Shown here: positions 1 through 64,000 of the stretch, piece by piece
How the letters are laid out: each line of letters starts with the position of its first letter
Position numbering within the stretch: the first letter of the stretch is position 1
Source: Pseudomonas graminis
GTDB lineage: Bacteria; Pseudomonadota; Gammaproteobacteria; Pseudomonadales; Pseudomonadaceae
Assembly (NCBI RefSeq): GCF_013201545.1
Contig: NZ_CP053746.1
Coordinates: forward strand, 3,293,501 to 3,357,500
DNA length: 64,000 bases
Direction of reading: 5' to 3'
Notes under the pieces: generated by a model
Database searches by the model: none
The model's input: the letters and a program-made list of their open reading frames with translations, nothing else
What the model was told of the DNA's origin: nothing
Translations under genes and position numbers: made by a program

Positions 1-1442
1 GCGCCGCCCTCAATGCCATGCGCGTGCTCACCGACCCCGCCGAAACCGGCGCCGTCACCCTGGCGCTGCCCCAGGACGTGCAGGCCGAAGCCTACGACTA
101 CCCCGATTCATTCCTGCAAAAACGCGTGCACCGCATCGACCGCCGTCCGCCCACCGAGGCAATGCTCAATGACGCCGTTGCGCTGCTGAAGGGCAAACGC
201 AAACCGCTGCTGATCTGCGGTGGCGGCGTGCGCTATTCCGGCGCGGCTGCAGAGTTGCAGGCGTTCGCCGAGCGCTTCGGCATTCCGTTCAGCGAAACCC
301 AGGCGGGCAAAAGCGCCATCGTCTCCGCCCATCCGCTGAACATGGGCGGCATCGGCGAGACCGGCAGCCTGGCGGCGAATACCCTGGCGCGAGAAGCGGA
401 CCTGATTATTGGCGTCGGCACCCGTTACAGCGACTTCACCACCGGCTCGAAATCCCTTTTTCAAAACCCTGACGTGCAGTTCCTCAACCTCAACGTCGGC
501 GCCTTCGATGTGCAGAAGCTCGATGGCGTGCAGGTGCTGGCCGATGCGCGCCTGGCGCTGCAGTCGTTGGCGAGTCGGTTGGGCAACTATCGCGCGCAAT
601 GGGGCGATCAGCCGCGAGAGGCGAGGGCCGCCCTGGACGCGGAGGTGGATCGGCTGTACGCCGTGGAATACCAGACCGAGGATTTCGAGCCGGAAGTCAG
701 CGGCCACCTTGACCCGCAAGTGCTGCGCGACTTCATCGAGATGACCGGTTCGTGCCTGACCCAGAGCCGGGTACTGGGGGTGCTCAATCAGCAATTGCCA
801 GCGGACGCGGTGATCGTCGCGGCGGCCGGCAGTCTGCCCGGTGATTTGCAGCGGGCATGGCGCAGCACCAGTGTCGACAATTATCACGTCGAGTACGGCT
901 ATTCCTGCATGGGCTACGAGGTCAACGCCGCGTTGGGCGTGAAAATGGCGGCGCCGGCGCGCGAGGTGTACGCGCTGGTCGGCGACGGATCCTACATGAT
1001 GCTGCACTCGGAGCTGGCCACGTCGATTCAGGAACGGCGCAAGATCAACGTGGTGCTGCTCGACAACATGGCCTTCGGCTGCATCAACAACTTGCAGATG
1101 GGCAACGGCATGGGCAGTTTCGGCACCGAGTTCAGGTATCGCAATCCCGAAACGGGTCAGCTGGATGGCGACTTCGTGCCGGTGGATTTCGCCATGAGTG
1201 CCGCGGCCTATGGCTGCAAGACGTACAAAGTCAGCAACGCCCCGGAGCTGGAAGCGGCACTGGCCGACGCCCGCACGCAGACGGTTTCCACCCTGATCGA
1301 CATCAAGGTGCTGCCGAAAACCATGATCCATGGCTACCTGTCGTGGTGGCGCGTGGGTGTGGCGCAGGTCTCCACCACGGGCACGACCGCCGAAGCGTAC
1401 GAGCGACAAAAAGCGGCGTTGGCCAAGGCCCGTCAGTATTGA
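1..1442 (+). CDS. iolD: 3D-(3,5/4)-trihydroxycyclohexane-1,2-dione hydrolase, 3' part (IolD)
   Basis: Hydrolyses the ring of trihydroxycyclohexanedione to 5-deoxy-glucuronate in cytoplasmic myo-inositol catabolism; a ThDP-dependent enzyme of the acetolactate-synthase fold. The reading frame is already open at the window edge, so the N-terminal ThDP-binding domain (roughly 160 residues of a usual ~640) lies outside. What remains is the central domain ([22 protein letters not shown]) and the C-terminal ThDP-binding domain with the GDG...NN signature (VGDGSYM followed about 30 residues later by CINN). The next gene, an oxidoreductase, begins 31 nt downstream, so both are probably cotranscribed. 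Identification is from overall resemblance to IolD, including [10 protein letters not shown]; other acetolactate-synthase-like enzymes are less likely. Confidence 0.93.
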
Positions 1443-1473
1443 ACAGGCTCCAGCAGGAATAGGAATTCCACCC

Positions 1474-2517
1474 ATGAAAATCGGACTCATCGGCTACGGC
1501 AAAGGCGGGCGCTACTTTCACGCGCCGCTGATTGCCAGCCAGCCCGGCGTGACGTTTGCCGGCGTGGTCACCCGTTCGCCGGAACGCCGCCAAGACCTGC
1601 GCAACGATTACCCCAAGGTCCCGGCTTTCGACAGCCTGGCCGATCTGATCGCCGCCGGTGTCGATGCGGTGGTGATCTCGACGCCGCTGGCCTCCCGGCG
1701 TGCATTGATCCTCGAGGCCATTGAGCTCGGCGTCCCCGTGGTCAGCGACAAGCCCTTCGCGCCGGATGCCCAGGCGGCACAGGAACTGGTGGACGCCGCC
1801 GAACGCCGAGGCGTGTTGTTGGGTGTGTACCAGAATCGTCGCTGGGACTCGGATTTTCTCACCGTGCGCAAGCTGATCCATCAGGGTGTTCTCGGCAACG
1901 TCAGCCGCTTCGAGTCGCGGGTCGAACGCTATTCGCCGTCCTCGGTGGGCAAGGAAAGCGGCGGCGGTATTCTCCGCGATCTCGGCAGCCATCTGGTGGA
2001 TCAGGCGTTATTGCTATTCGGGCCGGTGAAGCGGGTGTACGCCGAGCTTGAATTTGCGACCCCTGAGCAAAAGACCGATCACGGCTTCTTCATGTCACTG
2101 ACCCATAACAGCGGCGTGGTTTCGCACCTCTGGGGCAACTGTCTGCAAAACGCCCAGGGCCCGCGATTTCGGGTCAATGGTGCACAGGGCTGCTATACCG
2201 TGGAGGGCCTTGACGGTCAGGAAGCTGCTGCGCTGGCCGGGTTGTCCCCCCGATCCGAAGGCGAACGCTGGGGCGTGGAAGAACATCGACGCTGGGGCTG
2301 GTTCGAGCAGGGCGAGCACCGTGAGCGGGTCCCGTCGGAGCGTGGCTGCTGGACCGAGTTCTACCGGCAATGGCAGGAGGCGGTGATGAATCAGGGGCGC
2401 AATCCTGTGGATGCCAACGGGGCGGTGGCCTCGGCCAGGGTGCTGGATGCCGCGAGAATCAGCGCGATGGAGGGCAGGGTGGTGGTGCTGTTAAAAGCAC
2501 ACGCAGATGCCCTGTGA
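1474..2517 (+). CDS. Gfo/Idh/MocA family NAD(P)-dependent oxidoreductase
   Basis: A 347-residue cytoplasmic sugar or inositol dehydrogenase-type protein. The N-terminal Rossmann fold shows GLIGYGKGGRYFH at residues 4-16, and the family's EKP-type motif appears as SDKPF around residues 91-95, with the C-terminal substrate domain after it. The ATG at 1474 is chosen because the Rossmann strand begins immediately there and a purine-rich AGGAATAGGAA lies just upstream. Its position directly after iolD suggests a role with inositol or its isomers or methyl ethers, but the sequence is not a plain IolG, so the exact substrate is inferred only from context. Confidence 0.85.
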   Translation: MKIGLIGYGKGGRYFHAPLIASQPGVTFAGVVTRSPERRQDLRNDYPKVPAFDSLADLIAAGVDAVVISTPLASRRALILEAIELGVPVVSDKPFAPDAQAAQELVDAAERRGVLLGVYQNRRWDSDFLTVRKLIHQGVLGNVSRFESRVERYSPSSVGKESGGGILRDLGSHLVDQALLLFGPVKRVYAELEFATPEQKTDHGFFMSLTHNSGVVSHLWGNCLQNAQGPRFRVNGAQGCYTVEGLDGQEAAALAGLSPRSEGERWGVEEHRRWGWFEQGEHRERVPSERGCWTEFYRQWQEAVMNQGRNPVDANGAVASARVLDAARISAMEGRVVVLLKAHADAL

Positions 2518-3040
2518 CGCACTGCGCTGCACCCACCAATAGTCCGAACGTGGCGCAGCAAAACGAAAATAGAAATTAATTCTAAAAGCTGTTGAAGTAG
2601 AAATTATTTTCCAATAGAGTCCTTTCCAGGTTGCCGATTCTCGCCGTCAGCGCCTGAAGTCGGGTCTTCCGGCAGCAGGCCGAACGAGCGACACAAAAAC
2701 AAGAAAGCCAATCGCAGACAGGTACCGCCGATGAATATCTTCAGATCAGCCGCCAAGGCTTGCCGTCCCTTCTTACTCGCGCTTCCCGCCCTTCGCCGCG
2801 CTGTTTCCCACGCAGCTTCCCGCACGCTGGTCAACGCTGCCCCCGCGTTCGAATCCGCCCTCGAAACCATCGCCCGCGTGCTCTGCGTTCAAAGCCGCGG
2901 CGTTGTGGTGTGCGGGGCATCGAGCGGGTCGGTCGCGCACCTTGCAGACACGGCGCCAACCGCTCCGCGCTGAGTCTCAGCACCTCCAGCAGTCGTCAGC
3001 CCTGCCATTACAACAACAAGAATCTGGAGACAGACCGTTC
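2518..3040. other. Intergenic region upstream of the sugar ABC operon
   Basis: These 523 bases hold no convincing gene. The first ~100 bases are clearly AT-rich compared with the surroundings and carry two near-copies of TAGAAATTA with partly symmetric right halves (2570-2584 and 2598-2613), a plausible promoter/operator. A short open frame at 2731-2973 has no good ribosome-binding site and only a faint resemblance to the start of a SIS domain, so it is not annotated as a gene. Confidence 0.5.
2570..2613 (+). promoter_or_regulatory. Candidate operator: repeated TAGAAATTA boxes
   Basis: TAGAAATTAATTCTA at 2570-2584 is an inverted repeat (TAGAA, 5 nt, TTCTA). TAGAAATTATTTTCC at 2598-2612 repeats its first half 28 bp further on, and its AGAA-N6-TTCC layout resembles the GGAA-N6-TTCC sites reported for RpiR-type IolR repressors in rhizobia. 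It precedes the ABC importer operon, so control by an inositol-responsive regulator is an inference; the distance to the first start codon (about 430 nt) is long. Confidence 0.3.
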
Positions 3041-3967
3041 ATGAATACCCAAGTCCGTTTTACCTCACTCGCCCTGGCCCTGATGCTGAGCAGCGGCGCC
3101 GCCCTGGCCGCCGACCTGAAGATCGGCGTGTCCATGTCGCAGTTCGATGACACCTACCTGACCTACATGCGCGAGGACATGGACAAGAAAGTCAAAGCCA
3201 TGGGCGGCGTCGATCTGCAGTTCGTCGATGGCCGCAATGACGTGAACAAACAGCTCGATCAGGTGCAGGAGCTGATTGGCAAGAAGGTCGACGCACTGAT
3301 CGTCAACCCCGTCGACACCGAAGCCACCGTAAAAATCACCAAGGCCGCCACAGATGCCGGCATTCCGCTGGTCTACGTCAACCGCCGGCCGGACGATCCG
3401 AAGCTGCCCGCAGGCGTCGCCTCTGTGACCTCCGACGACAAAGAAGCCGGTCGCATGCAGATGGAGTATCTGGCCAAGAAAATGGACGGCAAAGGCAACG
3501 TCGTCATCTTGCTCGGTGAGCTGGCGAACAATTCGACACGCGACCGCACTGCAGGGGTCAAGGAAGTCCTGAAAAACTACCCCAATATCAAGGTGACCCA
3601 CGAGCAGACCGGCGCCTGGCAGCGGCAGAAAGGCATGGACGTCACCAATGACTGGCTGACCCAGGGCCGCGACTTCAAGGCGGTCATCTCCAACAACGAC
3701 GAAATGGCCATCGGCGCCGCCATGGCCCTCAAGCAGGCCGGTAAAAAGGGTGAGGTGTTCGTCGCCGGTGTCGATGGCACGCCCGACGGCCTGAGCGCCG
3801 TCAAGAAAGGCGACCTCTCCGTCTCGGTGTTCCAGGATGCCAAGGGGCAGGGCGAGGGTGCAATTGATGCTGCCGTGAAACTGGCGAAGAAGGAAACGCT
3901 GCCCGAACAGGCCATCGTGATTCCTTTCAAGCTGATCACGCCGGACAACGTCAACACCTTCAAATAA
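3041..3967 (+). CDS. Sugar ABC transporter periplasmic binding protein, probably myo-inositol
   Basis: A 308-residue periplasmic binding protein of the ribose/galactose family (Peripla_BP_4). A signal peptide runs to about residue 23 (hydrophobic LALALMLSSGAALA, cleavage before ADLK). The mature part follows the cluster B pattern: IGVSMSQFDDTYL, then the ligand-contact region NPVDTEAT and VYVNRRPDD, and SNNDEMAIGAAMALK and AGVDGTPDGL near the C-terminus. It is the first gene of a binding protein-ATPase-permease operon. Adjacent iolD and resemblance to IbpA/IatA-type proteins make myo-inositol the likely ligand; that substrate is inferred. The ATG at 3041 is preceded by CTGGAGA. Confidence 0.88.
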   Translation: MNTQVRFTSLALALMLSSGAALAADLKIGVSMSQFDDTYLTYMREDMDKKVKAMGGVDLQFVDGRNDVNKQLDQVQELIGKKVDALIVNPVDTEATVKITKAATDAGIPLVYVNRRPDDPKLPAGVASVTSDDKEAGRMQMEYLAKKMDGKGNVVILLGELANNSTRDRTAGVKEVLKNYPNIKVTHEQTGAWQRQKGMDVTNDWLTQGRDFKAVISNNDEMAIGAAMALKQAGKKGEVFVAGVDGTPDGLSAVKKGDLSVSVFQDAKGQGEGAIDAAVKLAKKETLPEQAIVIPFKLITPDNVNTFK

Positions 3968-4052
3968 CCGCTGACCTCACACCGACTGACAACCGGCAGA
4001 GCACCGCCTGGCCGTGCCTCTGCCGACCCTGTCACCCGAGGAGCCTGTGACC

Positions 4053-5615
4053 ATGTTCTCTTCCACAACCGCTTCGGCTTCAACGCACCCGCCCGTCTCC
4101 GGGGCGGCGAACGAAGCCGAGCCCTCTTATCTGCTGGAAATCACCAACATCAGCAAGGGTTTCCCCGGGGTGGTAGCGCTGGACAATGTGCAACTGCGCA
4201 TGCGGCCCGGCAGCGTCTTGGCGCTGATGGGCGAGAACGGCGCGGGCAAGTCCACGCTGATGAAGATCATCGCCGGCATCTACCAGCCCGACACCGGCGA
4301 AATCCGCCTGCGCGGCAAGCCGGTGGTGTTTCAGTCGCCGCTGGCGGCGCTGCAATCGGGCATTGCCATGATCCATCAGGAGCTCAACCTGATGCCGCAC
4401 ATGAGCATTGCCGAGAACATCTGGATCGGCCGCGAGCAGCTTAACGGCCTGCACATGGTCGATCACCGCGCGATGCATCGCTGCACGGAAGAATTGCTCG
4501 AACGCCTGCGCATCAACCTCGATCCGGAAGAAATGGTCGGCAACCTGAGCATCGCCGAGCGGCAGATGGTCGAGATCGCCAAGGCCGTTTCCTACGACTC
4601 CGACGTGCTGATCATGGACGAGCCGACGTCCGCCATCACCGAGACGGAGGTGGCCCACCTGTTTTCGATCATTGCCGACCTGCGCGCCCAGGGTAAGGGC
4701 ATCATCTACATCACCCACAAGATGAACGAAGTGTTCGCCATTGCCGATGAAGTGGCGGTGTTCCGCGACGGCGCCTACATCGGCCTGCAGCGAGCCGACA
4801 GCATGAACGGCGACAGCCTGATTTCCATGATGGTCGGCCGTGAACTGACCCAGTTGTTTCCTGAACGCGACCAGCCCGTGGGCAAGCTACTGCTGTCGGT
4901 GCGCGACCTGGCGCTGGACGGTGTGTTCGACGGCGTGTCGTTTGATCTGCACGCGGGGGAGGTGCTTGGCATCGCCGGGCTGATGGGCTCGGGACGCACC
5001 AACGTCGCTGAAACGATCTTCGGCATCACCCCGAGCACGCGCGGGGAAATCCTCCTCGACGGCACGCCGATCCGTGTCAGCGACCCGCACTTTGCCATCG
5101 AGAAAGGCTTCGCGCTGCTCACCGAAGACCGCAAGCTCAGCGGCCTGTTTCCATGCCTGTCGGTGCTGGAAAACATGGAAATGGCCGTGCTGCGCCATTA
5201 TGTGGGCAACGGCTTTGTCCATCAGAAAGCCCTGCGCGTGCTGTGCGAAGACATGTGCAAAAAGCTGCGGGTAAAGACGCCGTCCCTGGAGCAGTGCATC
5301 GATACGCTGTCCGGCGGCAATCAGCAGAAGGCGTTGCTGGCGCGCTGGCTGATGACCAACCCGCGGGTGCTGATTCTCGATGAGCCGACCCGTGGCATCG
5401 ACGTCGGCGCCAAGGCCGAGATCTACCGGCTGATTTCCCTGCTCGCCAGCGAAGGCATGGCGGTGATCATGATTTCGTCCGAGCTGCCGGAAGTGCTGGG
5501 CATGAGCGACCGGGTCATGGTCATGCACGAAGGCGAAATGATGGGCACCCTCGACCGCGCCGAGGCCACTCAGGAACGGGTCATGCACCTGGCGTCCGGA
5601 AACCCTGTTCACTGA
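4053..5615 (+). CDS. Sugar ABC transporter ATP-binding protein, duplicated ATPase
   Basis: Cytoplasmic motor of the sugar importer, 520 residues with two fused ABC domains as in RbsA/MglA. The first domain has an intact Walker A (GENGAGKST near residue 60), Q-loop (IHQELNL), a divergent signature (LSIAERQ) and Walker B (LIMDEPTSA). The second has the degenerate Walker A typical of the family (GLMGSGRTN near 310), a canonical signature (LSGGNQQK near 419) and [12 protein letters not shown] take the ATG at 4053 because GAGGAG lies about 9 nt upstream; an in-frame GTG at 4014 would add 13 residues. It lies 85 nt after the binding protein gene and 76 nt before the permease gene. Confidence 0.9.
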
Positions 5616-5691
5616 ATTTCGGGCTGTTGAAGCTCCAATTCGAGCACTGCGCCACGCCCCCAGTAGGGTCGAAAAAGAACAAGAGGCACAC

Positions 5692-6720
5692 ATGAAGATG
5701 AACGCGATGCTGGAAAACAAACCTGCGCTGGCGCCCCGCAAGCACAAGCGCCGGCTGCCCACCGAACTGAGCATTTTCCTGGTGCTGATCGGCATTGGCC
5801 TGATTTTCGAGCTGTTCGGCTGGATCGTCCGCGATCAGAGCTTTCTGATGAATTCCCAGCGGCTGGTGCTGATGATTTTGCAGGTGTCGATCATCGGCCT
5901 GCTGGCGATCGGCGTGACCCAAGTCATCATCACCACCGGCATCGACTTGTCGTCAGGCTCGGTGCTGGCGCTGTCAGCGATGATTGCTGCCAGCCTGGCG
6001 CAGTCGTCGGACTACACCCGCGCGGTGTTTCCGTCGCTGACCGATCTGCCAGTGTGGGCGCCGGTGATCGCGGGGCTCGGGGTGGGGCTGCTTGCTGGTG
6101 CGATCAACGGCAGCATCATCGCCATCACCGGCATCCCGCCATTCATTGCCACACTGGGGATGATGGTCTCGGCGCGGGGCCTGGCCCGCTACTACACGGG
6201 TGGTCAGCCGGTGAGCATGCTGAATGATTCCTACACGGCGATCGGCCAGGGCGCCATGCCTGTCATCATCTTTCTGGTGGTGGCGGTGATTTTTCACATC
6301 GCCCTGCGTTACACCAAGTACGGCAAATACACCTACGCCATCGGCGGCAACATGCAGGCGGCGCGCACCTCGGGGATCAACGTCAAGCGTCACCTGATCA
6401 TTGTCTACAGCATCGCCGGTCTGTTGGCAGGGCTGGCCGGGGTAGTGGCGTCGGCGCGGGCAGCCACCGGGCAGGCCGGCATGGGCGTTTCCTACGAACT
6501 GGACGCCATTGCCGCTGCGGTCATCGGCGGCACGAGTCTGGCCGGGGGCGTCGGGCGGATCACCGGCACGGTCATCGGCGCCTTGATTCTCGGTGTCATG
6601 GCCAGCGGCTTCACCTTCGTCGGCGTCGATGCCTACGTCCAGGACATCATCAAGGGCCTGATCATCGTCGTCGCCGTGGTCATCGATCAGTACCGCAACA
6701 AGCGCAAGCTCAAGCGCTAA
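5692..6720 (+). CDS. Sugar ABC transporter permease
   Basis: Inner-membrane channel of the importer, 342 residues, BPD_transp_2 (RbsC-type) family. After a basic N-terminus (APRKHKRR) there are about eight to ten hydrophobic segments; the family landmarks are ITTGIDLSSGSVLALS around residues 81-96, ITGIPPFIATLG near 145 and YAIGGNMQAARTSGI in the loop near 215, followed by AAVIGGTSLAGGVGRITGT. The basic tail (YRNKRKLKR) is cytoplasmic. It ends the operon, with a terminator 19 nt downstream. An AGAGGCA ribosome-binding site precedes the ATG. Substrate is inferred from the inositol context. Confidence 0.9.
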   Translation: MKMNAMLENKPALAPRKHKRRLPTELSIFLVLIGIGLIFELFGWIVRDQSFLMNSQRLVLMILQVSIIGLLAIGVTQVIITTGIDLSSGSVLALSAMIAASLAQSSDYTRAVFPSLTDLPVWAPVIAGLGVGLLAGAINGSIIAITGIPPFIATLGMMVSARGLARYYTGGQPVSMLNDSYTAIGQGAMPVIIFLVVAVIFHIALRYTKYGKYTYAIGGNMQAARTSGINVKRHLIIVYSIAGLLAGLAGVVASARAATGQAGMGVSYELDAIAAAVIGGTSLAGGVGRITGTVIGALILGVMASGFTFVGVDAYVQDIIKGLIIVVAVVIDQYRNKRKLKR

Positions 6721-6738
6721 GCTATAGACGTGCTGCTT

Positions 6739-6770
6739 AAAGGGCCTGATATCAGGCCCTTTTCGTTTTT
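6739..6770 (+). terminator. Rho-independent terminator of the sugar ABC operon
   Basis: A perfect 24-bp palindrome (left arm AAAGGGCCTGAT) at 6739-6762 is followed by TTCGTTTTT. It starts 19 nt after the permease stop codon. Confidence 0.85.
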
Positions 6771-7066
6771 CATCGGTTTGAACCGATCACGCAATGGCCG
6801 GTCAGACACCATCTGCCGCTTTTCGAGCGCACCCCGACCGGGCGAGCATGTGTTGAAATCCCGGCGCGACCCAATGCCGTCGGGTATTCAAGCCCTTGTT
6901 GGACGAATCCTGATCAATTATGTTGCCGAGTACCGAACCCGGCCTTAGACTGCCGCCCCTCGTAAATTGAGTGCCAAGTGGCGCTTCGAGACTACGGCGC
7001 TCTTTATGCCAGGTTGAGGCGCACCTTTGAGATCGCCTTAATGCACGTTTTTTTATAGAGAAATCA
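6771..7066. other. Intergenic region before the DksA-like gene
   Basis: About 300 bases without a convincing gene. It must contain the promoter of the DksA-like gene, whose leader ends in an AT-rich stretch (ACGTTTTTTTATAGAGAAATCA). I see no clear Zur-type palindrome in it and no strong hairpin. Confidence 0.4.
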
Positions 7067-7471
7067 ATGACCAAGGAAAAGTTGCTGGCGATGCCGGCCG
7101 ATGACTACATGAACGCCGAGCAGCACGCGTTCTTCGTCGACCTGTTGCAAGCCATGAAAGTCGAAATCCACGAGCGCATCGAGCAGAGCCGTATCGCGAT
7201 CGAAAGCCTGGACACCCCGGCTGACCCAGCCGACGCCGCTTCCGTGGAAGAAGAGCGTCACTGGCTGGTGAACGTGATTGACCGTGACCAGCGCATGCTG
7301 CCTCAACTGGAAATGGCCTTGAGCCGCATCGCTGACGACAGCTTCGGCTGGTGCGAAGACAGCGGCGAGCCGATTGGCCTCAAGCGCCTGCTGATCAGCC
7401 CGACCACCAAGTACTGCATCGAAGCTCAGGAACGCCACGAGCAAATCGACCGCCACCAGCGTCAGGCGTGA
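7067..7471 (+). CDS. DksA/TraR-family transcription factor with two zinc cysteines (DksA2-like)
   Basis: A 134-residue RNA polymerase secondary-channel regulator. The coiled-coil tip keeps the acidic DPADAA motif (D-x-x-D-x-A) needed for DksA action. The C-terminal globular domain reads WCEDSGEPIG...YCIEAQER: the canonical C-x2-C pairs have become C-x2-S and C-x2-A, leaving two of four cysteines. That pattern and the length match P. aeruginosa DksA2, which works without zinc, rather than the housekeeping DksA. It is monocistronic by position. I did not find a zinc-uptake-regulator site upstream, so low-zinc control is not supported here. Confidence 0.85.
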   Translation: MTKEKLLAMPADDYMNAEQHAFFVDLLQAMKVEIHERIEQSRIAIESLDTPADPADAASVEEERHWLVNVIDRDQRMLPQLEMALSRIADDSFGWCEDSGEPIGLKRLLISPTTKYCIEAQERHEQIDRHQRQA

Positions 7472-7654
7472 TCCCTCGGGTTCGACCGCCTGCAACGGGT
7501 GGTCGAGCCGTTCCATTGCGCACCGTCTACTGCGCCCATTCAAGTTCCCCGTCACCGCACATTCCGACCGACCACCACCAATGACTCATGGCGCATGGCC
7601 GCTATTTGGGCGTCTAATGCTTTCACAATAATGAAAGCAGGGCAGGTCCCGGAC

Positions 7655-9277
7655 ATGGATGCGAAAGGTCGTCACGCAGCAACACCCTCCCACCCCGCGC
7701 ACGCGTCTGCTGACGGGCAGGTTCGTACCGGTTCGCGCTGGCTGACGCCCGCCCTGCAAAGCCTTGGTCTGTGCCTGCTGTTTGCGGCGATGGCCTGGTT
7801 CGATGTATCTGTCTATGTGAGTCTGCCCGTTGCGCTGTTGGTCTTGTGGTTACCAGCGCTGTTCGCCAAACGAACGCCAGAGACCGTGGCAGGTACGAGC
7901 GAAGACGGCATGACACGTCTGACCCAGGATCTGTCCCGAAGCACCAGTCACAACGCGTTGTCTGCTGCGGCCGTAGCGTTTTCCGTCAGGCAACTGGCGG
8001 GCAAGCTGCAGTCCCAGGTCAATGCGGCCGAGCAAATCGTCAGCAGCGCTGATGTGATGATCACCACCGAGCGCGCCACGTCGACCCTGAGCCAGCAAGC
8101 GCTCAGCGCCGCCAGTCAGGCGCGGGAGAGCAGCGGTGCCGGGCTCAGCGTCCTCAATGAATCCATTGGTCTGATGCACCAACTGAGTGAACGGGCCGAC
8201 AGCAGCCGTGAACTGATCGAAGCACTCAGCCAGCGCAGCGAAGACATTCAGCGTGTCACGGCGGTGATCCAGTCCATCGCCAGCCAGACCAATCTGCTCG
8301 CCCTGAACGCTGCCATCGAAGCCGCGCGCGCCGGTGAACACGGCCGTGGCTTTGCCGTGGTGGCCGATGAAGTGCGCGGGCTGGCCGGGCGCACCGCGAC
8401 GGCGACCAATGAGGTAGGGGAGATGGTGGTTGATATTCAGCAGCGCACCCGTCAGGTGGTCGAGCAGATTCGCCAGTTGTCGGGCGACTTGAGTGGCGGC
8501 GTGGCCCAGGTTGAATCCACCGGGAAGCAGTTGGCGAACATCGCCGAGCTGGCCGTTGGCGTCGAGCAACAGGTCGGTGAAATCGCACGGGGCGCCCAGA
8601 CCAATCAGGAACAATTGAGCAGCCTGTTCGTGGCCGTCGAGCAAATGCGCAGCGACCTTGCCGTCAGCGATGACCAGACCCGGCGCCTGGCGCAGTCGGC
8701 GTTGCAAATGGAAGAACAGGCGGAAACCATCAGCGAACGCCTGGCCCAGGTCGGCCTCGATGACTACCACCAGCGCATTTATGACCTTGCCCGGGAAGGC
8801 GCCGGCCAGATTGCCGCGAAGTTCGAGCAAGACATCGATCAGGGCCGGGTCAGCCTGACCGACCTGTTCGACCGCACCTATCAGCCCATCGCCAACACTT
8901 CGCCGGCCAAGTATCAGACGCGCTTCGACCGCTACACCGATCAGACGCTGCCGGCCATTCAAGAGCCGCTGCTGACCCGTCATGAAGGGCTGGTTTTTGC
9001 CATCGCTTGCACCCAGCAGGGTTACGTGCCGACCCACAATCAGGTGTTCAGCCGACCGTTGACGGGCGACACGGCGGTCGACGCGATAAACAACCGTACC
9101 AAACGCAAATTCGACGACCGCACCGGCATCCGCTGCGGCAGTCACCAGCAGCCGGTTCTGTTGCAGACCTACACCCGCGACACCGGCGAACTGATGCACG
9201 ATCTTTCCGTGCCCATCATCGTCAAGGGCCGGCATTGGGGCGGGCTGCGGCTGGGCTATAGGCCGGAGAAAAGCTGA
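7655..9277 (+). CDS. Methyl-accepting chemotaxis protein with C-terminal sensor-like domain
   Basis: A 540-residue chemoreceptor. Two closely spaced hydrophobic segments (residues ~32-70) form a membrane hairpin with no periplasmic ligand domain and no recognisable HAMP. A coiled-coil region leads to the signalling tip, which has the highly conserved [18 protein letters not shown] sequence (residues ~210-228) and [15 protein letters not shown]. After the descending helix, residues ~371-540 form an extra domain ([16 protein letters not shown], ending [11 protein letters not shown]) that resembles a Cache-like ligand fold found at the C-terminus of some Pseudomonas receptors. The start is uncertain: ATG 7655 has AGGGCAGG upstream; ATG 7631 and 7595 are in frame. 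Confidence 0.85.
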
Positions 9278-9281
9278 ATAT

Positions 9282-9378
9282 CAAGCTGCAAGCTGCAAGC
9301 TGCAAGCTGCAAGTGAAGAGCAATGAGCGATGATCGAGCGTCTTGTGGCTTGTGGCTTGCCGCTTGAAGCTTGCAGCT
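9282..9378. repeat. Tandem CAAGCTG array with inverted partner
   Basis: CAAGCTG is repeated four and a half times at 9282-9313. About 35 bases later, degenerate complementary copies (CTTGTGG, CTTGTGG, CTTGCCG, CTTGAAG, CTTGCAG) run to 9378, so the whole region could fold into a long imperfect hairpin after the chemoreceptor gene. The phrase CTTGCCGCTTGAAGCT recurs near 43112, so this is a dispersed repeat type. Confidence 0.75.
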
Positions 9379-9555
9379 CTTCGCGGAGCGTTAGTTGTGC
9401 GAACTAGGCCCTTTAATTATTTAACCGTCCGATATTGGAGTAGGACGCGTCTGAAGTGCAGTTCCATCGGTTGACGGAGCGTCAACTGCGATCATCCTGT
9501 GAGTATATGTCCGAATATGTAAGTACTTGTTCGGGACTCATGTCAGTACTCACGG

Positions 9556-11028
9556 ATGAATCAAATGACAAAAATATCCAATACCCACGTAGCAAGCGAT
9601 TCCCGCACCGACGCGCCCCAAGTCACCGTTCGCCTCGGCGTGTTCTTCGACGGGACCGGTAATAATCGGGTCAATAGCCAGATAGGCGCCGACTGCCAAG
9701 CCATGGCGGAAGTGAATGGCGGCGTGCATACAAAAGAGTGCGGGGGGCGACACACTGACCCTGGCAGCAGTTACAGCAACAGCCTCACCAATATCGCGAG
9801 ACTGGCCGGCTTATATGCACGCCAACGCAAGGCGATCATTAACGCCGATGGCGCTTATGTGTACGGCGCGGTGTATGTCAGTGGTGTTGGTACTACCTCT
9901 GGCGGGCGCGATTCCCGCCTGTCGGGTCAGGGCTTTGGGCGCGGTACTACCGGCGTGGTGGCGAAAGTGTCGTGGGGCATCAAAAAACTTGCCGACGAAC
10001 TCCACATGTTTGAGAGCGATAACCCGGGTTGTGTCATCGGGGCGCTGGAACTGGACGTGTTTGGCTTCAGTCGGGGTGCGGCGTCGGCCCGGCATCTGGC
10101 CAACGAAGTGCTGAAAAAATCCCGGGGCGCGCTGGACCCGGTCCTCGATCCCCGCAAGCTGCCGCTGTCGGACAGCTTTTCATGGGCCAGCGGCAGCGTG
10201 CGGCTGAAGGTCATTGGGCTGTTCGATACGGTGGCCGCCGTGGGCGGGATTTCCGACCTGGGTAGCGTTCGCGATGCCGTCAATAAACGGGTCAATCTGT
10301 TTCTGCCGCCAGGGTGTGCGCAGCAGGTGCTGCACCTGGTCGCCGGCGACGAGCATCGGCGCAACTTTGTGCTTAACAGCGTCAAGCCCGACTGGCCCCG
10401 GGAAATCGTGCTCCCCGGCAGCCATTCGGACATCGGCGGCGGCTACCAGCCCCAGGAAGTGGAGAAAGTGTCGTTGTTCCGGCCTCGCCGCAGTCTGGTC
10501 AGCGTCAACACGCCGTACGACGCCACAGATGCCTGGCAGCAGGCCCACGCCGAGCTGTCAACGCTCGATGCACAACGCTTGCTCGACCCTGCGGATGAAA
10601 GCGCCTCGCTGGGGGTGGAGTGTTTCGAGCGGTTCGGCAGCACCTCACGAGGCGTCAAGACAGTCGTCGCGACAGTGACGCTGGAACGCCGTGTCTACAA
10701 CCATCTTGCGCTGGTTTATCTGCGGGTGATGCACGCGCTGGCGAGCGAAGAGGGCGTGCCGTTCGTGCCCATCAAGGACTCCGCGGAAATAAGCCTGCCA
10801 CCGGAGTTGCGTCCCATTGCCGCCAAGCTGCTGAGTCACGCTAAAGGTGAGGGCGGTGCGTTGAGTGATGCCGAGCGAACCCTGTTGTACCGGCGCTACA
10901 TCCATCGCTCGGCCCACTGGAACAATGCCCGACGCGACGCGCTGGTGGACGGGTTGTTCGTGCATGCCCCTGCGCTCGAAGGGCGGCAGATGTTTACCAA
11001 TATGGGTCAGCCCGGTTATCCACAGTGA
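9556..11028 (+). CDS. DUF2235 alpha/beta-hydrolase (Tle-type phospholipase-like)
   Basis: A 490-residue DUF2235 protein. The family's N-terminal block VRLGVFFDGTGNN (residues ~26-38) is present, followed by the nucleophile elbow GFSRGA (G-x-S-x-G) in the middle, LFDTVAAVG, and GSHSDIGGGY, which supplies the usual acid and histidine region. There is no signal peptide or membrane segment. Many DUF2235 proteins are type VI secretion phospholipase effectors (Tle1 group), but here no VgrG, PAAR or immunity gene adjoins it, so a secreted role is not shown. The ATG at 9556 is used; 9565 is an alternative. A terminator follows at 11074. Confidence 0.8.
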   Translation: MNQMTKISNTHVASDSRTDAPQVTVRLGVFFDGTGNNRVNSQIGADCQAMAEVNGGVHTKECGGRHTDPGSSYSNSLTNIARLAGLYARQRKAIINADGAYVYGAVYVSGVGTTSGGRDSRLSGQGFGRGTTGVVAKVSWGIKKLADELHMFESDNPGCVIGALELDVFGFSRGAASARHLANEVLKKSRGALDPVLDPRKLPLSDSFSWASGSVRLKVIGLFDTVAAVGGISDLGSVRDAVNKRVNLFLPPGCAQQVLHLVAGDEHRRNFVLNSVKPDWPREIVLPGSHSDIGGGYQPQEVEKVSLFRPRRSLVSVNTPYDATDAWQQAHAELSTLDAQRLLDPADESASLGVECFERFGSTSRGVKTVVATVTLERRVYNHLALVYLRVMHALASEEGVPFVPIKDSAEISLPPELRPIAAKLLSHAKGEGGALSDAERTLLYRRYIHRSAHWNNARRDALVDGLFVHAPALEGRQMFTNMGQPGYPQ

Positions 11029-11073
11029 GCAGAGCGCATCAAACCAACCGGTGGCGATGATGGCGGATCAGGA

Positions 11074-11106
11074 AAAAAATGACGGCCTCCAGGGCCGTCA
11101 TTTTTA
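11074..11106. terminator. Bidirectional terminator between convergent genes
   Basis: ATGACGGCC and GGCCGTCAT form a stem around a 5-nt loop (TCCAG), with a run of A on the left and T on the right. It can end both the DUF2235 gene (plus strand) and the DUF2789 gene (minus strand). Confidence 0.85.
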
Positions 11107-11119
11107 TACGTGCGACGTG

Positions 11120-11356
11120 TCAGGTCGGTGTGTGCAGCAACACGTTCAGCTCGTCGACGATGGGCGCCCAATCGTCATCCAGCTGGATTTTTTCCTTGAG
11201 CAGCGCACCTTGATTCGGCGTCCAGAACTCGGCTTCGGACACTTTCACACCTTCAGGCAGCTGATGCTCGGAGACGAATGCGTCGATGCTGGCCTCATCG
11301 GACTCCAGCCCCAGTTGTTCAAACAACAGCTCAAGCGACGGTGTCATGATTTCCAT
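11120..11356 (-). CDS. DUF2789 family protein
   Basis: A 78-residue acidic protein of the DUF2789 family, function unknown. The family pattern is visible: LFEQLGLESDEASIDAFVSEH at the N-terminus, then FWTPNQGALLKE and a tail ending DDWAPIVDELNVLL. It has no signal peptide or membrane segment. A good GGGAGAAAA ribosome-binding site precedes its ATG. It converges on the DUF2235 gene, sharing a terminator, which is no evidence for a functional link. Confidence 0.8.
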   Translation of the reverse strand: MEIMTPSLELLFEQLGLESDEASIDAFVSEHQLPEGVKVSEAEFWTPNQGALLKEKIQLDDDWAPIVDELNVLLHTPT

Positions 11357-11807
11357 TTTTTCTCCCGGACGGGTCGAGGACCCGGATTGGCGTGGTCAGT
11401 GAGTAACCTTCTGTTGCATGGGAGTGCCCGGAACGGACAAGAGTTCTAACTGATTGCCTGAAGGGCCGCCGACGCACCACGCGCTTTTAGCAGGACTGGC
11501 GTTAGCCGGGAAAGCGTCAGGTGTCACACCGCGAAATCGAGGGTGTCCAATCAGGCTTCTTCCCGGCTGAAGCCGGTCCCACTAAAACATTCCATAGCGT
11601 CTTACTGTGTGGAGTCAGGTCAACTGAAACACCCTACGGCGTCAAAAACGTCATCACTGCGGACGAAAGGGATATATCCCCTATAGACTCACTGCCGGTA
11701 GAATCCATGCACACGCCAGCGTCCGGTTTCAGGGCGCACCCTTTCTCGTTTCTTTCTCGCCCGGTTCGCTGTACGGGCGAGTTCCTATCATGTTGGGAGT
11801 TTGTACA
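11357..11807. other. Intergenic region with a REP pair
   Basis: About 450 bases between two divergent genes. It contains an inverted pair of the GGCTTCAGCCGGGAA-type REP (near 11486-11517 and 11560-11584) and presumably promoters for both flanking genes. No supported gene is seen in it. Confidence 0.45.
11486..11584. repeat. Inverted REP pair (GCCGGGAA family)
   Basis: Left copy reads AGCAGGACTGGCG then TTAGCCGGGAAAGCG; right copy CTTCCCGGCTGAAGCCGGTC is in the opposite orientation. Related copies lie at 24728-24750 and 35804-35898. Confidence 0.65.
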
Positions 11808-12275
11808 TTGGCAGTAGGTAATCTGGATACCCATGCGTTATTCGTGCTCGGCGACGTGCGCGCAAAGTTGGTGAAGCTGTTCCAGGCGCGATTCGTTTAT
11901 GTCATCGAACAATCCCCTGAAGGCATCTACATGTCTGAGATCGACACCGAAACCGCACTGGTGGTCGATGACAAACCCGGGCTGGACTTGAAGGTGGGCG
12001 ACCACTTCCGTGCTTCGGTGTTGCCCAGCCGCGAGGGCGGCAAGTTCGAAATCCGTTTCCGTGACATCAAGATGACCATCTACGGCCTGGGCGAATACGC
12101 GTTTGTCGAAGTCCCCGAAGGCCACGGCATCGTCTTCAAAGAGTCCCACAGCATCTTCATGGTGTTTGCCGCCCACGAACAGATCCAGTCCGGCCTGAGC
12201 AAAGTCCTCAAAGCAGCGACCGCCAAAGCAGCCAAATGGCGCAAGGGCGAACTGACGTTCAAGGCCAGCGAATAA
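11808..12275 (+). CDS. Conserved hypothetical protein, unknown function
   Basis: A soluble protein of about 155 residues that I cannot assign to a family. It has alternating beta-strand-like stretches (FVYVIEQSPEGIYMSE, FRASVLPSREGGKFEIRF, YAFVEVPEGHGIVFK) and a basic C-terminus (KAATAKAAKWRKGELTFK). PilZ motifs (R-x3-R, D/N-x-S-x2-G) were looked for and are absent. I favour a TTG start at 11808 because GGGAG lies 8 nt before it; the in-frame ATG at 11790 overlaps that site. The neighbouring genes point away or belong to a separate operon, giving no functional clue. Confidence 0.6.
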   Translation: MAVGNLDTHALFVLGDVRAKLVKLFQARFVYVIEQSPEGIYMSEIDTETALVVDDKPGLDLKVGDHFRASVLPSREGGKFEIRFRDIKMTIYGLGEYAFVEVPEGHGIVFKESHSIFMVFAAHEQIQSGLSKVLKAATAKAAKWRKGELTFKASE

Positions 12276-12380
12276 GAGCACCCCTTCAGCAGAACCTGCA
12301 CACGGACCGCGCCCACATCCCCCACGTACCAAGCGGCGGGTGACGGGGCCGCCTGCGCGATGAAAATCCGCAGACCGGGC

Positions 12381-12746
12381 TCAATGCCCCTGCTGTCTGC
12401 CGTCGCTGACCTCGGGTGGCACGTCGTCACCGGCCATGCGCTTGCGGAACAGCCCGGTGCGCGCCAGCAGCAAAGTGGTCACGGGGACGGTGATTGCGAG
12501 CAGGATCGGGATCAGCCAGGCATGCAACACGGGCCCGTCCTTCAGTGCCGAGAAGTAGATGATCGACGCCAGCGCCACGCACCATGCGCCGAGGGTCGAG
12601 GCCAGCGCGGGCGGGTGCATGCGCTGGAAAAAGTCCTTCAGGCGCAACAGACCCAACGCGCCGATCAGGCCGAACAGACTGCTGAGCACCAGCAGGGCGG
12701 CGGTCAGCACTTCGACCCAGAACGGCAGAACCTGCAACGAATTCAT
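12381..12746 (-). CDS. mnhG: Mrp-type cation/H+ antiporter subunit G
   Basis: Small inner-membrane subunit of the multi-subunit Mrp/Mnh/Pha antiporter, 121 residues. Three hydrophobic segments are visible; the MnhG/PhaG landmark GLIGALGLLRLKDFFQRMHPP spans residues ~27-47 and is followed by TLGAWCVALA. A charged tail (RKRMAGDDVPPEVSDGRQQGH) is cytoplasmic. It is the last gene of the operon, its ATG overlapping the stop of subunit F by 4 nt. Confidence 0.92.
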   Translation of the reverse strand: MNSLQVLPFWVEVLTAALLVLSSLFGLIGALGLLRLKDFFQRMHPPALASTLGAWCVALASIIYFSALKDGPVLHAWLIPILLAITVPVTTLLLARTGLFRKRMAGDDVPPEVSDGRQQGH

Positions 12747-13021
12747 TCGATCACCTCGCCGCGCAACAGAAATTTGGCCAGCGCGAATGAGCCGACGAAG
12801 CCGAACAGCGCGATCAGCAGCGCGGCCTCGAAGTAGGTGTCACTGGCGTAACGAATGCCCAGCACCAGCATCATCAGCATCGCCAGGATGTACAGGTAGT
12901 CCAGCGCCAGTACCCGGTCCTGCGCCGACGGGCCTTGGAACAGGCGAATCAGGGTCAGGACCATGGCAAGGGTGAACACCGACAACGTAAACAGAATCGC
13001 GTTGGTGAGCAGGGCGCTCAT
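12743..13021 (-). CDS. mnhF: Mrp-type cation/H+ antiporter subunit F
   Basis: A 92-residue inner-membrane subunit with three hydrophobic segments. The MnhF/PhaF core is recognisable as LIRLFQGPSAQDRVLALDYLY (residues ~24-44), followed by IRYASDTYFEAALLIALFGFVGSFALAKFLL. The ATG at 13021 is fixed by its 4-nt overlap with the stop of subunit E; longer readings in this frame run across subunit E coding sequence and are not real. Its stop overlaps the start of subunit G by 4 nt. Confidence 0.92.
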   Translation of the reverse strand: MSALLTNAILFTLSVFTLAMVLTLIRLFQGPSAQDRVLALDYLYILAMLMMLVLGIRYASDTYFEAALLIALFGFVGSFALAKFLLRGEVIE

Positions 13022-13506
13022 TGGAAAATCTCCATCAGTGGCCGTTCGTACGTGCTTTTGAAATGCGCGATGAAGCGCGCTTCGTCGTCCAGGTCGAACA
13101 CGTGCATCAGCAGCACGCTGCGATCCAGCGCCAGTTCGGACCAGACCGTGCCCGGCACCACCGTGCAGATCATCGCCAGCGCCGCCAGACCGTGGGCATC
13201 GTGAAGCTCCAGCGGGACCTTGACGAAAGCCGAGCGGGGCGGACGACGCCCTGCGCGCAGCACGCCCCAGGCGACGGCCAGATTGGACACCACCACATCG
13301 CGACCGACCAGCAGGAACAGGCGCAGGGCGACACCGGGTTTGCGAATTCGCGACGGCGACGGGCGCAACGGCGCGAAAATGTAGGGCGCGAAAAAGCCGA
13401 GCAGTGCGCCCAGCAGCAGGTTGCCCGGGCTCAGGGACAAATTGAGCAACAGCCACAAACCCCACAGGCACAGCGATAACAGCGGCGCGGGAAACAGGCG
13501 CTTCAT
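13018..13506 (-). CDS. mnhE: Mrp-type cation/H+ antiporter subunit E
   Basis: A 162-residue inner-membrane subunit, MnhE/PhaE family. Two or three N-terminal hydrophobic segments (LLSLCLWGLWLLLNLSLSPGNLLLG) precede a cytoplasmic-facing domain with the family motif MICTVVPGTVWSEL (residues ~112-125) and LLMHVFDLDDE. Overlaps of 4 nt at both ends tie its translation to subunits D and F. Confidence 0.92.
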   Translation of the reverse strand: MKRLFPAPLLSLCLWGLWLLLNLSLSPGNLLLGALLGFFAPYIFAPLRPSPSRIRKPGVALRLFLLVGRDVVVSNLAVAWGVLRAGRRPPRSAFVKVPLELHDAHGLAALAMICTVVPGTVWSELALDRSVLLMHVFDLDDEARFIAHFKSTYERPLMEIFQ

Positions 13507-15182
13507 GGCTGCACCTCCGCCGCTGCCGAAGCAGGCCCCGGTATCGGTCTGGCTGCCTTGACTGACAGCACGTATTGCTGCGGATCATGCAGCGCCTGTG
13601 CGGTGTCCTGGGTGTAGTGCAACAGCGCTTGAGCCTTGAACGTCAGCACAATGGCGCAACCCACCAGCAAGGCGATCGGCAGGCATTCGTTGAGCCGCAG
13701 CAGCGGCGCCGCGTGTTCCTGAGGCGTCCAGAAACGCTTGATGCCTACACGCACAAACGCAAACAGCGACGTCAAGCCGGAAATAATCAGCAGGGCCACC
13801 AGCGTCCAACTGTCACCGCGAATGGCTTCGGCCTTCGCCACATCAAGGCCCAGCGGATTGAGCAGGGCGCTGATCAGCGTCAGCTTGCCAAGGAAACCCG
13901 ACAGCGGCGGCATGCCGATGATCAATAGCGCGCAGGCAATGAAACTCAAGCCCAGAAACGCCATGGTCCACGGGATCACGTGGCCGACCACGGCTTTCTG
14001 CTCGTCATCCAGGTTCGTGCCCGGCACCGGGTGCAGCGACTCCAGCGCCTTGGGCAACTGGTCGGCGTCGTCGTCGAGGGCGATGTCGTTGGCCGAGCGC
14101 GAGCGTTCGATCAGCTCCGCCAGCAGGAACAGCGCGCTCAGCGCCAATGTCGAGCTGACCAGATAAAACAGCGCGCCAGCGGTCAGGCTCGGCTGCGCGA
14201 AACCGACCGCCGAGAGCAGAATGCCCGCCGACACCAGAATGCTCAGACTGGCCATGCGCTCCAAGCGCTGGGCAGCCACCACGGAAATCGCCGCCACAGT
14301 AACGGTCGCCATGCCGCCCCAGATCAGCCAGTCCCCGCCGAAGAACGCCGAGGCGCCGGCCTGACCGGAAAACAGCAGCGTCCACAACCGCAGCAGGGTG
14401 TAGAAGCCGACTTTGGTCATGATCGCGAACAGCGCCGCCACCGGTGCGCTGGCAGCGGAATACGCCGGCACCAGCCAGAAATTCAGCGGCCACATGCCGG
14501 CCTTGGCCAGAAACGCGACCGCCAGAATGGCCGCGCCTGCGTGCAGCAAGCCCAAATCGCCGTCCGGCACCTGAGGAATTTTCACCGCCAGGTCGGCCAG
14601 GTTCAGCGTGCCGGTGACGCCGTAGATCAGCGCCGCGCCGATCAGAAACAGCGACGAGGCCAGCAGGTTGATGGTGATGTAATGCAGGCCCGCCGACACC
14701 CGCGCCCGTCCCGAGCCGTGCAGCATCAGGCCGTAGGATGCGGCCAGCAGGACTTCGAAGAACACGAACAGGTTGAACAGGTCGGCGGTGAGAAACGCGC
14801 CATACAGCCCCATGAGCTGAATCTGAAACAGGGCGTGGAAGCTGGCGCCGGCGCGATCCCAGCGGGCGAGGGCGAAGAGCAGCGCGCTGAAGGCGACGAT
14901 GCCGGTCAGCACCAGCATCAATGCTGACAAGTGATCGACCACCAGCACGATGCCGAACGGCGCTTCCCAGTTGCCCGGCAGGTACACGCCGATGGAACCG
15001 GTGGTGCCGGTTTTCTGCACCCACATCATCAGCGTGATGGCGATCGCCAAGCCAAGGCCGGTGGAGAACAGGTTGATCCGCGCTTTCAGCGGGCGGTGTT
15101 TCTCGCCGAGCCACAGCACCAGCGCAGCGGTGAGCACCGGCAACAGGATCGGCGCGACGATCAGTTGATTCATCACACTCAT
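13503..15182 (-). CDS. mnhD: Mrp-type cation/H+ antiporter subunit D
   Basis: A 559-residue polytopic membrane protein homologous to the proton-pumping NuoM/NuoN subunits of complex I. The proton-antiporter domain includes the conserved LFNLFVFFEVLLAASYGL (glutamate in the membrane), HYITINLLASSLFL, and AKAGMWPLNFWLVPAYSAASAPVAAL with its membrane lysine and proline, all typical of MrpD. A hydrophilic insert (DDDADQLPKALESLHPVPGTNLDDEQ) lies between later membrane helices. Start and stop each overlap neighbours by 4 nt. Confidence 0.93.
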   Translation of the reverse strand: MSVMNQLIVAPILLPVLTAALVLWLGEKHRPLKARINLFSTGLGLAIAITLMMWVQKTGTTGSIGVYLPGNWEAPFGIVLVVDHLSALMLVLTGIVAFSALLFALARWDRAGASFHALFQIQLMGLYGAFLTADLFNLFVFFEVLLAASYGLMLHGSGRARVSAGLHYITINLLASSLFLIGAALIYGVTGTLNLADLAVKIPQVPDGDLGLLHAGAAILAVAFLAKAGMWPLNFWLVPAYSAASAPVAALFAIMTKVGFYTLLRLWTLLFSGQAGASAFFGGDWLIWGGMATVTVAAISVVAAQRLERMASLSILVSAGILLSAVGFAQPSLTAGALFYLVSSTLALSALFLLAELIERSRSANDIALDDDADQLPKALESLHPVPGTNLDDEQKAVVGHVIPWTMAFLGLSFIACALLIIGMPPLSGFLGKLTLISALLNPLGLDVAKAEAIRGDSWTLVALLIISGLTSLFAFVRVGIKRFWTPQEHAAPLLRLNECLPIALLVGCAIVLTFKAQALLHYTQDTAQALHDPQQYVLSVKAARPIPGPASAAAEVQP

Positions 15183-15523
15183 TCACCCAGCTCCCGGCCG
15201 TCGACGTGGTCGTTGCCGGTCAGGCCGCGCGACGCCAGCAGCACCACCAGAAACAGCGCGGTCATGGCGAAGCTGATGACGATGGCCGTCAGCACCAGCG
15301 CCTGGGGCAGGGGGTCGGTGTAGTTGAGCAGGTCCTGGGGCACGCCGTCCTTGATGATCGGCTCCTTGCCGATGAACAGGCTGCCCATGCTGAAGATGAA
15401 CAGATTGACGCCATAGGACAGCAGGCACAGGCCCATGACGACCTGAAAGGTCCGTGGACGCAGGATCAGCCAGACGCCGGAGGCGGCGAGCACGCCGATG
15501 GCAATGGCGATGACTTCTTCCAT
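15179..15523 (-). CDS. mnhC: Mrp-type cation/H+ antiporter subunit C
   Basis: A 114-residue membrane subunit homologous to NuoK. Three hydrophobic segments with the family signature MGLCLLSYGVNLFIFSMG (residues ~30-47) and DPLPQALVLTAIVISFAMTALFL, in which the membrane glutamate region of NuoK is replaced as usual for MrpC. Its ATG overlaps the stop of subunit A by one base (TGATG arrangement), and its stop overlaps the start of subunit D by 4 nt. Confidence 0.93.
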   Translation of the reverse strand: MEEVIAIAIGVLAASGVWLILRPRTFQVVMGLCLLSYGVNLFIFSMGSLFIGKEPIIKDGVPQDLLNYTDPLPQALVLTAIVISFAMTALFLVVLLASRGLTGNDHVDGRELGE

Positions 15524-18465
15524 CAGATGGCTCCTTGTGAAATCGGGCTATCGGCCGGGACCGGTTCAATGGGCTGCGGCAGTGACGTCGGGCGATGGCT
15601 GCGCACCGACTGGTGAGCCAGCGCCGTGAGGATCAACAGGGTCGAGCCGACCACCACGGCGTACACGCCGATGTCGAAAAACAGGGCGCTGGCGATGTGC
15701 AGGTCACCCAGTATCGGCAGGACCACATGGGCGGTGTGGGTGGTCATGAACGGATAACCGAGGGCCATCGAACCCAGCCCCGTCGCCAGCGCGAAGAACA
15801 GACCGGTGCCCATCCAGCGCAACGGCCGCAGGCTCATGTTGGCCTCGACCCACTGGGTGCCGGCGACCATGTATTGCAGGATGAACGCCACCGACATCAC
15901 CAGCCCGGCGACGAAACCGCCACCCGGCTGGTTATGCCCGCGCATGAACAGGTACATCGACACCACGAAAGCCACTGGCAGCAACAGGCGCACCAGCACC
16001 GCCGGCACCATCATGAAGCCCAGTGCCGTGTCGGCAGCGTGACGCGGGTTGACCAGATCGGTGACGACGTCACGGGCCAGCAAGCGCTGTTGAGCTGGCA
16101 GGGCAATGCTCTCTTTCGGCGGACGGAAGCGGCGCAGCAGCGCGAAGACGGTCAACGCCACTAACGCCAGCACGGTAATCTCGCCGAAAGTATCGAAGCC
16201 ACGGAAGTCCACCAGCATGACGTTGACGGCATTGGTGCCGCCGCCTTGGGCCAGGGCGCGACTCAGGTAAAACTCGGAAATGGCGTTCGGCGTCGGCCGC
16301 GTCAGCATCGCGTAGGACAACACCGCCATGCCGCCGCCCACCGCCACAGCCAGGACGAAATCGCGGATCCGCCGCACCTTGGCCCGGCGTCGCGCCTGGG
16401 ACGGTGGCGGCACGTTTTCGTTGCGCCGCGGCAGCCAGCGCAGGCCCAGCAGGATCAACACCGTGGTGACGACTTCCACCGCCAGTTGGGTCAGTGCCAG
16501 GTCCGGCGCGGAGAACCAGACAAAGGTCACACAGGTCATCAGCCCACAGACGCTGACCATGGTCACGGCCGCCAGCCGGTGATATTTGGCCTGCCACGCA
16601 GCGCCGACGGCGCAGGCAATCGCGATCAGCCAGAGCATCACAAATACGCCGGAACCGGGGATCTTCGGTCGATCACCCCAACTCAGCCCGCTCTCGTACA
16701 TCGGCACGAAACCGGCGACCAGCGCGACCAGAACCATCAGGAAAAGCTGCGCCTGCAAACGGCGTGTGGTCAGCAGCCTCATCAGTCGGCGGGCGCCGCG
16801 CATCTTCCACACCAGCACGCGCTCGAACATGCGCTTGCCGTTGAGACGCCACATCAGCGGCGGCCCATTGACTTGCTTGCGCTTGATCGGGCCGCGGAGC
16901 AACAGATACAGAACGATGCCAGCCGCCATGGCAATGAGGCTCATGACCATCGGCGCGTTCAGCCCGTGCCAGATCGCCAGACTGTATTCGGGCAATTCCC
17001 CGCCCACCACCGGCTGTGCCGCAGCGGCCAGCAACGGGCCAACGGAGTGCGTGGGAAAAATGCCGACGATCAGACAGGCCAGCACCAACAGTTCCACCGG
17101 CAGGCGCATCCAGCGCGGCGGCTCATGGGGCGTATGGGGCAGGCGCGTGGCTTTCGGGCCGAAGAACACGTCGACGGTAAAGCGCAGGGAATAGGCCACG
17201 CTGAAGATCCCGGCGATCGTGGCGATCACCGGCAGGGCAATCTCGACCCAGTCGGTCGAGGTGATGAACACCGTTTCCGCGAAGAACATTTCCTTGGACA
17301 GGAAACCGTTGAGCAGCGGCACCCCGGCCATTGACGCGCTGGCGACCATGGCCAGCGTTGCGGTGTACGGCATCAGCTTGATCAGCCCGCTGAGTTTGCG
17401 GATGTCGCGGGTGCCGCTTTCGTGGTCGATGATGCCCGCTGCCATGAACAGCGACGCCTTGAACGTGGCGTGGTTGAGGATGTGAAACACGGCAGCGACG
17501 GCGGCCAGGGGACTGTTCAGGCCCAGCAGCAGAGTGATCAGCCCCAGGTGACTGATGGTGGAATAAGCCAGCAGGCCCTTGAGGTCGTTTTGAAACATCG
17601 CCGAATAAGCGCCGATGACCAGCGTGGCGGCCCCTGCGCCGCTGACGATCCAGAACCACTGTTCGCTCCCCGATAACGACGGCCACAGGCGCGCGAGCAG
17701 GAACACCCCCGCCTTGACCATCGTCGCCGAGTGCAGATACGCCGACACCGGCGTCGGCGCCGCCATGGCGTGGGGCAGCCAGAAATGGAAGGGGAATTGC
17801 GCGCTCTTGCTCAGCGCGCCGATCAGGATCAGCGTCAGCAGCACCGGGTACAGCGCGTGGGCGCGAATCGCATCGCCCGACGCCAGCACGCGATCAAGGT
17901 CATAGCTGCCGACGACGTGCCCGAGCAGCATCATCCCCACCAGCAGCGCGAGGCCGCCGGCGCCGGTGACCATCAACGCCATGTAAGCGCCGCGCCGGGC
18001 GTCGGCGCGGTGGTGCCAGTAGCCGATCAACAGGAACGAGAAAACGCTGGTCAGCTCCCAGAAAAACACGATCTGAATGAGGTTGCCGGACATGACCAGC
18101 CCGAGCATGGCGCCCATGAACGCCAGAAAGAAGGAGAAGAAGCGCGGCACCGGGTCGTCCGGCGACATGTAATAACGCGCATACAGCGACACCAGCGCGC
18201 CGATCCCCAGCACCAGCATCGAGAACAGCCAGGCAAAGCCGTCCAGGCGCAGGACGAAGTTCAGGCCCAGGCTGGGCAGCCAGAAAAACTCTTCTCGGAT
18301 GACCCCGCCGTGGGCGATCTGTGGATACCACAGTGCCACCTGCACCGCGCCGATCAAGGCGATCAGGCCGGCGAGGAGGGATTCACTGTTGCGTGCGTTG
18401 TGCGGCAAAAGCGCCGCCAGACAGCTGCCGATGAAAGGCAGAAGCAGTAGAACTATCAGGGACAT
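15523..18465 (-). CDS. mnhA: Mrp-type cation/H+ antiporter fused subunit A/B
   Basis: A 980-residue polytopic protein that opens the antiporter operon. Residues ~1-500 are a NuoL-like proton-antiporter module (FFWELTSVFSFLLIGYWHHR, SAQFPFHFWLPHAMAAPTPV, HILNHATFKASLF). After linker helices comes the MrpA-specific C-terminal part (PDLALTQLAVEVVTTVLILL) and, from about residue 800, a complete MnhB domain (MRGHNQPGGGFVAGLVMS). The A-B fusion gives the six-gene Pha-type layout rather than the seven-gene Mrp of Bacillus. The complex exchanges Na+ or K+ for protons across the inner membrane; which cation cannot be told from sequence. Confidence 0.93.
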   Translation of the reverse strand: MSLIVLLLLPFIGSCLAALLPHNARNSESLLAGLIALIGAVQVALWYPQIAHGGVIREEFFWLPSLGLNFVLRLDGFAWLFSMLVLGIGALVSLYARYYMSPDDPVPRFFSFFLAFMGAMLGLVMSGNLIQIVFFWELTSVFSFLLIGYWHHRADARRGAYMALMVTGAGGLALLVGMMLLGHVVGSYDLDRVLASGDAIRAHALYPVLLTLILIGALSKSAQFPFHFWLPHAMAAPTPVSAYLHSATMVKAGVFLLARLWPSLSGSEQWFWIVSGAGAATLVIGAYSAMFQNDLKGLLAYSTISHLGLITLLLGLNSPLAAVAAVFHILNHATFKASLFMAAGIIDHESGTRDIRKLSGLIKLMPYTATLAMVASASMAGVPLLNGFLSKEMFFAETVFITSTDWVEIALPVIATIAGIFSVAYSLRFTVDVFFGPKATRLPHTPHEPPRWMRLPVELLVLACLIVGIFPTHSVGPLLAAAAQPVVGGELPEYSLAIWHGLNAPMVMSLIAMAAGIVLYLLLRGPIKRKQVNGPPLMWRLNGKRMFERVLVWKMRGARRLMRLLTTRRLQAQLFLMVLVALVAGFVPMYESGLSWGDRPKIPGSGVFVMLWLIAIACAVGAAWQAKYHRLAAVTMVSVCGLMTCVTFVWFSAPDLALTQLAVEVVTTVLILLGLRWLPRRNENVPPPSQARRRAKVRRIRDFVLAVAVGGGMAVLSYAMLTRPTPNAISEFYLSRALAQGGGTNAVNVMLVDFRGFDTFGEITVLALVALTVFALLRRFRPPKESIALPAQQRLLARDVVTDLVNPRHAADTALGFMMVPAVLVRLLLPVAFVVSMYLFMRGHNQPGGGFVAGLVMSVAFILQYMVAGTQWVEANMSLRPLRWMGTGLFFALATGLGSMALGYPFMTTHTAHVVLPILGDLHIASALFFDIGVYAVVVGSTLLILTALAHQSVRSHRPTSLPQPIEPVPADSPISQGAI

Positions 18466-18545
18466 AGGTTTCTAATCTGCGCAGAAATGTCAAGGATCAT
18501 ACGTGCCGGGTCCGGGATGACCAAACGCCAAGATGTCGCAGAATC

Positions 18546-18560
18546 CTACAAAGTTTGTAG
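18546..18560. promoter_or_regulatory. 15-bp palindrome in the antiporter/tusA divergent region
   Basis: CTACAAAGTTTGTAG is a perfect inverted repeat (7-bp arms, 1-bp centre) about 80 bp upstream of the antiporter operon start codon. Symmetry and location suggest a repressor or activator site for that operon; the binding protein is unknown. Confidence 0.35.
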
Positions 18561-18616
18561 GCAGCAGCGTAGTTGACAGTCTGTGTCGCGTAACGTTGGC
18601 GGCTATCTGCCCTACC

Positions 18617-18641
18617 GTGGGAGCGAGCTTGCTCGCGAAGG
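18617..18641. repeat. Pseudomonas REP element, single copy
   Basis: GTGGGAGCGAGC followed by TTGCTCGCGAAGG; the same 25-bp unit recurs, often as inverted pairs, at 33958, 35771 and 41631. Confidence 0.8.
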
Positions 18642-18715
18642 GGCCGGGGCAAAGTGCCGATTGGCGACCTGTACCGATTAGGCGACAATGCCGGCCTGTT
18701 TTCGGAGCCCCCCTC

Positions 18716-18991
18716 ATGTCTGATTCGATCACCCCCATGTCTGATCCCATTGAAAGCCCCGCCGTCGATGCCGTCCTCGACGCCACCGGCCTCAACTGCC
18801 CCGAGCCGGTGATGATGCTGCACCAGAAGGTGCGTGACCTGCCGCCCGGCGGCTTGCTGAAAGTGATCGCCACCGATCCGTCCACACAGCGCGATATCCC
18901 CAAATTCTGTGTGTTCCTCGGCCACGAGCTGGTGGACAAACAGGCCGGTGACGGTGAGTTCCTCTACTGGATTCGCAAAAAGCTCGACTGA
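18716..18991 (+). CDS. tusA: Sulfurtransferase TusA
   Basis: A 91-residue cytoplasmic sulfur carrier that receives persulfide sulfur from a cysteine desulfurase and passes it on for tRNA 2-thiouridine synthesis. The family motif CPEPVMM with the catalytic cysteine (residue 28) and the C-terminal [13 protein letters not shown] and YWIRKKLD are clear. The ATG at 18716 has GGAG 8 nt upstream. A second, near-identical start (CATGTCTGAT) lies seven codons downstream and would give the more usual ~84-residue length, so the true start is not settled. pdxB follows on the same strand after 89 nt. Confidence 0.92.
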
Positions 18992-19080
18992 TCAGGTTCT
19001 GCCTCCGCTGACGCGTTTCGCATCCCGCTGGCTCGTCGGGGCGCTGGCGCCTACACTGCGGCCACTCCAGGAGCCCTGAC

Positions 19081-20229
19081 ATGCGCATAGTTGCCGACGA
19101 AAACATTCCCTTGCTCGATGCTTTTTTCGCAGGCGTTGGTGATATCCAGCGTTATCCGGGCCGTACGCTCGACCGCGCTGCCGTCGCCGAGGCCGATATT
19201 CTGCTGGTGCGCTCGGTGACCCGGGTCGACCGGGCATTGCTCGAAGGGACGCCGGTGCGCTTTGTCGGCACCTGCACCATCGGCACCGATCACCTCGACC
19301 TCGACTACTTCAAGGAAGCCGGCATTCAATGGTCCAGCGCCCCGGGCTGCAACGCCCGTGGCGTGGTGGACTACGTGCTGGGCAGCCTGCTGACCCTGGC
19401 GGAAATCGAAGGCGTCGAGCTTGCCAGCCGCACCTACGGCGTCGTGGGGGCGGGGCAGGTCGGCGGTCGCTTGATCAAGGTCTTGCGCGGCCTGGGCTGG
19501 AACGTGCTGGTCTGCGACCCGCCCCGACAGGCCAGCGAAGGCGGCGATTACGTCAGCCTCGACGAGATCATCGCCCGTTGCGATGTGATCAGCCTGCACA
19601 CACCGTTGGATAAAACCGGCGACACGCCCACCTGGCACCTGTTCGACCGCGTCCGTTTGCAGCAGCTCAAGCCAGGTGCCTGGCTGATCAACGCCGCGCG
19701 CGGCCCGGTGGTCGACAACAGCGCCCTGCGCGAAGTGCTGCTGGAACGTGAAGACCTGCAAGCGGTGCTGGACGTCTGGGAGAAAGAACCGGCGGTCGAC
19801 GTCGAACTGGCCGAGCTGTGCGTCATCGGCACGCCGCACATCGCCGGCTACAGCCTCGACGGGCGCCAGCGCGGTACGGCGCAGATCTATCAGGCCCTGT
19901 GCGCGCACCTCGGCCAACCGGCGAGCATCAGGCTTGAAGACCTGCTGCCCAAGCCTTGGCTGGCGCAGGTCACTTTGGATGTCGCCACCGACCCGGTGTG
20001 GGCGCTGAATACGCTGTGTCGCGGCGTGTACGATCCTCGCCGCGACGACGCCGATTTCCGCCGCAGTCTGGTGGGCGATGCCGAGAGCCAGCGGCTGGCC
20101 TTCGATGCGTTGCGCAAGCATTACCCGCCGCGTCGGGAAATCGACGGCCTGCAGGTTCGGATCAACGGCGAGTCGGCGGCCCTGCGTCAGATCGTCGAGG
20201 CCCTCGGCGCAACGTTGATCGCCGATTGA
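19081..20229 (+). CDS. pdxB: Erythronate-4-phosphate dehydrogenase (PdxB)
   Basis: Oxidises 4-phosphoerythronate to 2-oxo-3-hydroxy-4-phosphobutanoate, the second step of DXP-dependent pyridoxal phosphate synthesis. The 382 residues match the family length. The NAD-binding Rossmann motif [12 protein letters not shown] lies near residues 120-131; the catalytic set of D-hydroxyacid dehydrogenases is visible as the arginine in NAARGPVVD, the glutamate in VWEKEP and the histidine in TPHIAGYS. The C-terminal ~90 residues are the PdxB dimerisation domain. The stop lies one base from the end of the convergent kinase gene. Confidence 0.96.
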
Positions 20230-20230
20230 T

Positions 20231-21211
20231 TCACACGGTGTATTTCTTGATGTAAGACCACAAGGTCTCGGGCAGTCGTTGCGGAACGTGCTGCCAGAAT
20301 CGGCGCATTCTCGGGAGTGCGTTATAGGCCTCTCGCCAGGCCTCCTCGCGATCTTCAGCGCGGGTGACAGGGGCTTCGATCAGCGCGATGAAGCTGGCGA
20401 AACTGCAAGGGATCGGCAATGCTTCGCTGCGCTCGATCCGGTGCACCTGTTCCTGCACGGTGATCGCCACGCCTTGTTCGTCGGTGAACACGTATGGGGT
20501 CAGCGAACTGACCCGGTCACAGCGGCTGCTGCACAGTTTTTTACGGTTCCTCAGTTCACCGAAACCTCGCTCGTACAGGCTGATAGTGGAGCCGCTGACC
20601 CTCATACAGGCCTCTTCGAACGCGTTGAGAATCACCTCGGCGTTTTCGATGCTCGTTTCGATCGTGGCGATATCGACAAAGCGCTCCAGAGTCCCGGCTT
20701 CCAGCGCGTCAAATGCCCGCTTGATGGTTGAAAGATGAACGAAGTCCTTCTTGCAGCCGATCAGGTGAACGTCAAACTGGTAGTCAGCCAGCTCCTGGCC
20801 TGAGATCACCGTGGCGAATGCTTTGGTGTCCAGCGCGGTTTCCATCACGATGTTGAACTTGTTGCTGTGGGCGTAGGCAAAGATGCGGCTGCACAGCTCC
20901 CAGATGAACGTCTCCGTGTGTTTGTAGCGGCGCGTCACGTCCTGATCGGCGAAGTCCGCGTAGCGAGGGTGCAGCTCGCGGAAATTCTCCTGGTATAGAT
21001 GCACGTAGTTGCCGTAGCCCGGGGTTTTGAGCAGCGTGTTGTTGAGCATGTACGTTTTGCCGGAACCCTGCACGCCGGCGACTACGAGAATTTTCGGGGC
21101 GGGACTTCCGTCGTCTGCGATGTCCTTCGGAACATCGAACATTGTCGTCACGATGGCCTGGAATACGGATTCAAGTTCTTGTGGGGTGTAGTTGTAATGG
21201 GTAGCGCGCAT
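20231..21211 (-). CDS. Zeta-toxin-like P-loop kinase
   Basis: A 326-residue soluble protein. A Walker A motif GVQGSGKT lies at residues 46-53, and NFRELHPRY about 25 residues later matches the substrate-side motif (FR-x2-HP) of zeta/PezT toxins, which phosphorylate UDP-N-acetylglucosamine. NIVMETALDT fits the next strand of that fold. The ~100 C-terminal residues are not recognised. No epsilon- or PezA-like antitoxin gene adjoins it; the flanking genes are pdxB (convergent) and a 58-residue protein upstream in the same direction. It may be a solitary, chromosomally domesticated kinase, so toxicity is not established. Confidence 0.75.
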   Translation of the reverse strand: MRATHYNYTPQELESVFQAIVTTMFDVPKDIADDGSPAPKILVVAGVQGSGKTYMLNNTLLKTPGYGNYVHLYQENFRELHPRYADFADQDVTRRYKHTETFIWELCSRIFAYAHSNKFNIVMETALDTKAFATVISGQELADYQFDVHLIGCKKDFVHLSTIKRAFDALEAGTLERFVDIATIETSIENAEVILNAFEEACMRVSGSTISLYERGFGELRNRKKLCSSRCDRVSSLTPYVFTDEQGVAITVQEQVHRIERSEALPIPCSFASFIALIEAPVTRAEDREEAWREAYNALPRMRRFWQHVPQRLPETLWSYIKKYTV

Positions 21212-21330
21212 ACGAAGTTTCCTTGAGTGAAGTCAGATTGACTGTTGAAGTCTCAAGGACGTAATAGGAGCAGTAGTGGATAGGCAATGGGGATAAACGC
21301 ACTGTGTATTGCAGGATGTTTAATACGCCC

Positions 21331-21360
21331 ATAAAAAACCCGGCGCGGTGGCCGGGTTTC
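21331..21360 (-). terminator. Terminator of the small PA1571-like gene
   Basis: On the minus strand AACCCGGC and GCCGGGTT flank a short loop and are followed by a T run. It lies 15 nt after the stop codon of the small upstream gene, so that gene and the kinase gene are probably separate units. Confidence 0.8.
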
Positions 21361-21375
21361 AAGCAAATCTGCACA

Positions 21376-21552
21376 TCAATCTTGTTTGTCGGGCTGCACC
21401 CAGTACTTCTCGCATTCCTGGCAGGCTGCCAGAACCATTTCTTCAGTGATCAGGATTTCCTGCCCGTTTCTATCGAGAATCGCGCCGCCCAGTTGCAGCT
21501 CGGGCTGAGGGCGGAACACGGGTTCTTGATTGCTGCTGCTGTGCAAGGTCAT
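21376..21552 (-). CDS. Small conserved protein, PA1571-like
   Basis: A 58-residue protein of unknown function. The central phrase GGAILDRNGQEILITEEMV followed by ACQECEKYW resembles a small family widespread in Pseudomonas and named after PA1571; I make that link from memory of the pattern, without a search. The ATG at 21552 is preferred because AGGAGACAG sits just upstream; an in-frame ATG at 21567 would add five residues. It has its own terminator. Confidence 0.6.
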   Translation of the reverse strand: MTLHSSSNQEPVFRPQPELQLGGAILDRNGQEILITEEMVLAACQECEKYWVQPDKQD

Positions 21553-21724
21553 GGCCTGTCTCCTCATCAGGTACGTGCGCGTCGATAGTAATCACGGCTG
21601 CATGACCAGGCCGTGACAGCATTCCTTGACTGAAACCCGCCTGCAGAGTTCAGCGAAAGCTGACGAGCGTACACGGGGAGGGAGGTGTAGGCTCTGCGGC
21701 TGATTCGTCTACCGGGTGTCTTCC

Positions 21725-23503
21725 ATGGCTTCAGTCTTTTCCGGCCGTCAGCGGCATGCCATTCGTCTTGCCCTGCGCATGATCGCGCCGTACCGCAAGC
21801 AAGCCATCGGCGCGTTGCTCGCACTGGTGGTCACTGCGGGCATCACGCTGTCCATGGGGCAAGGTATCCGGCTGATGGTCGATCAGGGCTTCATGACCCG
21901 TTCACCGACCCTGCTCAATGAAACCATCGGCCTGTTCATGGGACTGGTGGTCGCCCTCGCGGTCGGCACCTTCGCGCGCTTTTATCTGGTGTCGTGGATT
22001 GGCGAACGGGTGGTCGCCGATTTGCGCAAGCAGGTGTTCGACCACCTCGTCAGCCTGCATCCCGGTTTCTACGAGAACAATCGCAGCTCGGAAATCCAGT
22101 CGCGCCTGACGGCCGACACCACGCTGCTGCAATCGGTGATCGGCTCGTCGCTGTCGATGTTCCTGCGTAACGCGCTGATGGTCATCGGCGGCATCATTCT
22201 CCTGTTCTTCACCAACCCCAAGCTGACCAGCATCGTGGTCGTGGCGTTGCCGCTGGTGATCGCGCCGATCCTGATTTTCGGGCGCCGTGTGCGCAGCCTG
22301 TCGCGGCAGAGCCAGGACCGCGTCGCGGACGTCGGCAGCTACGTGTCCGAGGCGCTGGGGCAAATCAAGACCGTTCAGGCCTACAACCATCAGGAGCAGG
22401 ATCGTCAGCGTTTCGCGCAGACCGCCGAAGACGCGTTCGAGACGGCGCGCAAACGGATTCTGCAGCGCTCGTGGCTGATTACCCTGGTGATCGTGCTGGT
22501 GCTGGGCGCGGTCGGCGTGATGCTCTGGGTCGGCGGCATGGATGTGATTGCCGGCCGTATCTCAGGCGGCGAGCTGGCGGCGTTCGTGTTCTACAGCTTG
22601 ATCGTCGGCAGCGCGTTCGGCACCCTCAGCGAGGTCATCGGTGAGATGCAACGGGCAGCGGGCGCAGCAGAGCGCATCACCGAATTGCTGCAGGCGCGCA
22701 GCGAAATCACCGCGCCCGCCAGCGATCTGCTTACGCTGCCCGAACGCATCAGTGGTCGCCTGGCGCTGGAAAACCTCAGTTTCGCCTACCCCTCACGGCC
22801 GGAGCGCAATGCGGTGGACGGCTTGAGCCTGACCGTCGAAGCGGGGGAAACCCTGGCGCTGGTCGGGCCTTCAGGTGCGGGCAAGTCGACGCTATTCGAC
22901 CTGCTGCTGCGTTTTTACGACCCGCAGCAGGGACGCGTGTTGATCGAGGGCATCCCCGCCGAACGCCTGGACCCGCTGGACTTGCGCCGTTGCTTCGCTT
23001 GGGTGTCGCAAACCCCCGCGCTGTTTTTCGGCTCGGTGGAGGACAACATTCGCTACGGCAACCCGGCGGCCAGCGTCGAGCAAGTGGAAGCGGCAGCGCG
23101 GATTGCCCATGCCCATGAGTTCATTCAGCTGCTGCCACAGGGTTATCAGACCCATCTGGGGGACGGCGGCATGGGCTTGTCGGGCGGGCAGCGTCAACGT
23201 CTGGCGATTGCTCGGGCCTTGCTGGCCGATGCGCCGATTCTGCTGCTCGACGAAGCCACCAGCGCACTGGATGCCCAGAGCGAGTACCTGATTCAGCAGG
23301 CACTGCCGACGTTGATGAAGGGCCGCACGACCCTGGTGATCGCCCATCGGCTGGCGACGGTGCAGAACGCAGACCGCATTGCGGTGATGGATCAGGGGAA
23401 ATTGGTCGCGGTGGGAACCCACCGTGGGCTGATTGCCAGCAACCCGCTGTACGCGCGGCTGGCCGCCTTGCAGTTCAATGCCGGGGTGGAGCAGGTCGAC
23501 TGA
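21725..23503 (+). CDS. ABC exporter, fused membrane and ATPase domains (MsbA-like)
   Basis: A 592-residue half-transporter. Residues ~15-310 form the exporter-type membrane domain with about six hydrophobic segments; residues ~340-590 are the ATPase: Walker A GPSGAGKST (~381), Q-loop FAWVSQTP, signature LSGGQRQR (~483), Walker B ILLLDEATSAL and the switch histidine in VIAHRL. Two copies pair in the inner membrane. The closest family is MsbA/lipid A-exporter-like (TIGR02204-type) proteins of proteobacteria; the true msbA of Pseudomonas usually sits with LPS genes, so the substrate is open. An in-frame GTG lies nine bases upstream of the chosen ATG. Confidence 0.85.
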   Translation: MASVFSGRQRHAIRLALRMIAPYRKQAIGALLALVVTAGITLSMGQGIRLMVDQGFMTRSPTLLNETIGLFMGLVVALAVGTFARFYLVSWIGERVVADLRKQVFDHLVSLHPGFYENNRSSEIQSRLTADTTLLQSVIGSSLSMFLRNALMVIGGIILLFFTNPKLTSIVVVALPLVIAPILIFGRRVRSLSRQSQDRVADVGSYVSEALGQIKTVQAYNHQEQDRQRFAQTAEDAFETARKRILQRSWLITLVIVLVLGAVGVMLWVGGMDVIAGRISGGELAAFVFYSLIVGSAFGTLSEVIGEMQRAAGAAERITELLQARSEITAPASDLLTLPERISGRLALENLSFAYPSRPERNAVDGLSLTVEAGETLALVGPSGAGKSTLFDLLLRFYDPQQGRVLIEGIPAERLDPLDLRRCFAWVSQTPALFFGSVEDNIRYGNPAASVEQVEAAARIAHAHEFIQLLPQGYQTHLGDGGMGLSGGQRQRLAIARALLADAPILLLDEATSALDAQSEYLIQQALPTLMKGRTTLVIAHRLATVQNADRIAVMDQGKLVAVGTHRGLIASNPLYARLAALQFNAGVEQVD

Positions 23504-23524
23504 GTGCCGACCTGCATCTGCGTA

Positions 23525-23812
23525 TCAGTCCTTGCGGTATTCACAGAGGTAGGCGGTTTCTTCGGTCGCTTCGACGTCGAATTTGACGTTCGCCGGAATC
23601 TTGAAATCCGTGCCGGCTTCGAAGGTTTCCCAATCATCAGCGCCCGGTAGCAGCACCTTCAGCTCGCCTGAAATCACATGCATGATTTCTCGGTCGCTGG
23701 TGCCGAAGTTGTATTTTCCGGGAGCCATGACGCCGATGGTCGCGTCGCCTTCTGCTTGCTTGAAGGCGATGGATTTGACGGTACCGTCGAAATACTCGTT
23801 GACCTTGAACAT
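23525..23812 (-). CDS. ppnP: Pyrimidine/purine nucleoside phosphorylase PpnP
   Basis: A 95-residue single cupin domain of the former DUF1255 (YaiE) family, which phosphorolyses several nucleosides to the base and ribose-1-phosphate. Characteristic blocks are [27 protein letters not shown], and [15 protein letters not shown] followed by [17 protein letters not shown]. The ATG at 23812 has a strong AAGGAGAT site; longer in-frame readings lack one. It lies convergent to the ABC exporter gene and 90 nt downstream of the exonuclease gene's end region on the same strand as that gene. Confidence 0.94.
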
Positions 23813-23902
23813 GGCTGATCTCCTTGGAAAGGGCTGGAAAAGGCCGGACAGTATGCCGAACGTACAAAAGGCCGTCATCCGCTTTGGTAAATGCGCCACC
23901 CT

Positions 23903-24445
23903 TCAGCCTGGCATCACCAGCGGTAACAAGCGTGCGGTATTGCGCGCGTCCGACAGTGCCCGGTGTTGCGGACCGTTGAAATGCATTCCCGCCAGTTGCA
24001 GCGCGGCGTTAAGGCCGCAGGGTTTTTGCAGGTGACGTGCTTTGGCGAAACGTTGTTTCAGGTTGATGTGGGGCAGGGTAGCCAGTTCGCTGGTGAGCTG
24101 GTGCTGACGCCAATCCTGTTGTAGCTGCTGACGGTCGTAATCCCCCCAGCTTGTCCAGGCGACCAGCCGCTCCCGGTGTTGAGCAATCCACCGTTCGAAC
24201 TGTGGCCATACAGCGGGCAGCGTCGAGGCGCTGTCGATGAAGCTCTGCTGAATGTGCGTCAGCTCACGGCAGAAGGGCGTCAGCAAGGGCCGGCGTACGG
24301 GCCGCACGAAACGTTCGAAATGATCGATTTCCCGCCCGTCCTGATTGACCAGTGACGCACCGATTTCGATGATTTCCATCTCCGCCACCGGCCATCCGCC
24401 CTCTTCGGTGGTGGCCTCCAGGTCTATCACCAGCCAGTAGGACAT
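23903..24445 (-). CDS. DEDDh 3'-5' exonuclease family protein
   Basis: A 180-residue exonuclease-fold protein (RNase T/ERI-1 group). Exo I is DLEAT at residues 8-12 (D8 and E10 as metal ligands), the middle acidic residue lies in WTSWGDYDRQQL, and the last motif is HRALSDARNTARL, with the histidine of the DEDDh class and the final aspartate. The ATG at 24445 has AGGAGT upstream. Substrate is not predictable; relatives trim RNA 3' ends. Confidence 0.85.
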   Translation of the reverse strand: MSYWLVIDLEATTEEGGWPVAEMEIIEIGASLVNQDGREIDHFERFVRPVRRPLLTPFCRELTHIQQSFIDSASTLPAVWPQFERWIAQHRERLVAWTSWGDYDRQQLQQDWRQHQLTSELATLPHINLKQRFAKARHLQKPCGLNAALQLAGMHFNGPQHRALSDARNTARLLPLVMPG

Positions 24446-24900
24446 CTTCAACTCCTGTTTCGTAACCTGCGGCAGCGCCCTGGAGCGTAGCCAGATGACG
24501 GCCGTCACGTCCAACTGCCCGGCGCAGATGATCCATGATTGGGACTCGTGACATGCCGGAAGGTTTGCAGGCGCAGCGTCTTTTGTAGCCCCTGACCCGC
24601 ATATGGCCGGGACAGCGCTTGCCTGGCCAACGCGGCTCGGCATAAATTGCATGTGCGTCCGGTCCTCATATAAAGCGCGGCGCGGTCGATAACGCAAAGG
24701 ACACGGACAGCTTCAGCGCTTTTGGCAGGACCGGCTTCAGCCGGGAAAGGGCCGGAAAGGCCGCAAGGGAAAGGGGGCAGCAAGGCGCAAGGAGGGCGAG
24801 AATTGGAACGAGAGGCGATCTAGCTTCCGTTTGACCGTTGTCTAATTGATCGCGAACGCATAGCTTACGCACTCCGTTTCGCCTGAGGTGCCCTGTCTTG
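24446..24900. other. Intergenic region between divergent genes
   Basis: About 455 bases without a supported gene. It contains one copy of the GGCTTCAGCCGGGAA-type REP (24728-24750) and a GC-rich half towards the exonuclease gene. The promoter of the solute-binding protein gene should lie near 24830-24890; I could not define its elements. Confidence 0.4.
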
Positions 24901-25731
24901 ATGTCCACGCCGATGCGGATGGCTTTTAAAACCCTGCTGTTCACGACCACCACACTGTGGGCCTGGCAGGCGGGTGCGACGCAGATCGTGCGCATTGGTG
25001 CGGCGCATTTTCCGCCGTATACGATTCGTCCCGAGCGCGGCGAAGACACTGGATTGCTGCCGCAGATGATCAGCGCACTGAACGCAATGCAGAACGACTA
25101 CCGCTTCGAGGCAGTGCCCACTTCCATCCCCCGCCGGTTTCGCGATTTCCAGCAGGCGCGCTTCGACATGGCCATTTTCGAAAACCCCGCCTGGGGCTGG
25201 AAAGGCATTCCCCATCAAGATGTCGACATGGGTCTCGAAGACGCCGAAGTGTTTGTCGCCCACCGCTTGCAGGGCAGGACCCAGACGTATTTCGATGAGC
25301 TGCACGGCAAGCGCCTCGCGCTGTTCAGCGGCTATCACTACGCGTTCGCGCGCTTCGACGCCGACCCTAAATTTCTGGCCGATAACTACAACGCCACGCT
25401 GACCTATTCCCACGACAGCAACCTGCTGATGGTGCTGCGTGACCGTGCGGACATCGCGCTGGTGACGCGCTCCTATCTGAGCACGTTCATGTCGAACAAC
25501 CCGCAGGACGCCGAACAGTTCCTGGTCTCGGACCGCGTGGACCAGGTGTATCGGCACTATGCGCTGCTGCGCCCGGATGCACCCATTAGCGGCGAGCGCT
25601 TCAGCGAATTGCTCCGGCAGCTTCGGGAGAACGGGGAAATGTTCAAGATCTTCCAGCCGTTTCGGATCGCTGTGACACCGCAGGCAACTCATCACGCGGT
25701 GGCTCAGGGCGAAGATCGGGAAAGGGACTGA
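24901..25731 (+). CDS. Periplasmic solute-binding protein, SBP_bac_3 family
   Basis: A 276-residue secreted protein like the polar amino-acid ABC binding proteins. A signal peptide covers about the first 27 residues (FKTLLFTTTTLWAWQAGATQ), and the mature part opens with IRIGAAHFPPYT-like IVRIGAAHFPPYTIRPERGEDTG then LLPQMISALN, the usual first lobe. GKRLALFSGYHYAF and RADIALVTRSYLSTFM mark the second lobe. No permease or ATPase gene adjoins it, so it is an orphan binding protein; it may serve a distant transporter or a sensory role. GAGGTG lies about 9 nt before the ATG; ATG 24913 is an alternative. Confidence 0.8.
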   Translation: MSTPMRMAFKTLLFTTTTLWAWQAGATQIVRIGAAHFPPYTIRPERGEDTGLLPQMISALNAMQNDYRFEAVPTSIPRRFRDFQQARFDMAIFENPAWGWKGIPHQDVDMGLEDAEVFVAHRLQGRTQTYFDELHGKRLALFSGYHYAFARFDADPKFLADNYNATLTYSHDSNLLMVLRDRADIALVTRSYLSTFMSNNPQDAEQFLVSDRVDQVYRHYALLRPDAPISGERFSELLRQLRENGEMFKIFQPFRIAVTPQATHHAVAQGEDRERD

Positions 25732-25788
25732 TGAAGGCACGCATTACCGACTGGGGACGCGCGGCGGGTGATTCGCGGATGATTGGCG

Positions 25789-25833
25789 AGCACTTGGTGG
25801 GAGCGCGCTGAATGCGCGCTCCCACCAAGTGCT
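25789..25833. repeat. Perfect 20-bp inverted repeat (REP/terminator-like hairpin)
   Basis: AGCACTTGGTGGGAGCGCGC and its exact complement flank the 5-nt loop TGAAT. There is no T run on either side, so it is closer to a REP-like palindrome than to a classical terminator; it lies between two convergent genes. Confidence 0.8.
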
Positions 25834-25865
25834 TGAACGATGTTGGTCAGCGTCGCCAAAGTGAC

Positions 25866-26033
25866 TCAGCGATCTCGCGCTTCTTTTGCGTCCATCTCGG
25901 CATTGCGCTCGTGGACGCGTTTGAGTTGTTCATCGGTCAGGGGCAGTTTCTTCGCTGAATCCTTGAGCATCAGCAGACCGCCGACGATCGAGCCGATTGC
26001 AACGAGCAGAATTAACCAGGCATACCAGGGCAT
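25866..26033 (-). CDS. DUF2897 family membrane protein
   Basis: A 55-residue protein: MPWYAWLILLVAIGSIVGGL is one membrane-spanning segment with a short periplasmic or outside N-terminus, followed by a charged cytoplasmic tail (KKLPLTDEQLKRVHERNAEMD). This matches the DUF2897 family, often found beside pyrF in Pseudomonas, as here, divergently. GGAGAG precedes its ATG. Function is unknown. Confidence 0.85.
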   Translation of the reverse strand: MPWYAWLILLVAIGSIVGGLLMLKDSAKKLPLTDEQLKRVHERNAEMDAKEARDR

Positions 26034-26208
26034 AACGCTCTCCTTCTTGTGATAAGGGTTGGAGCAGCGACGCTGTCCAGTGGTTCAATTGTAGGAGATG
26101 CCCGACGCCTGGCGCGCATGGGGCAGGCATTTACCGATTGCCGGGTCCCGCCCTGCGGGATGTTCGGCTACAATGCGCGCCGATTTCGACTTGCCAGAGA
26201 ACCCGCTC

Positions 26209-26907
26209 ATGTCCGCCTGCCAGACCCCCATCATCGTCGCCCTGGATTTTCCGACCCGCGAAGCCGCGTTGAACCTGGCTGATCAACTGGACCCCAAACT
26301 GTGCCGGGTCAAAGTAGGCAAAGAGCTGTTCACCAGCTGCGCATCGGACATCGTTGAAACCCTCAACGCCAAAGGCTTCGAGGTGTTCCTGGACCTCAAA
26401 TTCCACGACATTCCCAATACCACGGCGATGGCGGTCAAGGCTGCCGCTGAAATGGGCGTCTGGATGGTCAATGTGCATTGCTCCGGCGGCCTGCGCATGA
26501 TGGCGGCCTGCCGTGACGTGCTGGATCAGCGTACCGGCCCCAAGCCGCTGTTGATCGGGGTCACCGTGCTGACCAGCATGGAGCGCGAAGACCTGGCCGG
26601 GATCGGTCTGGACATCGAGCCCCAGGAGCAGGTGCTTCGGTTGGCGGCGCTGGCGGAAAAAGCCGGGATGGACGGTCTGGTGTGTTCCGCGCTGGAAGCT
26701 CAGGCGCTGAAAGCCGCGCATCCGTCGCTGCAACTGGTCACCCCGGGCATTCGCCCCGCCGGCAGCGCGCTGGACGATCAGCGCCGCATTCTGACGCCGC
26801 GCCAGGCGCTGGATGCAGGCTCCGACTATCTGGTCATCGGCCGCCCGATCAGCCAGGCGGCCGATCCGGCGAAAGCGTTGGCAGCGGTGGTGGCAGAGCT
26901 GGCGTAA
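26209..26907 (+). CDS. pyrF: Orotidine-5'-phosphate decarboxylase (PyrF)
   Basis: Last step of UMP synthesis, decarboxylation of OMP, in the cytoplasm. The 232-residue TIM barrel starts with [15 protein letters not shown]; the catalytic D-x-K-x2-D is [10 protein letters not shown] (residues ~63-72), and the phosphate-binding loop is VTPGIRPAG near 180, with [10 protein letters not shown] near the end. The ATG at 26209 fits the family N-terminus; the frame stays open upstream without similarity. An interrupted REP begins 14 nt after its stop. Confidence 0.96.
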
Positions 26908-27007
26908 GAACGTCGAGCCTTGTGGGAGTCGTCCCGCCGCTACGCGCCGCGCTGTCGCGCAGCAAACTGGGTGCTCGACTCATCCCTGTTGTGACGCTGA
27001 TACTTTG

Positions 27008-27055
27008 AAAAGCACAGAGCGGCTGCCCCCTCAGGGGCAGCCGCTCTGTGCTTTT
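27008..27055. repeat. 22-bp perfect hairpin in the IS left end
   Basis: Left arm AAAAGCACAGAGCGGCTGCC plus CC pairs fully with the right arm across CTCA, ending in CTTTTC. By the REP-junction boundaries it lies inside the insertion sequence; if those were wrong it would serve as the pyrF terminator. It can also protect the transposase from read-through transcription. Confidence 0.8.
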
Positions 27056-27059
27056 CTAG

Positions 27060-27243
27060 GATTCAGGAGCGCGGGACAGAGGCCGGTACTCACATTGGTG
27101 TGGACAGCACCCGCGTGGGAGAGTGGCCCGCACGGTATCGGCGTGGAGTCCTTGTCGGCACGGCTAGCCGTGACCACGTATGAGAGAGTGAACCCTTTCG
27201 CCACCGTGTGCCCCGCGCGCCCATCATCCTGCGAGGAATTAGC
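27060..27243 (+). ncRNA. Candidate bridge RNA region of the IS110 element
   Basis: IS110-group elements encode a structured guide RNA between the left end and the transposase gene. This stretch is non-coding and contains a 14-bp palindrome CACGGCTAGCCGTG (27159-27172). It also has GTGGGAG at 27115-27121, identical to the left half of the REP target, and ATGAGAG at 27180-27186, identical to the right end of the element next to the junction. Those could be target and donor guide segments. The right-hand guide segments are not evident, so ends and folding are uncertain. Confidence 0.35.
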
Positions 27244-28575
27244 ATGGCGCGCAAGCAATCCAGACAGCGTTTTGAACGGGTCCATCCGCATTGTGCCGGT
27301 ATCGACATCGGCAGCCGTGAGCATTGGGTCGCCGTTGATCGTGACCACAAGCAATCGGTACGCAGCTTTTCCTCCTTCACCGACGACCTCATCAAGCTGG
27401 CCGACTGGCTTGAAAGTCTGAAGATAGAGGTCGTGGCCATGGAAGCCACCGGCGTCTACTGGATTCCACTGTTTGAGCTTCTTGATGCGCGAGGCTTCAA
27501 GGTCTATCTGGTCAACTCACGCGCAACTCGGCAGATTTCCGGTCGTAAATCCGATGTCCTCGATTGCCAGTGGATATGTCAACTGATGAGCCATGGCCTG
27601 CTACGCGGAGCCTTTCGCCCTGACGATGCCATCTGTTCCATGCGGGCGCTCATTCGCCAACGAGCCGGCAAGGTTCGCAATCAGGCCCAGACATTGAACC
27701 GTATGCAAAAAGCGCTGAGCCAGATGAACATTCAGCTCGCCAACGTCATTAGCGATATTTCGGGCGTGACCGGCATGAAAATCCTTCGTGCAATTATTGC
27801 CGGCGAGCGCGATCCGGCTGCTCTGGCCGAGTTGACTGATCGGCGTATCAAGGCCAGCAAAGAGACCATCGCCCGCAGCCTGCACGGTAATTGGCGCCTG
27901 GAACATCTACATGCGCTTGAGCAAGAAGTGCAGTGCTACGACTTTTTTGAACAGCAGATTGGCGCGTGCGACAAGGCAATTACGGACGCGCTGAGTCAGT
28001 TGCCCGAGCGCGAAGAAGCCCCGCAACCCTCACGAAAAATCCTGCGTAGCCCTCACCGCTGCGCAGCAGATCAGGCGGCCCTACATCAGTCACTTTGGCG
28101 CGTCATGGGCGTTGATCTCACCGCCATACCAACCATAGGCGTCGATACGGCCCTGATCATTGCCGGCGAAATTGGCCCGGATTTGTCCCGATTTCCTACG
28201 ATGGAGCATTTCTGCTCATGGCTAGGTGTGGCGCCACCGACACGGATTTCTGGTGGTCGCCAACTGTCGGGTAAAAGTCAGAAAACCCGCAATAACGCAG
28301 CTCAGGCGCTCAAGCAGGCGGCCTCCAACGCGCGAAACGATAAAAGCTTCATCGGCGCCAGCCATAGAGCCCGACTGGCGCGGATGGACACCAGTTGCGC
28401 GATCAAGGCCACGGCTCATCAGCTTGCACGGCTGATCTACGCCATGTTGACCAAGGGCCAGCCATATGTTGAGCAGGGGATCGAAGCGTTTGAAGAACGG
28501 AGCAAAGAAAAGCAGTTTCGTGCCTTGCTGCGCAAGGCACGAAAACTGGGATTAGACTTGGTGAAGGCCTCTTGA
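27244..28575 (+). CDS. IS110-family transposase
   Basis: A 443-residue DEDD recombinase. The N-terminal RuvC-like domain has GIDIG (D21), MEATG (E67) and RKSDVLD (D104, D107); the C-terminal Tnp_IS116/IS110/IS902 domain has IPTIGVDTALIIAGEIG and RISGGRQLSGKSQKTRN, which contains the conserved serine region. The frame is intact from ATG 27244 (GAGGAAT upstream) to the stop, so the element may still be active. Between the two domains a ~100-residue coiled-coil-like linker is present. Confidence 0.93.
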   Translation: MARKQSRQRFERVHPHCAGIDIGSREHWVAVDRDHKQSVRSFSSFTDDLIKLADWLESLKIEVVAMEATGVYWIPLFELLDARGFKVYLVNSRATRQISGRKSDVLDCQWICQLMSHGLLRGAFRPDDAICSMRALIRQRAGKVRNQAQTLNRMQKALSQMNIQLANVISDISGVTGMKILRAIIAGERDPAALAELTDRRIKASKETIARSLHGNWRLEHLHALEQEVQCYDFFEQQIGACDKAITDALSQLPEREEAPQPSRKILRSPHRCAADQAALHQSLWRVMGVDLTAIPTIGVDTALIIAGEIGPDLSRFPTMEHFCSWLGVAPPTRISGGRQLSGKSQKTRNNAAQALKQAASNARNDKSFIGASHRARLARMDTSCAIKATAHQLARLIYAMLTKGQPYVEQGIEAFEERSKEKQFRALLRKARKLGLDLVKAS

Positions 28576-28615
28576 ATTGTGCAACAAAATCAAAGGCTTA
28601 TTTTTTGTTTGATGA

Positions 28616-28703
28616 GAGTGAGCTTGCTCGCGAAGGCAGTATTTCGGCCGCTGAATATTTAGCGCCCATACCGGACTCTTCGCGAGCAAGCTCACTCCCA
28701 CAG
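28616..28703. repeat. REP inverted pair, first copy split by the insertion sequence
   Basis: GAGTGAGCTTGCTCGCG at 28616-28632 is the right part of a REP; CTTCGCGAGCAAGCTCACTC followed by CCACAG at 28678-28703 is the intact opposite copy. The missing left part of the first lies at 26921, across the insertion. Confidence 0.8.
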
Positions 28704-28839
28704 TTTTGATCGGCGTGAAATATCGGCAAGCAGCGTCAAGTCGTATGAGAGAACCATCGCGCAGACGCCGCGCGGCCGGGAATTAAACACGGTCACTCCC
28801 ACTGCCGCGCGCTTTACAAATCACGCTGCGGTCTCTAGC

Positions 28840-29979
28840 TCAAAAGCCGCTGCGTTTCAGGATCGAGTCCATGCTTTCCTTCGACGGTCGACCGTAGAAT
28901 TTCAGCAGTTCCGAAGCACGGTTGGTAAAGAACCCGTCCACGCCCTGTTCGCTGATCGCTTTGAAATCCACCGCGTCATCGACGGTGTACGGGTGGACGA
29001 TCATCCCGCGATCATGGGCCATCTTGTTCATCCACGGCTGCACCAAGTCACTGTAGCTCTGGTCACCGCCGTTCTTCAGCGCTGCCGACGGCCCGGTCCC
29101 TACGGCGCCGTGGGCTTTGGCCCAATCCATCCAGGCGGCAAACTCTTCTTTGGATTTCACCTGCTGGCTGGCGTAAAAGCTGGCTTTGTCCTTGGCCCCC
29201 GAATCCTTGAACGTCTTGCCCGACGCCGTTTCGATGGAGCCGTCACCGAGCCACAGCAGCAGGACTTTCGGCGTGTCGGGCATGCTCTTCTGCAGCAGTT
29301 CCAGGCTTGGTTTTTCAAAGGTCTGCAGCACCACGCGGCCTGGCATGTGGGCGACGTTGACGTAGCCTTTCTCGGCGGCAGGACGCTGGGTCAGCCAACC
29401 GCGCTGATCGAGCTTTTTCTTCAAATCTTCCTCGATGCCCGGAAACTGCGCCGGCACTTTGGTTTCGATGTACAGACCGGGCTTGTTCTTGCCGCGTTCG
29501 GCGATGTCGATGACCTCGTCCAGCGTCAGAATCTTCAGCCCGGCGTAGGTGGCGCGGGCGCGATCGGGGTAGGCCTTGTTGAACCAGGAGCCAGCGTCCA
29601 GGCGCTTGATTTCTTCCAGCGTAAAAGTATTCAGCGGGTCCTTGGCACGTTGCGGGTAGACCTCCGCGATATTCGTCGTGCGCTCCAGCGTGTTGTCGTG
29701 CAGCGCGATGAGCACGCCGTCCTTGGTGCGCTGGATGTCCATCTCCAGGTAATCCGCGCCCAGCTCGCGAGCCAGGGTGTAGGAAGGAACCGTTTCTTCG
29801 GGTGCATTGAACGATGCGCCACGATGGGCGATCACTGCCGGCCACGGCACGCCGATCTTCGCCGCCAGCGCCCGACCCGGTTCCTTGCCGGTGTCAGCGG
29901 CGGCCAGGGCCACGGCGGATGACAACAACACACCGGCAATCGCGGCGCCGCTAATCGTTCTGGATAATCCTTTCAACAT
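28840..29979 (-). CDS. glpQ: Periplasmic glycerophosphodiester phosphodiesterase (GlpQ)
   Basis: Hydrolyses glycerophosphodiesters from phospholipid breakdown to glycerol-3-phosphate and an alcohol. A signal peptide ends near residue 26 (AGVLLSSAVALA). The TIM-barrel GDPD motifs follow: IAHRGASFNAPEET with the catalytic histidine, then YLEMDIQRTKDG and LHDNTLERTTN with the second histidine and metal ligands, and HPYTVDD near the C-terminus. The 379-residue length suits GlpQ-type enzymes. I use the ATG at 29979, which begins the signal peptide; an ATG at 30003 is in frame. It is transcribed divergently from the dehydrogenase operon. Confidence 0.88.
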   Translation of the reverse strand: MLKGLSRTISGAAIAGVLLSSAVALAAADTGKEPGRALAAKIGVPWPAVIAHRGASFNAPEETVPSYTLARELGADYLEMDIQRTKDGVLIALHDNTLERTTNIAEVYPQRAKDPLNTFTLEEIKRLDAGSWFNKAYPDRARATYAGLKILTLDEVIDIAERGKNKPGLYIETKVPAQFPGIEEDLKKKLDQRGWLTQRPAAEKGYVNVAHMPGRVVLQTFEKPSLELLQKSMPDTPKVLLLWLGDGSIETASGKTFKDSGAKDKASFYASQQVKSKEEFAAWMDWAKAHGAVGTGPSAALKNGGDQSYSDLVQPWMNKMAHDRGMIVHPYTVDDAVDFKAISEQGVDGFFTNRASELLKFYGRPSKESMDSILKRSGF

Positions 29980-30345
29980 GGTTCTGACGTTCCTTTTCTG
30001 CATGTCCGTTCATGGCGCAGCCGTTGCCGCACCGCGTGGCACATCGTTTTGTGGTGAAAAATCAGGTGTCGCAGGGCTCAGACCTTAAACAGCAAAGCGC
30101 GTCTCGGGCAACCGGGATTGTCGTTGCGAGGGGGATTGCTGTCGTTTTGAAGGAGATCGTAAAGGCCTCGGCTGCTCCGTTCATTCGGTATCGGGTGCGT
30201 GAAAGTGTCCGCGTGCCTTGTGACGTTAATGGGTCTGCCGGGCTAACGCGTTTTGTCAGGACACTGGATTTTCATGTCAGCCTCTGCCCAACCGCTCTCA
30301 CTCGCGCTACTGTCAGCACCACGAATTTTGCCTGGCGGAGGGATG
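29980..30345. other. Divergent promoter region between glpQ and the dehydrogenase operon
   Basis: About 365 bases without a supported gene. No clear pair of Pho boxes (CTGTCAT repeats) was found on the glpQ side by eye. The plus-strand gene is preceded by GGCGGAGGG. Confidence 0.4.
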
Positions 30346-31278
30346 ATGAAGACGGTGTTGGTGCTGGTTGAAAGCGTGAACATGTATTTGCCGATCTTGG
30401 AAAGCAGCGGCTTTCGCCTGATTCTGGCGCCGACGCCGGCGATGCGTGCCGAGGCGGTGGCGAATGGGGGCGAGGAGATTGACGCCGTGCTGACCCGCGG
30501 GCCTCTGGGGTTCACTGCCGAGGAAATGGCCGCGCTGCCGAAGCTCGGCATCATCTGTGTGATTGGCGCGGGCTACGAACGTGTCGACCTCGAAGCCGCC
30601 GAGGCGCGGGGCATCGTGGTGACCAACGGGGCAGGGGTGAATGCCCCGACGGTGGCGGACCACGCGATGGCCTTGCTGCTGGCGGCGGTTCGCGACATTC
30701 CTCAGGCCGACGTGTCGGTGCGCCGCAACGAATGGCGCAAGGTCACACGGCCCTCGTTCGCCGGCAAACGCCTGGGCATTCTCGGTCTTGGTTCGGTGGG
30801 GATGGCCATCGCCAAGCGCGGGCTGGGGTTTGACATGGTCATCCACTATCACAGCCGCTCGCCGCGCGCGGGCGTGGATTTCAACTATTGCGCGACCCCG
30901 CTGGCACTGGCCGAAGCGTCGGACTTTCTGGTGGTGGCGACGCCGGGCGGCGGGTCGACGCGGCACCTCATCGACAAGGCGGCCATCGAAGCGCTGGGCG
31001 CCGAGGGCTTCCTCGTCAACATCGCGCGGGCCAGCGTCGTCGACACCGATGCGCTGATCGATGCGCTCAAACAGGGGCGCCTGGCCGGGGCGGCCCTGGA
31101 CGTATTCGACGACGAGCCCCACGTCCCCGATGCCCTGAAAGCGTTGAACAACGTGGTTCTCACGCCGCACTTGGCGGGGTTGTCGCCGGAAGCGTCGCGC
31201 GACACCGTGAAAATGGTCGCCGACAACCTGCTGGCGTTTTACGCCGGGCAGCCGGTGTTGACCCCTGTTCACAGCTGA
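30346..31278 (+). CDS. D-2-hydroxyacid dehydrogenase (NAD-binding)
   Basis: A 310-residue member of the D-isomer 2-hydroxyacid dehydrogenase family (glyoxylate/hydroxypyruvate reductase-like). The Rossmann motif [13 protein letters not shown] lies near residue 145; catalytic residues are the arginine in ARASVVD, the glutamate in [10 protein letters not shown] and the histidine in [10 protein letters not shown]. Two adjacent ATGs (30343, 30346) follow GGAGGG; 30346 has the better spacing. It heads a four-gene plus-strand group with an SDR, an FAH-type hydrolase and an AraC regulator, suggesting a small catabolic pathway for a hydroxy- or keto-acid whose substrate is not known. Confidence 0.85.
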
Positions 31279-31322
31279 CGATTAACCACAGAACCCTCCC
31301 TGACAAGAACAAGGAACCGCGT

Positions 31323-32087
31323 ATGTCTCGATCTTCGGTGTTGAAAGTCGCTCTGGTGACGGGCGCCGGCAGTGGCATTGGCCGTGCCGTGGCGCTGCAA
31401 CTGCTGGCTGACGGTTTTGCCGTGGTGCTGGCCGGACGTCGGCCCGAGCCATTGCAGGCGTTGGTCGATCAGGCCGAGGCTGCCGGACAGCAGGCGCTGG
31501 CGGTGCCGACGGATGTGCGCGACCCGGCCAGCGTCGAAGCGCTGTTCGCGACCATTGAAAGCACGTTCGGTCGACTGGACATGTCGTTCAATAACGCCGG
31601 CATTGGCGCACCGGCCGTGCCGATGGACGAGTTGTCGGTCGAGCAGTGGAAGAACGTCATCGACACCAACGTCACCGGGATGTTTTTGTGCGTGCGCGCC
31701 GCGTTCGGCTTGATGCGGCGTCAGGTGCCTCAAGGTGGCCGGATCATCAACAACGGCTCGATTTCGGCGCACACGCCCCGGTTGTTCAGCTCGCCTTATA
31801 CGTCCAGCAAACACGCCGTGCTGGGCCTGACCAAAAGTACCGCGCTGGACGGTCGGCAGTTCAACATCGCCTGCGGCCAGATCGACATTGGCAACGCCCT
31901 CACCGAAATGACCGACCGCATGACCAAAGGCGTGTTGCAGCCCAACGGTGATCTGCAGGTCGAGCCGACCATGAACGTGCAGCATGTGGCCGACGCGGTG
32001 AGCTACATGGCCGGGCTGCCATTGTCCGCCAACGTGCTGAACATGACCGTCATGGCCAGCGGCATGCCGTTTGTGGGCCGCGGCTGA
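31323..32087 (+). CDS. Short-chain dehydrogenase/reductase
   Basis: A 254-residue classical SDR. The coenzyme motif TGAGSGIG is at residues 13-20, NNAG follows near 90, and the active-site region has [11 protein letters not shown] with the serine and YTSSK with the tyrosine and lysine. The ATG at 31323 follows AAGGAACC; the frame is open far upstream through the previous gene but without similarity. It lies 44 nt after the dehydrogenase gene and probably belongs to the same transcript. It likely oxidises or reduces a hydroxyl/keto group of the same substrate chain; the substrate is unassigned. Confidence 0.87.
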
Positions 32088-32207
32088 TCATCGGTTCAAG
32101 TGGTTGCGTTGTTTTGTCCAAAACCTGGTGGGATCCGTCCAACCTGGCTAAGCGATCAATCGCCACACTCAACCCATGCCGAGCCACCTTGAATCGAGGA
32201 CACCGCC

Positions 32208-32897
32208 ATGACCGAGTTCGTTATCGCCCCCGTTGCCACACCGTCCCTGGCCGTTGCCGGGACTGCCAGCCGCTTTCCGATTCGTCGGGTTTTCTGCGTC
32301 GGCCGCAATTACTCCGATCACGCCCGGGAAATGGGCCATGACCCTGACCGCGAGCCGCCATTCTTCTTCATGAAGCCGGCCGACGCCGTGGTGCCCGCCG
32401 AAGGCTACATCGCTTACCCGCCGCTCACCGAGGACCTGCATCACGAGATTGAGCTGGTCGTTGCGATCGGCAAGGACGGTGTGAACATCGACCCGCAGGA
32501 CGCCCTGACCCACGTCTGGGGCTACGGCGTCGGTCTGGACCTGACCCGCCGCGATTTACAGGCGCAGGCCAAGAAAATGGGCCGGCCGTGGGAGTGGGCC
32601 AAAGCATTCGACGCCTCCGCGCCCGCCACGCCGCTGCGCCCGGTCAGCGAGATCGGCCACCCGGAAGCCGGTGCGATCTGGCTCGACGTCAATGGCGAGC
32701 GCCGCCAGCGTGGCGATCTGTCTGACCAGATCTGGGCGGTCAGGGACGTGATCGCGTACCTGTCGCAGTCGGTCGGGGTCAAGGCGGGCGACCTGATCTA
32801 TACCGGAACGCCAGCCGGGGTGGGCGCGTTGCAGCGCGGCGATGTGGTCAGCGCCGGGATCGAAGGCCTTGCCGAACTGAGTGTGACGATTGGCTGA
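32208..32897 (+). CDS. Fumarylacetoacetate hydrolase-family protein (fumarylpyruvate hydrolase-like)
   Basis: A 229-residue FAH-fold enzyme. The metal-binding site is visible as the glutamates in HHEIELVV and the aspartate in GYGVGLDLTRRD; VGRNYSDHAREMG begins the domain, and YTGTPAGVGALQRGD is the family's C-terminal signature. Length and the PFFFMKPADAVV stretch resemble fumarylpyruvate/acylpyruvate hydrolases, which split a beta-diketo acid into pyruvate and a second acid. It lies 120 nt after the SDR gene; an aromatic- or sugar-acid pathway is possible but not proved. Confidence 0.87.
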   Translation: MTEFVIAPVATPSLAVAGTASRFPIRRVFCVGRNYSDHAREMGHDPDREPPFFFMKPADAVVPAEGYIAYPPLTEDLHHEIELVVAIGKDGVNIDPQDALTHVWGYGVGLDLTRRDLQAQAKKMGRPWEWAKAFDASAPATPLRPVSEIGHPEAGAIWLDVNGERRQRGDLSDQIWAVRDVIAYLSQSVGVKAGDLIYTGTPAGVGALQRGDVVSAGIEGLAELSVTIG

Positions 32898-32993
32898 GTC
32901 CAGGTTCAAGCCCGCCTGAGAATCCTTTGGTTCGGCTGCCGTCGTTGCCCTACCATGGGGCAGTCCGAACCGGCGATTTCAGGTGTTTCAGCG

Positions 32994-33896
32994 ATGGCCC
33001 ATCCCTCCCGCATCCAGACCTATGGCATGCAGCAGCGCAGCGACCGCATGGATTTCTACATCCGTGACAAGTCCGCCCGACCCGCGCTGACCGCGCCCCA
33101 TCGTCACGAATATTTCCAGATCCAGATCAACCTCGGTGGCGACACCGTGCAGCACATCGGTGGCGCGGTCAGGCCGTTTCCGCGCAACACCCTGGCGTTC
33201 ATCCTGCCCCATCGCCTGCATGTGATTCCGCACCCGGAAGAAGGCAATTTTGTCGTCATCAACTTTTCTCAGGAATTTCTCCTGCAACACCTGCAGTGCG
33301 ACCCGATGGACATTGAAGACGTGCCCGTCGCCGAGGCGCCTGAACTGGCGCCGTTCCGCTTTCAGGAACATCTGGATTTCACCCTCGATGACACCGACTT
33401 CGCCGAAGTGACCGCGCTGCTGGCGCAGATGCGCGAGATGGATCGCGCCAGGCAATTGGGCTCAGGCGCCATCCTGCGGGGATGCCTGCTGCAATTGATC
33501 GGCACGGTGTGCAATCGCTACGAAGCGCAGTTGCTGGCGCTGTCGGCGAACAAGGCTGAGCGGCGTGGACGGCGCGACGCGATGAGCCGGGTGACCGACT
33601 ACATTCGCGAACACATCGCCGATCCGGCCATGACCCTTACCGATGCGGCGGCGGCGGCCTTTCTGTCGCCCAATTACCTGACCCACCTGCTACGCAAGGA
33701 AACCGGCAGCACCTTTTCCGAACTGGTCCTGGAGCGGCGTATGCGGCTGGCGCGGACGCATTTGATGAGCAGCAAACCCTTGAGCCACATCGCCGAGATC
33801 TGCGGGTTTGCCGACGAAGCGTATTTTTCGCGGCGCTTCCGCAAAGCCCACGGCATGCCGCCGGGGCAGTTTCGCCGGGAGCGGCGGGGTGGTTGA
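32994..33896 (+). CDS. AraC-family transcriptional regulator
   Basis: About 300 residues. The N-terminal half is a cupin-type ligand domain (APHRHEYFQIQINLGG, with histidines as in AraC), and the C-terminal ~100 residues hold two helix-turn-helix motifs: MTLTDAAAAAFLSPNYLTHL and the second ending CGFADEAYFSRRFRKAHGMPPGQFR, the AraC signature. It lies about 96 nt after the FAH gene on the same strand and so probably regulates this operon in response to its substrate. The ATG at 32994 is one of two plausible starts (the other is 32955). Confidence 0.88.
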   Translation: MAHPSRIQTYGMQQRSDRMDFYIRDKSARPALTAPHRHEYFQIQINLGGDTVQHIGGAVRPFPRNTLAFILPHRLHVIPHPEEGNFVVINFSQEFLLQHLQCDPMDIEDVPVAEAPELAPFRFQEHLDFTLDDTDFAEVTALLAQMREMDRARQLGSGAILRGCLLQLIGTVCNRYEAQLLALSANKAERRGRRDAMSRVTDYIREHIADPAMTLTDAAAAAFLSPNYLTHLLRKETGSTFSELVLERRMRLARTHLMSSKPLSHIAEICGFADEAYFSRRFRKAHGMPPGQFRRERRGG

Positions 33897-33957
33897 ACGG
33901 GGTTGACGAGTTGTTGATCGGTTCCACTCCACATCTATCTTCAGCGAACGCGGCCCT

Positions 33958-34051
33958 TGTGGGAGAGAGCTTGCTCGCGAAGGCTGCCTTCCATCCGCCA
34001 GTGATTTAGCAGATGTACCGGCCCCTTCGTGAGCAAGCTCACTCTCACAGG
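33958..34051. repeat. REP inverted pair
   Basis: TGTGGGAGAGAGCTTGCTCG at 33958-33977 continues to 33983; CCTTCGTGAGCAAGCTCACT from 34024 to 34051 is the opposite copy, TCTCACAGG at its end. It lies between convergent regulator genes. Confidence 0.8.
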
Positions 34052-34079
34052 TTTTTGTTTCGCAGGCGCGAGACACTTT

Positions 34080-34958
34080 TTACAGCTCAATCGCCCTGGT
34101 CAGTTCGCTGAACAACGCCGACACCGAGCGTAGCGCCCGGCAATCCGGCCGCGTCAGCAGCCACAGCCCGGTGTCATGCCCTTCGATTGCTTCGCTGATG
34201 GGCTGAACCTCGCTGTCCTTCAGCATGAAATCCGGCAGGGCTGCTACGCCCATGCCTGCGCGCACCAGTTGGGCCACGGCCAGCATGGAGCTGCAGCGGT
34301 AGGCGAGGTTCACGCCGGGCAGCTGCTGCCGCCGCCACATCACGGTCGGGTGATCAGGGAGGAAATCGTCGGGGGCGATCCAGGCCATGTCGTCGAGGGC
34401 CAGATCACCGATGCGTCCCGCGTAGGCCGCGCTCGAACAGATCCGATACGCAACCGTGCCCAGTCGAGTGCCAACCAGATGCTCAGGCGGTGTGTTGGTC
34501 AGCCGTAGCGCAATGTCGGCGTCGCGGCGGCTCAGGTTGGCGAAGGTGCTGGAGGTGTTCAGCTCCAGACGCAGGCCCGGGTAATCCGGCATGAAACGGC
34601 TCAAGGCGGGGAGCAGCAGGCTTTGCAATACGGCTTCCGTGCAGGTCAGCCGCACGGTGCCACTGACAACCTGTCGGCCCTGCTCAAGACTCAATTGCGC
34701 CAGCGCCAGGGCGTTCTCGGCGCTTTCGGCCTGCTGGGCGAGCGCCAGGGCTGCGCTGGTCGGCACATACCCCGCGCGGCTCTTGTCGAAGAGCGCCGTG
34801 CCCACCGCTTTCTCCATCCGACGCACTGCGCGGAATACCGTCGAGACATCGACCTTCAGCAGCTCAGCGGCCTTGGCCAGCGTCCGCCCACGCACCAGCG
34901 CGAGGATGAGGGTGAGGTCGGCATGATTGATTCGATAGTGCGCGGCTGCATTGATCAC
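34080..34958 (-). CDS. LysR-family transcriptional regulator
   Basis: The N-terminal winged helix-turn-helix reads LTLILALVRGRTLAKAAELLKVDVSTVFRAVRRMEK, followed by a LysR substrate-binding domain (SGTVRLTCTEAVLQ, RRDADIALRL, VRAGMGVAALPDFML). The start is uncertain: family members begin just before INHADL, which favours the GTG at 34958 (292 residues); in-frame ATGs at 35018 and 35045 would add an unlikely N-terminal extension reaching into the divergent promoter. It is transcribed divergently from the amidotransferase-like gene and probably controls it. Confidence 0.82.
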   Translation of the reverse strand: MINAAAHYRINHADLTLILALVRGRTLAKAAELLKVDVSTVFRAVRRMEKAVGTALFDKSRAGYVPTSAALALAQQAESAENALALAQLSLEQGRQVVSGTVRLTCTEAVLQSLLLPALSRFMPDYPGLRLELNTSSTFANLSRRDADIALRLTNTPPEHLVGTRLGTVAYRICSSAAYAGRIGDLALDDMAWIAPDDFLPDHPTVMWRRQQLPGVNLAYRCSSMLAVAQLVRAGMGVAALPDFMLKDSEVQPISEAIEGHDTGLWLLTRPDCRALRSVSALFSELTRAIEL

Positions 34959-35047
34959 TTGCCTGGACGCCAATTCTGATTGCAGAACGACAAGCTTATA
35001 GTCGCCCCCGGACCTCATGCAAAGCGTTTTGATATCAGGGAGCACAC

Positions 35048-35752
35048 ATGACTCAAGGGCAAAAAATCCAGATCGCGTTGGTAGGTGACTACGAACCGAG
35101 TGTGCCAGCGCATCAGGCGATACCGGTGGCGCTGGACAGGGTGGCGAGCGAAACCGGGCTCAACGTTCAGGCAACGTGGGTGCCGACGACGGAGATCGGG
35201 GATGGTGTGGGCTTGCAGGCGTTCGATGGCATCTGGTGTGTGCCGGCCAGCCCCTACCGCAACATGGACGGCGCGCTGACGGCAATTCGTTTCGCCCGCG
35301 AGCGGCAGGTTCCCTTCCTCGGCACATGCGGCGGCTTTCAGCATGCGTTGCTGGAGTACGCGCGCAATTATCTGGGTTGGGCCGATGCCGAGCACGCCGA
35401 GACTGCGCCGGAATCGGAGAACGCCATCATCACGCCCTTGAGTTGCTCGCTGGTCGAAGCCTTCGCGCCGATCCGTCTGCGGCCGGGTTCGCGGGTTGCC
35501 GCCGCTTACGACGCGCTGGAAACGCAGGAGCGCTACCGCTGCCGCTATGGTTTGCGCAAGGAACTGGAGGCCGACGTGTTTGCCGGCCCGCTTAAAGTGT
35601 CGGGCTATGACGAAGACGACGAGGTCCGCGCGATGGAGCTCGACGGTCATCCGTTCTTCGTCGCGACGTTGTTTCAACCGGAACGCGCCGCGCTGGAGGG
35701 CAGCACCCCGCCACTGGTGAAAGCGTTTGTCCTGGCCTGCGCGGCAATCTAA
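35048..35752 (+). CDS. CTP-synthase C-terminal-like class I amidotransferase
   Basis: A 234-residue stand-alone glutamine-amidotransferase-fold protein resembling the C-terminal half of CTP synthase. It starts KIQIALVGDYEPSVPAHQAIP and has the nucleophile elbow GTCGGFQHALLEYARN with the cysteine near residue 95. The usual catalytic HPE near the C-terminus is replaced by FQPE, so the histidine of the triad is missing, and ammonia release from glutamine is doubtful. No synthetase domain adjoins it. GGGAGC precedes the ATG. Function is unknown; a divergent LysR gene likely regulates it. Confidence 0.75.
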   Translation: MTQGQKIQIALVGDYEPSVPAHQAIPVALDRVASETGLNVQATWVPTTEIGDGVGLQAFDGIWCVPASPYRNMDGALTAIRFARERQVPFLGTCGGFQHALLEYARNYLGWADAEHAETAPESENAIITPLSCSLVEAFAPIRLRPGSRVAAAYDALETQERYRCRYGLRKELEADVFAGPLKVSGYDEDDEVRAMELDGHPFFVATLFQPERAALEGSTPPLVKAFVLACAAI

Positions 35753-35770
35753 CGCCGTAAACGCCGTTCC

Positions 35771-35898
35771 TGTGGGAGCGAGCTTGCTCGCGAAGGCCCT
35801 GTGAGTGGGACCGGCTTCAGCCGGGAAGGGGCCGGTGTCGGCACCATCAGTCTCATGGTGTGACCATTAACGTCTTCCCGGCTAAAGCCGGTCCTACT
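35771..35898. repeat. Cluster of two REP families
   Basis: TGTGGGAGCGAGCTTGCTCG (from 35771 to 35796) is followed by AGTGGGACCGGCTTCAGCC (from 35804) and the opposite copy CTTCCCGGCTAAAGCCGGTC (35873-35892). They fill the gap between convergent genes. Confidence 0.78.
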
Positions 35899-35905
35899 TA
35901 TCCAA

Positions 35906-37324
35906 TCAAGGCATGACCGGCGGGATGTACGCCAACGTCGTGCCCAGCACCCACAGCAGAAACAACACCAGCGGCGTGTGCACCAGTAACTGCACGAACG
36001 AGAAACCGATCAAATCCCGCGCTTTCAGGCCGAGCACGCCCAGCAGCGGCAGCATGTAGAAGGGGTTGATCAGGTTCGGCAGGGCTTCGGCGGCGTTGTA
36101 GATCTGCACCGCCCAGCCGAGGTGGTATTTGAGATCGTTGGCGACCTGCATCACGTACGGCGCTTCGATGATCCATTTGCCGCCGCCGGACGGAATGAAG
36201 AACCCCAAAATCGCCGAGTACACACCCATCAGCAGCGCATAGGTGTCATGGGACGCGATGCTGGTGAAGAACGTCGAGATGTGGTGCGCGACGGTTTGCG
36301 CATCGCCGCCCTTGACCGTGGTCAGCAGCGCGGCGATCGAGCCGTACAACGGAAACTGGATCAGCACGCCGGTGGTGGTCGGCACGGCGCGAGCCACGGC
36401 GTCGAGGAAACTGCGCGGACGCCAGTGCAACAGCGCGCCGACCATGATGAACAGGAAGTTATAGGTGTTCAGGCCGGAAATCGCGGTAATCGCCGGCTTG
36501 GTGCTGAATTCGTTGTACAACCAGCCGGACGCCAGCGCGACCATCAGAATGATCAGCAGCGGGCTGTACTCCAGCCATTCCCCCGGGCGGGTGCGCGGCG
36601 GCAACGGTGGCAGGCTGAAGCTCGGGTCAATCCCGCACTCCTTGGCATCGCGGGCGTTGGCCGGACCGGGCGCCGTGGCGTAGGCGACGATGATCGAGAC
36701 CACCACCAAGGCCAGCAGCATCACGCCGGACTGCCAGAGGAAGATCGTCTGGGTGAACGGAATCACCCCGGTGATCGCCAGAATCGACGGCGGCAGGCTC
36801 GCGGGGTTGGCTTGCAACTGCGCGGCGGACGACGACAGGCCCAAGGCCCACACCGCGCCCAGGCCCAGATAAGCGGCGGCACCGGCGGCGCGGTAGTCCA
36901 TTTTCAGATCGGTACGCCGGGCGAGGGCACGCACCAGCAAGCCGCCGAAGACCAGCGACAAGCCCCAGTTGAGCAGCGACGCCACCATGCTGATCAGCGC
37001 GACCCAGGCCACGGCCGAACGGCCGTTTTTCGGGAGGCGGGCCAGGCGGTCGATCAGCTTGACCGCCGGCGGCGAACTGGCGACGACATAGCCGCCGATG
37101 ACCACGAAGGCCATTTGCATGGTGAACGGGATCAGGCTCCAGAAGCCGTCGCCGAAGGCTTTGGCGGTGTCGGCGGGTTTGGCGCCGATGACCAGCGTGG
37201 CGAGGGTGACGATGACCACGGCCAGGGCGGCGAATACCCACGAGTCCGGGAACCAGCGTTCCGCCCATTTGGCGCAACGCAGGGCAAAGCGGGCGGAGCG
37301 GCTTTCTTCGATGTCGGCGGCCAC
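35906..37324 (-). CDS. Short-chain fatty acid transporter, AtoE family
   Basis: A 472-residue inner-membrane permease with about twelve hydrophobic segments. Family marks are FTMQMAFVVIGGYVVASSP, WGLSLVFGGLLVRALARR, IPSGGGKWIIEAPYV and NLINPFYMLPLLGVLGLKARD. It starts at a GTG (37324), supported by AGAGG 8 nt upstream and the absence of a nearby ATG. It follows the CoA-transferase genes in the same direction, as in the P. aeruginosa PA1999-PA2002 region, and likely imports acetoacetate, butyrate or related acids for CoA activation. A stem-loop lies in the 218-nt gap before it. Confidence 0.87.
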   Translation of the reverse strand: MAADIEESRSARFALRCAKWAERWFPDSWVFAALAVVIVTLATLVIGAKPADTAKAFGDGFWSLIPFTMQMAFVVIGGYVVASSPPAVKLIDRLARLPKNGRSAVAWVALISMVASLLNWGLSLVFGGLLVRALARRTDLKMDYRAAGAAAYLGLGAVWALGLSSSAAQLQANPASLPPSILAITGVIPFTQTIFLWQSGVMLLALVVVSIIVAYATAPGPANARDAKECGIDPSFSLPPLPPRTRPGEWLEYSPLLIILMVALASGWLYNEFSTKPAITAISGLNTYNFLFIMVGALLHWRPRSFLDAVARAVPTTTGVLIQFPLYGSIAALLTTVKGGDAQTVAHHISTFFTSIASHDTYALLMGVYSAILGFFIPSGGGKWIIEAPYVMQVANDLKYHLGWAVQIYNAAEALPNLINPFYMLPLLGVLGLKARDLIGFSFVQLLVHTPLVLFLLWVLGTTLAYIPPVMP

Positions 37325-37414
37325 GTGTGTTACCTCTTTTAGTTATTGTTCAGGTTTTTTGGACGGCGGTTTCAAGTGTTGACGGTGACGCGAAAAGCAC
37401 CGCTTCAGATACAG

Positions 37415-37440
37415 CAAAGCCCCTTCATCGCTGAAGGGGC
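37415..37440 (-). terminator. Stem-loop between CoA-transferase and transporter genes
   Basis: On the minus strand GCCCCTTCA and TGAAGGGGC flank GCGA, followed by TTTGCTG. The weak T run suggests partial termination or mRNA stabilisation within an operon. Confidence 0.5.
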
Positions 37441-37542
37441 AGGGTGGTCTGACGAAAGGTGCGGGTGTGGCAAACGCTTAAGCCGTGGCGGCAACGTGGG
37501 GCATGACGCGGATCCTGCAGAACCGCGCCATTGCCGGGCTGA

Positions 37543-38199
37543 TCAGAACGTCATTTCCACCACGTCATCCGGCACGATCAGTTTGCCGGCAGTCTTGGCG
37601 ATGATTTCGTCGACGGTCACGCCCGGTGCGGTTTCGCGCAGCACGAAAGCGCCGTTTTCGATCTCCAGGTAGGCGAGATCGGTCAGCACTTTCTTGATGC
37701 AGCCGGCGCCGGTCAACGGCAGGCTGCAGCGCGACAGCAGCTTGGAATCGCCGTCCTTGGACGCATGGGTCATGGTGACAATGATGTTCTCGGCGCCGGC
37801 CACCAGGTCCATCGCGCCACCCATGCCCTTGACCAGCTTGCCGGGGATCATCCACGAGGCAATGTTGCCTTCGACGTCCACTTCGAAGGCGCCGAGCACG
37901 GTCAGGTCGACGTGGCCGCCACGGATCATGGCGAAGGACTCGGCGGATGAGAAAATCGACGCGCCCTTGCGCGCGGTCACGGTTTGTTTGCCGGCGTTGA
38001 TCATGTCGGCGTCGATAGTCTCTTCAGTCGGGAAGGCGCCCATACCGAGCAGGCCGTTTTCCGATTGCAGCATCACGTCGATGCCGTCCGGGACGTAGTT
38101 GGCGACCAGGGTGGGAATGCCGATGCCCAGGTTCACGTAGAAGCCGTCTTGCAGTTCGCGCGCGACGCGCTTTGCCATTTGTTCGCGGGAGAGTGCCAT
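37543..38199 (-). CDS. 3-oxoacid CoA-transferase subunit B
   Basis: Beta subunit (218 residues) of a heteromeric family I CoA-transferase that moves CoA from succinyl-CoA or acetyl-CoA to acetoacetate-like acids. The subunit B signature with the catalytic glutamate is SENGLLGMG (residues ~46-54), followed by RGGHVDLTVLGAFEVDVEGNIA and GAMDLVAGA. Order (A, B, transporter, with a divergent LysR gene) matches the dhcA-dhcB locus of P. aeruginosa, where the enzyme acts on dehydrocarnitine/acetoacetate; substrate here is inferred. Confidence 0.92.
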   Translation of the reverse strand: MALSREQMAKRVARELQDGFYVNLGIGIPTLVANYVPDGIDVMLQSENGLLGMGAFPTEETIDADMINAGKQTVTARKGASIFSSAESFAMIRGGHVDLTVLGAFEVDVEGNIASWMIPGKLVKGMGGAMDLVAGAENIIVTMTHASKDGDSKLLSRCSLPLTGAGCIKKVLTDLAYLEIENGAFVLRETAPGVTVDEIIAKTAGKLIVPDDVVEMTF

Positions 38200-38290
38200 G
38201 GTCTTGGGTCTCTTTTATTCTGTCCGGTCCGTGGGAAGCCCCGGCGCCGGAGATACAAAGGGGGAAATCGGTTCGAGTACGACGCTGACG

Positions 38291-38992
38291 TCAGGCTTTT
38301 CTGACGGTTCGCTGCTCGATGCGCTTCTCGAACGTGCCCAGGATCACGCGATCGACATAGATGCCGGGGGTGTGGATCTCGGTGGGCAGCAGCACGCCGG
38401 GCTCGACGATTTCTTCGACTTCCACCACGGTGATCTTGCCGGCGGTGGCCACGACCGGATTGAAGTTCTGTGCGGTGTGACGGTAGACCACGTTACCGAA
38501 GTGGTCGGCCTTCCAGCCTTTGACGATAGCGAAGTCGCCGGTGATGGCTTCTTCCAAGATCACGTTGCGGCCATTGAACTGGCGGGTTTCCTTGCCTTCC
38601 GCAACGGGGGTGCCGTAGCCGGTGGCGGTGTAGAACGCAGGAATGCCGGCGCCGCCTGCGCGCATTTTTTCCGCCAGGGTACCTTGGGGGGTGAGCTCGA
38701 CTTCCAGCTCGCCGCTGAGCAACTGGCGCTCGAACAGGGCGTTTTCGCCCACGTAGGACGCGACCATTTTGCAAATCTGCCGGTCTTCCAGAAGGATGCC
38801 GAGGCCAAATCCGTCGACGCCGCAGTTGTTGGAAACCACCGTCAGGCCTTTCACGCCCATGCGCTTGATTTCGGCGATGAGGTTTTCGGGAATGCCGCAG
38901 AGTCCGAAGCCGCCGGAGAGCACCGTCATGTTGTCAGTCAGCCCGGCGAGGGCTTCAGCGTAGGTTGCCACGCGTTTGTCGAGTCCAGCCAT
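38291..38992 (-). CDS. 3-oxoacid CoA-transferase subunit A
   Basis: Alpha subunit (233 residues). The CoA-binding signature lies near the N-terminus: [18 protein letters not shown] (residues ~25-42), followed by [30 protein letters not shown] is also typical. The ATG at 38992 begins the conserved N-terminus (MAGLDKRV); upstream in-frame codons reach into the divergent promoter. It is the first gene of the minus-strand group and lies 130 bp from the LysR gene start; subunit B begins 91 nt after its stop. Confidence 0.92.
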
Positions 38993-39122
38993 GGTGAGAT
39001 CCCGCCTTATTTGTAGTTGTGTCCGACAATGTAAGCATCGGAGAGCGTTGGCCGCATCTTCTCTCGCGTGCACTGATTTGTTAATTTTGTTTTTTTATTC
39101 GATTGATAAGTAATCCAAATAT

Positions 39123-40046
39123 ATGAACGTGAAACAGCTTCGCGCGTTTCTGGCAGTGGCGCAGTGCTTGAGTTTCGCTCAGGCCGGCGAACGGCTGCAT
39201 GTGTCGCAACCAGCATTAAGCCTGACCATTAAGGCGCTGGAGGAAGACCTGGGCGGGCAGTTGCTGACCCGTACCACGCGCAATGTCAGCCTGACGCCCG
39301 AGGGCGAGGCCTTGCTGCCGCTGGCCCGGCAGTTGCTCGCCGACTGGGACAACACCGAAGAGCTGCTGCGACAGCGTTTCACCCTGCAGATGGGCAAAGT
39401 GTCGGTGGCCGCCATGCCGTCCTACGCGGGCAATTCGCTGCCGATCGCGCTGAAGATTTTTCGCGAGCGCTACCCTCGGGTAAACGTCGCGGTGCACGAC
39501 GTGATCAACGAGCAGGTGGTGGAAATGGTCGGGCATAGGCGCGTCGAGCTGGGCATCGGCTTTGAGCCCGAAGCGGGCAACAACCTGATCTTCACGCCGT
39601 TTTACATGGATCGTTTTGTAGCGGTGGTGCCGAAGGATTCGCCACTGGCCGAACGCCGCGAAATGAGTTGGGACGAGCTGCTGCGTCACGACTTCATCAC
39701 CCTGCAACGCCCGTCCGCCGTGCGCTTGCTGCTGGAGCAGGACCTGCAAAGCCAGCACGGCAAACTCTCGGTGGCGTTTGAAAGCCATCAGCTGTCGACG
39801 GTCGGACGCATGGTCGCCAATGGCCTGGGCGTCAGCGCGGTGCCGTCGCTGTGCATCGCGCAGATGGAAGAACTCGGCGCCCGCTGCATCGCATTGGAAG
39901 GCCCGCGCATCGAGCGTCGTATTGGCTTGATGACCCAGGCGGACCACCAGTTGTCGGCAGCCGCTCAGGGGTTACGCGAGGTTCTGATCGAATGCGCGCG
40001 TGACTCAAATGCGGCCTTCGCGAGCAAGCTCGCACCCACAGGATGA
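39123..40046 (+). CDS. LysR-family regulator, probable activator of the CoA-transferase operon
   Basis: A 307-residue LysR protein: HTH in LSFAQAGERLHVSQPALSLTI and a substrate-binding domain (GKVSVAAMPSYAGNSLP, GIGFEPE, VANGLGVSAVPSL). It is divergent from the CoA-transferase operon, like DhcR in P. aeruginosa. GATTGATAAGTAATC (39101-39115), a T-N11-A-type dyad, lies just before its ATG and is a candidate binding site. The final residues ([11 protein letters not shown]) and the stop are encoded by a REP element, so the original C-terminus has been replaced or extended. Confidence 0.88.
   Translation: MNVKQLRAFLAVAQCLSFAQAGERLHVSQPALSLTIKALEEDLGGQLLTRTTRNVSLTPEGEALLPLARQLLADWDNTEELLRQRFTLQMGKVSVAAMPSYAGNSLPIALKIFRERYPRVNVAVHDVINEQVVEMVGHRRVELGIGFEPEAGNNLIFTPFYMDRFVAVVPKDSPLAERREMSWDELLRHDFITLQRPSAVRLLLEQDLQSQHGKLSVAFESHQLSTVGRMVANGLGVSAVPSLCIAQMEELGARCIALEGPRIERRIGLMTQADHQLSAAAQGLREVLIECARDSNAAFASKLAPTG
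40015..40042. repeat. REP element inside the 3' end of the LysR gene
   Basis: CCTTCGCGAGCAAGCTCGC followed by ACCCACAGG is a REP in reverse orientation. It overlaps the last eleven or so codons of the LysR gene, whose TGA follows two bases later. Confidence 0.85.
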
Positions 40047-40140
40047 TGCCGCGTTTCAAGTAGGGACCGGTGGCGAAACGGCCAGATCCTGTGAAAAATT
40101 TAACTGCGACGCAATGCCGCATCCGGTATGGTTCGGCCGG

Positions 40141-40159
40141 TTGAAACATATTGTTTCAA
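40141..40159. promoter_or_regulatory. Operator-like palindrome upstream of the GntP permease gene
   Basis: TTGAAACATATTGTTTCAA is a perfect inverted repeat (8-bp arms, 3-bp centre), 41 bp before the start codon. The TGAAAC half-sites resemble those of LacI-type sugar-acid regulators such as PtxS. No regulator gene is adjacent. Confidence 0.55.
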
Positions 40160-40199
40160 ACCTTCCTGAAATAAAAACCGAACGATAAGGGGTTCCGCG

Positions 40200-41570
40200 T
40201 TGGATCTGTCGTCTGCTGCCTGGGTGTTTCATGACACTCGTCTGATCATCTGCTGCCTGATCGCCATTGCCACCATCATCGTGCTGATCAGCGCTACCAA
40301 ACTTCCGCCGTTTCTGTCGATTCTGGTGGGTACATTCATCGCAGGCATAGGCGCGGGGTTGCCAGCGGAGGCAGTGGCGAAGGCGTTCAGCAAGGGCGCG
40401 GGCGGGATTCTCGGTGAGGCCGGGATCATCATTGCCCTGGGCGCCATGCTTGGTGCGCTGATGGCCGAGTCGGGCGCGGCGGACCGCATCGCGTCGACGC
40501 TGCTGGGGCTGGGCAAGGGCAAGGCGCTGCCGTGGGTCATGGCCCTGGTGGCCATGGTCATCGGCCTGCCGCTGTTCTTCGAAGTGGGTCTGGTGATGAT
40601 GGTGCCGATCATCTTCGTCATGGCCCGCCAGTCGAATCAGCCGCTGCTGAAAATCGCGATTCCGGCGTTGGCCGGCATGACCACGCTGCACGCCCTGATG
40701 CCGCCGCACCCTGGGCCGCTGATCGCTGTCAGCGCGTTACACGCCGATCTCGGCCTGACCATGTTGCTGGGTTTCTGCGTGGCAGTGCCGGCGGTGATTC
40801 TGGCCGGTCCGCTGTACGGCAACTGGCTGTCAAAGCGCATGCACATTGAGGAGCCGGCGGAGCTGGGCGAACTGTTCTCGGCCAAACCCAGTGCCATGCG
40901 CCAGCCGAGTTTCGGCATCTCATTGCTGATCATTCTGCTGCCGGTGATCCTGATGCTCGGCAGCACCCTGGCGAAAATCGCCATGGAGCCGGAAAGCAAC
41001 ATCGCGCTGACCCTGAAATTCCTCGGTGAACCGCTGGTGGCGCTGGGCATTGCGGTGCTGGCCGCGACAGTGTGTCTGGGCTGGGCCAACGGCATTTCCC
41101 GCGAGCACGTGGGCGGCACGCTGCGTAAAAGCCTGGCGCCGATTGCCGTGCTGCTGTTGACCATCGGCGCCGGCGGCGGCTTGAAGCAAACGCTGCTGGA
41201 CGCCGGTGTCAGCCAGACCATCAGTAAAGTGGCCGAAGGCGCGCACATGCCGTATCTGCTGCTGGCGTGGTTGATTGCGGTCGCGCTGCGGCAGGCGACC
41301 GGCTCGGCCACCGTTGCTACTACCACCACGGCGGGCATTCTCGCGCCGATGATGGCCGGGCTGGCGCCGGTTGAAGCGTCACTGGTGGCGCTGGTGATCG
41401 GCGCAGGCTCGGTGTTCTTCTGCCACGTCAACGACGCCGGGTTCTGGATGGTCCGCGAGTATTTCGGCCTGCAACTGAAGCAGACCATCTGGGTGTGGTC
41501 GGTGCTGCAGACGATTGTCTCGGTGGTGGGGCTGATCGGTACGTCGCTGTTGTGGCATTTCCTGGTCTGA
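40200..41570 (+). CDS. GntP-family gluconate (sugar acid) permease
   Basis: A 456-residue inner-membrane proton symporter with about twelve to fourteen hydrophobic segments. Family marks are GEAGIIIALGAMLGALMAESG, GLPLFFEVGLVMMVPIIF, ALMPPHPGPLIAVSALHAD, RQATGSATVATTTTAGI and HVNDAGFWMVREYFGL, all typical of GntP/GntT. It starts at a TTG (40200) with AAGGGG 8 nt upstream. No gluconate kinase adjoins it, so gluconate versus another aldonate (idonate, glycerate, fructuronate) cannot be settled. Confidence 0.88.
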   Translation: MDLSSAAWVFHDTRLIICCLIAIATIIVLISATKLPPFLSILVGTFIAGIGAGLPAEAVAKAFSKGAGGILGEAGIIIALGAMLGALMAESGAADRIASTLLGLGKGKALPWVMALVAMVIGLPLFFEVGLVMMVPIIFVMARQSNQPLLKIAIPALAGMTTLHALMPPHPGPLIAVSALHADLGLTMLLGFCVAVPAVILAGPLYGNWLSKRMHIEEPAELGELFSAKPSAMRQPSFGISLLIILLPVILMLGSTLAKIAMEPESNIALTLKFLGEPLVALGIAVLAATVCLGWANGISREHVGGTLRKSLAPIAVLLLTIGAGGGLKQTLLDAGVSQTISKVAEGAHMPYLLLAWLIAVALRQATGSATVATTTTAGILAPMMAGLAPVEASLVALVIGAGSVFFCHVNDAGFWMVREYFGLQLKQTIWVWSVLQTIVSVVGLIGTSLLWHFLV

Positions 41571-41912
41571 CGATCTTCCGGTCTCACGCAGATCCATGGG
41601 GGGGATCCCCGTCGTGCGAACACTGTAGATGTGGGAGCGAGCTTGCTCGCGAAGGTGGCGTGTCAGGCGATTGATTCGTCGCAGGCAGAATGCATGCGCG
41701 AGCAAGCTCGCTCCCACAGGATCTGCGCCGTCAGATACATCTTCGGTGTGATTATGATCAGAGCCCGCAGGTTCTATGCAGGCAGATGCGCCGGGGCAAC
41801 CCCGCATACGCGCCAAACCCGATAGCCACTATCAAGACGACTGATTTCTGCTGGAAAGGCCCGGCGCGTAGCCTTGGCTTCATTCCAGAAACGAGCCGAA
41901 TGGAGGCTCCCA
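41571..41912. other. Intergenic region with a REP pair
   Basis: About 340 bases between the permease and the lipoprotein gene. A REP inverted pair occupies 41631-41720. The rest shows no supported gene; the lipoprotein promoter should lie after 41740. Confidence 0.45.
41631..41720. repeat. REP inverted pair
   Basis: GTGGGAGCGAGCTTGCTCGC starts at 41631 and runs to 41655; the opposite copy GCGCGAGCAAGCTCGCTCCC with ACAGG occupies 41696-41720. Confidence 0.82.
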
Positions 41913-42188
41913 ATGAACCGTCTTCTTGCCCTCTCCCTGTTACTCTCCGCCTCCGTTCTCGCCGGTTGTGCCGCTGGCAATCATCCTGAACTGCGCCCCT
42001 ATAGCGCAGAGGAAACCCACCAGTTGGCCCTCGAAGACCTTAACCGTCGCGGCTTGTCCTACGACGAATTTCAGGCCCGCAAAGCCCAACTGATGGAACA
42101 GCCACAGCTGCAACGCGCCCACGAGTTCGATAACCGTGGCGAAGTGAACGCCGAAGTCAGCCTCCCTTCGAAAGCACGTCAGGGTTAA
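41913..42188 (+). CDS. Small lipoprotein, unknown function
   Basis: A 91-residue lipoprotein precursor: a type II signal (LLALSLLLSASVLAGC, lipobox LAGC with the lipidated cysteine near residue 19), then a soluble charged region (SAEETHQLALEDLNRRGLSYDEFQARKAQL) predicted helical. Residues after the cysteine (AAGN) suggest outer-membrane sorting rather than the inner-membrane Asp+2 signal. GGAGG precedes the ATG strongly. It converges with the FMN reductase gene. No family is recognised. Confidence 0.8.
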   Translation: MNRLLALSLLLSASVLAGCAAGNHPELRPYSAEETHQLALEDLNRRGLSYDEFQARKAQLMEQPQLQRAHEFDNRGEVNAEVSLPSKARQG

Positions 42189-42197
42189 GTCGAAGGC

Positions 42198-42779
42198 TTA
42201 CAACGCCAGCTTCAAATGCCCGCCCGCTTCCTTGTGACGCGCCTGGGTCCGGTGTTGCAGGCCCAGTAAGAAGTGATCCAGACCGTCATGCAGACGCTGG
42301 GTCAGCAGTTCATCCAACTCACCGCCCAACGCGTTTTCGCCGTAGCTGATCTGGCTGTCGATGGCGAACACGCCATGCAGCACTTCCTGGCATTTCAGCG
42401 CGGACAGCACCGGTTTAAGTGCGTAGTCCACCGCCAGCATGTGGGCGATGCTCCCGCCCGTGGCGATCGGTAAAACCACTTTGCCGTGCAGCGAACGCTC
42501 CGGCAGCAGGTCGAGCAACGTCTTCAGCGCCCCCGAAAACGACGCCTTGTACACTGGCGTGCCGATCAGCAAGCCGTCGGCCTTCGCCACCGCTTCGATG
42601 AAAGCCACGACCTGCGGGCTGTCGAATTTTGCGTAGAGCAGATCCTCGGCAGCAAAATCCTGAATGCGCACACCGTTCACGTCCACGCCACGGTCCTTGA
42701 GCCAGTGCGCGGCATGTTGCAGCACTACGCCCGAGCGCGATCGGGTGGACGGGCTACCTGAAATCGAGACTACTAACAT
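42198..42779 (-). CDS. ssuE: NADPH-dependent FMN reductase, SsuE/MsuE type
   Basis: A 193-residue flavodoxin-like reductase that supplies FMNH2 to a sulfonate monooxygenase. The FMN-binding start [13 protein letters not shown] (residues ~5-17), [21 protein letters not shown] and [26 protein letters not shown] are diagnostic of SsuE/MsuE. The gene stands alone: no ssuD or sulfonate ABC genes adjoin it, so the partner must be elsewhere. It converges with the lipoprotein gene, 9 nt apart. Confidence 0.85.
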
Positions 42780-43137
42780 GGGTTGTTTCCTTAGGGTCAG
42801 TCACCCGAGGTGCAAGGCACCGAGCAGGCCGCGTTCAACGCGAAAGTAATGGGCGTGAAGACCCTTTGCCAGGACTGAAGCAGCATGCGTGCCAGCGCTC
42901 TCCATCGCCCGCCGCCCCCGTCAATCCAGCGAGCACCCACAGCTGCAATCCTGCCAACCACCCCAAACTGTTGATCCAGGCGCAAGCGACTGTTGATCCA
43001 CTGTTTCCCCAGCGACACTTGCCCTCATCAAATCAAGCCCAAAAAAAATCCCCGCAGTCGGACCACTGCGGGGATTTCTCTGTTGCTCTGCTGTCAGCTT
43101 GAAGCTTCACACTTGCCGCTTGAAGCTGCCTGCCCTA
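42780..43137. other. Intergenic region between the reductase and exopolysaccharide genes
   Basis: About 360 bases. It holds the promoter of the FMN reductase gene on one side, the terminator of the exopolysaccharide operon (43031-43067), and a copy of the CTTGCCGCTTGAAGCT repeat (about 43085-43129). No supported gene. Confidence 0.5.
43031..43067 (-). terminator. Terminator of the exopolysaccharide operon
   Basis: On the minus strand AAATCCCCGCAGT and ACTGCGGGGATTT enclose a 6-nt loop and are followed by eight T in total. It lies about 70 nt after the wza-like stop codon and closes the operon. Confidence 0.92.
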
Positions 43138-44220
43138 TCAATTCCTGAACATCGCACCCGTCTGGATGATGTTGTTCGAGCCCAGCAACTGGCTCACGTA
43201 ACGGCTCCAGCGAGTGATGTTGGCCGGGCCGACAAACACCACGTCCTGAGCCGCCAGCTCGAAGCCTTTCGCCAGCGCATAACTGGTCGGCTTCTTCGCC
43301 GCCAGGTGAAAAACCGTCGCACCGTGGGTGGCATCCTGTGCACGAATCACATACACCGCGTCGCCATCTGCCGCATCGGGGCTCAGGCCGCCGGAGGTGC
43401 CGAGGGCTTCCAGCAACGTCACGCTGGTGGTGCTGAACGAGATCACCTGTGGGCGCTGAACTTCGCCCAGTACGTAGATCTTGTTCTTCGAGTTGCTGTT
43501 GAGGTGCAGGTAATCGCCGTCCTTCAGGAAGATCTTGCTGATCTGCGAATCCTTGCGGTTCAGCGAGTCAACGTCGATCACGTAATCCTTGCCGTCGCGA
43601 CGCAGGGTCAGACCGGCAAGGTTGGCGTCGGTCGAATCAAGACCGGCCTGGCTGATGGCCTGAACCAGGCTCAGCGGAATGTTGGTGATCGGTTGCGGGC
43701 CCGCCGATTTGAAGGCACCCGAGAGCAGAACGCGCTGGCTGTTGTAACGCAGCACTTTGACGTCGACTTTCACTTCGGTGTACTGCGGTGCCAGACCCAT
43801 GCGCAGTTGGTCGCGGATCTGTGAAACGGTCTTGCCGGCGGCCTGGATACGGCCCACGTACGGGAAGAACACGGTACCGTCGTTCAGCACTTCGCGGCTG
43901 TTGGCATCCAGTTGTTCCTGGGAGCCCGGCGCGGTCAGTTCAGGGTGTTCGAACACGGTCACCAGCAAGGCGTCGCCGGGGCCTACGACGTATTCAGGCG
44001 TCTTGTAGCTCAGCAATTCTGGTGGCAGCGGTTTGGCCGCTGCGTCCGCGGTTTTCTGCTGCTGCGCAAGCGTGGCGGGGGTGATGTTGATCAGCGTGAC
44101 CTCGGGACCGTCGGGGTCTTTGTCGGTGACATCGCTGTAAGACATGTACTGACCGGGGGCGAATGCGCAGCCTTGCAACACCAGACTGGAAAGCAGCACG
44201 ACCGCTAACGTTACTTTCAT
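43138..44220 (-). CDS. Outer-membrane polysaccharide export lipoprotein (Wza family)
   Basis: Forms the outer-membrane channel for the exopolysaccharide. The 360 residues start with a lipoprotein signal (VVLLSSLVLQGC). The Poly_export domain opens with YVVGPGDALLVTVFEHPELT (residues ~77-96) and continues with two SLBB repeats (VLLSGAFKSAGPQPI and IYVLGEVQRPQVI); the C-terminal ~30 residues (RWSRYVSQLLGSNNIIQ) form the amphipathic membrane helix typical of Wza. It is the last gene of the operon. Confidence 0.93.
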   Translation of the reverse strand: MKVTLAVVLLSSLVLQGCAFAPGQYMSYSDVTDKDPDGPEVTLINITPATLAQQQKTADAAAKPLPPELLSYKTPEYVVGPGDALLVTVFEHPELTAPGSQEQLDANSREVLNDGTVFFPYVGRIQAAGKTVSQIRDQLRMGLAPQYTEVKVDVKVLRYNSQRVLLSGAFKSAGPQPITNIPLSLVQAISQAGLDSTDANLAGLTLRRDGKDYVIDVDSLNRKDSQISKIFLKDGDYLHLNSNSKNKIYVLGEVQRPQVISFSTTSVTLLEALGTSGGLSPDAADGDAVYVIRAQDATHGATVFHLAAKKPTSYALAKGFELAAQDVVFVGPANITRWSRYVSQLLGSNNIIQTGAMFRN

Positions 44221-44384
44221 ATGAATGTTCCTTCTAATCCTAATAGGTGCGTACTGGCACCGCAGTGATTTCTTTGCATCCCTTACTTACACCGAACATC
44301 GGATCACATTCGCTCATGCACCCGTGCACCTCCCGCCGAGCTTACTAGCCCTTGGCCATGTTTGTTGTAATTGGCAGATTTTTT

Positions 44385-45797
44385 TTAAAAGGCGTTCTTG
44401 TTGACGAAGCCTTTGAAGAGCGTCAGCAGGATGATTTTCAAGTCCAGCCAGACCGACCAGTGCTCGATGTACTGCAGGTCGAATTCAACGCGTTTCTGCA
44501 TCTTGTCCAGCGTGTCTGTTTCGCCACGCCAGCCGTTGATCTGTGCCCAGCCGGTGATGCCCGGCTTGACCTTGTGCCGCAGCATGTAGCCCGACACCTG
44601 CTTGCGGTATTGCTCGTTGTGCGCCACGGCATGGGGGCGCGGGCCGACGACGGACATATCGCCGAGCAGCACATTGAAGAACTGCGGCAGCTCGTCCAGC
44701 GAAGTGCGACGCAGGAAAGCGCCCAGCGGCGTGATGCGGCTGTCGTTGCGCGTGGCCTGGGTCACCACGGCGCCGTTTTCCTGCACGCTCATGCTGCGGA
44801 ATTTCCAGACCATGATCGGCCGACCGTCCAGCCCATAACGGCGTTGACGGAACAGCACCGGGCCTGGCGAGGTGAGCTTGATCGCCAGAGCGATCAGCAT
44901 CAGCGGCAGGGCGATCATCGTCAGAATGAGGCTCGACAGCACGATGTCTTCCAGACGCTTGACCACGCTCCACGCGCCATCCATTGGCGAGTCGAAAATG
45001 CTGATGCTCGGCAAACCGTTGATGCTCTCGCTGCGGGCGTGCAGCAACTCGAACATGAACACGTCGGGGATCACGTAGACCGACGCGGTGGTGTCGCTCA
45101 AGCCTTTGATCAACTCCTGCAGACGCGCCTGCGCGCCCAGTTCGAGGGTGATGTACACCTTGTCGATCTTGCCGTCGCGGGCGTCCTGGATCAGTTGATC
45201 CAGATCGCCCAGCACCGAAATGCGTCGGCCGATGCGCGCCAGGTCGATCTGCTGCGGCGCTTCGTCATAGAAACCCAGCAGGTTCAGGCCCATCCACGGC
45301 GCGCGTTCGATGGACATTGCCAGGCGTTCGCCGCAATGGCCGGTGCCGACAATCGCCACGCGGCGGGTGTTGAAACCCTGGGCGCGCAAGGTGTGCAGCA
45401 CGCTGCGGATCGCCAGGCGATAGCCACACAATGCCACCAGCACGACGGCAAACCAGGCCATCTGGCTGTTGTCCGCCAGATCGTCGGGCTGCAACAGCAG
45501 GTAGTCGACGAACAGCAGCAGCACGAAGGCCAGGCCCCAGTAATTGGCGACCTTCAGCAGCTCGCGCGCAATGCGCTCGCCACGCCACGAGCCGTACAAC
45601 TGGTGGTATTCGGCCAGCCAGTGAAAGGCCACCGCCGCCAGCAGAATCTGCATCCAGGCTTCGCTGCTCATCGGCATACCGGTGAGCAGGTTGACGCCGT
45701 AACCGCCGACCGCGATGACCGCCAGATCGAGCAACCGGTGAGCGACGGACAGCGACGATGAATGGGCATGCAGAATGCCCCTTAATGGAGTGCGCAT
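44385..45797 (-). CDS. Undecaprenyl-phosphate glucose phosphotransferase (WcaJ type)
   Basis: Primes the repeat unit by moving Glc-1-P (or a related hexose-1-P) to undecaprenyl phosphate. The 470-residue polyisoprenyl-phosphate hexose-1-phosphate transferase has four N-terminal membrane segments, a Rossmann-like middle (RRVAIVGTGHCGERLA near residue 145), and the C-terminal catalytic domain: SPGPVLFRQRRYGLDGRPIMVWKFRSM, RRTSLDELPQFFNVL (essential D-E), VGPRPHAVAHNE and KPGITGWAQINGWRGET. The ATG at 45797 follows the glycosyltransferase gene after 13 nt. Confidence 0.93.
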   Translation of the reverse strand: MRTPLRGILHAHSSSLSVAHRLLDLAVIAVGGYGVNLLTGMPMSSEAWMQILLAAVAFHWLAEYHQLYGSWRGERIARELLKVANYWGLAFVLLLFVDYLLLQPDDLADNSQMAWFAVVLVALCGYRLAIRSVLHTLRAQGFNTRRVAIVGTGHCGERLAMSIERAPWMGLNLLGFYDEAPQQIDLARIGRRISVLGDLDQLIQDARDGKIDKVYITLELGAQARLQELIKGLSDTTASVYVIPDVFMFELLHARSESINGLPSISIFDSPMDGAWSVVKRLEDIVLSSLILTMIALPLMLIALAIKLTSPGPVLFRQRRYGLDGRPIMVWKFRSMSVQENGAVVTQATRNDSRITPLGAFLRRTSLDELPQFFNVLLGDMSVVGPRPHAVAHNEQYRKQVSGYMLRHKVKPGITGWAQINGWRGETDTLDKMQKRVEFDLQYIEHWSVWLDLKIILLTLFKGFVNKNAF

Positions 45798-45810
45798 AGG
45801 CTGGGCTCGC

Positions 45811-47034
45811 TCAGACGGATTTGATCGGAACAACGCGGGCGGAAAGGTCGTTGCTGACCAGTGTCGGCGCGGTCTGGACCGGCCGGATGTGCGCAGGCTG
45901 GCGGCTTTGACGAGCTGCACTCAGGCGGGTCTCGACGAACTGGCGCATTTCCAGTTCGAAGCGGGCTTCGCTGAAGCGTTCGGCGTTGGTCCGGCAGGCT
46001 TGTGCGGTGATGCGTGAACCGTTGATCTCGAACGTCTCGATGGCGGCCATCAGCGACGCCACGCTTTGCTCCGGGTAGAGCACCCCGGTCGGCTGCGGAT
46101 GATCCAGCCCGCAAACCGTTTCCACCACGCCACCCTTGGCGAACGCGATGACCGGCGTGCCGCAGGCCTGGGCCTCCACCGGGCTGATGCCGAAATCTTC
46201 TTCGGCGGCAAACACGAACGCCTTGGCGTTGCTCATGTGTTCCTGCAACACCGCAAACGGTTGATAACCCAGCAGGGTGACGTTCGGCGCGTTGACCGCA
46301 GCGGCCTTGGCCTTTTCCATTTCCGGACCGTCGCCGATCACCACCAGACGCTTGCCCGGCATGGCCGCGAAGGCTTCGATGATCATCGGCATGCGCTTGT
46401 ACGGCACCATGCGCGAGGCGGTGAAGTAGTAATCCTGCTTCTCTTCCTGCAGGGCGAAACCCCGGGTGTCCACCGGCGGGTAGATCACCGTGGATTCACG
46501 GCGGTAGGCCTTGGTGATGCGCGCGCCAATGAAGTGCGAGTTGGCGATGAAGTCATCGACGCCTGCGGCCGTGCGCTGATCCCACATGCGCATGTAGTGC
46601 AGGATCATCCGCGCCACTTTGCCTTTCAGGCCTGTGCTCAGGTTCGCCTCTTTGAGGTACTGATGCTGCAGGTCCCAGGCGTAGCGGATCGGCGAGTGCA
46701 CGTAGCTGACGTGCAACTGGTCCGGGCCGCACAGGACGCCTTTGGCCACCGCGTGGCTGCTGCTGATGATCAGGTCGTAACCGGACAGGTCCAGTTGCTC
46801 GATGGCCATCGGCATCAGCGGCAGGTAGCGCTGGTATTTGGTTTTGGCCTTGGGCAGGCGCTGTATGAACGTGGTCTTCGCGACTTTGCCGCCCAGCTGT
46901 GCGCGGTCCTGGTCGCTGAGGAAATCGATGACGGAGAACAGATCCGCCTCGGGCCAGATTTTGATCAGCGATGCCAAAACCCTTTCGGCACCGGCGTACG
47001 TCACCAACCAGTCGTGGACGATTGCAATCTTCAT
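45811..47034 (-). CDS. Glycosyltransferase family 4 protein
   Basis: A 407-residue GT-B transferase. The N-terminal domain starts MKIAIVHDWLVTYAGAERV; the donor-binding C-terminal domain has YYFTASRMVPYKRMPMII, VVIGDGPEME and the E-x7-E-type motif in AEEDFGISPVEAQACGTPVIAF. The middle SYVHSPIRYAWDLQHQY resembles mannosyltransferase-like members. The ATG at 47034 begins the conserved N-terminus. It adds one sugar to the lipid-linked unit in the cytoplasm. Confidence 0.9.
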   Translation of the reverse strand: MKIAIVHDWLVTYAGAERVLASLIKIWPEADLFSVIDFLSDQDRAQLGGKVAKTTFIQRLPKAKTKYQRYLPLMPMAIEQLDLSGYDLIISSSHAVAKGVLCGPDQLHVSYVHSPIRYAWDLQHQYLKEANLSTGLKGKVARMILHYMRMWDQRTAAGVDDFIANSHFIGARITKAYRRESTVIYPPVDTRGFALQEEKQDYYFTASRMVPYKRMPMIIEAFAAMPGKRLVVIGDGPEMEKAKAAAVNAPNVTLLGYQPFAVLQEHMSNAKAFVFAAEEDFGISPVEAQACGTPVIAFAKGGVVETVCGLDHPQPTGVLYPEQSVASLMAAIETFEINGSRITAQACRTNAERFSEARFELEMRQFVETRLSAARQSRQPAHIRPVQTAPTLVSNDLSARVVPIKSV

Positions 47035-47129
47035 TGAAATTCTCTGCATTAACGGCTGAGGGACGCCCGATACGTCGAGCCAGGCTCGCGAGGGCCATCC
47101 CATGCCTATCCATGTGCGCAGGCGCTAAA

Positions 47130-48170
47130 TCAGACGCTGACAGGCTGCGTCTCGGCGTTGCGGTTATTAAGGCGTTTTCCGAGCTGTATGAAAGGGTGTT
47201 CGATGTAGCGGAAGCACAGATGGGCAGCGCCCAGGGTCAGCACTGTCGCGACCATCGCCACCAGCAGGCCCGGCGCGTCGGTGCCGCGCAGCAGGAATTC
47301 GCTGAGCATGCCCATCGACGGGTGCAGCAGGTACAGCGAGTAACTCACTGCGCCCAGCCAGACCAGCGCCGGGTGGTTCAGACGCACACTGCGGGTCAGC
47401 AGCACGAAGCTGACAATGGCCACCGCGTAGGTGAAGCAGTAACGGCCCCAGGTTTCGCCGGTGCCCATGTCCTTGCTGTAAGCCATGATCAGCGTCGGCG
47501 GTAACAGCACGGCGAAGGCCACGAACAGCATTTTCAGGTTCCGCGTCAGCGCCGGGCTGTGTTCCGCCAGCAACCACTGGCGCCACACGGAGCCAAAGAA
47601 CATCAGCGACAACGCGAGCGGAAGGGCCACCGGCAGTTTGTGTTCAGTCAGCGCGCGGGCCACGCTCATCGCCAGCGCTGCGAGCAGAAACACCAGCGAA
47701 CAGCGCGCCCGGAACGCCAGGTCATACAGCTTGCCGGCGATAAACAACGCCAGGCACAGGCCGTAGAACACCAGTTCGATGAACAGCGTCCAGTACAGGC
47801 CGACCACGTCGTCGAAGCCCAGCGCCGCCTGCACCATGGTCAGGTTCGCGACGATCTGCGGCCAGGACGGCAACGGCGCGCCGCTCAACTGAAGCATCAG
47901 CACAAACAGCACCAGTGACAGCCAGTAGGCCGGGTACAAGCGCATGAAGCGTGAGATCAGAAAACGCCGGGCGCCATCGGGGACCGGCTTCAGGCTGTAG
48001 GGAATCACTACGCCGCTGATCATGAAAAACCACAACACCCCCAACTTGCCGGGGTCGATCAGGTAATCCAGCACCCAGACGTGACCAATGACCGGTGCAT
48101 ACAAATGGGTGAAAACCACCATCAAGGCGGCGATGCCGCGCAATGCGTCGAGATAGGCAAGGCGTTTCAT
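47130..48170 (-). CDS. Acyltransferase 3 family membrane protein
   Basis: A 346-residue integral membrane O-acyltransferase with about ten hydrophobic segments. It begins KRLAYLDALRGIAALMVVFTHLY with the conserved arginine and histidine of the Acyl_transf_3 family, followed by VLWFFMISGVVIPYSL and RFLISRFMRLYPAYWLSL. It most likely acetylates or succinylates the repeat unit. It sits between two glycosyltransferase genes. Confidence 0.9.
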   Translation of the reverse strand: MKRLAYLDALRGIAALMVVFTHLYAPVIGHVWVLDYLIDPGKLGVLWFFMISGVVIPYSLKPVPDGARRFLISRFMRLYPAYWLSLVLFVLMLQLSGAPLPSWPQIVANLTMVQAALGFDDVVGLYWTLFIELVFYGLCLALFIAGKLYDLAFRARCSLVFLLAALAMSVARALTEHKLPVALPLALSLMFFGSVWRQWLLAEHSPALTRNLKMLFVAFAVLLPPTLIMAYSKDMGTGETWGRYCFTYAVAIVSFVLLTRSVRLNHPALVWLGAVSYSLYLLHPSMGMLSEFLLRGTDAPGLLVAMVATVLTLGAAHLCFRYIEHPFIQLGKRLNNRNAETQPVSV

Positions 48171-48179
48171 GGCAATGCC

Positions 48180-49301
48180 TCAGAGCTTGCTGGAAGATTC
48201 GCGACCCAGGGCATCGCTGCCCTGGCTGCTGCGCCGGTCTCTGGCCGGACTCAGCAGCGCGTCGATGCGTTGGGAAACCTGGCGTGCCGACTCTTCCCAG
48301 GAAAACCGCGCTACGTTGTTCAGTCCGCGCCGACGCAGCGACTGGCGCAGCGGCATGTCCGTCAGGATGCGTTCCATGGCGGCGGCCATGTGCTCAATGT
48401 CCAGCGGGTCGAAATACAGCGCGCTGGCCTGCAGCACTTCAGGGATCGACGCCGCGTTGGCCGCCAGCACCGGGCAACCACAGGCCTGTGCTTCCAGGGG
48501 CGGAATGCCGAAGCCTTCGTACAGCGACGGAAACACAAACGCCGTTGCGCCCTGGTACTGGCTGATCAGTTCGTCATCGCTCAGGCGACCCAGAAAGCGG
48601 ATGCGCGGGTCACGACTGGCCAGGCGTTGCAGGTTGTCGTCGCTGAAAATCCCGCTGGCGCCACCGACAATGCGCAGCTGCAGATCATCGTGGCCGCGCA
48701 GCAGCAGGAACGCCTGAATCATCCGGCTGAAATTCTTGTGGGCGCTGGGCGAAGACACCGCCAGCAAGTAATCCTGTTGCTCTTTAAGGGGCGGCCCCGG
48801 TTGAAACGCACCGCTCACGGCATTGGGCACCACGAAAATTTTCTTCTCCGGGAATTTGTAGAACTGCGAGATCTCGCCCTTGGAGAAGGCGCTCACCGTC
48901 AGCAGCGACTTGATCCGCGACAGCATGATCGGCGTCATGGTCCGGTAGAGCAGGCGAAAGGTGCGCGTGTAGCTTTCCGGGTGACGCACATAGGTGACGT
49001 CGTGGTGGGTCGCGATCTGATTGCCGTACAGCAGCGGCGCGGTGCTGCACAGCGAAATCAGCAGCGGGTTGCCCTGACGGCGCAGGTACAGCGGCAGGTC
49101 CAGTTGCTCCCACAGGTGGCCGCTGTGACTGCCGATGCATTGCACGTCGAGGGCTTTGGCGCTCTCGTGCATCTGAATGCCGTGGGGGGCCACAAACACC
49201 ACGTCGTCGCGCAGTTGCTTGAGGGCCAGGCAGATCTGTTCGGCGAAGCGTTGAACGCCACGCAATTCCTGGGTCAGGAAACGTGCATTGATCACAATCA
49301 T
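48180..49301 (-). CDS. Glycosyltransferase family 4 protein
   Basis: A 373-residue GT-B protein. VINARFLTQELRGVQRFAEQI opens the acceptor domain (as in WbpY/mannosyltransferase B-like enzymes), and YLLAVSSPSAHKNFSRMIQAF, RIRFLGRLSDDELISQY and FPSLYEGFGIPPLEAQACGCPVLAAN form the donor domain, with the EGFG...E motif. The ATG at 49301 begins the family N-terminus. It lies in the same transcript; 9 nt separate its stop from the acyltransferase ATG. Confidence 0.9.
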   Translation of the reverse strand: MIVINARFLTQELRGVQRFAEQICLALKQLRDDVVFVAPHGIQMHESAKALDVQCIGSHSGHLWEQLDLPLYLRRQGNPLLISLCSTAPLLYGNQIATHHDVTYVRHPESYTRTFRLLYRTMTPIMLSRIKSLLTVSAFSKGEISQFYKFPEKKIFVVPNAVSGAFQPGPPLKEQQDYLLAVSSPSAHKNFSRMIQAFLLLRGHDDLQLRIVGGASGIFSDDNLQRLASRDPRIRFLGRLSDDELISQYQGATAFVFPSLYEGFGIPPLEAQACGCPVLAANAASIPEVLQASALYFDPLDIEHMAAAMERILTDMPLRQSLRRRGLNNVARFSWEESARQVSQRIDALLSPARDRRSSQGSDALGRESSSKL

Positions 49302-49424
49302 TGTGGTCGACCTGTAGAAGAGATAAAGGGGTCGTGCGCAGGCGCCTTCAGCGCGCTCAGTCAAGAGCCGTCAGCACCCTGAATGAAGGGGCGCTCGAAA
49401 GGCGGGCCAAAAAAAAGGCAGAAT

Positions 49425-50747
49425 TCAGGGCAAGGCAAACAGTGCCGGGCGTGTGCCCAGGCTTATTATTTTCGGGAAGTCATCAATCGGCACTTGCGCC
49501 GAGCAACGCCCGTCGTTGCAGTTCCACGGGATACCGCTGTCGACCTGCCCCCGTTGTGGCTGGCGGGTGTCGATGTATTGCACGTTGCCGCGCAGCACAC
49601 TACTGGCGTCGACCTTGATCGATCGCGGCAGCCCGGCGGTCCAGGCGACCATGATCTGCTCTGACCCCTTGGCGAATCGCAGCAGGTATTGCGAGTCGAT
49701 TTCGCGACTCTTTTCAGCGTCGTAGCGGAACTGATGCAGCGTCGGGCTGATGGCCTTCAACGTCAGGTACGCCTGTTTGATGCTCAGGTCCTGATTGAGC
49801 AGGCCGAAGTTCTGCTCAGGATCAGTGCCGTCGGGACCGTCGTTGAGCAGGCCGTTCCACCACATGCCCTTGATGTTGGGCATCGTCTGCGCAAGGAAGA
49901 AACTGCGCGCCAGGAACGCTGCCTGGGTCTTCTCGTCACCGCCGCAACGCCCGTCGTTGCTGGGCCAGCCCATCTCGGTGAGGTACAGCGGCACCGGGCC
50001 TTTGTTGCGGTTCCTGTCCGTCAGGTCCTCGCTGATTCGTCGCAGCCAGGCAATCCAGTTTTCCGGGGTATTGCGCTCATCCGAACGGCAATACACATAC
50101 GGATGAAGCGACAACCCGTCGACATGGTTCAGCAGCCCCGATTCCACCAGCCGGTCGGCGAATCCCAGGTCCATGCCCTGACTGGTCACGGCGCCGGCCA
50201 GAATCACCATCGGCCGTTGGTTGGCGCGAATGCGCTTGGCCGTTTGCTCGATGAGCAGGCTGTAGTCCCTGGCGAACGCCGGGTCGACCGGGTTTTCCTT
50301 GTCCCACTCGTTCCAGATCTCGTAGAAGTCCACGCTGTCGGTGAGCTGGCGGGTGACGAAGCTGGCGTAGTTGCCGTAAGCATCGCGCACCGAGGGTTTT
50401 CGCGGTTTGGCGTAGTTCTCGTAAAACGGGTTGCCGTAGCCCAGCACCAACAGCGGTCGCAAACGGTTTTCCTGGGCGGCGCTCAGGAATGACTGCCACG
50501 AAGGCTCGATCTTCAACGACCCTCGTCGGGGCTCGGCGCTGGACCAATAGGCATCGTCGCGCACCGAGTCGACACCCGCCGCTTTCAGCAGTTGCAACGC
50601 GCGGACGGAGGTGCCGGGCTTGTTCATCAAGTGCGTGTCCACGCCGATGATGAACGCTTCGTCCGCCCGCGTGATGCAGCTGATCAACAACCCTAGCAAC
50701 AGGACCGCCGAGGGTCGTCGTAACCGGGGCAGGTAAGGGATAAACAT
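49425..50747 (-). CDS. Secreted glycoside hydrolase, PslG-like (GH39 type)
   Basis: A 440-residue secreted (alpha/beta)8 glycosidase. An N-terminal hydrophobic signal (AVLLLGLLISCITRA) is followed by the catalytic barrel; the acid/base glutamate is in EIWNEWDK (about residue 147) and the nucleophile glutamate in YLTEMGWPS (about 258). Their spacing of ~111 residues and the total length equal those of PslG of P. aeruginosa, which trims exopolysaccharide in the periplasm. An ATG at 50747 is used; a TTG four codons upstream is in frame. It may shorten or release the polymer. Confidence 0.85.
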   Translation of the reverse strand: MFIPYLPRLRRPSAVLLLGLLISCITRADEAFIIGVDTHLMNKPGTSVRALQLLKAAGVDSVRDDAYWSSAEPRRGSLKIEPSWQSFLSAAQENRLRPLLVLGYGNPFYENYAKPRKPSVRDAYGNYASFVTRQLTDSVDFYEIWNEWDKENPVDPAFARDYSLLIEQTAKRIRANQRPMVILAGAVTSQGMDLGFADRLVESGLLNHVDGLSLHPYVYCRSDERNTPENWIAWLRRISEDLTDRNRNKGPVPLYLTEMGWPSNDGRCGGDEKTQAAFLARSFFLAQTMPNIKGMWWNGLLNDGPDGTDPEQNFGLLNQDLSIKQAYLTLKAISPTLHQFRYDAEKSREIDSQYLLRFAKGSEQIMVAWTAGLPRSIKVDASSVLRGNVQYIDTRQPQRGQVDSGIPWNCNDGRCSAQVPIDDFPKIISLGTRPALFALP

Positions 50748-50847
50748 GGCTTGTCTCAATGAAGAGGCACGGTCCGGAGCGCTTGCTCAGGTAGGTCGCG
50801 GGCCGTCGGCGGTAATGTCGGCATCGCGTACAGGCATGCCGCTGTGT

Positions 50848-52101
50848 TCAAACGGGGTGCGGCAGTGTCTGCCGGTTGCGCTGGGCGACATCGTCCAGCA
50901 GCGTCTGGTCGAAAATACTTTGGTAACTGTCGAGCATCAGCTCCAGGTTCAGTAACGACGCCACGCTGACCCGCGCCTCACCGCTCAGACGCGCCAGTAA
51001 TTCCGGGTTCTGGTGCAACCGCAACATCGCCTGGCCCAGTGAGTCGGGATCCTGCGGGTCGCACAGCAAACCGTTTAGCGGGTCCTGAATGATTTCAGGC
51101 AAACCGCCCATGCGGCTGGCAATCACCGGCACCGAGTGGGCGCAGGCTTCGACGGCAACCATGCCGAACGGCTCGTTCCACAGCGAAGGCACCACGGCGA
51201 CATCGATCTGGCGGTAGAACGTTTCAGGCGTCTGATAACCGACGAAGCTGATCTTCGACGAATTCGCCAGGGCCTTGAACGTGGCTTCGTCATCCGTCTG
51301 GCCACGTCCTGCGATCTGCAGCGTGGCGTCGAAGGGCAGTCGCTGAAATTGCTCGATCAGCCAGGCCACGCCTTTCTGATGGGACAGCGTGCCCATGTAG
51401 CCGAAGCGCAACGGCGCTTTTTTCACTGCGAGATCCGTTTGCCGCCGCTGATGGGGCGAGGCGGTCGGCGGGGTGAACGGGCTGGCGTTGTGCACGACGT
51501 ACGGGCTGGCGTTGCTGAAATATCCGCGCAACTGCAGCTTTTCAAGAATGAATCGACTGACCCCGACCACCGCCGCGACCTGCGCTGACCGAACATCGTG
51601 GCCCTTGCGAAAGGTCTGGCAGCTGCCGCATTGCTGCTGGCAGCATTGGCCGCGTTTGAACATGTTGCTGCTCGGGCACATCAGGTACATGTCATGCAGC
51701 ACCTGGACGATCGGCAGCTTTGCAGCGGTGATCTCGTCCCAGACCGACACCGACCAGCCGGCCAGGTTATGGCAGACCACCAGTTGCGGCTGCGCGTTGC
51801 CGATGACCTTTTTAACGTAGCTGCGCATCGCGCCGTTGTAGCGGTCGCGCAGATGCCAGCCCAGGCGCGCCAGACGGCCAGGCCGCTGCGCACCGAAATG
51901 CCAGTAGAAGTTACGCAGGCCGGCGCGGTAGACCTTGACGCCGTTCACCGCTTCAACGCTCAAACCTGCGTCGGGGCCGGTCACTAGCACGCTGACTTCA
52001 CAGCCGCGCTGCTGCAGGCCTTCGACGGTACGCTGAAGAATGATTTCCGCGCCGCCTCCAATGTGAGGGGCATACAGGCTGCTGATGAACAGTATTTTCA
52101 T
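50848..52101 (-). CDS. Glycosyltransferase family 4 protein
   Basis: A 417-residue GT-B transferase: KILFISSLYAPHIGGGAEIILQR at the N-terminus, LRFGYMGTLSHQKGVAWLIEQF and PSLWNEPFGMVAVEACAHSVPVIAS in the donor domain. A cysteine-rich stretch (CCQQQCGSCQTFRKGHD) in the middle is unusual but known in some GT4 proteins with LPS/EPS roles (a metal site is possible). Its start overlaps the stop of the preceding glycosyltransferase by 4 nt. Confidence 0.9.
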   Translation of the reverse strand: MKILFISSLYAPHIGGGAEIILQRTVEGLQQRGCEVSVLVTGPDAGLSVEAVNGVKVYRAGLRNFYWHFGAQRPGRLARLGWHLRDRYNGAMRSYVKKVIGNAQPQLVVCHNLAGWSVSVWDEITAAKLPIVQVLHDMYLMCPSSNMFKRGQCCQQQCGSCQTFRKGHDVRSAQVAAVVGVSRFILEKLQLRGYFSNASPYVVHNASPFTPPTASPHQRRQTDLAVKKAPLRFGYMGTLSHQKGVAWLIEQFQRLPFDATLQIAGRGQTDDEATFKALANSSKISFVGYQTPETFYRQIDVAVVPSLWNEPFGMVAVEACAHSVPVIASRMGGLPEIIQDPLNGLLCDPQDPDSLGQAMLRLHQNPELLARLSGEARVSVASLLNLELMLDSYQSIFDQTLLDDVAQRNRQTLPHPV

Positions 52102-53099
52102 AATGGATACGACTGATTCAGACCCAGTACCCCGGACTCACCGTCACGGATGGCTTTTTCGATCAGGCCCAGGCGTTCCTCGGCACCGCGTCGCTTGGCG
52201 ATCAGCCGCAGCAGGCGGAAGAACACCCAGCGGTTGAGGCCGTACAGCAGCGACGAATTGGCCCAGATGTTCTTGTCGAACCAGGCCTGGTTGCGCGCGC
52301 CGTAGTAGGCGCGCAAGTCCGAGCCGCCCAGCAGGAAGCTCTCGTAGATGTTGTTGGTGCGCGCCTTGATGTTCCACGAGCTTTCCAGGTCATCGAGCAA
52401 GGCATCCGGCACCAGGAAGATCCGGCCGCCACCGGCGGTGATGCGAAAGGTGTATTCGCTGTCGTCGGCATAGAGCATCAACGCATCCAGAGGCAGGCCG
52501 ATGCGGCGATACAGGTTGCGATGGGCGAGCAGGCCGCCGTAGGTAGCGAATGGCAATTGCACCATCGGCAGTTTGCGATGGGGGCTTTGCGGCGCGCCCC
52601 ACGGCAGGCGACGCCAGACCTTGTACGGCAGCTGCGCGATGTGAAAACCGAAAAAGCTCGAACGGCGCTGGATGGCGAAGCGATTCGGCACGCCGGCGGC
52701 GATATCCGCCTGATGGGTCGGACGAAAGCCCAGTACGGCGGCCTTGTCTTCGCCGTCGACGCGTTTACGTTCTTCGAGCACCTGATGCAGCGTGGCAATG
52801 GCGTTGATGGTCGGCGCGTTGTCGTCGTCCATCAGCCAGATGTGCTCGGCCCCGGCGTCCAGCGCGGCCTGAATCCCCACCGAATAGCCCCGCGCCGAAC
52901 CGGTGTTCTCATGCATGTAGATCACGCTGACCTGGTTCGGCCAGTTGCGGCGCAGGGTGTCCAGCGGCGCGGTGGATGCGTTGCTGACAATGATCACACG
53001 GTCGATCAGCGGGCTTTCCAGCGAGCGGCTGACCAGCGTGTGCAGGTAGTTGAAACGATCACCATAGGTGAGCGTCACCAGCGTGGTTTTCTGGGTCAT
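52098..53099 (-). CDS. Glycosyltransferase family 2 protein
   Basis: A 333-residue GT-A transferase: TLVTLTYGDRFNYLHTLVSRSL at the N-terminus, the metal-binding triple aspartate in WLMDDDNAP (about residue 93), and YADDSEYTFRITAGG as the likely catalytic-base region. It resembles rhamnosyl/galactofuranosyl-transferase-like GT2 enzymes (GlfT-like). The ATG at 53099 starts the conserved sequence; GGAACT lies upstream. It is linked by a 4-nt overlap to the next gene. Confidence 0.88.
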   Translation of the reverse strand: MTQKTTLVTLTYGDRFNYLHTLVSRSLESPLIDRVIIVSNASTAPLDTLRRNWPNQVSVIYMHENTGSARGYSVGIQAALDAGAEHIWLMDDDNAPTINAIATLHQVLEERKRVDGEDKAAVLGFRPTHQADIAAGVPNRFAIQRRSSFFGFHIAQLPYKVWRRLPWGAPQSPHRKLPMVQLPFATYGGLLAHRNLYRRIGLPLDALMLYADDSEYTFRITAGGGRIFLVPDALLDDLESSWNIKARTNNIYESFLLGGSDLRAYYGARNQAWFDKNIWANSSLLYGLNRWVFFRLLRLIAKRRGAEERLGLIEKAIRDGESGVLGLNQSYPL

Positions 53100-53205
53100 G
53101 GCGAGTTCCGGGCGAAGGGGGGTCAAGAGGCTGAAAGCATCAGCCCCGTGGGAATCAGGATGTGTGGGTCAAAATGTGTGGATCAGCACGGACAACGCTA
53201 ACGGC

Positions 53206-53730
53206 TCACGCCCGCGCTTGCATCCGTGACAGGCTGCTGACCGGCAGGGTGACCTTTTGCTCGCGTTGCAGCAGGTTGAGCAGAATCACCGCACGTTCAT
53301 CACCGTCGGCAGCCAGGAAGATCGCTTCGACGTCGTTGAAGCCCTCGGCCGTGACCCGCACCGTTTCGCCCTCTTGAAAGGCGACCCTGGCCGGCGGCGC
53401 CAACAGACGCTGGCGAATCTGCTCGATCAACGCATCCTGCACCGGAACCGGCATGCCGCCGAACGTAACGATGCGCGCCACGCCCCGGGTCGAGCGGATC
53501 GGGTACCAGTTGTCGCTGGCCTGGTCCATGTGGATGAACAGGTAACCGGGGAACAGCTCTTCTTCGGCTGGCGCCCGTGAGCCGCGTTTTTTCTCACCGC
53601 GCTTGACCGGGCGGTAGCACTCGAACTGCTGACGTTGCAGGTGCTCTGCGGCACGTGCTTCCTGACGGGGTTTGGTCTGGATGAGGTACCAGCGTGCGGA
53701 GCCACCGGAGCTATTGACGACTTCAGACAT
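53206..53730 (-). CDS. rfaH: RfaH-like transcription antiterminator (NusG paralogue)
   Basis: A 174-residue NusG-family protein specialised for one operon. The N-terminal NGN domain (ARWYLIQTKPRQEARAAEHL, EELFPGYLFIHM, IRSTRGVARIVTFGG) contacts RNA polymerase; the C-terminal KOW-type domain (GFNDVEAIFLAADGDERAVILLNLLQREQKV) matches E. coli RfaH (EGFQAIF...LLLNLI) closely. RfaH binds ops DNA in paused polymerase and prevents Rho termination. An ops element lies in this operon's own leader, so it should drive its own transcript. The ATG at 53730 has GGAG upstream. Confidence 0.92.
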   Translation of the reverse strand: MSEVVNSSGGSARWYLIQTKPRQEARAAEHLQRQQFECYRPVKRGEKKRGSRAPAEEELFPGYLFIHMDQASDNWYPIRSTRGVARIVTFGGMPVPVQDALIEQIRQRLLAPPARVAFQEGETVRVTAEGFNDVEAIFLAADGDERAVILLNLLQREQKVTLPVSSLSRMQARA

Positions 53731-53735
53731 ACACT

Positions 53736-54536
53736 TCACTCCACTGCGATCCGGTGCGACCCGGTCAGGACAACGTCAGGTTTTTGCGCCAGCCCGTGCA
53801 TCATGACGGGCCTTGCGCAGGGTGGATTTTTGTCCAGCCCGTATTCGGTCAACAGTTGCTGCACCTGCTCGACGCAGTTGAACATCAGCACATCGATGAT
53901 CGACAGGTTGGCGACGAAAGGTTGCCTGAACTGCCGATACACCACCGGGTTCATCCGGAAAAACCGCACCAGCAAACCGTTGCGGGCAAAGTGATCACGG
54001 TCGTAGAGCACCGAGCCGCCTTCCGGGGTAATGAACGTGGTGGCTTCAAACGTGTGAGCGATGCGGATAATGCGCTCTTGCTTGTCCGCAGCGCTACCTA
54101 ATATCAGGTCCGAGCTGCGCAGGATCGGCGTTACGATGTGGAGATAAGCACACATTTCACGGATGGCGTGTTCGGCATACAGCGCGATGTTCTGCTGGGG
54201 GAAACGGATCAACCGTTCCAGCAGCGGCATGACCTGCGCGAAGTAGGGCGCCTCTCGGTAGCTCTCGGCGAGCAGATCGATCAGCCGTGGCGCTTCATCG
54301 CTGAAGTGCTCACACAGTTGACGCTGATTGATCTGCAGCTGAAAGCGGTCTTTCTTCAACGGGAAGCTGATCAGCCTGGCCGCGCCGTTGTGCAGGATGC
54401 GATTGCGATTGACCCAGCCGGACCGCACATACTGCAGATCATCTCCCAGGACGAAGACGTCTGCAGCAGCGATGAGCTGAAAGTAGCCCAGGTACGGGAA
54501 CAAGTAGGGCTGCATCACTGCAAGGGTCCTGGCCAT
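53736..54536 (-). CDS. WbqC family protein
   Basis: A 266-residue WbqC-like protein. The family N-terminus is clear (LAVMQPYLFPYLGYFQLIAAADVFVLGDDLQY), as is FPLKKDRFQLQINQ. Family members occur in O-antigen and exopolysaccharide loci, mostly near amino-sugar genes, and are thought to modify a sugar; the reaction is unknown. It lies between wzc and rfaH in the same transcript, 5 nt from the rfaH start. The transaminase in the same operon fits an amino-sugar role. Confidence 0.9.
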   Translation of the reverse strand: MARTLAVMQPYLFPYLGYFQLIAAADVFVLGDDLQYVRSGWVNRNRILHNGAARLISFPLKKDRFQLQINQRQLCEHFSDEAPRLIDLLAESYREAPYFAQVMPLLERLIRFPQQNIALYAEHAIREMCAYLHIVTPILRSSDLILGSAADKQERIIRIAHTFEATTFITPEGGSVLYDRDHFARNGLLVRFFRMNPVVYRQFRQPFVANLSIIDVLMFNCVEQVQQLLTEYGLDKNPPCARPVMMHGLAQKPDVVLTGSHRIAVE

Positions 54537-54563
54537 GTGTTTCTCCTTGGCGTGCGTGTCGAT

Positions 54564-56780
54564 TTACTTGCGGACCGTGGTGTAGTCGTAACCGTATGCG
54601 GCGCAGTCGTAGTCGGCGGTCGACGCCTTGCGCAGGACGCCGTTGAAAATCGCACCCTTGATCAGAATGCCGTTGTGCATCAGGCGGCGTTTGCACGCTT
54701 CGATTTCCTTGGCGGTGCTCAGGCCGAAGCGGGTCACCAGCAGGCAGGTGCCGGACTGACGGCCGACCAGCGTGGCATCGGTCACGGCCAGAATCGGCGG
54801 GGTGTCGATGATCACCAGGTCATACAGCGGCGACAGCTCGCTGATCATTTTGTTGAAGTTGTCGTGCATCAACAGCTCGGACGGGTTCGGCGCCGCGTAA
54901 CCGCAGGAGATGAAATCCAGGTTCCGCACTTCGGTGTGGTTGATGACTTCCTTGCTGCCCAGACGCGCAGCGAGGGTGTCCGACAAACCATGCTTGGGCG
55001 TCAGGTTGAACATCTTGTGCAGGTAGCCTTTGCGCATGTCGGCGTCGATCAGCAACACGCGTTTGCCGGTCTGCGCAATGATCACCGCCAGGTTGCTGGA
55101 GACGAACGACTTGCCCACGCCCGGCGTCGGGCTGGAAATCATCAGCACGTTGTTGCGGGCTTCGAGCATGGCGAAGTGCAGGCTGGTGCGCAGGCTGCGC
55201 AATGCTTCGATCGCCAGTTCCGTCGGCGCGCTGACGCTCAGCAGGCGTGGCTCCTTGCTTGTCGAACGGCTCTGGGCGGCCTTTTCCATGCGTTCCTGCA
55301 GTCGCGAATACGGCAGCGACGCGTACACCGGCATGCCGAGGTTTTCGATGACTTCCGGGTTGTCCACGCCGCGATAGAACGCCTGGCGCACAAACACGGT
55401 GGCAACGGCCAGCAGCAAACCGATCAGGGCGGCGACCAGCACGATGATTTTGCGCATCGGCTTGACCGGCTCTTCGACGTTGGCGTCTGCGTTGTCGATG
55501 ATGCGAACGTTGCCGATGCTGCCGGCGCGCAGAATGTCCTGCTCCTGGCTCTTGTCCAGCAACAGGGTGTAGGTCTGCGAGGTGACCTGCATGTCACGGT
55601 TCAGGCGCAGCAGCTCTTGTTGCGTGGCAGGCAGGGCTTCGATCTTCTTCAGCAGCGCAGTTTTCTGTGCCTCAACCTGGCCGATCTGAGTCATCAGGGC
55701 TCGGTAGGTCGGATGCTCCGGCGTGTACAGACGCTCGACGTCGACGCGCTTCATTTTCAGGTCCGACAGGGTGCCTTCCAGCTTGACCACCTGATCCAGA
55801 ACCGATTTGGTCTCAACGCTCAGGTCAACCGACTTGGCGCCCATCTGGAAGTTGTTCAGCGCGATTTCCGACTGTTCCAGCTGCTTGCGCACGGCAGGCA
55901 GTTGCGAACGCAGGAATTCCAGACGCTGGGCGGCTTCGGCCGAACTGCGCTCGACGTTCTGGCGCACATACAGGCGACTGACTTCGTTGAGGATGCGCTT
56001 GGCCAGTGCCGGGTCGGGGTCCTGAATCGACAGGTAGACGATCCCGGAGTCCTTGCCCGCTTCCATGATTTTCAGACGGTCCTGATAATCCAGCGCGGCG
56101 GTCAGGGTGCGTTGACGCACCACGGTGAACTCGGTGCCCGGACGGGCGTTGAGCGCAGCCACCTGGATTTTGATGCCGCTGCCTTCGACCGTCTGACCGA
56201 CAGGGCCGCTGAGCAGTTTGTTACGGTCTTCGTCATACAGGGTGAAGGTGCCCGGTTTGCCCGCCACCATGGTCATCTTTTCGCCAAGCAGTGCGTCCGG
56301 CACGTCTAGCTGAAAGACGTCGATTTTTTCGCCGCCCCAGGCGTAGCTGTTCAGGCCGAACATCGGATCAGCCAGCGCGCCTTCACGCTCGGGCTTGAAC
56401 CGACGCGCCATGTAGCTGCCCAGCCCCGGGATGTATTTGGGCTTCTGCACGATGTACAACTTGAGGTCATCAACGACCTTGCCCAGCACCGCGCGGGATT
56501 TGATCAGCTCGATTTCGGTGGTCGCCTGGGAAACCGACAGCGGCTTGCTGGAGACTTCGGTGCGGCCCTCGATGCCGACTTTGCGCGGCTCGATCTGAAT
56601 CATCGCGTTGGCCTGGAAGATCGGCGTGGCGAGAATGGCGTAGGTGGCGCCGAGCAGGACGCAGATGCCGACAATCGACGCAATCAATCCTTTGTGATCG
56701 AAAAGTGTGCGCAAGATAGTCGCCAGATCGATCCGGGAGTCCTGGACCTCGTCCAGAGAAGTACGGTTCATAGCGGTCAT
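54564..56780 (-). CDS. Polysaccharide co-polymerase/BY-kinase (Wzc type)
   Basis: A 738-residue inner-membrane tyrosine autokinase. Two membrane segments (IASIVGICVLLGATYAIL near residues 30-48 and KIIVLVAALIGLLLAVATVFV near 440-460) enclose the periplasmic Wzz domain. The cytoplasmic kinase has Walker A SPTPGVGKSF, A' LLIDADMRKG and Walker B LVIIDTPP, followed by the C-terminal tyrosine cluster YDCAAYGYDY. It controls chain length and export together with Wza and Wzb. Its ATG follows the wzb stop immediately, with GGAGATCC as ribosome site. Confidence 0.93.
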   Translation of the reverse strand: MTAMNRTSLDEVQDSRIDLATILRTLFDHKGLIASIVGICVLLGATYAILATPIFQANAMIQIEPRKVGIEGRTEVSSKPLSVSQATTEIELIKSRAVLGKVVDDLKLYIVQKPKYIPGLGSYMARRFKPEREGALADPMFGLNSYAWGGEKIDVFQLDVPDALLGEKMTMVAGKPGTFTLYDEDRNKLLSGPVGQTVEGSGIKIQVAALNARPGTEFTVVRQRTLTAALDYQDRLKIMEAGKDSGIVYLSIQDPDPALAKRILNEVSRLYVRQNVERSSAEAAQRLEFLRSQLPAVRKQLEQSEIALNNFQMGAKSVDLSVETKSVLDQVVKLEGTLSDLKMKRVDVERLYTPEHPTYRALMTQIGQVEAQKTALLKKIEALPATQQELLRLNRDMQVTSQTYTLLLDKSQEQDILRAGSIGNVRIIDNADANVEEPVKPMRKIIVLVAALIGLLLAVATVFVRQAFYRGVDNPEVIENLGMPVYASLPYSRLQERMEKAAQSRSTSKEPRLLSVSAPTELAIEALRSLRTSLHFAMLEARNNVLMISSPTPGVGKSFVSSNLAVIIAQTGKRVLLIDADMRKGYLHKMFNLTPKHGLSDTLAARLGSKEVINHTEVRNLDFISCGYAAPNPSELLMHDNFNKMISELSPLYDLVIIDTPPILAVTDATLVGRQSGTCLLVTRFGLSTAKEIEACKRRLMHNGILIKGAIFNGVLRKASTADYDCAAYGYDYTTVRK

Positions 56781-57233
56781 TTATCTTGGATCTCCTGACT
56801 GAAGATAAGGAAGCCAGTCGTCGACGCAACGCGAAAGCTGCTCGTAGGTCTGTTCAAAGGCTAGTTTCGGGCGCCGGTAGGGGTCGGCGATTTCCAGCGC
56901 GTGTTGCCATTTGCCAATCAGAAACGTCTTGCCGCGTACCTCGGGGGCCAGCTTGAGGACGCTCTGGGTCTGACGATGCTCCATGACCAGAATCAGCTCT
57001 GCTTCGTGGAGCATCTGCCGATCGATCTGACGGCTTCGATGTTTGTGGGCGGGGACGTCATTGACCAGCAGCACGGCCTGAGCCAGCGGGTCAATGGTGG
57101 AACTGAGCATGGCGTGGGTCCCGGCCGACGAGATCTGGACGCGCGCGTTCGGCACCCGTTGTCGGAACATGGCTTCGGCCATGGGGCTGCGACAGATATT
57201 GCCGACGCAGACCACCAGTACGTTACTGAACAT
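56781..57233 (-). CDS. Low-molecular-weight protein tyrosine phosphatase (Wzb type)
   Basis: A 150-residue phosphatase that dephosphorylates the Wzc kinase tail. The P-loop C-x5-R is CVGNICRSP (C9, R15), and the general acid lies in DPYRRP near residue 117, both standard for the family. The ATG overlaps the end of the glycosyltransferase gene by 11 nt, and the stop abuts the wzc start. Kinase and phosphatase are thus translated from neighbouring positions. Confidence 0.93.
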   Translation of the reverse strand: MFSNVLVVCVGNICRSPMAEAMFRQRVPNARVQISSAGTHAMLSSTIDPLAQAVLLVNDVPAHKHRSRQIDRQMLHEAELILVMEHRQTQSVLKLAPEVRGKTFLIGKWQHALEIADPYRRPKLAFEQTYEQLSRCVDDWLPYLQSGDPR

Positions 57234-58152
57234 GACCTTTGCTGAGGCTCGTCATCAGTCTCTTGCTGATGTTGGTGCTGAAGTTCTGCCCGACCGCCAG
57301 GAGCGTCTGCATCTTGCGCTTCGGGGTAATCGCCGACAGCGAGTACTCGACCAGCTCCATCAGGAAGTGCTCATACAGCTCCTGATTACCGAGTCGGTTG
57401 TAGTAGTTGGCCAGGGCGCCGGAGGTCTGCAGCGCCATGTGCAGCTTGCGTTTGTTGGAGCGCATGGAAAACACGCCTCCCGGGTGCAACCGATACATCG
57501 CCGGCTTGACCTCACCCATGAATTTGCCCTTGCCGTAGGCACCGAGCAGCGACCACCAGACCAGATCATTGAGTGGCGCGGCGCGCAGCTCGGGCGGCAA
57601 CGAATCGAAGACGTTGCGGAATACCGTGGTCAATGTCGAGATCGGCCGCGCCTTCTGCAGCTCCAGCGCCGTGGCATCCCCGCGCAGCTTGCCTTGCAGC
57701 TGGATAGGGTACTGGCCGCTGATGTCGAAGGGGATCGCGTCGTGGTAGGTCAGCACGTAATCCGGGTTGTTTTCGAGGAAGTCCACCTGGATCTGCAGCT
57801 TGCGCGGGTCAGTCCAGTAATCGTCGCCTTCGCAGTAAGCGATGTAGCGGCCACGCGCTTCGCCGAACAGGCGCGGCACCGGCGGGTTGTTCTGCGAGTA
57901 CTGATTGGTCTCGTGATAGAAGGGCCGGATCAGCGTCGGGAAGCGCTTGGCGTAATCGGCAATGATACGGGCAGTACCATCCGTGGAGGCATCGTCGTTC
58001 ACCAGGATTTCGAAGGCGAACGTGGTTTGCTGCATCAGGAAGCCTTCCAGCGTCTGGGCGACGTAGGCTTCCTGGTTGTAGGCTGGACAGACGATGCTGA
58101 CCAAGGGCGCGGCGGACGGCGAGGTGCTCGTCTTATTGCTATTAGCATCCAT
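57223..58152 (-). CDS. Glycosyltransferase family 2 protein
   Basis: A 309-residue GT-A transferase: VSIVCPAYNQEAYVAQTLEGFL at residues ~18-39, EILVNDDASTDGTARII, and the D-x-D region YCEGDDYWTDPRKLQ. It belongs to a WcaA-like GT2 group that acts on the lipid-linked unit. The last eleven bases overlap the wzb gene. It lies downstream of the flippase gene, 17 nt from it. Confidence 0.9.
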   Translation of the reverse strand: MDANSNKTSTSPSAAPLVSIVCPAYNQEAYVAQTLEGFLMQQTTFAFEILVNDDASTDGTARIIADYAKRFPTLIRPFYHETNQYSQNNPPVPRLFGEARGRYIAYCEGDDYWTDPRKLQIQVDFLENNPDYVLTYHDAIPFDISGQYPIQLQGKLRGDATALELQKARPISTLTTVFRNVFDSLPPELRAAPLNDLVWWSLLGAYGKGKFMGEVKPAMYRLHPGGVFSMRSNKRKLHMALQTSGALANYYNRLGNQELYEHFLMELVEYSLSAITPKRKMQTLLAVGQNFSTNISKRLMTSLSKGHVQ

Positions 58153-58169
58153 GGCTTGGGTACTCGGAG

Positions 58170-59684
58170 TTAAACACTGGGTTTGCTGAACAGAACGGAA
58201 ATCTTCATGACTAGCGGCTTGTAGCTGGCGGCCACAATCAGCAGCGTGAGCAGGCCGCTGACGGCCAGACCCAAGAAGATGCTGATGCGGTTTTCATTGG
58301 CGATCAGGCGTAGCAAGGGCTCGGTGATCGCAAGGCCCACGCCGGTCATCACGCTGATGCGGATGATGTCGCGCAGCCATTGGCTGTGAATGCCCGGGGC
58401 CAGGCGCTGGTGGACGATGACCGGCCAGACGGCGAAGGACACGACGCGCAACACGAACCAGGCGATCGCCGCGCCGTAAGCGCCATAGCCACGAATCGCC
58501 AGAAACATCACCGGCACCGTGATCAGCGCCGAAACGATGCTGTACCAGACATGCAGGTGCATGCGCCCGTAGGCGTATTGCAGGTAAAACTGGAAAGCGC
58601 TGACGGCCATGATGGCGCTGCCCAGCGAGTACCACGGCAGAATCGTTCGGCTCCAGTCGGCAGCAGGGCGATCCCCCGACCAGGCAAAGACCATTTCGTC
58701 GGCGTGCAGCGCGATCAGCGCCGCGAGCGGGAACAGGAACGTGCACACAAACCGGTTAGCCGCCAGATACAGCTGATGCATGTCGTCCCGGCGCCCTTCG
58801 GCCATCAAAACGGTGAGGCGGGGCAGCAGCGTCTGCGCCAGCGGGTTGGAGAGCATCATGATCCCGGTGGTGATCAGCGCCACCAGCGAGAAGTAACCAT
58901 ATTCATTGAGCGGCAGCAGCTCGGAGAGCAGCACCTTGTCGATCTGGGTCAGCACGATCCACAGCACCGCGGTGCCGGACATGCTCGCCGCGAACGGGAT
59001 GATCGGCTTGACCAGATCCCAGTCAAAACCGGTCAGCGGCGATGGCGTCGGCATCTGCTGATAGGCACGGGCCGCGAAGATCACAGCTTCGATCAGGCCC
59101 ACCAGCGCCTGGAATTCGAAGAAGTGCACCGGGTCGTGGGAAATCGTGCTCACCAGCAGCAGGCCACCGAAGTAGCGCAGCGTGGCGATGATAACGTTGG
59201 CGATGTTCAGCCATGCATGCTGCTCAAGGCCTTGAATCCCGCTTTTATAGAGCGTTGAAAACAGGCGCAGGGCGATGACGATGCCCATCAGCCCGATGCA
59301 CTGCACCAGCGTTTCGGTCGACAATTGCTGAGCATTGAGCCAGTGCACGGCGATCCATTCGCTGCCGGCGTACATCGCCACGCAGCAGAACCCCGCCAGT
59401 GGCAGGAAAATGATTTCGAACGAGCGCAGCAGGCGGCCTGTGTAGCGATCCAGTCCCTCACTGCCTTGTCGATGCGCCACTGCCCTGACCAGACTTGGCG
59501 ACAACCCCGCATCCAGCAATTGCAGCCAGGCCTGCAGCACTGAGAAGAACCCGATCAGCCCGTATGCCTCGGCGCCCATGTGGCCGAGATAGAACGGCAT
59601 GATCAGGATCCCTACGAGCAGCGTGTAGGCCTGGCCTGCATAGCTCAACGCAGTGTTGCGTATGACTGAGCGCTTGGTTTGCAT
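58170..59684 (-). CDS. Polysaccharide flippase (Wzx, MATE/PST family)
   Basis: A 504-residue integral membrane protein with about twelve to fourteen hydrophobic segments and the oligosaccharide-flippase layout: NTALSYAGQAYTLLVGILIMPFYLG at the start and LTQIDKVLLSELLPLNEYGYFSL in the middle. It should move the lipid-linked repeat unit to the periplasmic face. The ATG at 59684 has GGAAGGAC upstream; longer readings lie in the preceding gene's end. No Wzy polymerase gene is adjacent. Confidence 0.88.
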   Translation of the reverse strand: MQTKRSVIRNTALSYAGQAYTLLVGILIMPFYLGHMGAEAYGLIGFFSVLQAWLQLLDAGLSPSLVRAVAHRQGSEGLDRYTGRLLRSFEIIFLPLAGFCCVAMYAGSEWIAVHWLNAQQLSTETLVQCIGLMGIVIALRLFSTLYKSGIQGLEQHAWLNIANVIIATLRYFGGLLLVSTISHDPVHFFEFQALVGLIEAVIFAARAYQQMPTPSPLTGFDWDLVKPIIPFAASMSGTAVLWIVLTQIDKVLLSELLPLNEYGYFSLVALITTGIMMLSNPLAQTLLPRLTVLMAEGRRDDMHQLYLAANRFVCTFLFPLAALIALHADEMVFAWSGDRPAADWSRTILPWYSLGSAIMAVSAFQFYLQYAYGRMHLHVWYSIVSALITVPVMFLAIRGYGAYGAAIAWFVLRVVSFAVWPVIVHQRLAPGIHSQWLRDIIRISVMTGVGLAITEPLLRLIANENRISIFLGLAVSGLLTLLIVAASYKPLVMKISVLFSKPSV

Positions 59685-59737
59685 CGAAAGTCCTTCCGGC
59701 GAAACAGGTGAATGGCGCAATGGCTGGCCCGGCGGTG

Positions 59738-60859
59738 TTACATGACCTGCGCGAGGGACGGCACACGGTAGGGCGAGTGGGCGCCGCTGGTTTCGGCGAT
59801 CACCGTGCTGATCACGCGGTCCTGATCGTCGCGCAGCAGGCCTGGGTAAATCGGCAGACACAGCACGCGCTCGCTCAATGAACGCGAAGCGGTTTGTGCC
59901 GCTTGCGGCTGCAAGTACTCAAGGGTGTCCAGCGAGGGATAGAAGTAACGACGCGGGTTGATCCCGTTGGTGTTCAGCGCTGAACGCAAACGCAGCAGTT
60001 GCTGTTCGTCGCTCAGGGCGATTGGGTAATAGCTGTGATTGAGCTGGCTGTTGTTTTCCGGCCGCTGCAGGTCGACGTAATCGCCCAGGCGGGTGGTGTA
60101 GCGGTCAGCGATTTCGGCACGTTCCTGAAGAATGTTCTCGATGTCGTCGAGAATGCACAGGCCCATCGCGGCGGAGAATTCGTTGAGCTTGGCGTTGATG
60201 CCGATGCCTTCGATCTTGTCGACGTCAACGATGCCGAAGTTGCACAGCAGGTGAACCCGGCGCGCTGTTTCGTCATCGTTGGTGATGATCGCGCCGCCTT
60301 CGATGGTGTGAAACAGCTTGGTGGCGTGGAAGCTCAGGGTGCTGATGTCGCCCCAGTTGAGCACCGACTGGCCAGCGTGGCGCACGGCGAAGGCATGGGC
60401 GCCGTCGTACACGACTTTCAGATTGCGCCGACGGGCGATCTCTTCGATGCGCTCGACAGCGCACGGATTGCCGAACACGTGGGTGCCGACAATGGCAGTG
60501 GTGTCGGAGACGATGCGGCTTTCGATGTGGTCGGGCGAGATGTTCCAGGTCTGGGCGTCGATGTCAGCGAAGATCGGTCGAATGCCTTCCCACTGCAGCG
60601 AACTGCTGGTCGCGACGAAGCTGAACGGCGTGGTCACTGCGCTGCCGCTCAGGCCCAGCGCGCGATAAGCGACCTGCAGGGCGAGGGTGCCGTTGTTGGT
60701 GAGGATGACGTGTTTGACGCCCAGATATTCTTTCAGGCGTTGTTCGAGCTCGCACACCAGCGGCCCGTGGTTGGTCAGCCAGCCGCGCGCATAAATGCCC
60801 TCGACGTAGCCCTTGAACTTGTCGATATCGCCCAGGTAAGTCTTGGTGACGTTGATCAT
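59738..60859 (-). CDS. DegT/DnrJ/EryC1 aminotransferase (sugar transaminase)
   Basis: A 373-residue PLP-dependent aminotransferase that makes an amino sugar nucleotide. The PLP lysine is in FHATKLFHTIEGGAI (about residue 180), with VYDGAHAF carrying the aspartate that contacts the pyridine nitrogen. AVTTPFSFVATSSSL and INAKLNEFSAAMG are typical of WecE/FdtB/VioA-like enzymes acting on dTDP-4-keto-6-deoxysugars. The ATG at 60859 has GGAG upstream. It argues that the polymer contains a 3- or 4-amino-deoxy sugar; the isomer is unknown. Confidence 0.9.
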   Translation of the reverse strand: MINVTKTYLGDIDKFKGYVEGIYARGWLTNHGPLVCELEQRLKEYLGVKHVILTNNGTLALQVAYRALGLSGSAVTTPFSFVATSSSLQWEGIRPIFADIDAQTWNISPDHIESRIVSDTTAIVGTHVFGNPCAVERIEEIARRRNLKVVYDGAHAFAVRHAGQSVLNWGDISTLSFHATKLFHTIEGGAIITNDDETARRVHLLCNFGIVDVDKIEGIGINAKLNEFSAAMGLCILDDIENILQERAEIADRYTTRLGDYVDLQRPENNSQLNHSYYPIALSDEQQLLRLRSALNTNGINPRRYFYPSLDTLEYLQPQAAQTASRSLSERVLCLPIYPGLLRDDQDRVISTVIAETSGAHSPYRVPSLAQVM

Positions 60860-60960
60860 CGAATTCTCCATTTCAGATGCAAAGCTTTTAAAAGGCTTTT
60901 GGGCAGTGATGCGGTGGCGCCGGTCTGACGCCGGGCCGTCAACGCCAGGTTCAAGGGGAA

Positions 60961-61746
60961 TCAGTTGGGGGTGGATGCCGGCGGCGGGTTGCCTGCCTTG
61001 TTGCTCATCCGCCGCGCGCGGCCTTGATTGATTTTCAGGATCAACCGGGTGGCCAGGCTGCCGGTATGGGGGTCACCGAAGTGGAAGAGCGCGGTGGCGC
61101 GCTTCACGTCCGGCCGGCAGGCCTGATTGGCGTGCAGGCTGCGATAACCCCAGAAGAAATAAACGCTGCCCGGCTCCAGGCGCAGGACATATGGCTTAAG
61201 CCAGTTGCGCTGCATGCCTTTGATGATCCAGCCGCGGGTGATCTTGTTCTGCAGCAGAGCTTTCTCGATCACGTTGAACAACACCCATGAGCGCACCCGA
61301 CGGATGTTGGGAAACAGCATCAGATCGCCGCGTCCTTCGCCTTCGCTGGGGATAAACACGGGGATCAGCGCGGTCACCAGGCTGGCGTCGTAATGGAAGC
61401 TGTTGGATTCGCGCTTGCCCTGATTGCCCTGCACGCAGCGCAGGACCGGGAAGATGCGGTCACTCGCAGCGTCGCGGCGGGCTGCATGCTTATAGAGACG
61501 ACCCAGCAGCGCCTTGAAACGCGGGTCAGACCAGTAGCTCGCCAGCAGGCTTTCGCTCAGTGCAGCTTCGCCGTGGTAGGCAAAGTATTCGCCCCGGTGT
61601 TTCTGCGCCTGCTCGTCAGTCCAGGCCTGTAGCTGCTGCAGGTCCGAGTCCGGAACGGCCGCGTTCAGTTTTGCAAAGCCGTTGGTATCGATTTCGTCAG
61701 CCAGTCGCTGAACCAGCTGCTCATCCATGTCGAAAGATAAAGGCAT
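60961..61746 (-). CDS. Fe(II)/2-oxoglutarate oxygenase-like protein (phytanoyl-CoA dioxygenase type)
   Basis: A 261-residue cytoplasmic protein of the phytanoyl-CoA dioxygenase-like group. The facial triad is suggested by H-x-D in FHYDAS (about residue 119) and a distal histidine in YRSLHANQACR, and the arginine in KRATALFHF is positioned for 2-oxoglutarate. It is the first gene of the operon, about 60 nt after the ops element. It might hydroxylate a sugar or acyl substituent; the reaction is not known. Confidence 0.75.
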   Translation of the reverse strand: MPLSFDMDEQLVQRLADEIDTNGFAKLNAAVPDSDLQQLQAWTDEQAQKHRGEYFAYHGEAALSESLLASYWSDPRFKALLGRLYKHAARRDAASDRIFPVLRCVQGNQGKRESNSFHYDASLVTALIPVFIPSEGEGRGDLMLFPNIRRVRSWVLFNVIEKALLQNKITRGWIIKGMQRNWLKPYVLRLEPGSVYFFWGYRSLHANQACRPDVKRATALFHFGDPHTGSLATRLILKINQGRARRMSNKAGNPPPASTPN

Positions 61747-61803
61747 TGCATCAGGCCCTCGGAGAGAGTGAGGAGTGCAGGGCAGGGGGTAGATTGCGCT
61801 TCA

Positions 61804-61818
61804 GGCACGCTACCGCCC
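61804..61818 (-). promoter_or_regulatory. ops element in the exopolysaccharide leader
   Basis: The minus strand reads GGGCGGTAGCGTGCC, identical to the ops core (GGCGGTAGCGTG) at the heart of JUMPStart sequences, the site where RfaH loads onto RNA polymerase. It lies 58 nt upstream of the first gene and matches the rfaH gene within the same operon. Confidence 0.85.
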
Positions 61819-61900
61819 GAATCTGCAGATCCTGCCGTTGTATTAATTAGGCGTGCATTCAAACGGCGGCCTTATTCAGCACTGGCTGACTAAAGCGTTG

Positions 61901-61916
61901 GGCAAAGCTACCGCCC
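61901..61916 (-). promoter_or_regulatory. Second ops-like element
   Basis: The minus strand reads GGGCGGTAGCTTTGCC; the first nine ops bases are conserved, with TTT in place of GTG after the C. It lies about 97 nt upstream of the canonical copy and may be the first-box of a spread JUMPStart or a decoy pause site. Confidence 0.55.
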
Positions 61917-62658
61917 CACCGAGCAAATTCAGTAATTCGAAAAAACCTTTCTTTGAACCAAAAACTGCCCACCGGCGCTGATTTCATACCGTTTGAATCG
62001 TCAACTTTTTGGGCAGTCGCAGGGTAATTAAGTCGGAATGCTCTCGGCGCACAGCTCTAGGGCCGCACTGCAAAAACGGGAAAACATTGGACGTGCCTAT
62101 ATATCGACGGAGGCGGAGTTTCTGTCAAATTATTTCGCCATCATTCTGTTAGTTTTTTGATAGGCGGGCCGTCAGCATCGCTAAGTCATTGATTTTATTT
62201 GGAGTCAATAAAACATCATTGCCCCGTCGTGGTGCGCGACGCTTTTTAGGCACTCCTGACGACCACCCAACTGGCCGTCAAAAATAACCGGGAAGACGTT
62301 TTTCCAACGTCAGAACTTGGGCGCGGGTGGGGTTAACGGTTTTATGGCGCTCAAGGATTGAATCCCGTCATACAAACGTAATGGTGCGGTTGAGTAACTA
62401 ATCCACTGAGCGGTAAGTGTGTAATTAAGCGACCACAGCGGTGTTGCAGTTTTATAGATGGAACTGTGTTCGGTTATATATAAATCGAGGCGGGTGAAGT
62501 GATTGATATGACGAAGCTTTCATCAGTGCGCCAGGCAGTGGACCCTACGTGCCATTACTGCGCCCGACAGTGGAGGCGGCGCTGCGGTTGCTCAGCTTTG
62601 ATCGCTGCTCCATTATCCGGGTCTGCGATGCAAACAATTCGGGTCACCAGGAGATTCA

Positions 62659-64000
62659 ATGAATACGCAGTCGAAAACCACTGGAGTGGCGATGCAACGC
62701 CTTGCGCAGGCGCGCGCCCTGATGAGCCGTGAAGGCATCGACGCTTGGCTGGTGCCGTCGGCCGACCCTCATCTCTCTGAATATCTGCCGGGTTACTGGC
62801 AAGGGCGGCAGTGGCTGTCCGGCTTCCACGGTTCCGTCGGCACCTTGATCATCACCCAGGACTTCGCCGGCCTCTGGGCAGACAGCCGTTATTGGGAGCA
62901 GGCGAGCAAGGAACTGGCAGGCAGCGGTATCGAACTGGTCAAGCTGCAGCCCGGCCAGACCGGCCCACTTGAATGGCTGGCTGGCCAGGCAAAGGCGGAT
63001 TCCGTCGTCGCTGTGGATGGTGCGGTATTAGCCGTAGCGTCGTCGCGTACGTTGGCTGCCAACTTGTACGAAAAAGGCGCGCGGCTTCGCACCGACCTCG
63101 ACCCTTTAACGGAGCTGTGGAACGACCGGCCTGCGTTGCCGGCCCAGCCTGTCTATGAGCACGCGGCGCCCCACGCTACCGAAACCCGCACCGACAAACT
63201 CACTCGACTGCGCACAGTGATGGCCGAGCGCGGCGCAGACTGGCATTTCCTCGCGACGCTGGACGACATCGCCTGGCTGTTTAACCTGCGTGGCGCCGAT
63301 GTCTCCTACAACCCGGTGTTCATCTCCTTCGCCCTGATCGGCCCGAACAGCATCAATCTGTTTGTCGCATCAGAAAAAGTCGATGCCGCGCTGCGAAGCA
63401 CGCTGGAGCAAGAAGGCATCACCCTGCATGAATACACGCGCATCGGCACTGCGTTGCGCAACGTGCCCAAGGACGCCCGATTGCTGGTGGATCCGGCGCG
63501 GGTCACCTGTGGCCTGCTGGATTACCTGGACAGCGAAGTCACGCTGGTCGAAGGTTTGAACCCGACCACGCTGTTCAAGTCGCAGAAGAGTGCTGCCGAC
63601 ACCCGGCATATCCGCCAGGCGATGGAGCAGGACGGCGCGGCGCTGTGCGAGTTCTTCGCCTGGCTGGATTCAGCGCTGGGTAACGAGCCCGTCAGCGAAC
63701 TGACCATCGACGAGAAGCTCAGCGCGGCGCGGGCCCGTCGTCCGAGCTACGTGTCCCAGAGTTTCGCTACCATTGCCGGCTTCAACGGTAACGGGGCGAT
63801 GCCTCACTACCGCGCCACCGAAGAAGAGCACGCGCAAATCGAAGGTGATGGCTTGCTGCTCATCGATTCCGGCGGCCAATACCTGGGCGGCACGACCGAT
63901 ATCACCCGCATGGTACCCATCGGCACGCCGACGGCTGAGCAGAAGCGCGACTGCACGCGCGTTCTGAAGGGCGTCATCGCGTTGTCTCGTGCGCACTTTC
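62659..64000 (+). CDS. M24 aminopeptidase P family protein, 5' part
   Basis: The first 447 residues of a cytoplasmic Xaa-Pro aminopeptidase. Two creatinase-like N-terminal domains (AQARALMSREGIDAWLVPSADPHLSEYLP and LDDIAWLFNLRGADVSYNPVF) precede the start of the pita-bread catalytic domain (RHIRQAMEQDGAALCEFF, GFNGNGAMPHYRA, LLIDSGGQYLGGTTDITR with the first two metal aspartates). The three-domain layout resembles the ~600-residue long form of aminopeptidase P. The ATG at 62659 has CAGGAGAT before it; the gene runs off the window. It is divergent from the exopolysaccharide operon. Confidence 0.92.
   Translation, partial: MNTQSKTTGVAMQRLAQARALMSREGIDAWLVPSADPHLSEYLPGYWQGRQWLSGFHGSVGTLIITQDFAGLWADSRYWEQASKELAGSGIELVKLQPGQTGPLEWLAGQAKADSVVAVDGAVLAVASSRTLAANLYEKGARLRTDLDPLTELWNDRPALPAQPVYEHAAPHATETRTDKLTRLRTVMAERGADWHFLATLDDIAWLFNLRGADVSYNPVFISFALIGPNSINLFVASEKVDAALRSTLEQEGITLHEYTRIGTALRNVPKDARLLVDPARVTCGLLDYLDSEVTLVEGLNPTTLFKSQKSAADTRHIRQAMEQDGAALCEFFAWLDSALGNEPVSELTIDEKLSAARARRPSYVSQSFATIAGFNGNGAMPHYRATEEEHAQIEGDGLLLIDSGGQYLGGTTDITRMVPIGTPTAEQKRDCTRVLKGVIALSRAHF

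Follow-up and report, generated by a model that had tools for sequence, protein, structure and literature searches.

How an 18.6-kb polysaccharide operon is read to its end, and whether a factor encoded within it helps to bring this about, is the question raised by a locus on the minus strand of the 64,000-nucleotide stretch of the Pseudomonas graminis contig NZ_CP053746.1 analysed here (the window). Sixteen genes, the first starting at 61746 and the last reaching 43138, code for an aminotransferase, Wzx, glycosyltransferases, Wzb, Wzc, WbqC, RfaH, an acyltransferase, a WcaJ-type transferase and Wza. The best explanation for the arrangement, which we consider likely to be correct, is a self-contained RfaH/ops antitermination operon in which RfaH loads at the ops of its own operon, and the operon probably helps to switch on its own full-length reading. 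The features concerned are:

43138..61746, minus strand: whole 16-gene polysaccharide operon (frames on one strand with a largest gap of 164 nt, Pfam matches, putative co-transcription)
60961..61746, minus strand: gene 1, 261 aa, no assigned function, start codon at 61746
53206..53739, minus strand: rfaH, the eighth gene (ATG start possible at 53730; TIGR01955 and PRK09014 above cut-off)

The first-pass annotation had placed rfaH eight genes downstream of the first gene; as the eighth gene, it lies seven after it. Gene 1 has no match in Pfam or NCBIfam at E <= 0.001, despite which 50 of the 54 related loci described below contain a homologue. The eleventh gene (49425-50759, minus strand) shows a weak match, below cut-off, to cellulase family GH5 and possibly codes for a polysaccharide-trimming enzyme. 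Intrinsic terminators were rejected as the barrier to be overcome, with 19 found inside the operon against 17.3 expected and thus no enrichment.

The protein encoded by the eighth gene scores 194.2 bits against NCBIfam TIGR01955 (cut-off 144.5) and 129.5 bits against PRK09014 (cut-off 124), and it is the sole RfaH over cut-off in the genome, the second hit (52.9 bits) presumably being NusG. Its identity as an RfaH and its linkage with the operon are direct observations, and the presence of an RfaH above curated cut-offs and an exact leader ops in the same operon argues for RfaH loading at its own operon's ops. The protein shares 58 of 144 aligned residues with E. coli RfaH. R138 is conserved, while several E. 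coli residues at or near the ops-contacting surface are changed (Y8Q, R11P, T68P and HTT to NWY), which counts against loading at ops. K10 and R73, which contact DNA, and E48, I93 and F130, which are involved in autoinhibition (PMC7593976), are all five identical in the RfaH of the window, and the retention of the two DNA-contact residues speaks for the proposed loading.

Upstream of gene 1, a leader of approximately 345 nt, with transcription presumably starting near 62090, contains the following features:

62098..62128, minus strand: predicted promoter, TTGACA (62128-62123) and GATATATA (62105-62098), conserved in a 30-leader alignment
61917..61934, minus strand: potential RNA hairpin directly before ops1, from the predicted fold of the preceding 26 nt
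61901..61915, minus strand: ops1, GGCGGTAGCTTTGCC, a second ops-like element; two elements occur in 36 of 54 related loci
61819..61832, minus strand: potential RNA hairpin GGATC-N4-GATTC directly before ops2, from stem conservation in relatives
61806..61817, minus strand: ops2, exact E. coli-type ops GGCGGTAGCGTG, conserved in relatives

The exact twelve-position E. coli ops core reported in the first-pass annotation is borne out: GGGCGGTAGCGTGCC occupies positions 61804-61818 of the minus strand, its 12-mer core (61806-61817) matches at 12 of 12 positions 59 nt before gene 1, and the same 12-mer forms the ops in the wza, rfbB and waaQ leaders of E. coli K-12. The second ops-like element and the hairpins upstream had been missing from that description of the leader. 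The second element, ops1, starts 98 nt upstream of ops2 and carries T in place of the consensus G at position 12. The absence of G12 from ops1 is a point against the proposed loading; in E. coli, a G12C change abolishes the U11 pause and leaves recruitment intact (PMC5995543), so ops1 may recruit RfaH with a weaker pause. The promoter region GAAATAATTTGACAG...GATATATA (62090-62145, minus strand) is better conserved than most of the leader in an alignment with relatives, and in many of these TGACAG and CTGTC stand on either side of the -10 region and might form an inverted-repeat operator.

Short motifs of this kind may arise by chance in a GC-rich genome, and the genome-wide counts lend this explanation some substance: the 12-mer occurs at 52 sites when up to one mismatch is allowed, and the exact 11-mer GGCGGTAGCKT, with five genome sites against 42 for the reversed control, is rarer and not enriched. 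On account of the 52 one-mismatch sites, weight is placed only on the exact match, its position and its conservation. The exact 12-mer GGCGGTAGCGTG has two copies in the whole 5.52-Mb genome, the second being antisense inside a LysR-like reading frame. The five 11-mer sites comprise the two in the operon leader, the antisense one in the LysR-like gene and one each in L089 and L090. The L090 site is covered by reading frames that overlap each other and coincides with the beginning of one, while GGCGGTAGCGTC in L089 (position 1501; G000:C1:3611181, plus strand) lies between reading frames and is followed by a long frame without a Pfam match, itself overlapped by an opposite-strand frame, leaving no clear target gene. 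No convincing second RfaH target was thus found among the five exact sites, L089 being a possible one. It is the comparative data that set the chance explanation aside, with next to no likelihood left to it, through the conservation, position and strand of the elements and their co-occurrence with rfaH.

A scan of species genomes with the RfaH protein of the window yielded 54 related loci, from organisms named Pseudomonas or Stutzerimonas. Most of the operon genes are present in most of these loci, the best hits all lying on the rfaH strand at 33-99% identity in a survey that scored presence and strand, not order; L077 keeps five of the 16 genes. Ops proved to be conserved across orthologous leaders, with 48 of the 50 loci that keep gene 1 having an ops within 500 nt upstream of it. 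A strict pattern found two ops 75-121 nt apart in 36 of the 54 loci, one in 14 and none in four (L052, L064, L080 and L082). Of these four, L080 and L082 each have two versions of ops with one or two mismatches in the same leader, while L052 and L064 have just 3.3 and 5.9 kb, respectively, upstream of rfaH. Both the presence of ops in gene-1 leaders and its duplication favour the proposed loading. In an alignment of 30 leaders, to which L052 has no leader to contribute, both ops elements stand out against poorly conserved surroundings; the lack of a recognisable ops2 in L045 counts against the proposal. The elements, their conservation and their spacing are thus observed directly, and they are almost certainly under selection rather than chance occurrences.

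RfaH is encoded at E <= 1e-25 in 136 of 398 Pseudomonas genomes. The tandem-ops pattern occurs in 20 of the 398, and all 20 belong to the 136 with RfaH, a co-occurrence which supports the proposed pairing and whose counts, the genomes being related, do not represent independent events. The tandem ops lies upstream of rfaH on its strand in 19 of the 20, the exception being G051. The same pattern read backwards, as a control, was found in 24 genomes, four of them with RfaH. In some Pseudomonas genomes (e.g. G083, G114, G172, G220 and G233), two RfaHs belonging to different clades coexist, which poses the problem of how each would be confined to its own ops.

Forty more distant rfaH loci were picked by hand from RfaH hits at 39-54% identity, a set that is neither complete nor random. 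In 39 of the 40 an ops lies near rfaH, adding further support for the pairing; L127, without one, counts against it. The element takes three positions. In 18 loci it is located approximately 0.5-1.2 kb downstream of the rfaH start, on the same strand and just before the next genes; in 12 it is on the opposite strand about 3-5 kb away, with a wzc-type gene between ops and rfaH in the two such loci inspected (L098 and L103); and in nine (L123-L125 and L128-L133) it precedes rfaH itself by about 250 nt, which would place rfaH among the earliest genes transcribed. The next gene in L123 codes for a beta-barrel porin-like protein. By a crude gene caller, six of the 40 distant sites lie inside frames. 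When the related and distant loci are taken together, the motif is present on either strand in 89 of 94, whereas 200 permuted cores averaged 13.5 loci and reached 50 at most; this again favours the RfaH/ops pairing. In a tree of 58 proteins, whose first group comprises the window and 17 of the 54 related loci and from which the overly short L127 was left out, the layout of the window and the ops-before-rfaH layout each fall on one side of a supported branch, while the other two layouts do not. Within the Pseudomonas set examined, the position of rfaH relative to its ops-led genes changes while its proximity to them is kept, and, with 39 of the 40 distant rfaH genes near an ops, linkage looks like the rule in Pseudomonas and not an oddity. 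The earlier statement that RfaH is as a rule encoded at a distance from its targets holds for E. coli but is not borne out by the Pseudomonas loci examined.

Base pairing is possible immediately upstream of most ops sites, with the 3' arm usually ending within about 3 nt of ops, as it does at ops1 of the window. Scanned over 37 non-redundant sites, 24-nt windows have a mean energy of -5.5 when ending at the first ops G and -6.2 when ending three nt later, with flanking windows between -1.1 and -4.7. The lowest mean of all (-6.56) belongs to windows that end 18 nt past the first ops G and include ops; the stem responsible (GGC..GCC) was given no weight as it is built from the conserved motif itself. 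Fold z-scores for the 54 non-redundant of 135 motif sites average -1.17, with 17 at p<=0.05, against a mean of -0.04 and four at p<=0.05 among 104 control sites. The ops1 stem is kept in relatives with weak covariation: in alignment A2, which comprises the window and 17 loci, 93% of cells are paired, against 22-37% when the stem is slid, and two of six pairs changed on both sides, a count reached by 262 of 500 shuffles, while the covariation score was reached by 14 of 500. The GGATC/GATTC stem of ops2 is kept in 13 of 13 distinct rows of a selected alignment (A3, the window and 13 loci) and is the best fold in several relatives, although at the ops2 of the window itself the best fold of the preceding 26 nt is another hairpin, ending 7 nt before ops2. 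Alignment A3 contains no two-sided change and is uninformative on covariation. Covariation as proof of the hairpins was therefore rejected, being weak at ops1 and without a measurable signal at ops2. Both alignments omit near-identical rows and all Stutzerimonas rows; A2 also omits L053, L054, L056, L057 and L059, with the stem in another register, and A3 omits L050, L051, L058, L060 and L061, with other stems, and L045, which has no ops2. In L063, L066-L071, L083 and L084, mostly Stutzerimonas, a single strict-pattern ops is preceded by a different stem, TCGAC...GTCGA, and their relatives have two ops.

The Rfam JUMPstart model includes a stem-loop at the corresponding position (PMC2864571). 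At the gathering threshold there is no Rfam match in positions 40000-64000, and the ops2 region reaches 14.8 bits (E 2.2) against JUMPstart RF01707, under the cut-off of 35 bits, compared to 55-60 bits for the three E. coli K-12 leaders. The Pseudomonas leader is for this reason termed JUMPstart-like and not a JUMPstart member, and the low score of its hairpin is a further point against the proposed loading. The potential hairpins could also suggest that the leader serves chiefly as an RNA platform for some other regulator, a role proposed for certain leader-derived RNAs, with the ops match being secondary. The hairpin sequences, however, vary widely between clades while ops is kept, and the pattern tracks the presence of rfaH, making such a platform very unlikely.

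In a self-contained antitermination operon of this kind, RNA polymerase would start at the conserved promoter and pause at ops1 and again at ops2, at each pause with a nascent-RNA hairpin close behind it, as in JUMPstart. RfaH from the eighth gene would bind the non-template ops strand at either site, displace NusG and travel with polymerase through the 18.6-kb operon, relieving Rho-dependent polarity. Recruitment, the exclusion of NusG and Rho, and ribosome coupling would operate here by analogy with E. coli biochemistry. In E. coli, polymerase pauses at ops without requiring the central bases of the element, whereas RfaH does require them (PMC5995543); RfaH stays bound after loading and excludes NusG, passing ops closes the recruitment window, and RfaH on the polymerase is still able to pause at a second, engineered ops (PMC7819879). 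The second ops of the window might accordingly give a factor in short supply another opportunity to load or, alternatively, let RfaH hold the polymerase once more close to the start of gene 1 while ribosomes are loaded.

With rfaH located 8 kb into the transcription unit, read-through would be expected to increase the supply of RfaH and, in turn, read-through itself, a positive feedback that would act on processivity and not on initiation. Such feedback is moderately probable for this operon, while bistability, which would need more than positive feedback, is improbable. RfaH may also load at ops without any feedback, with rfaH having its own promoter or its product being made in excess. This overlaps the best explanation and denies the loop alone, and a possible internal promoter for rfaH weighs against the best explanation. 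With rfaH 8 kb away, a strict loop would be difficult to start and would require a basal supply, and promoter prediction is weak in Pseudomonas. The start of rfaH, however, overlaps the end of the preceding wbqC-like gene by 4 nt, and none of the three promoter-like sites found in a simple scan of 42900-62400 (4.8 expected) adjoins rfaH, although the same scan did not list the conserved leader promoter. Loading without feedback appears unlikely.

A further alternative concerns the fold of the protein. AlphaFold2, with a 51-sequence alignment, predicts a beta-barrel C-terminal domain for the RfaH of the window (best model pLDDT 75.2, pTM 0.54), whereas the same procedure predicts a helical hairpin (77.7 and 0.73) for the control P0125, which is 99% identical to E. 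coli RfaH. The difference from the E. coli type is suggestive rather than conclusive, the helical hairpin being that of the best control model (the other four scored 47-61) and the control alignment being less diverse (77-87% identity, against 56-96% for the RfaH of the window). A 2026 preprint describes most linked RfaHs as open, beta-folded, ops-independent and lacking some ops-binding residues, and reports activity of linked beta-type RfaHs without ops in E. coli reporters (PMC13015549). The predicted beta-barrel thus counts against RfaH loading at ops and favours a constitutively open, cis-acting RfaH that would load on nearby polymerase during its own translation, the ops elements being mere pauses or relics. 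Against this stand the leaders, which keep the recognition bases and not just the pause bases; the central ops bases are reported to be required for RfaH and dispensable for pausing (PMC5995543). The identity of K10, R73, E48, I93 and F130 and the retention of ops in clades where rfaH has shifted relative to it likewise argue against such a cis-acting RfaH, to which we attach a low probability. The conserved leader ops argues against ops-independence for this group of RfaHs, and the combination of linkage, a predicted beta fold and strongly conserved ops implies either that the prediction is wrong or that ops is used without a fold switch. A tentative extension, less probable than not but worth stating, is that Pseudomonas harbours a large class of operon-linked RfaHs with a beta-barrel C-terminal domain that would still use ops without an alpha/beta fold switch, with two serial hairpin-ops modules in the leaders of the present clade, the first for loading and the other for a further pause at which RfaH would allow ribosomes to load, and the loop serving as a processivity switch with memory. 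If true, sequence recognition could exist apart from metamorphic autoinhibition and might predate it, in conflict with the views that the two arose jointly or that linked RfaHs do without ops.

The system shares with E. coli RfaH and ops/JUMPstart (RF01707) an identical 12-nt ops and a long polysaccharide operon downstream, and a potential stem-loop directly upstream of ops recalls the E. coli one. In E. coli, however, rfaH is a separate gene beside tatD and ubiD, and the window differs further in having rfaH inside the operon, two ops approximately 98 nt apart and a leader below the Rfam cut-off. UpxY of Bacteroides fragilis and TaA of Myxococcus are likewise NusG paralogues encoded in the operon they activate; UpxY works on a leader that precedes its own gene, and the accounts of it in the same two sources describe no ops (PMC7593976, PMC7819879), whereas in the window the gene lies 8 kb downstream and ops is the putative site. 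ActX of conjugative plasmids is a close RfaH relative in a long operon, but one for a pilus, and its function is given as unknown (PMC7819879). The Shewanella CL7 RfaHs reside in a putative exopolysaccharide operon, with no ops given where they are described (PMC7593976). EPS273-M, an RfaH-domain protein encoded at the EPS273 locus in Pseudomonas stutzeri 273, has been put forward as the direct activator of that locus, with no ops mentioned and the words 'operon' and 'promoter' absent from the main text (PMC5532660). As with UpxY, rfaH of the window is found inside its putative target operon, and in relatives these genes likewise share a strand. Recruitment is described as understood in detail for E. 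coli RfaH alone, that of operon-encoded NusG paralogues being stated to be unknown (PMC7593976). Among the top-ranked papers of a literature search, judged mainly by title and the start of the abstract and including few subscription papers, none was seen to deal with tandem ops, with an ops in Pseudomonas or with its pairing with a resident RfaH, and the word 'Pseudomonas' is absent from the main text of PMC7593976, PMC13015549 and PMC5995543.

Operon-resident NusG paralogues were thus already known (UpxY, TaA and ActX; PMC7593976, PMC7819879), and the RfaH/ops pairing described here is a variant of RfaH/ops systems. Of the first-pass proposal of a self-contained antitermination operon, the leader ops and the genuine RfaH in the same operon stand and are conserved in Pseudomonas and Stutzerimonas, while the supposed rarity of the linkage does not. 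The finding is real, conserved and more general than first thought. One genus provides many linked rfaH/ops pairs in four layouts, together with natural one- and two-ops leaders, and the question of ops-dependence is thereby directly testable with reporters. If the loop works as drawn, the operon would represent a natural case of positive feedback on transcription elongation, not initiation.
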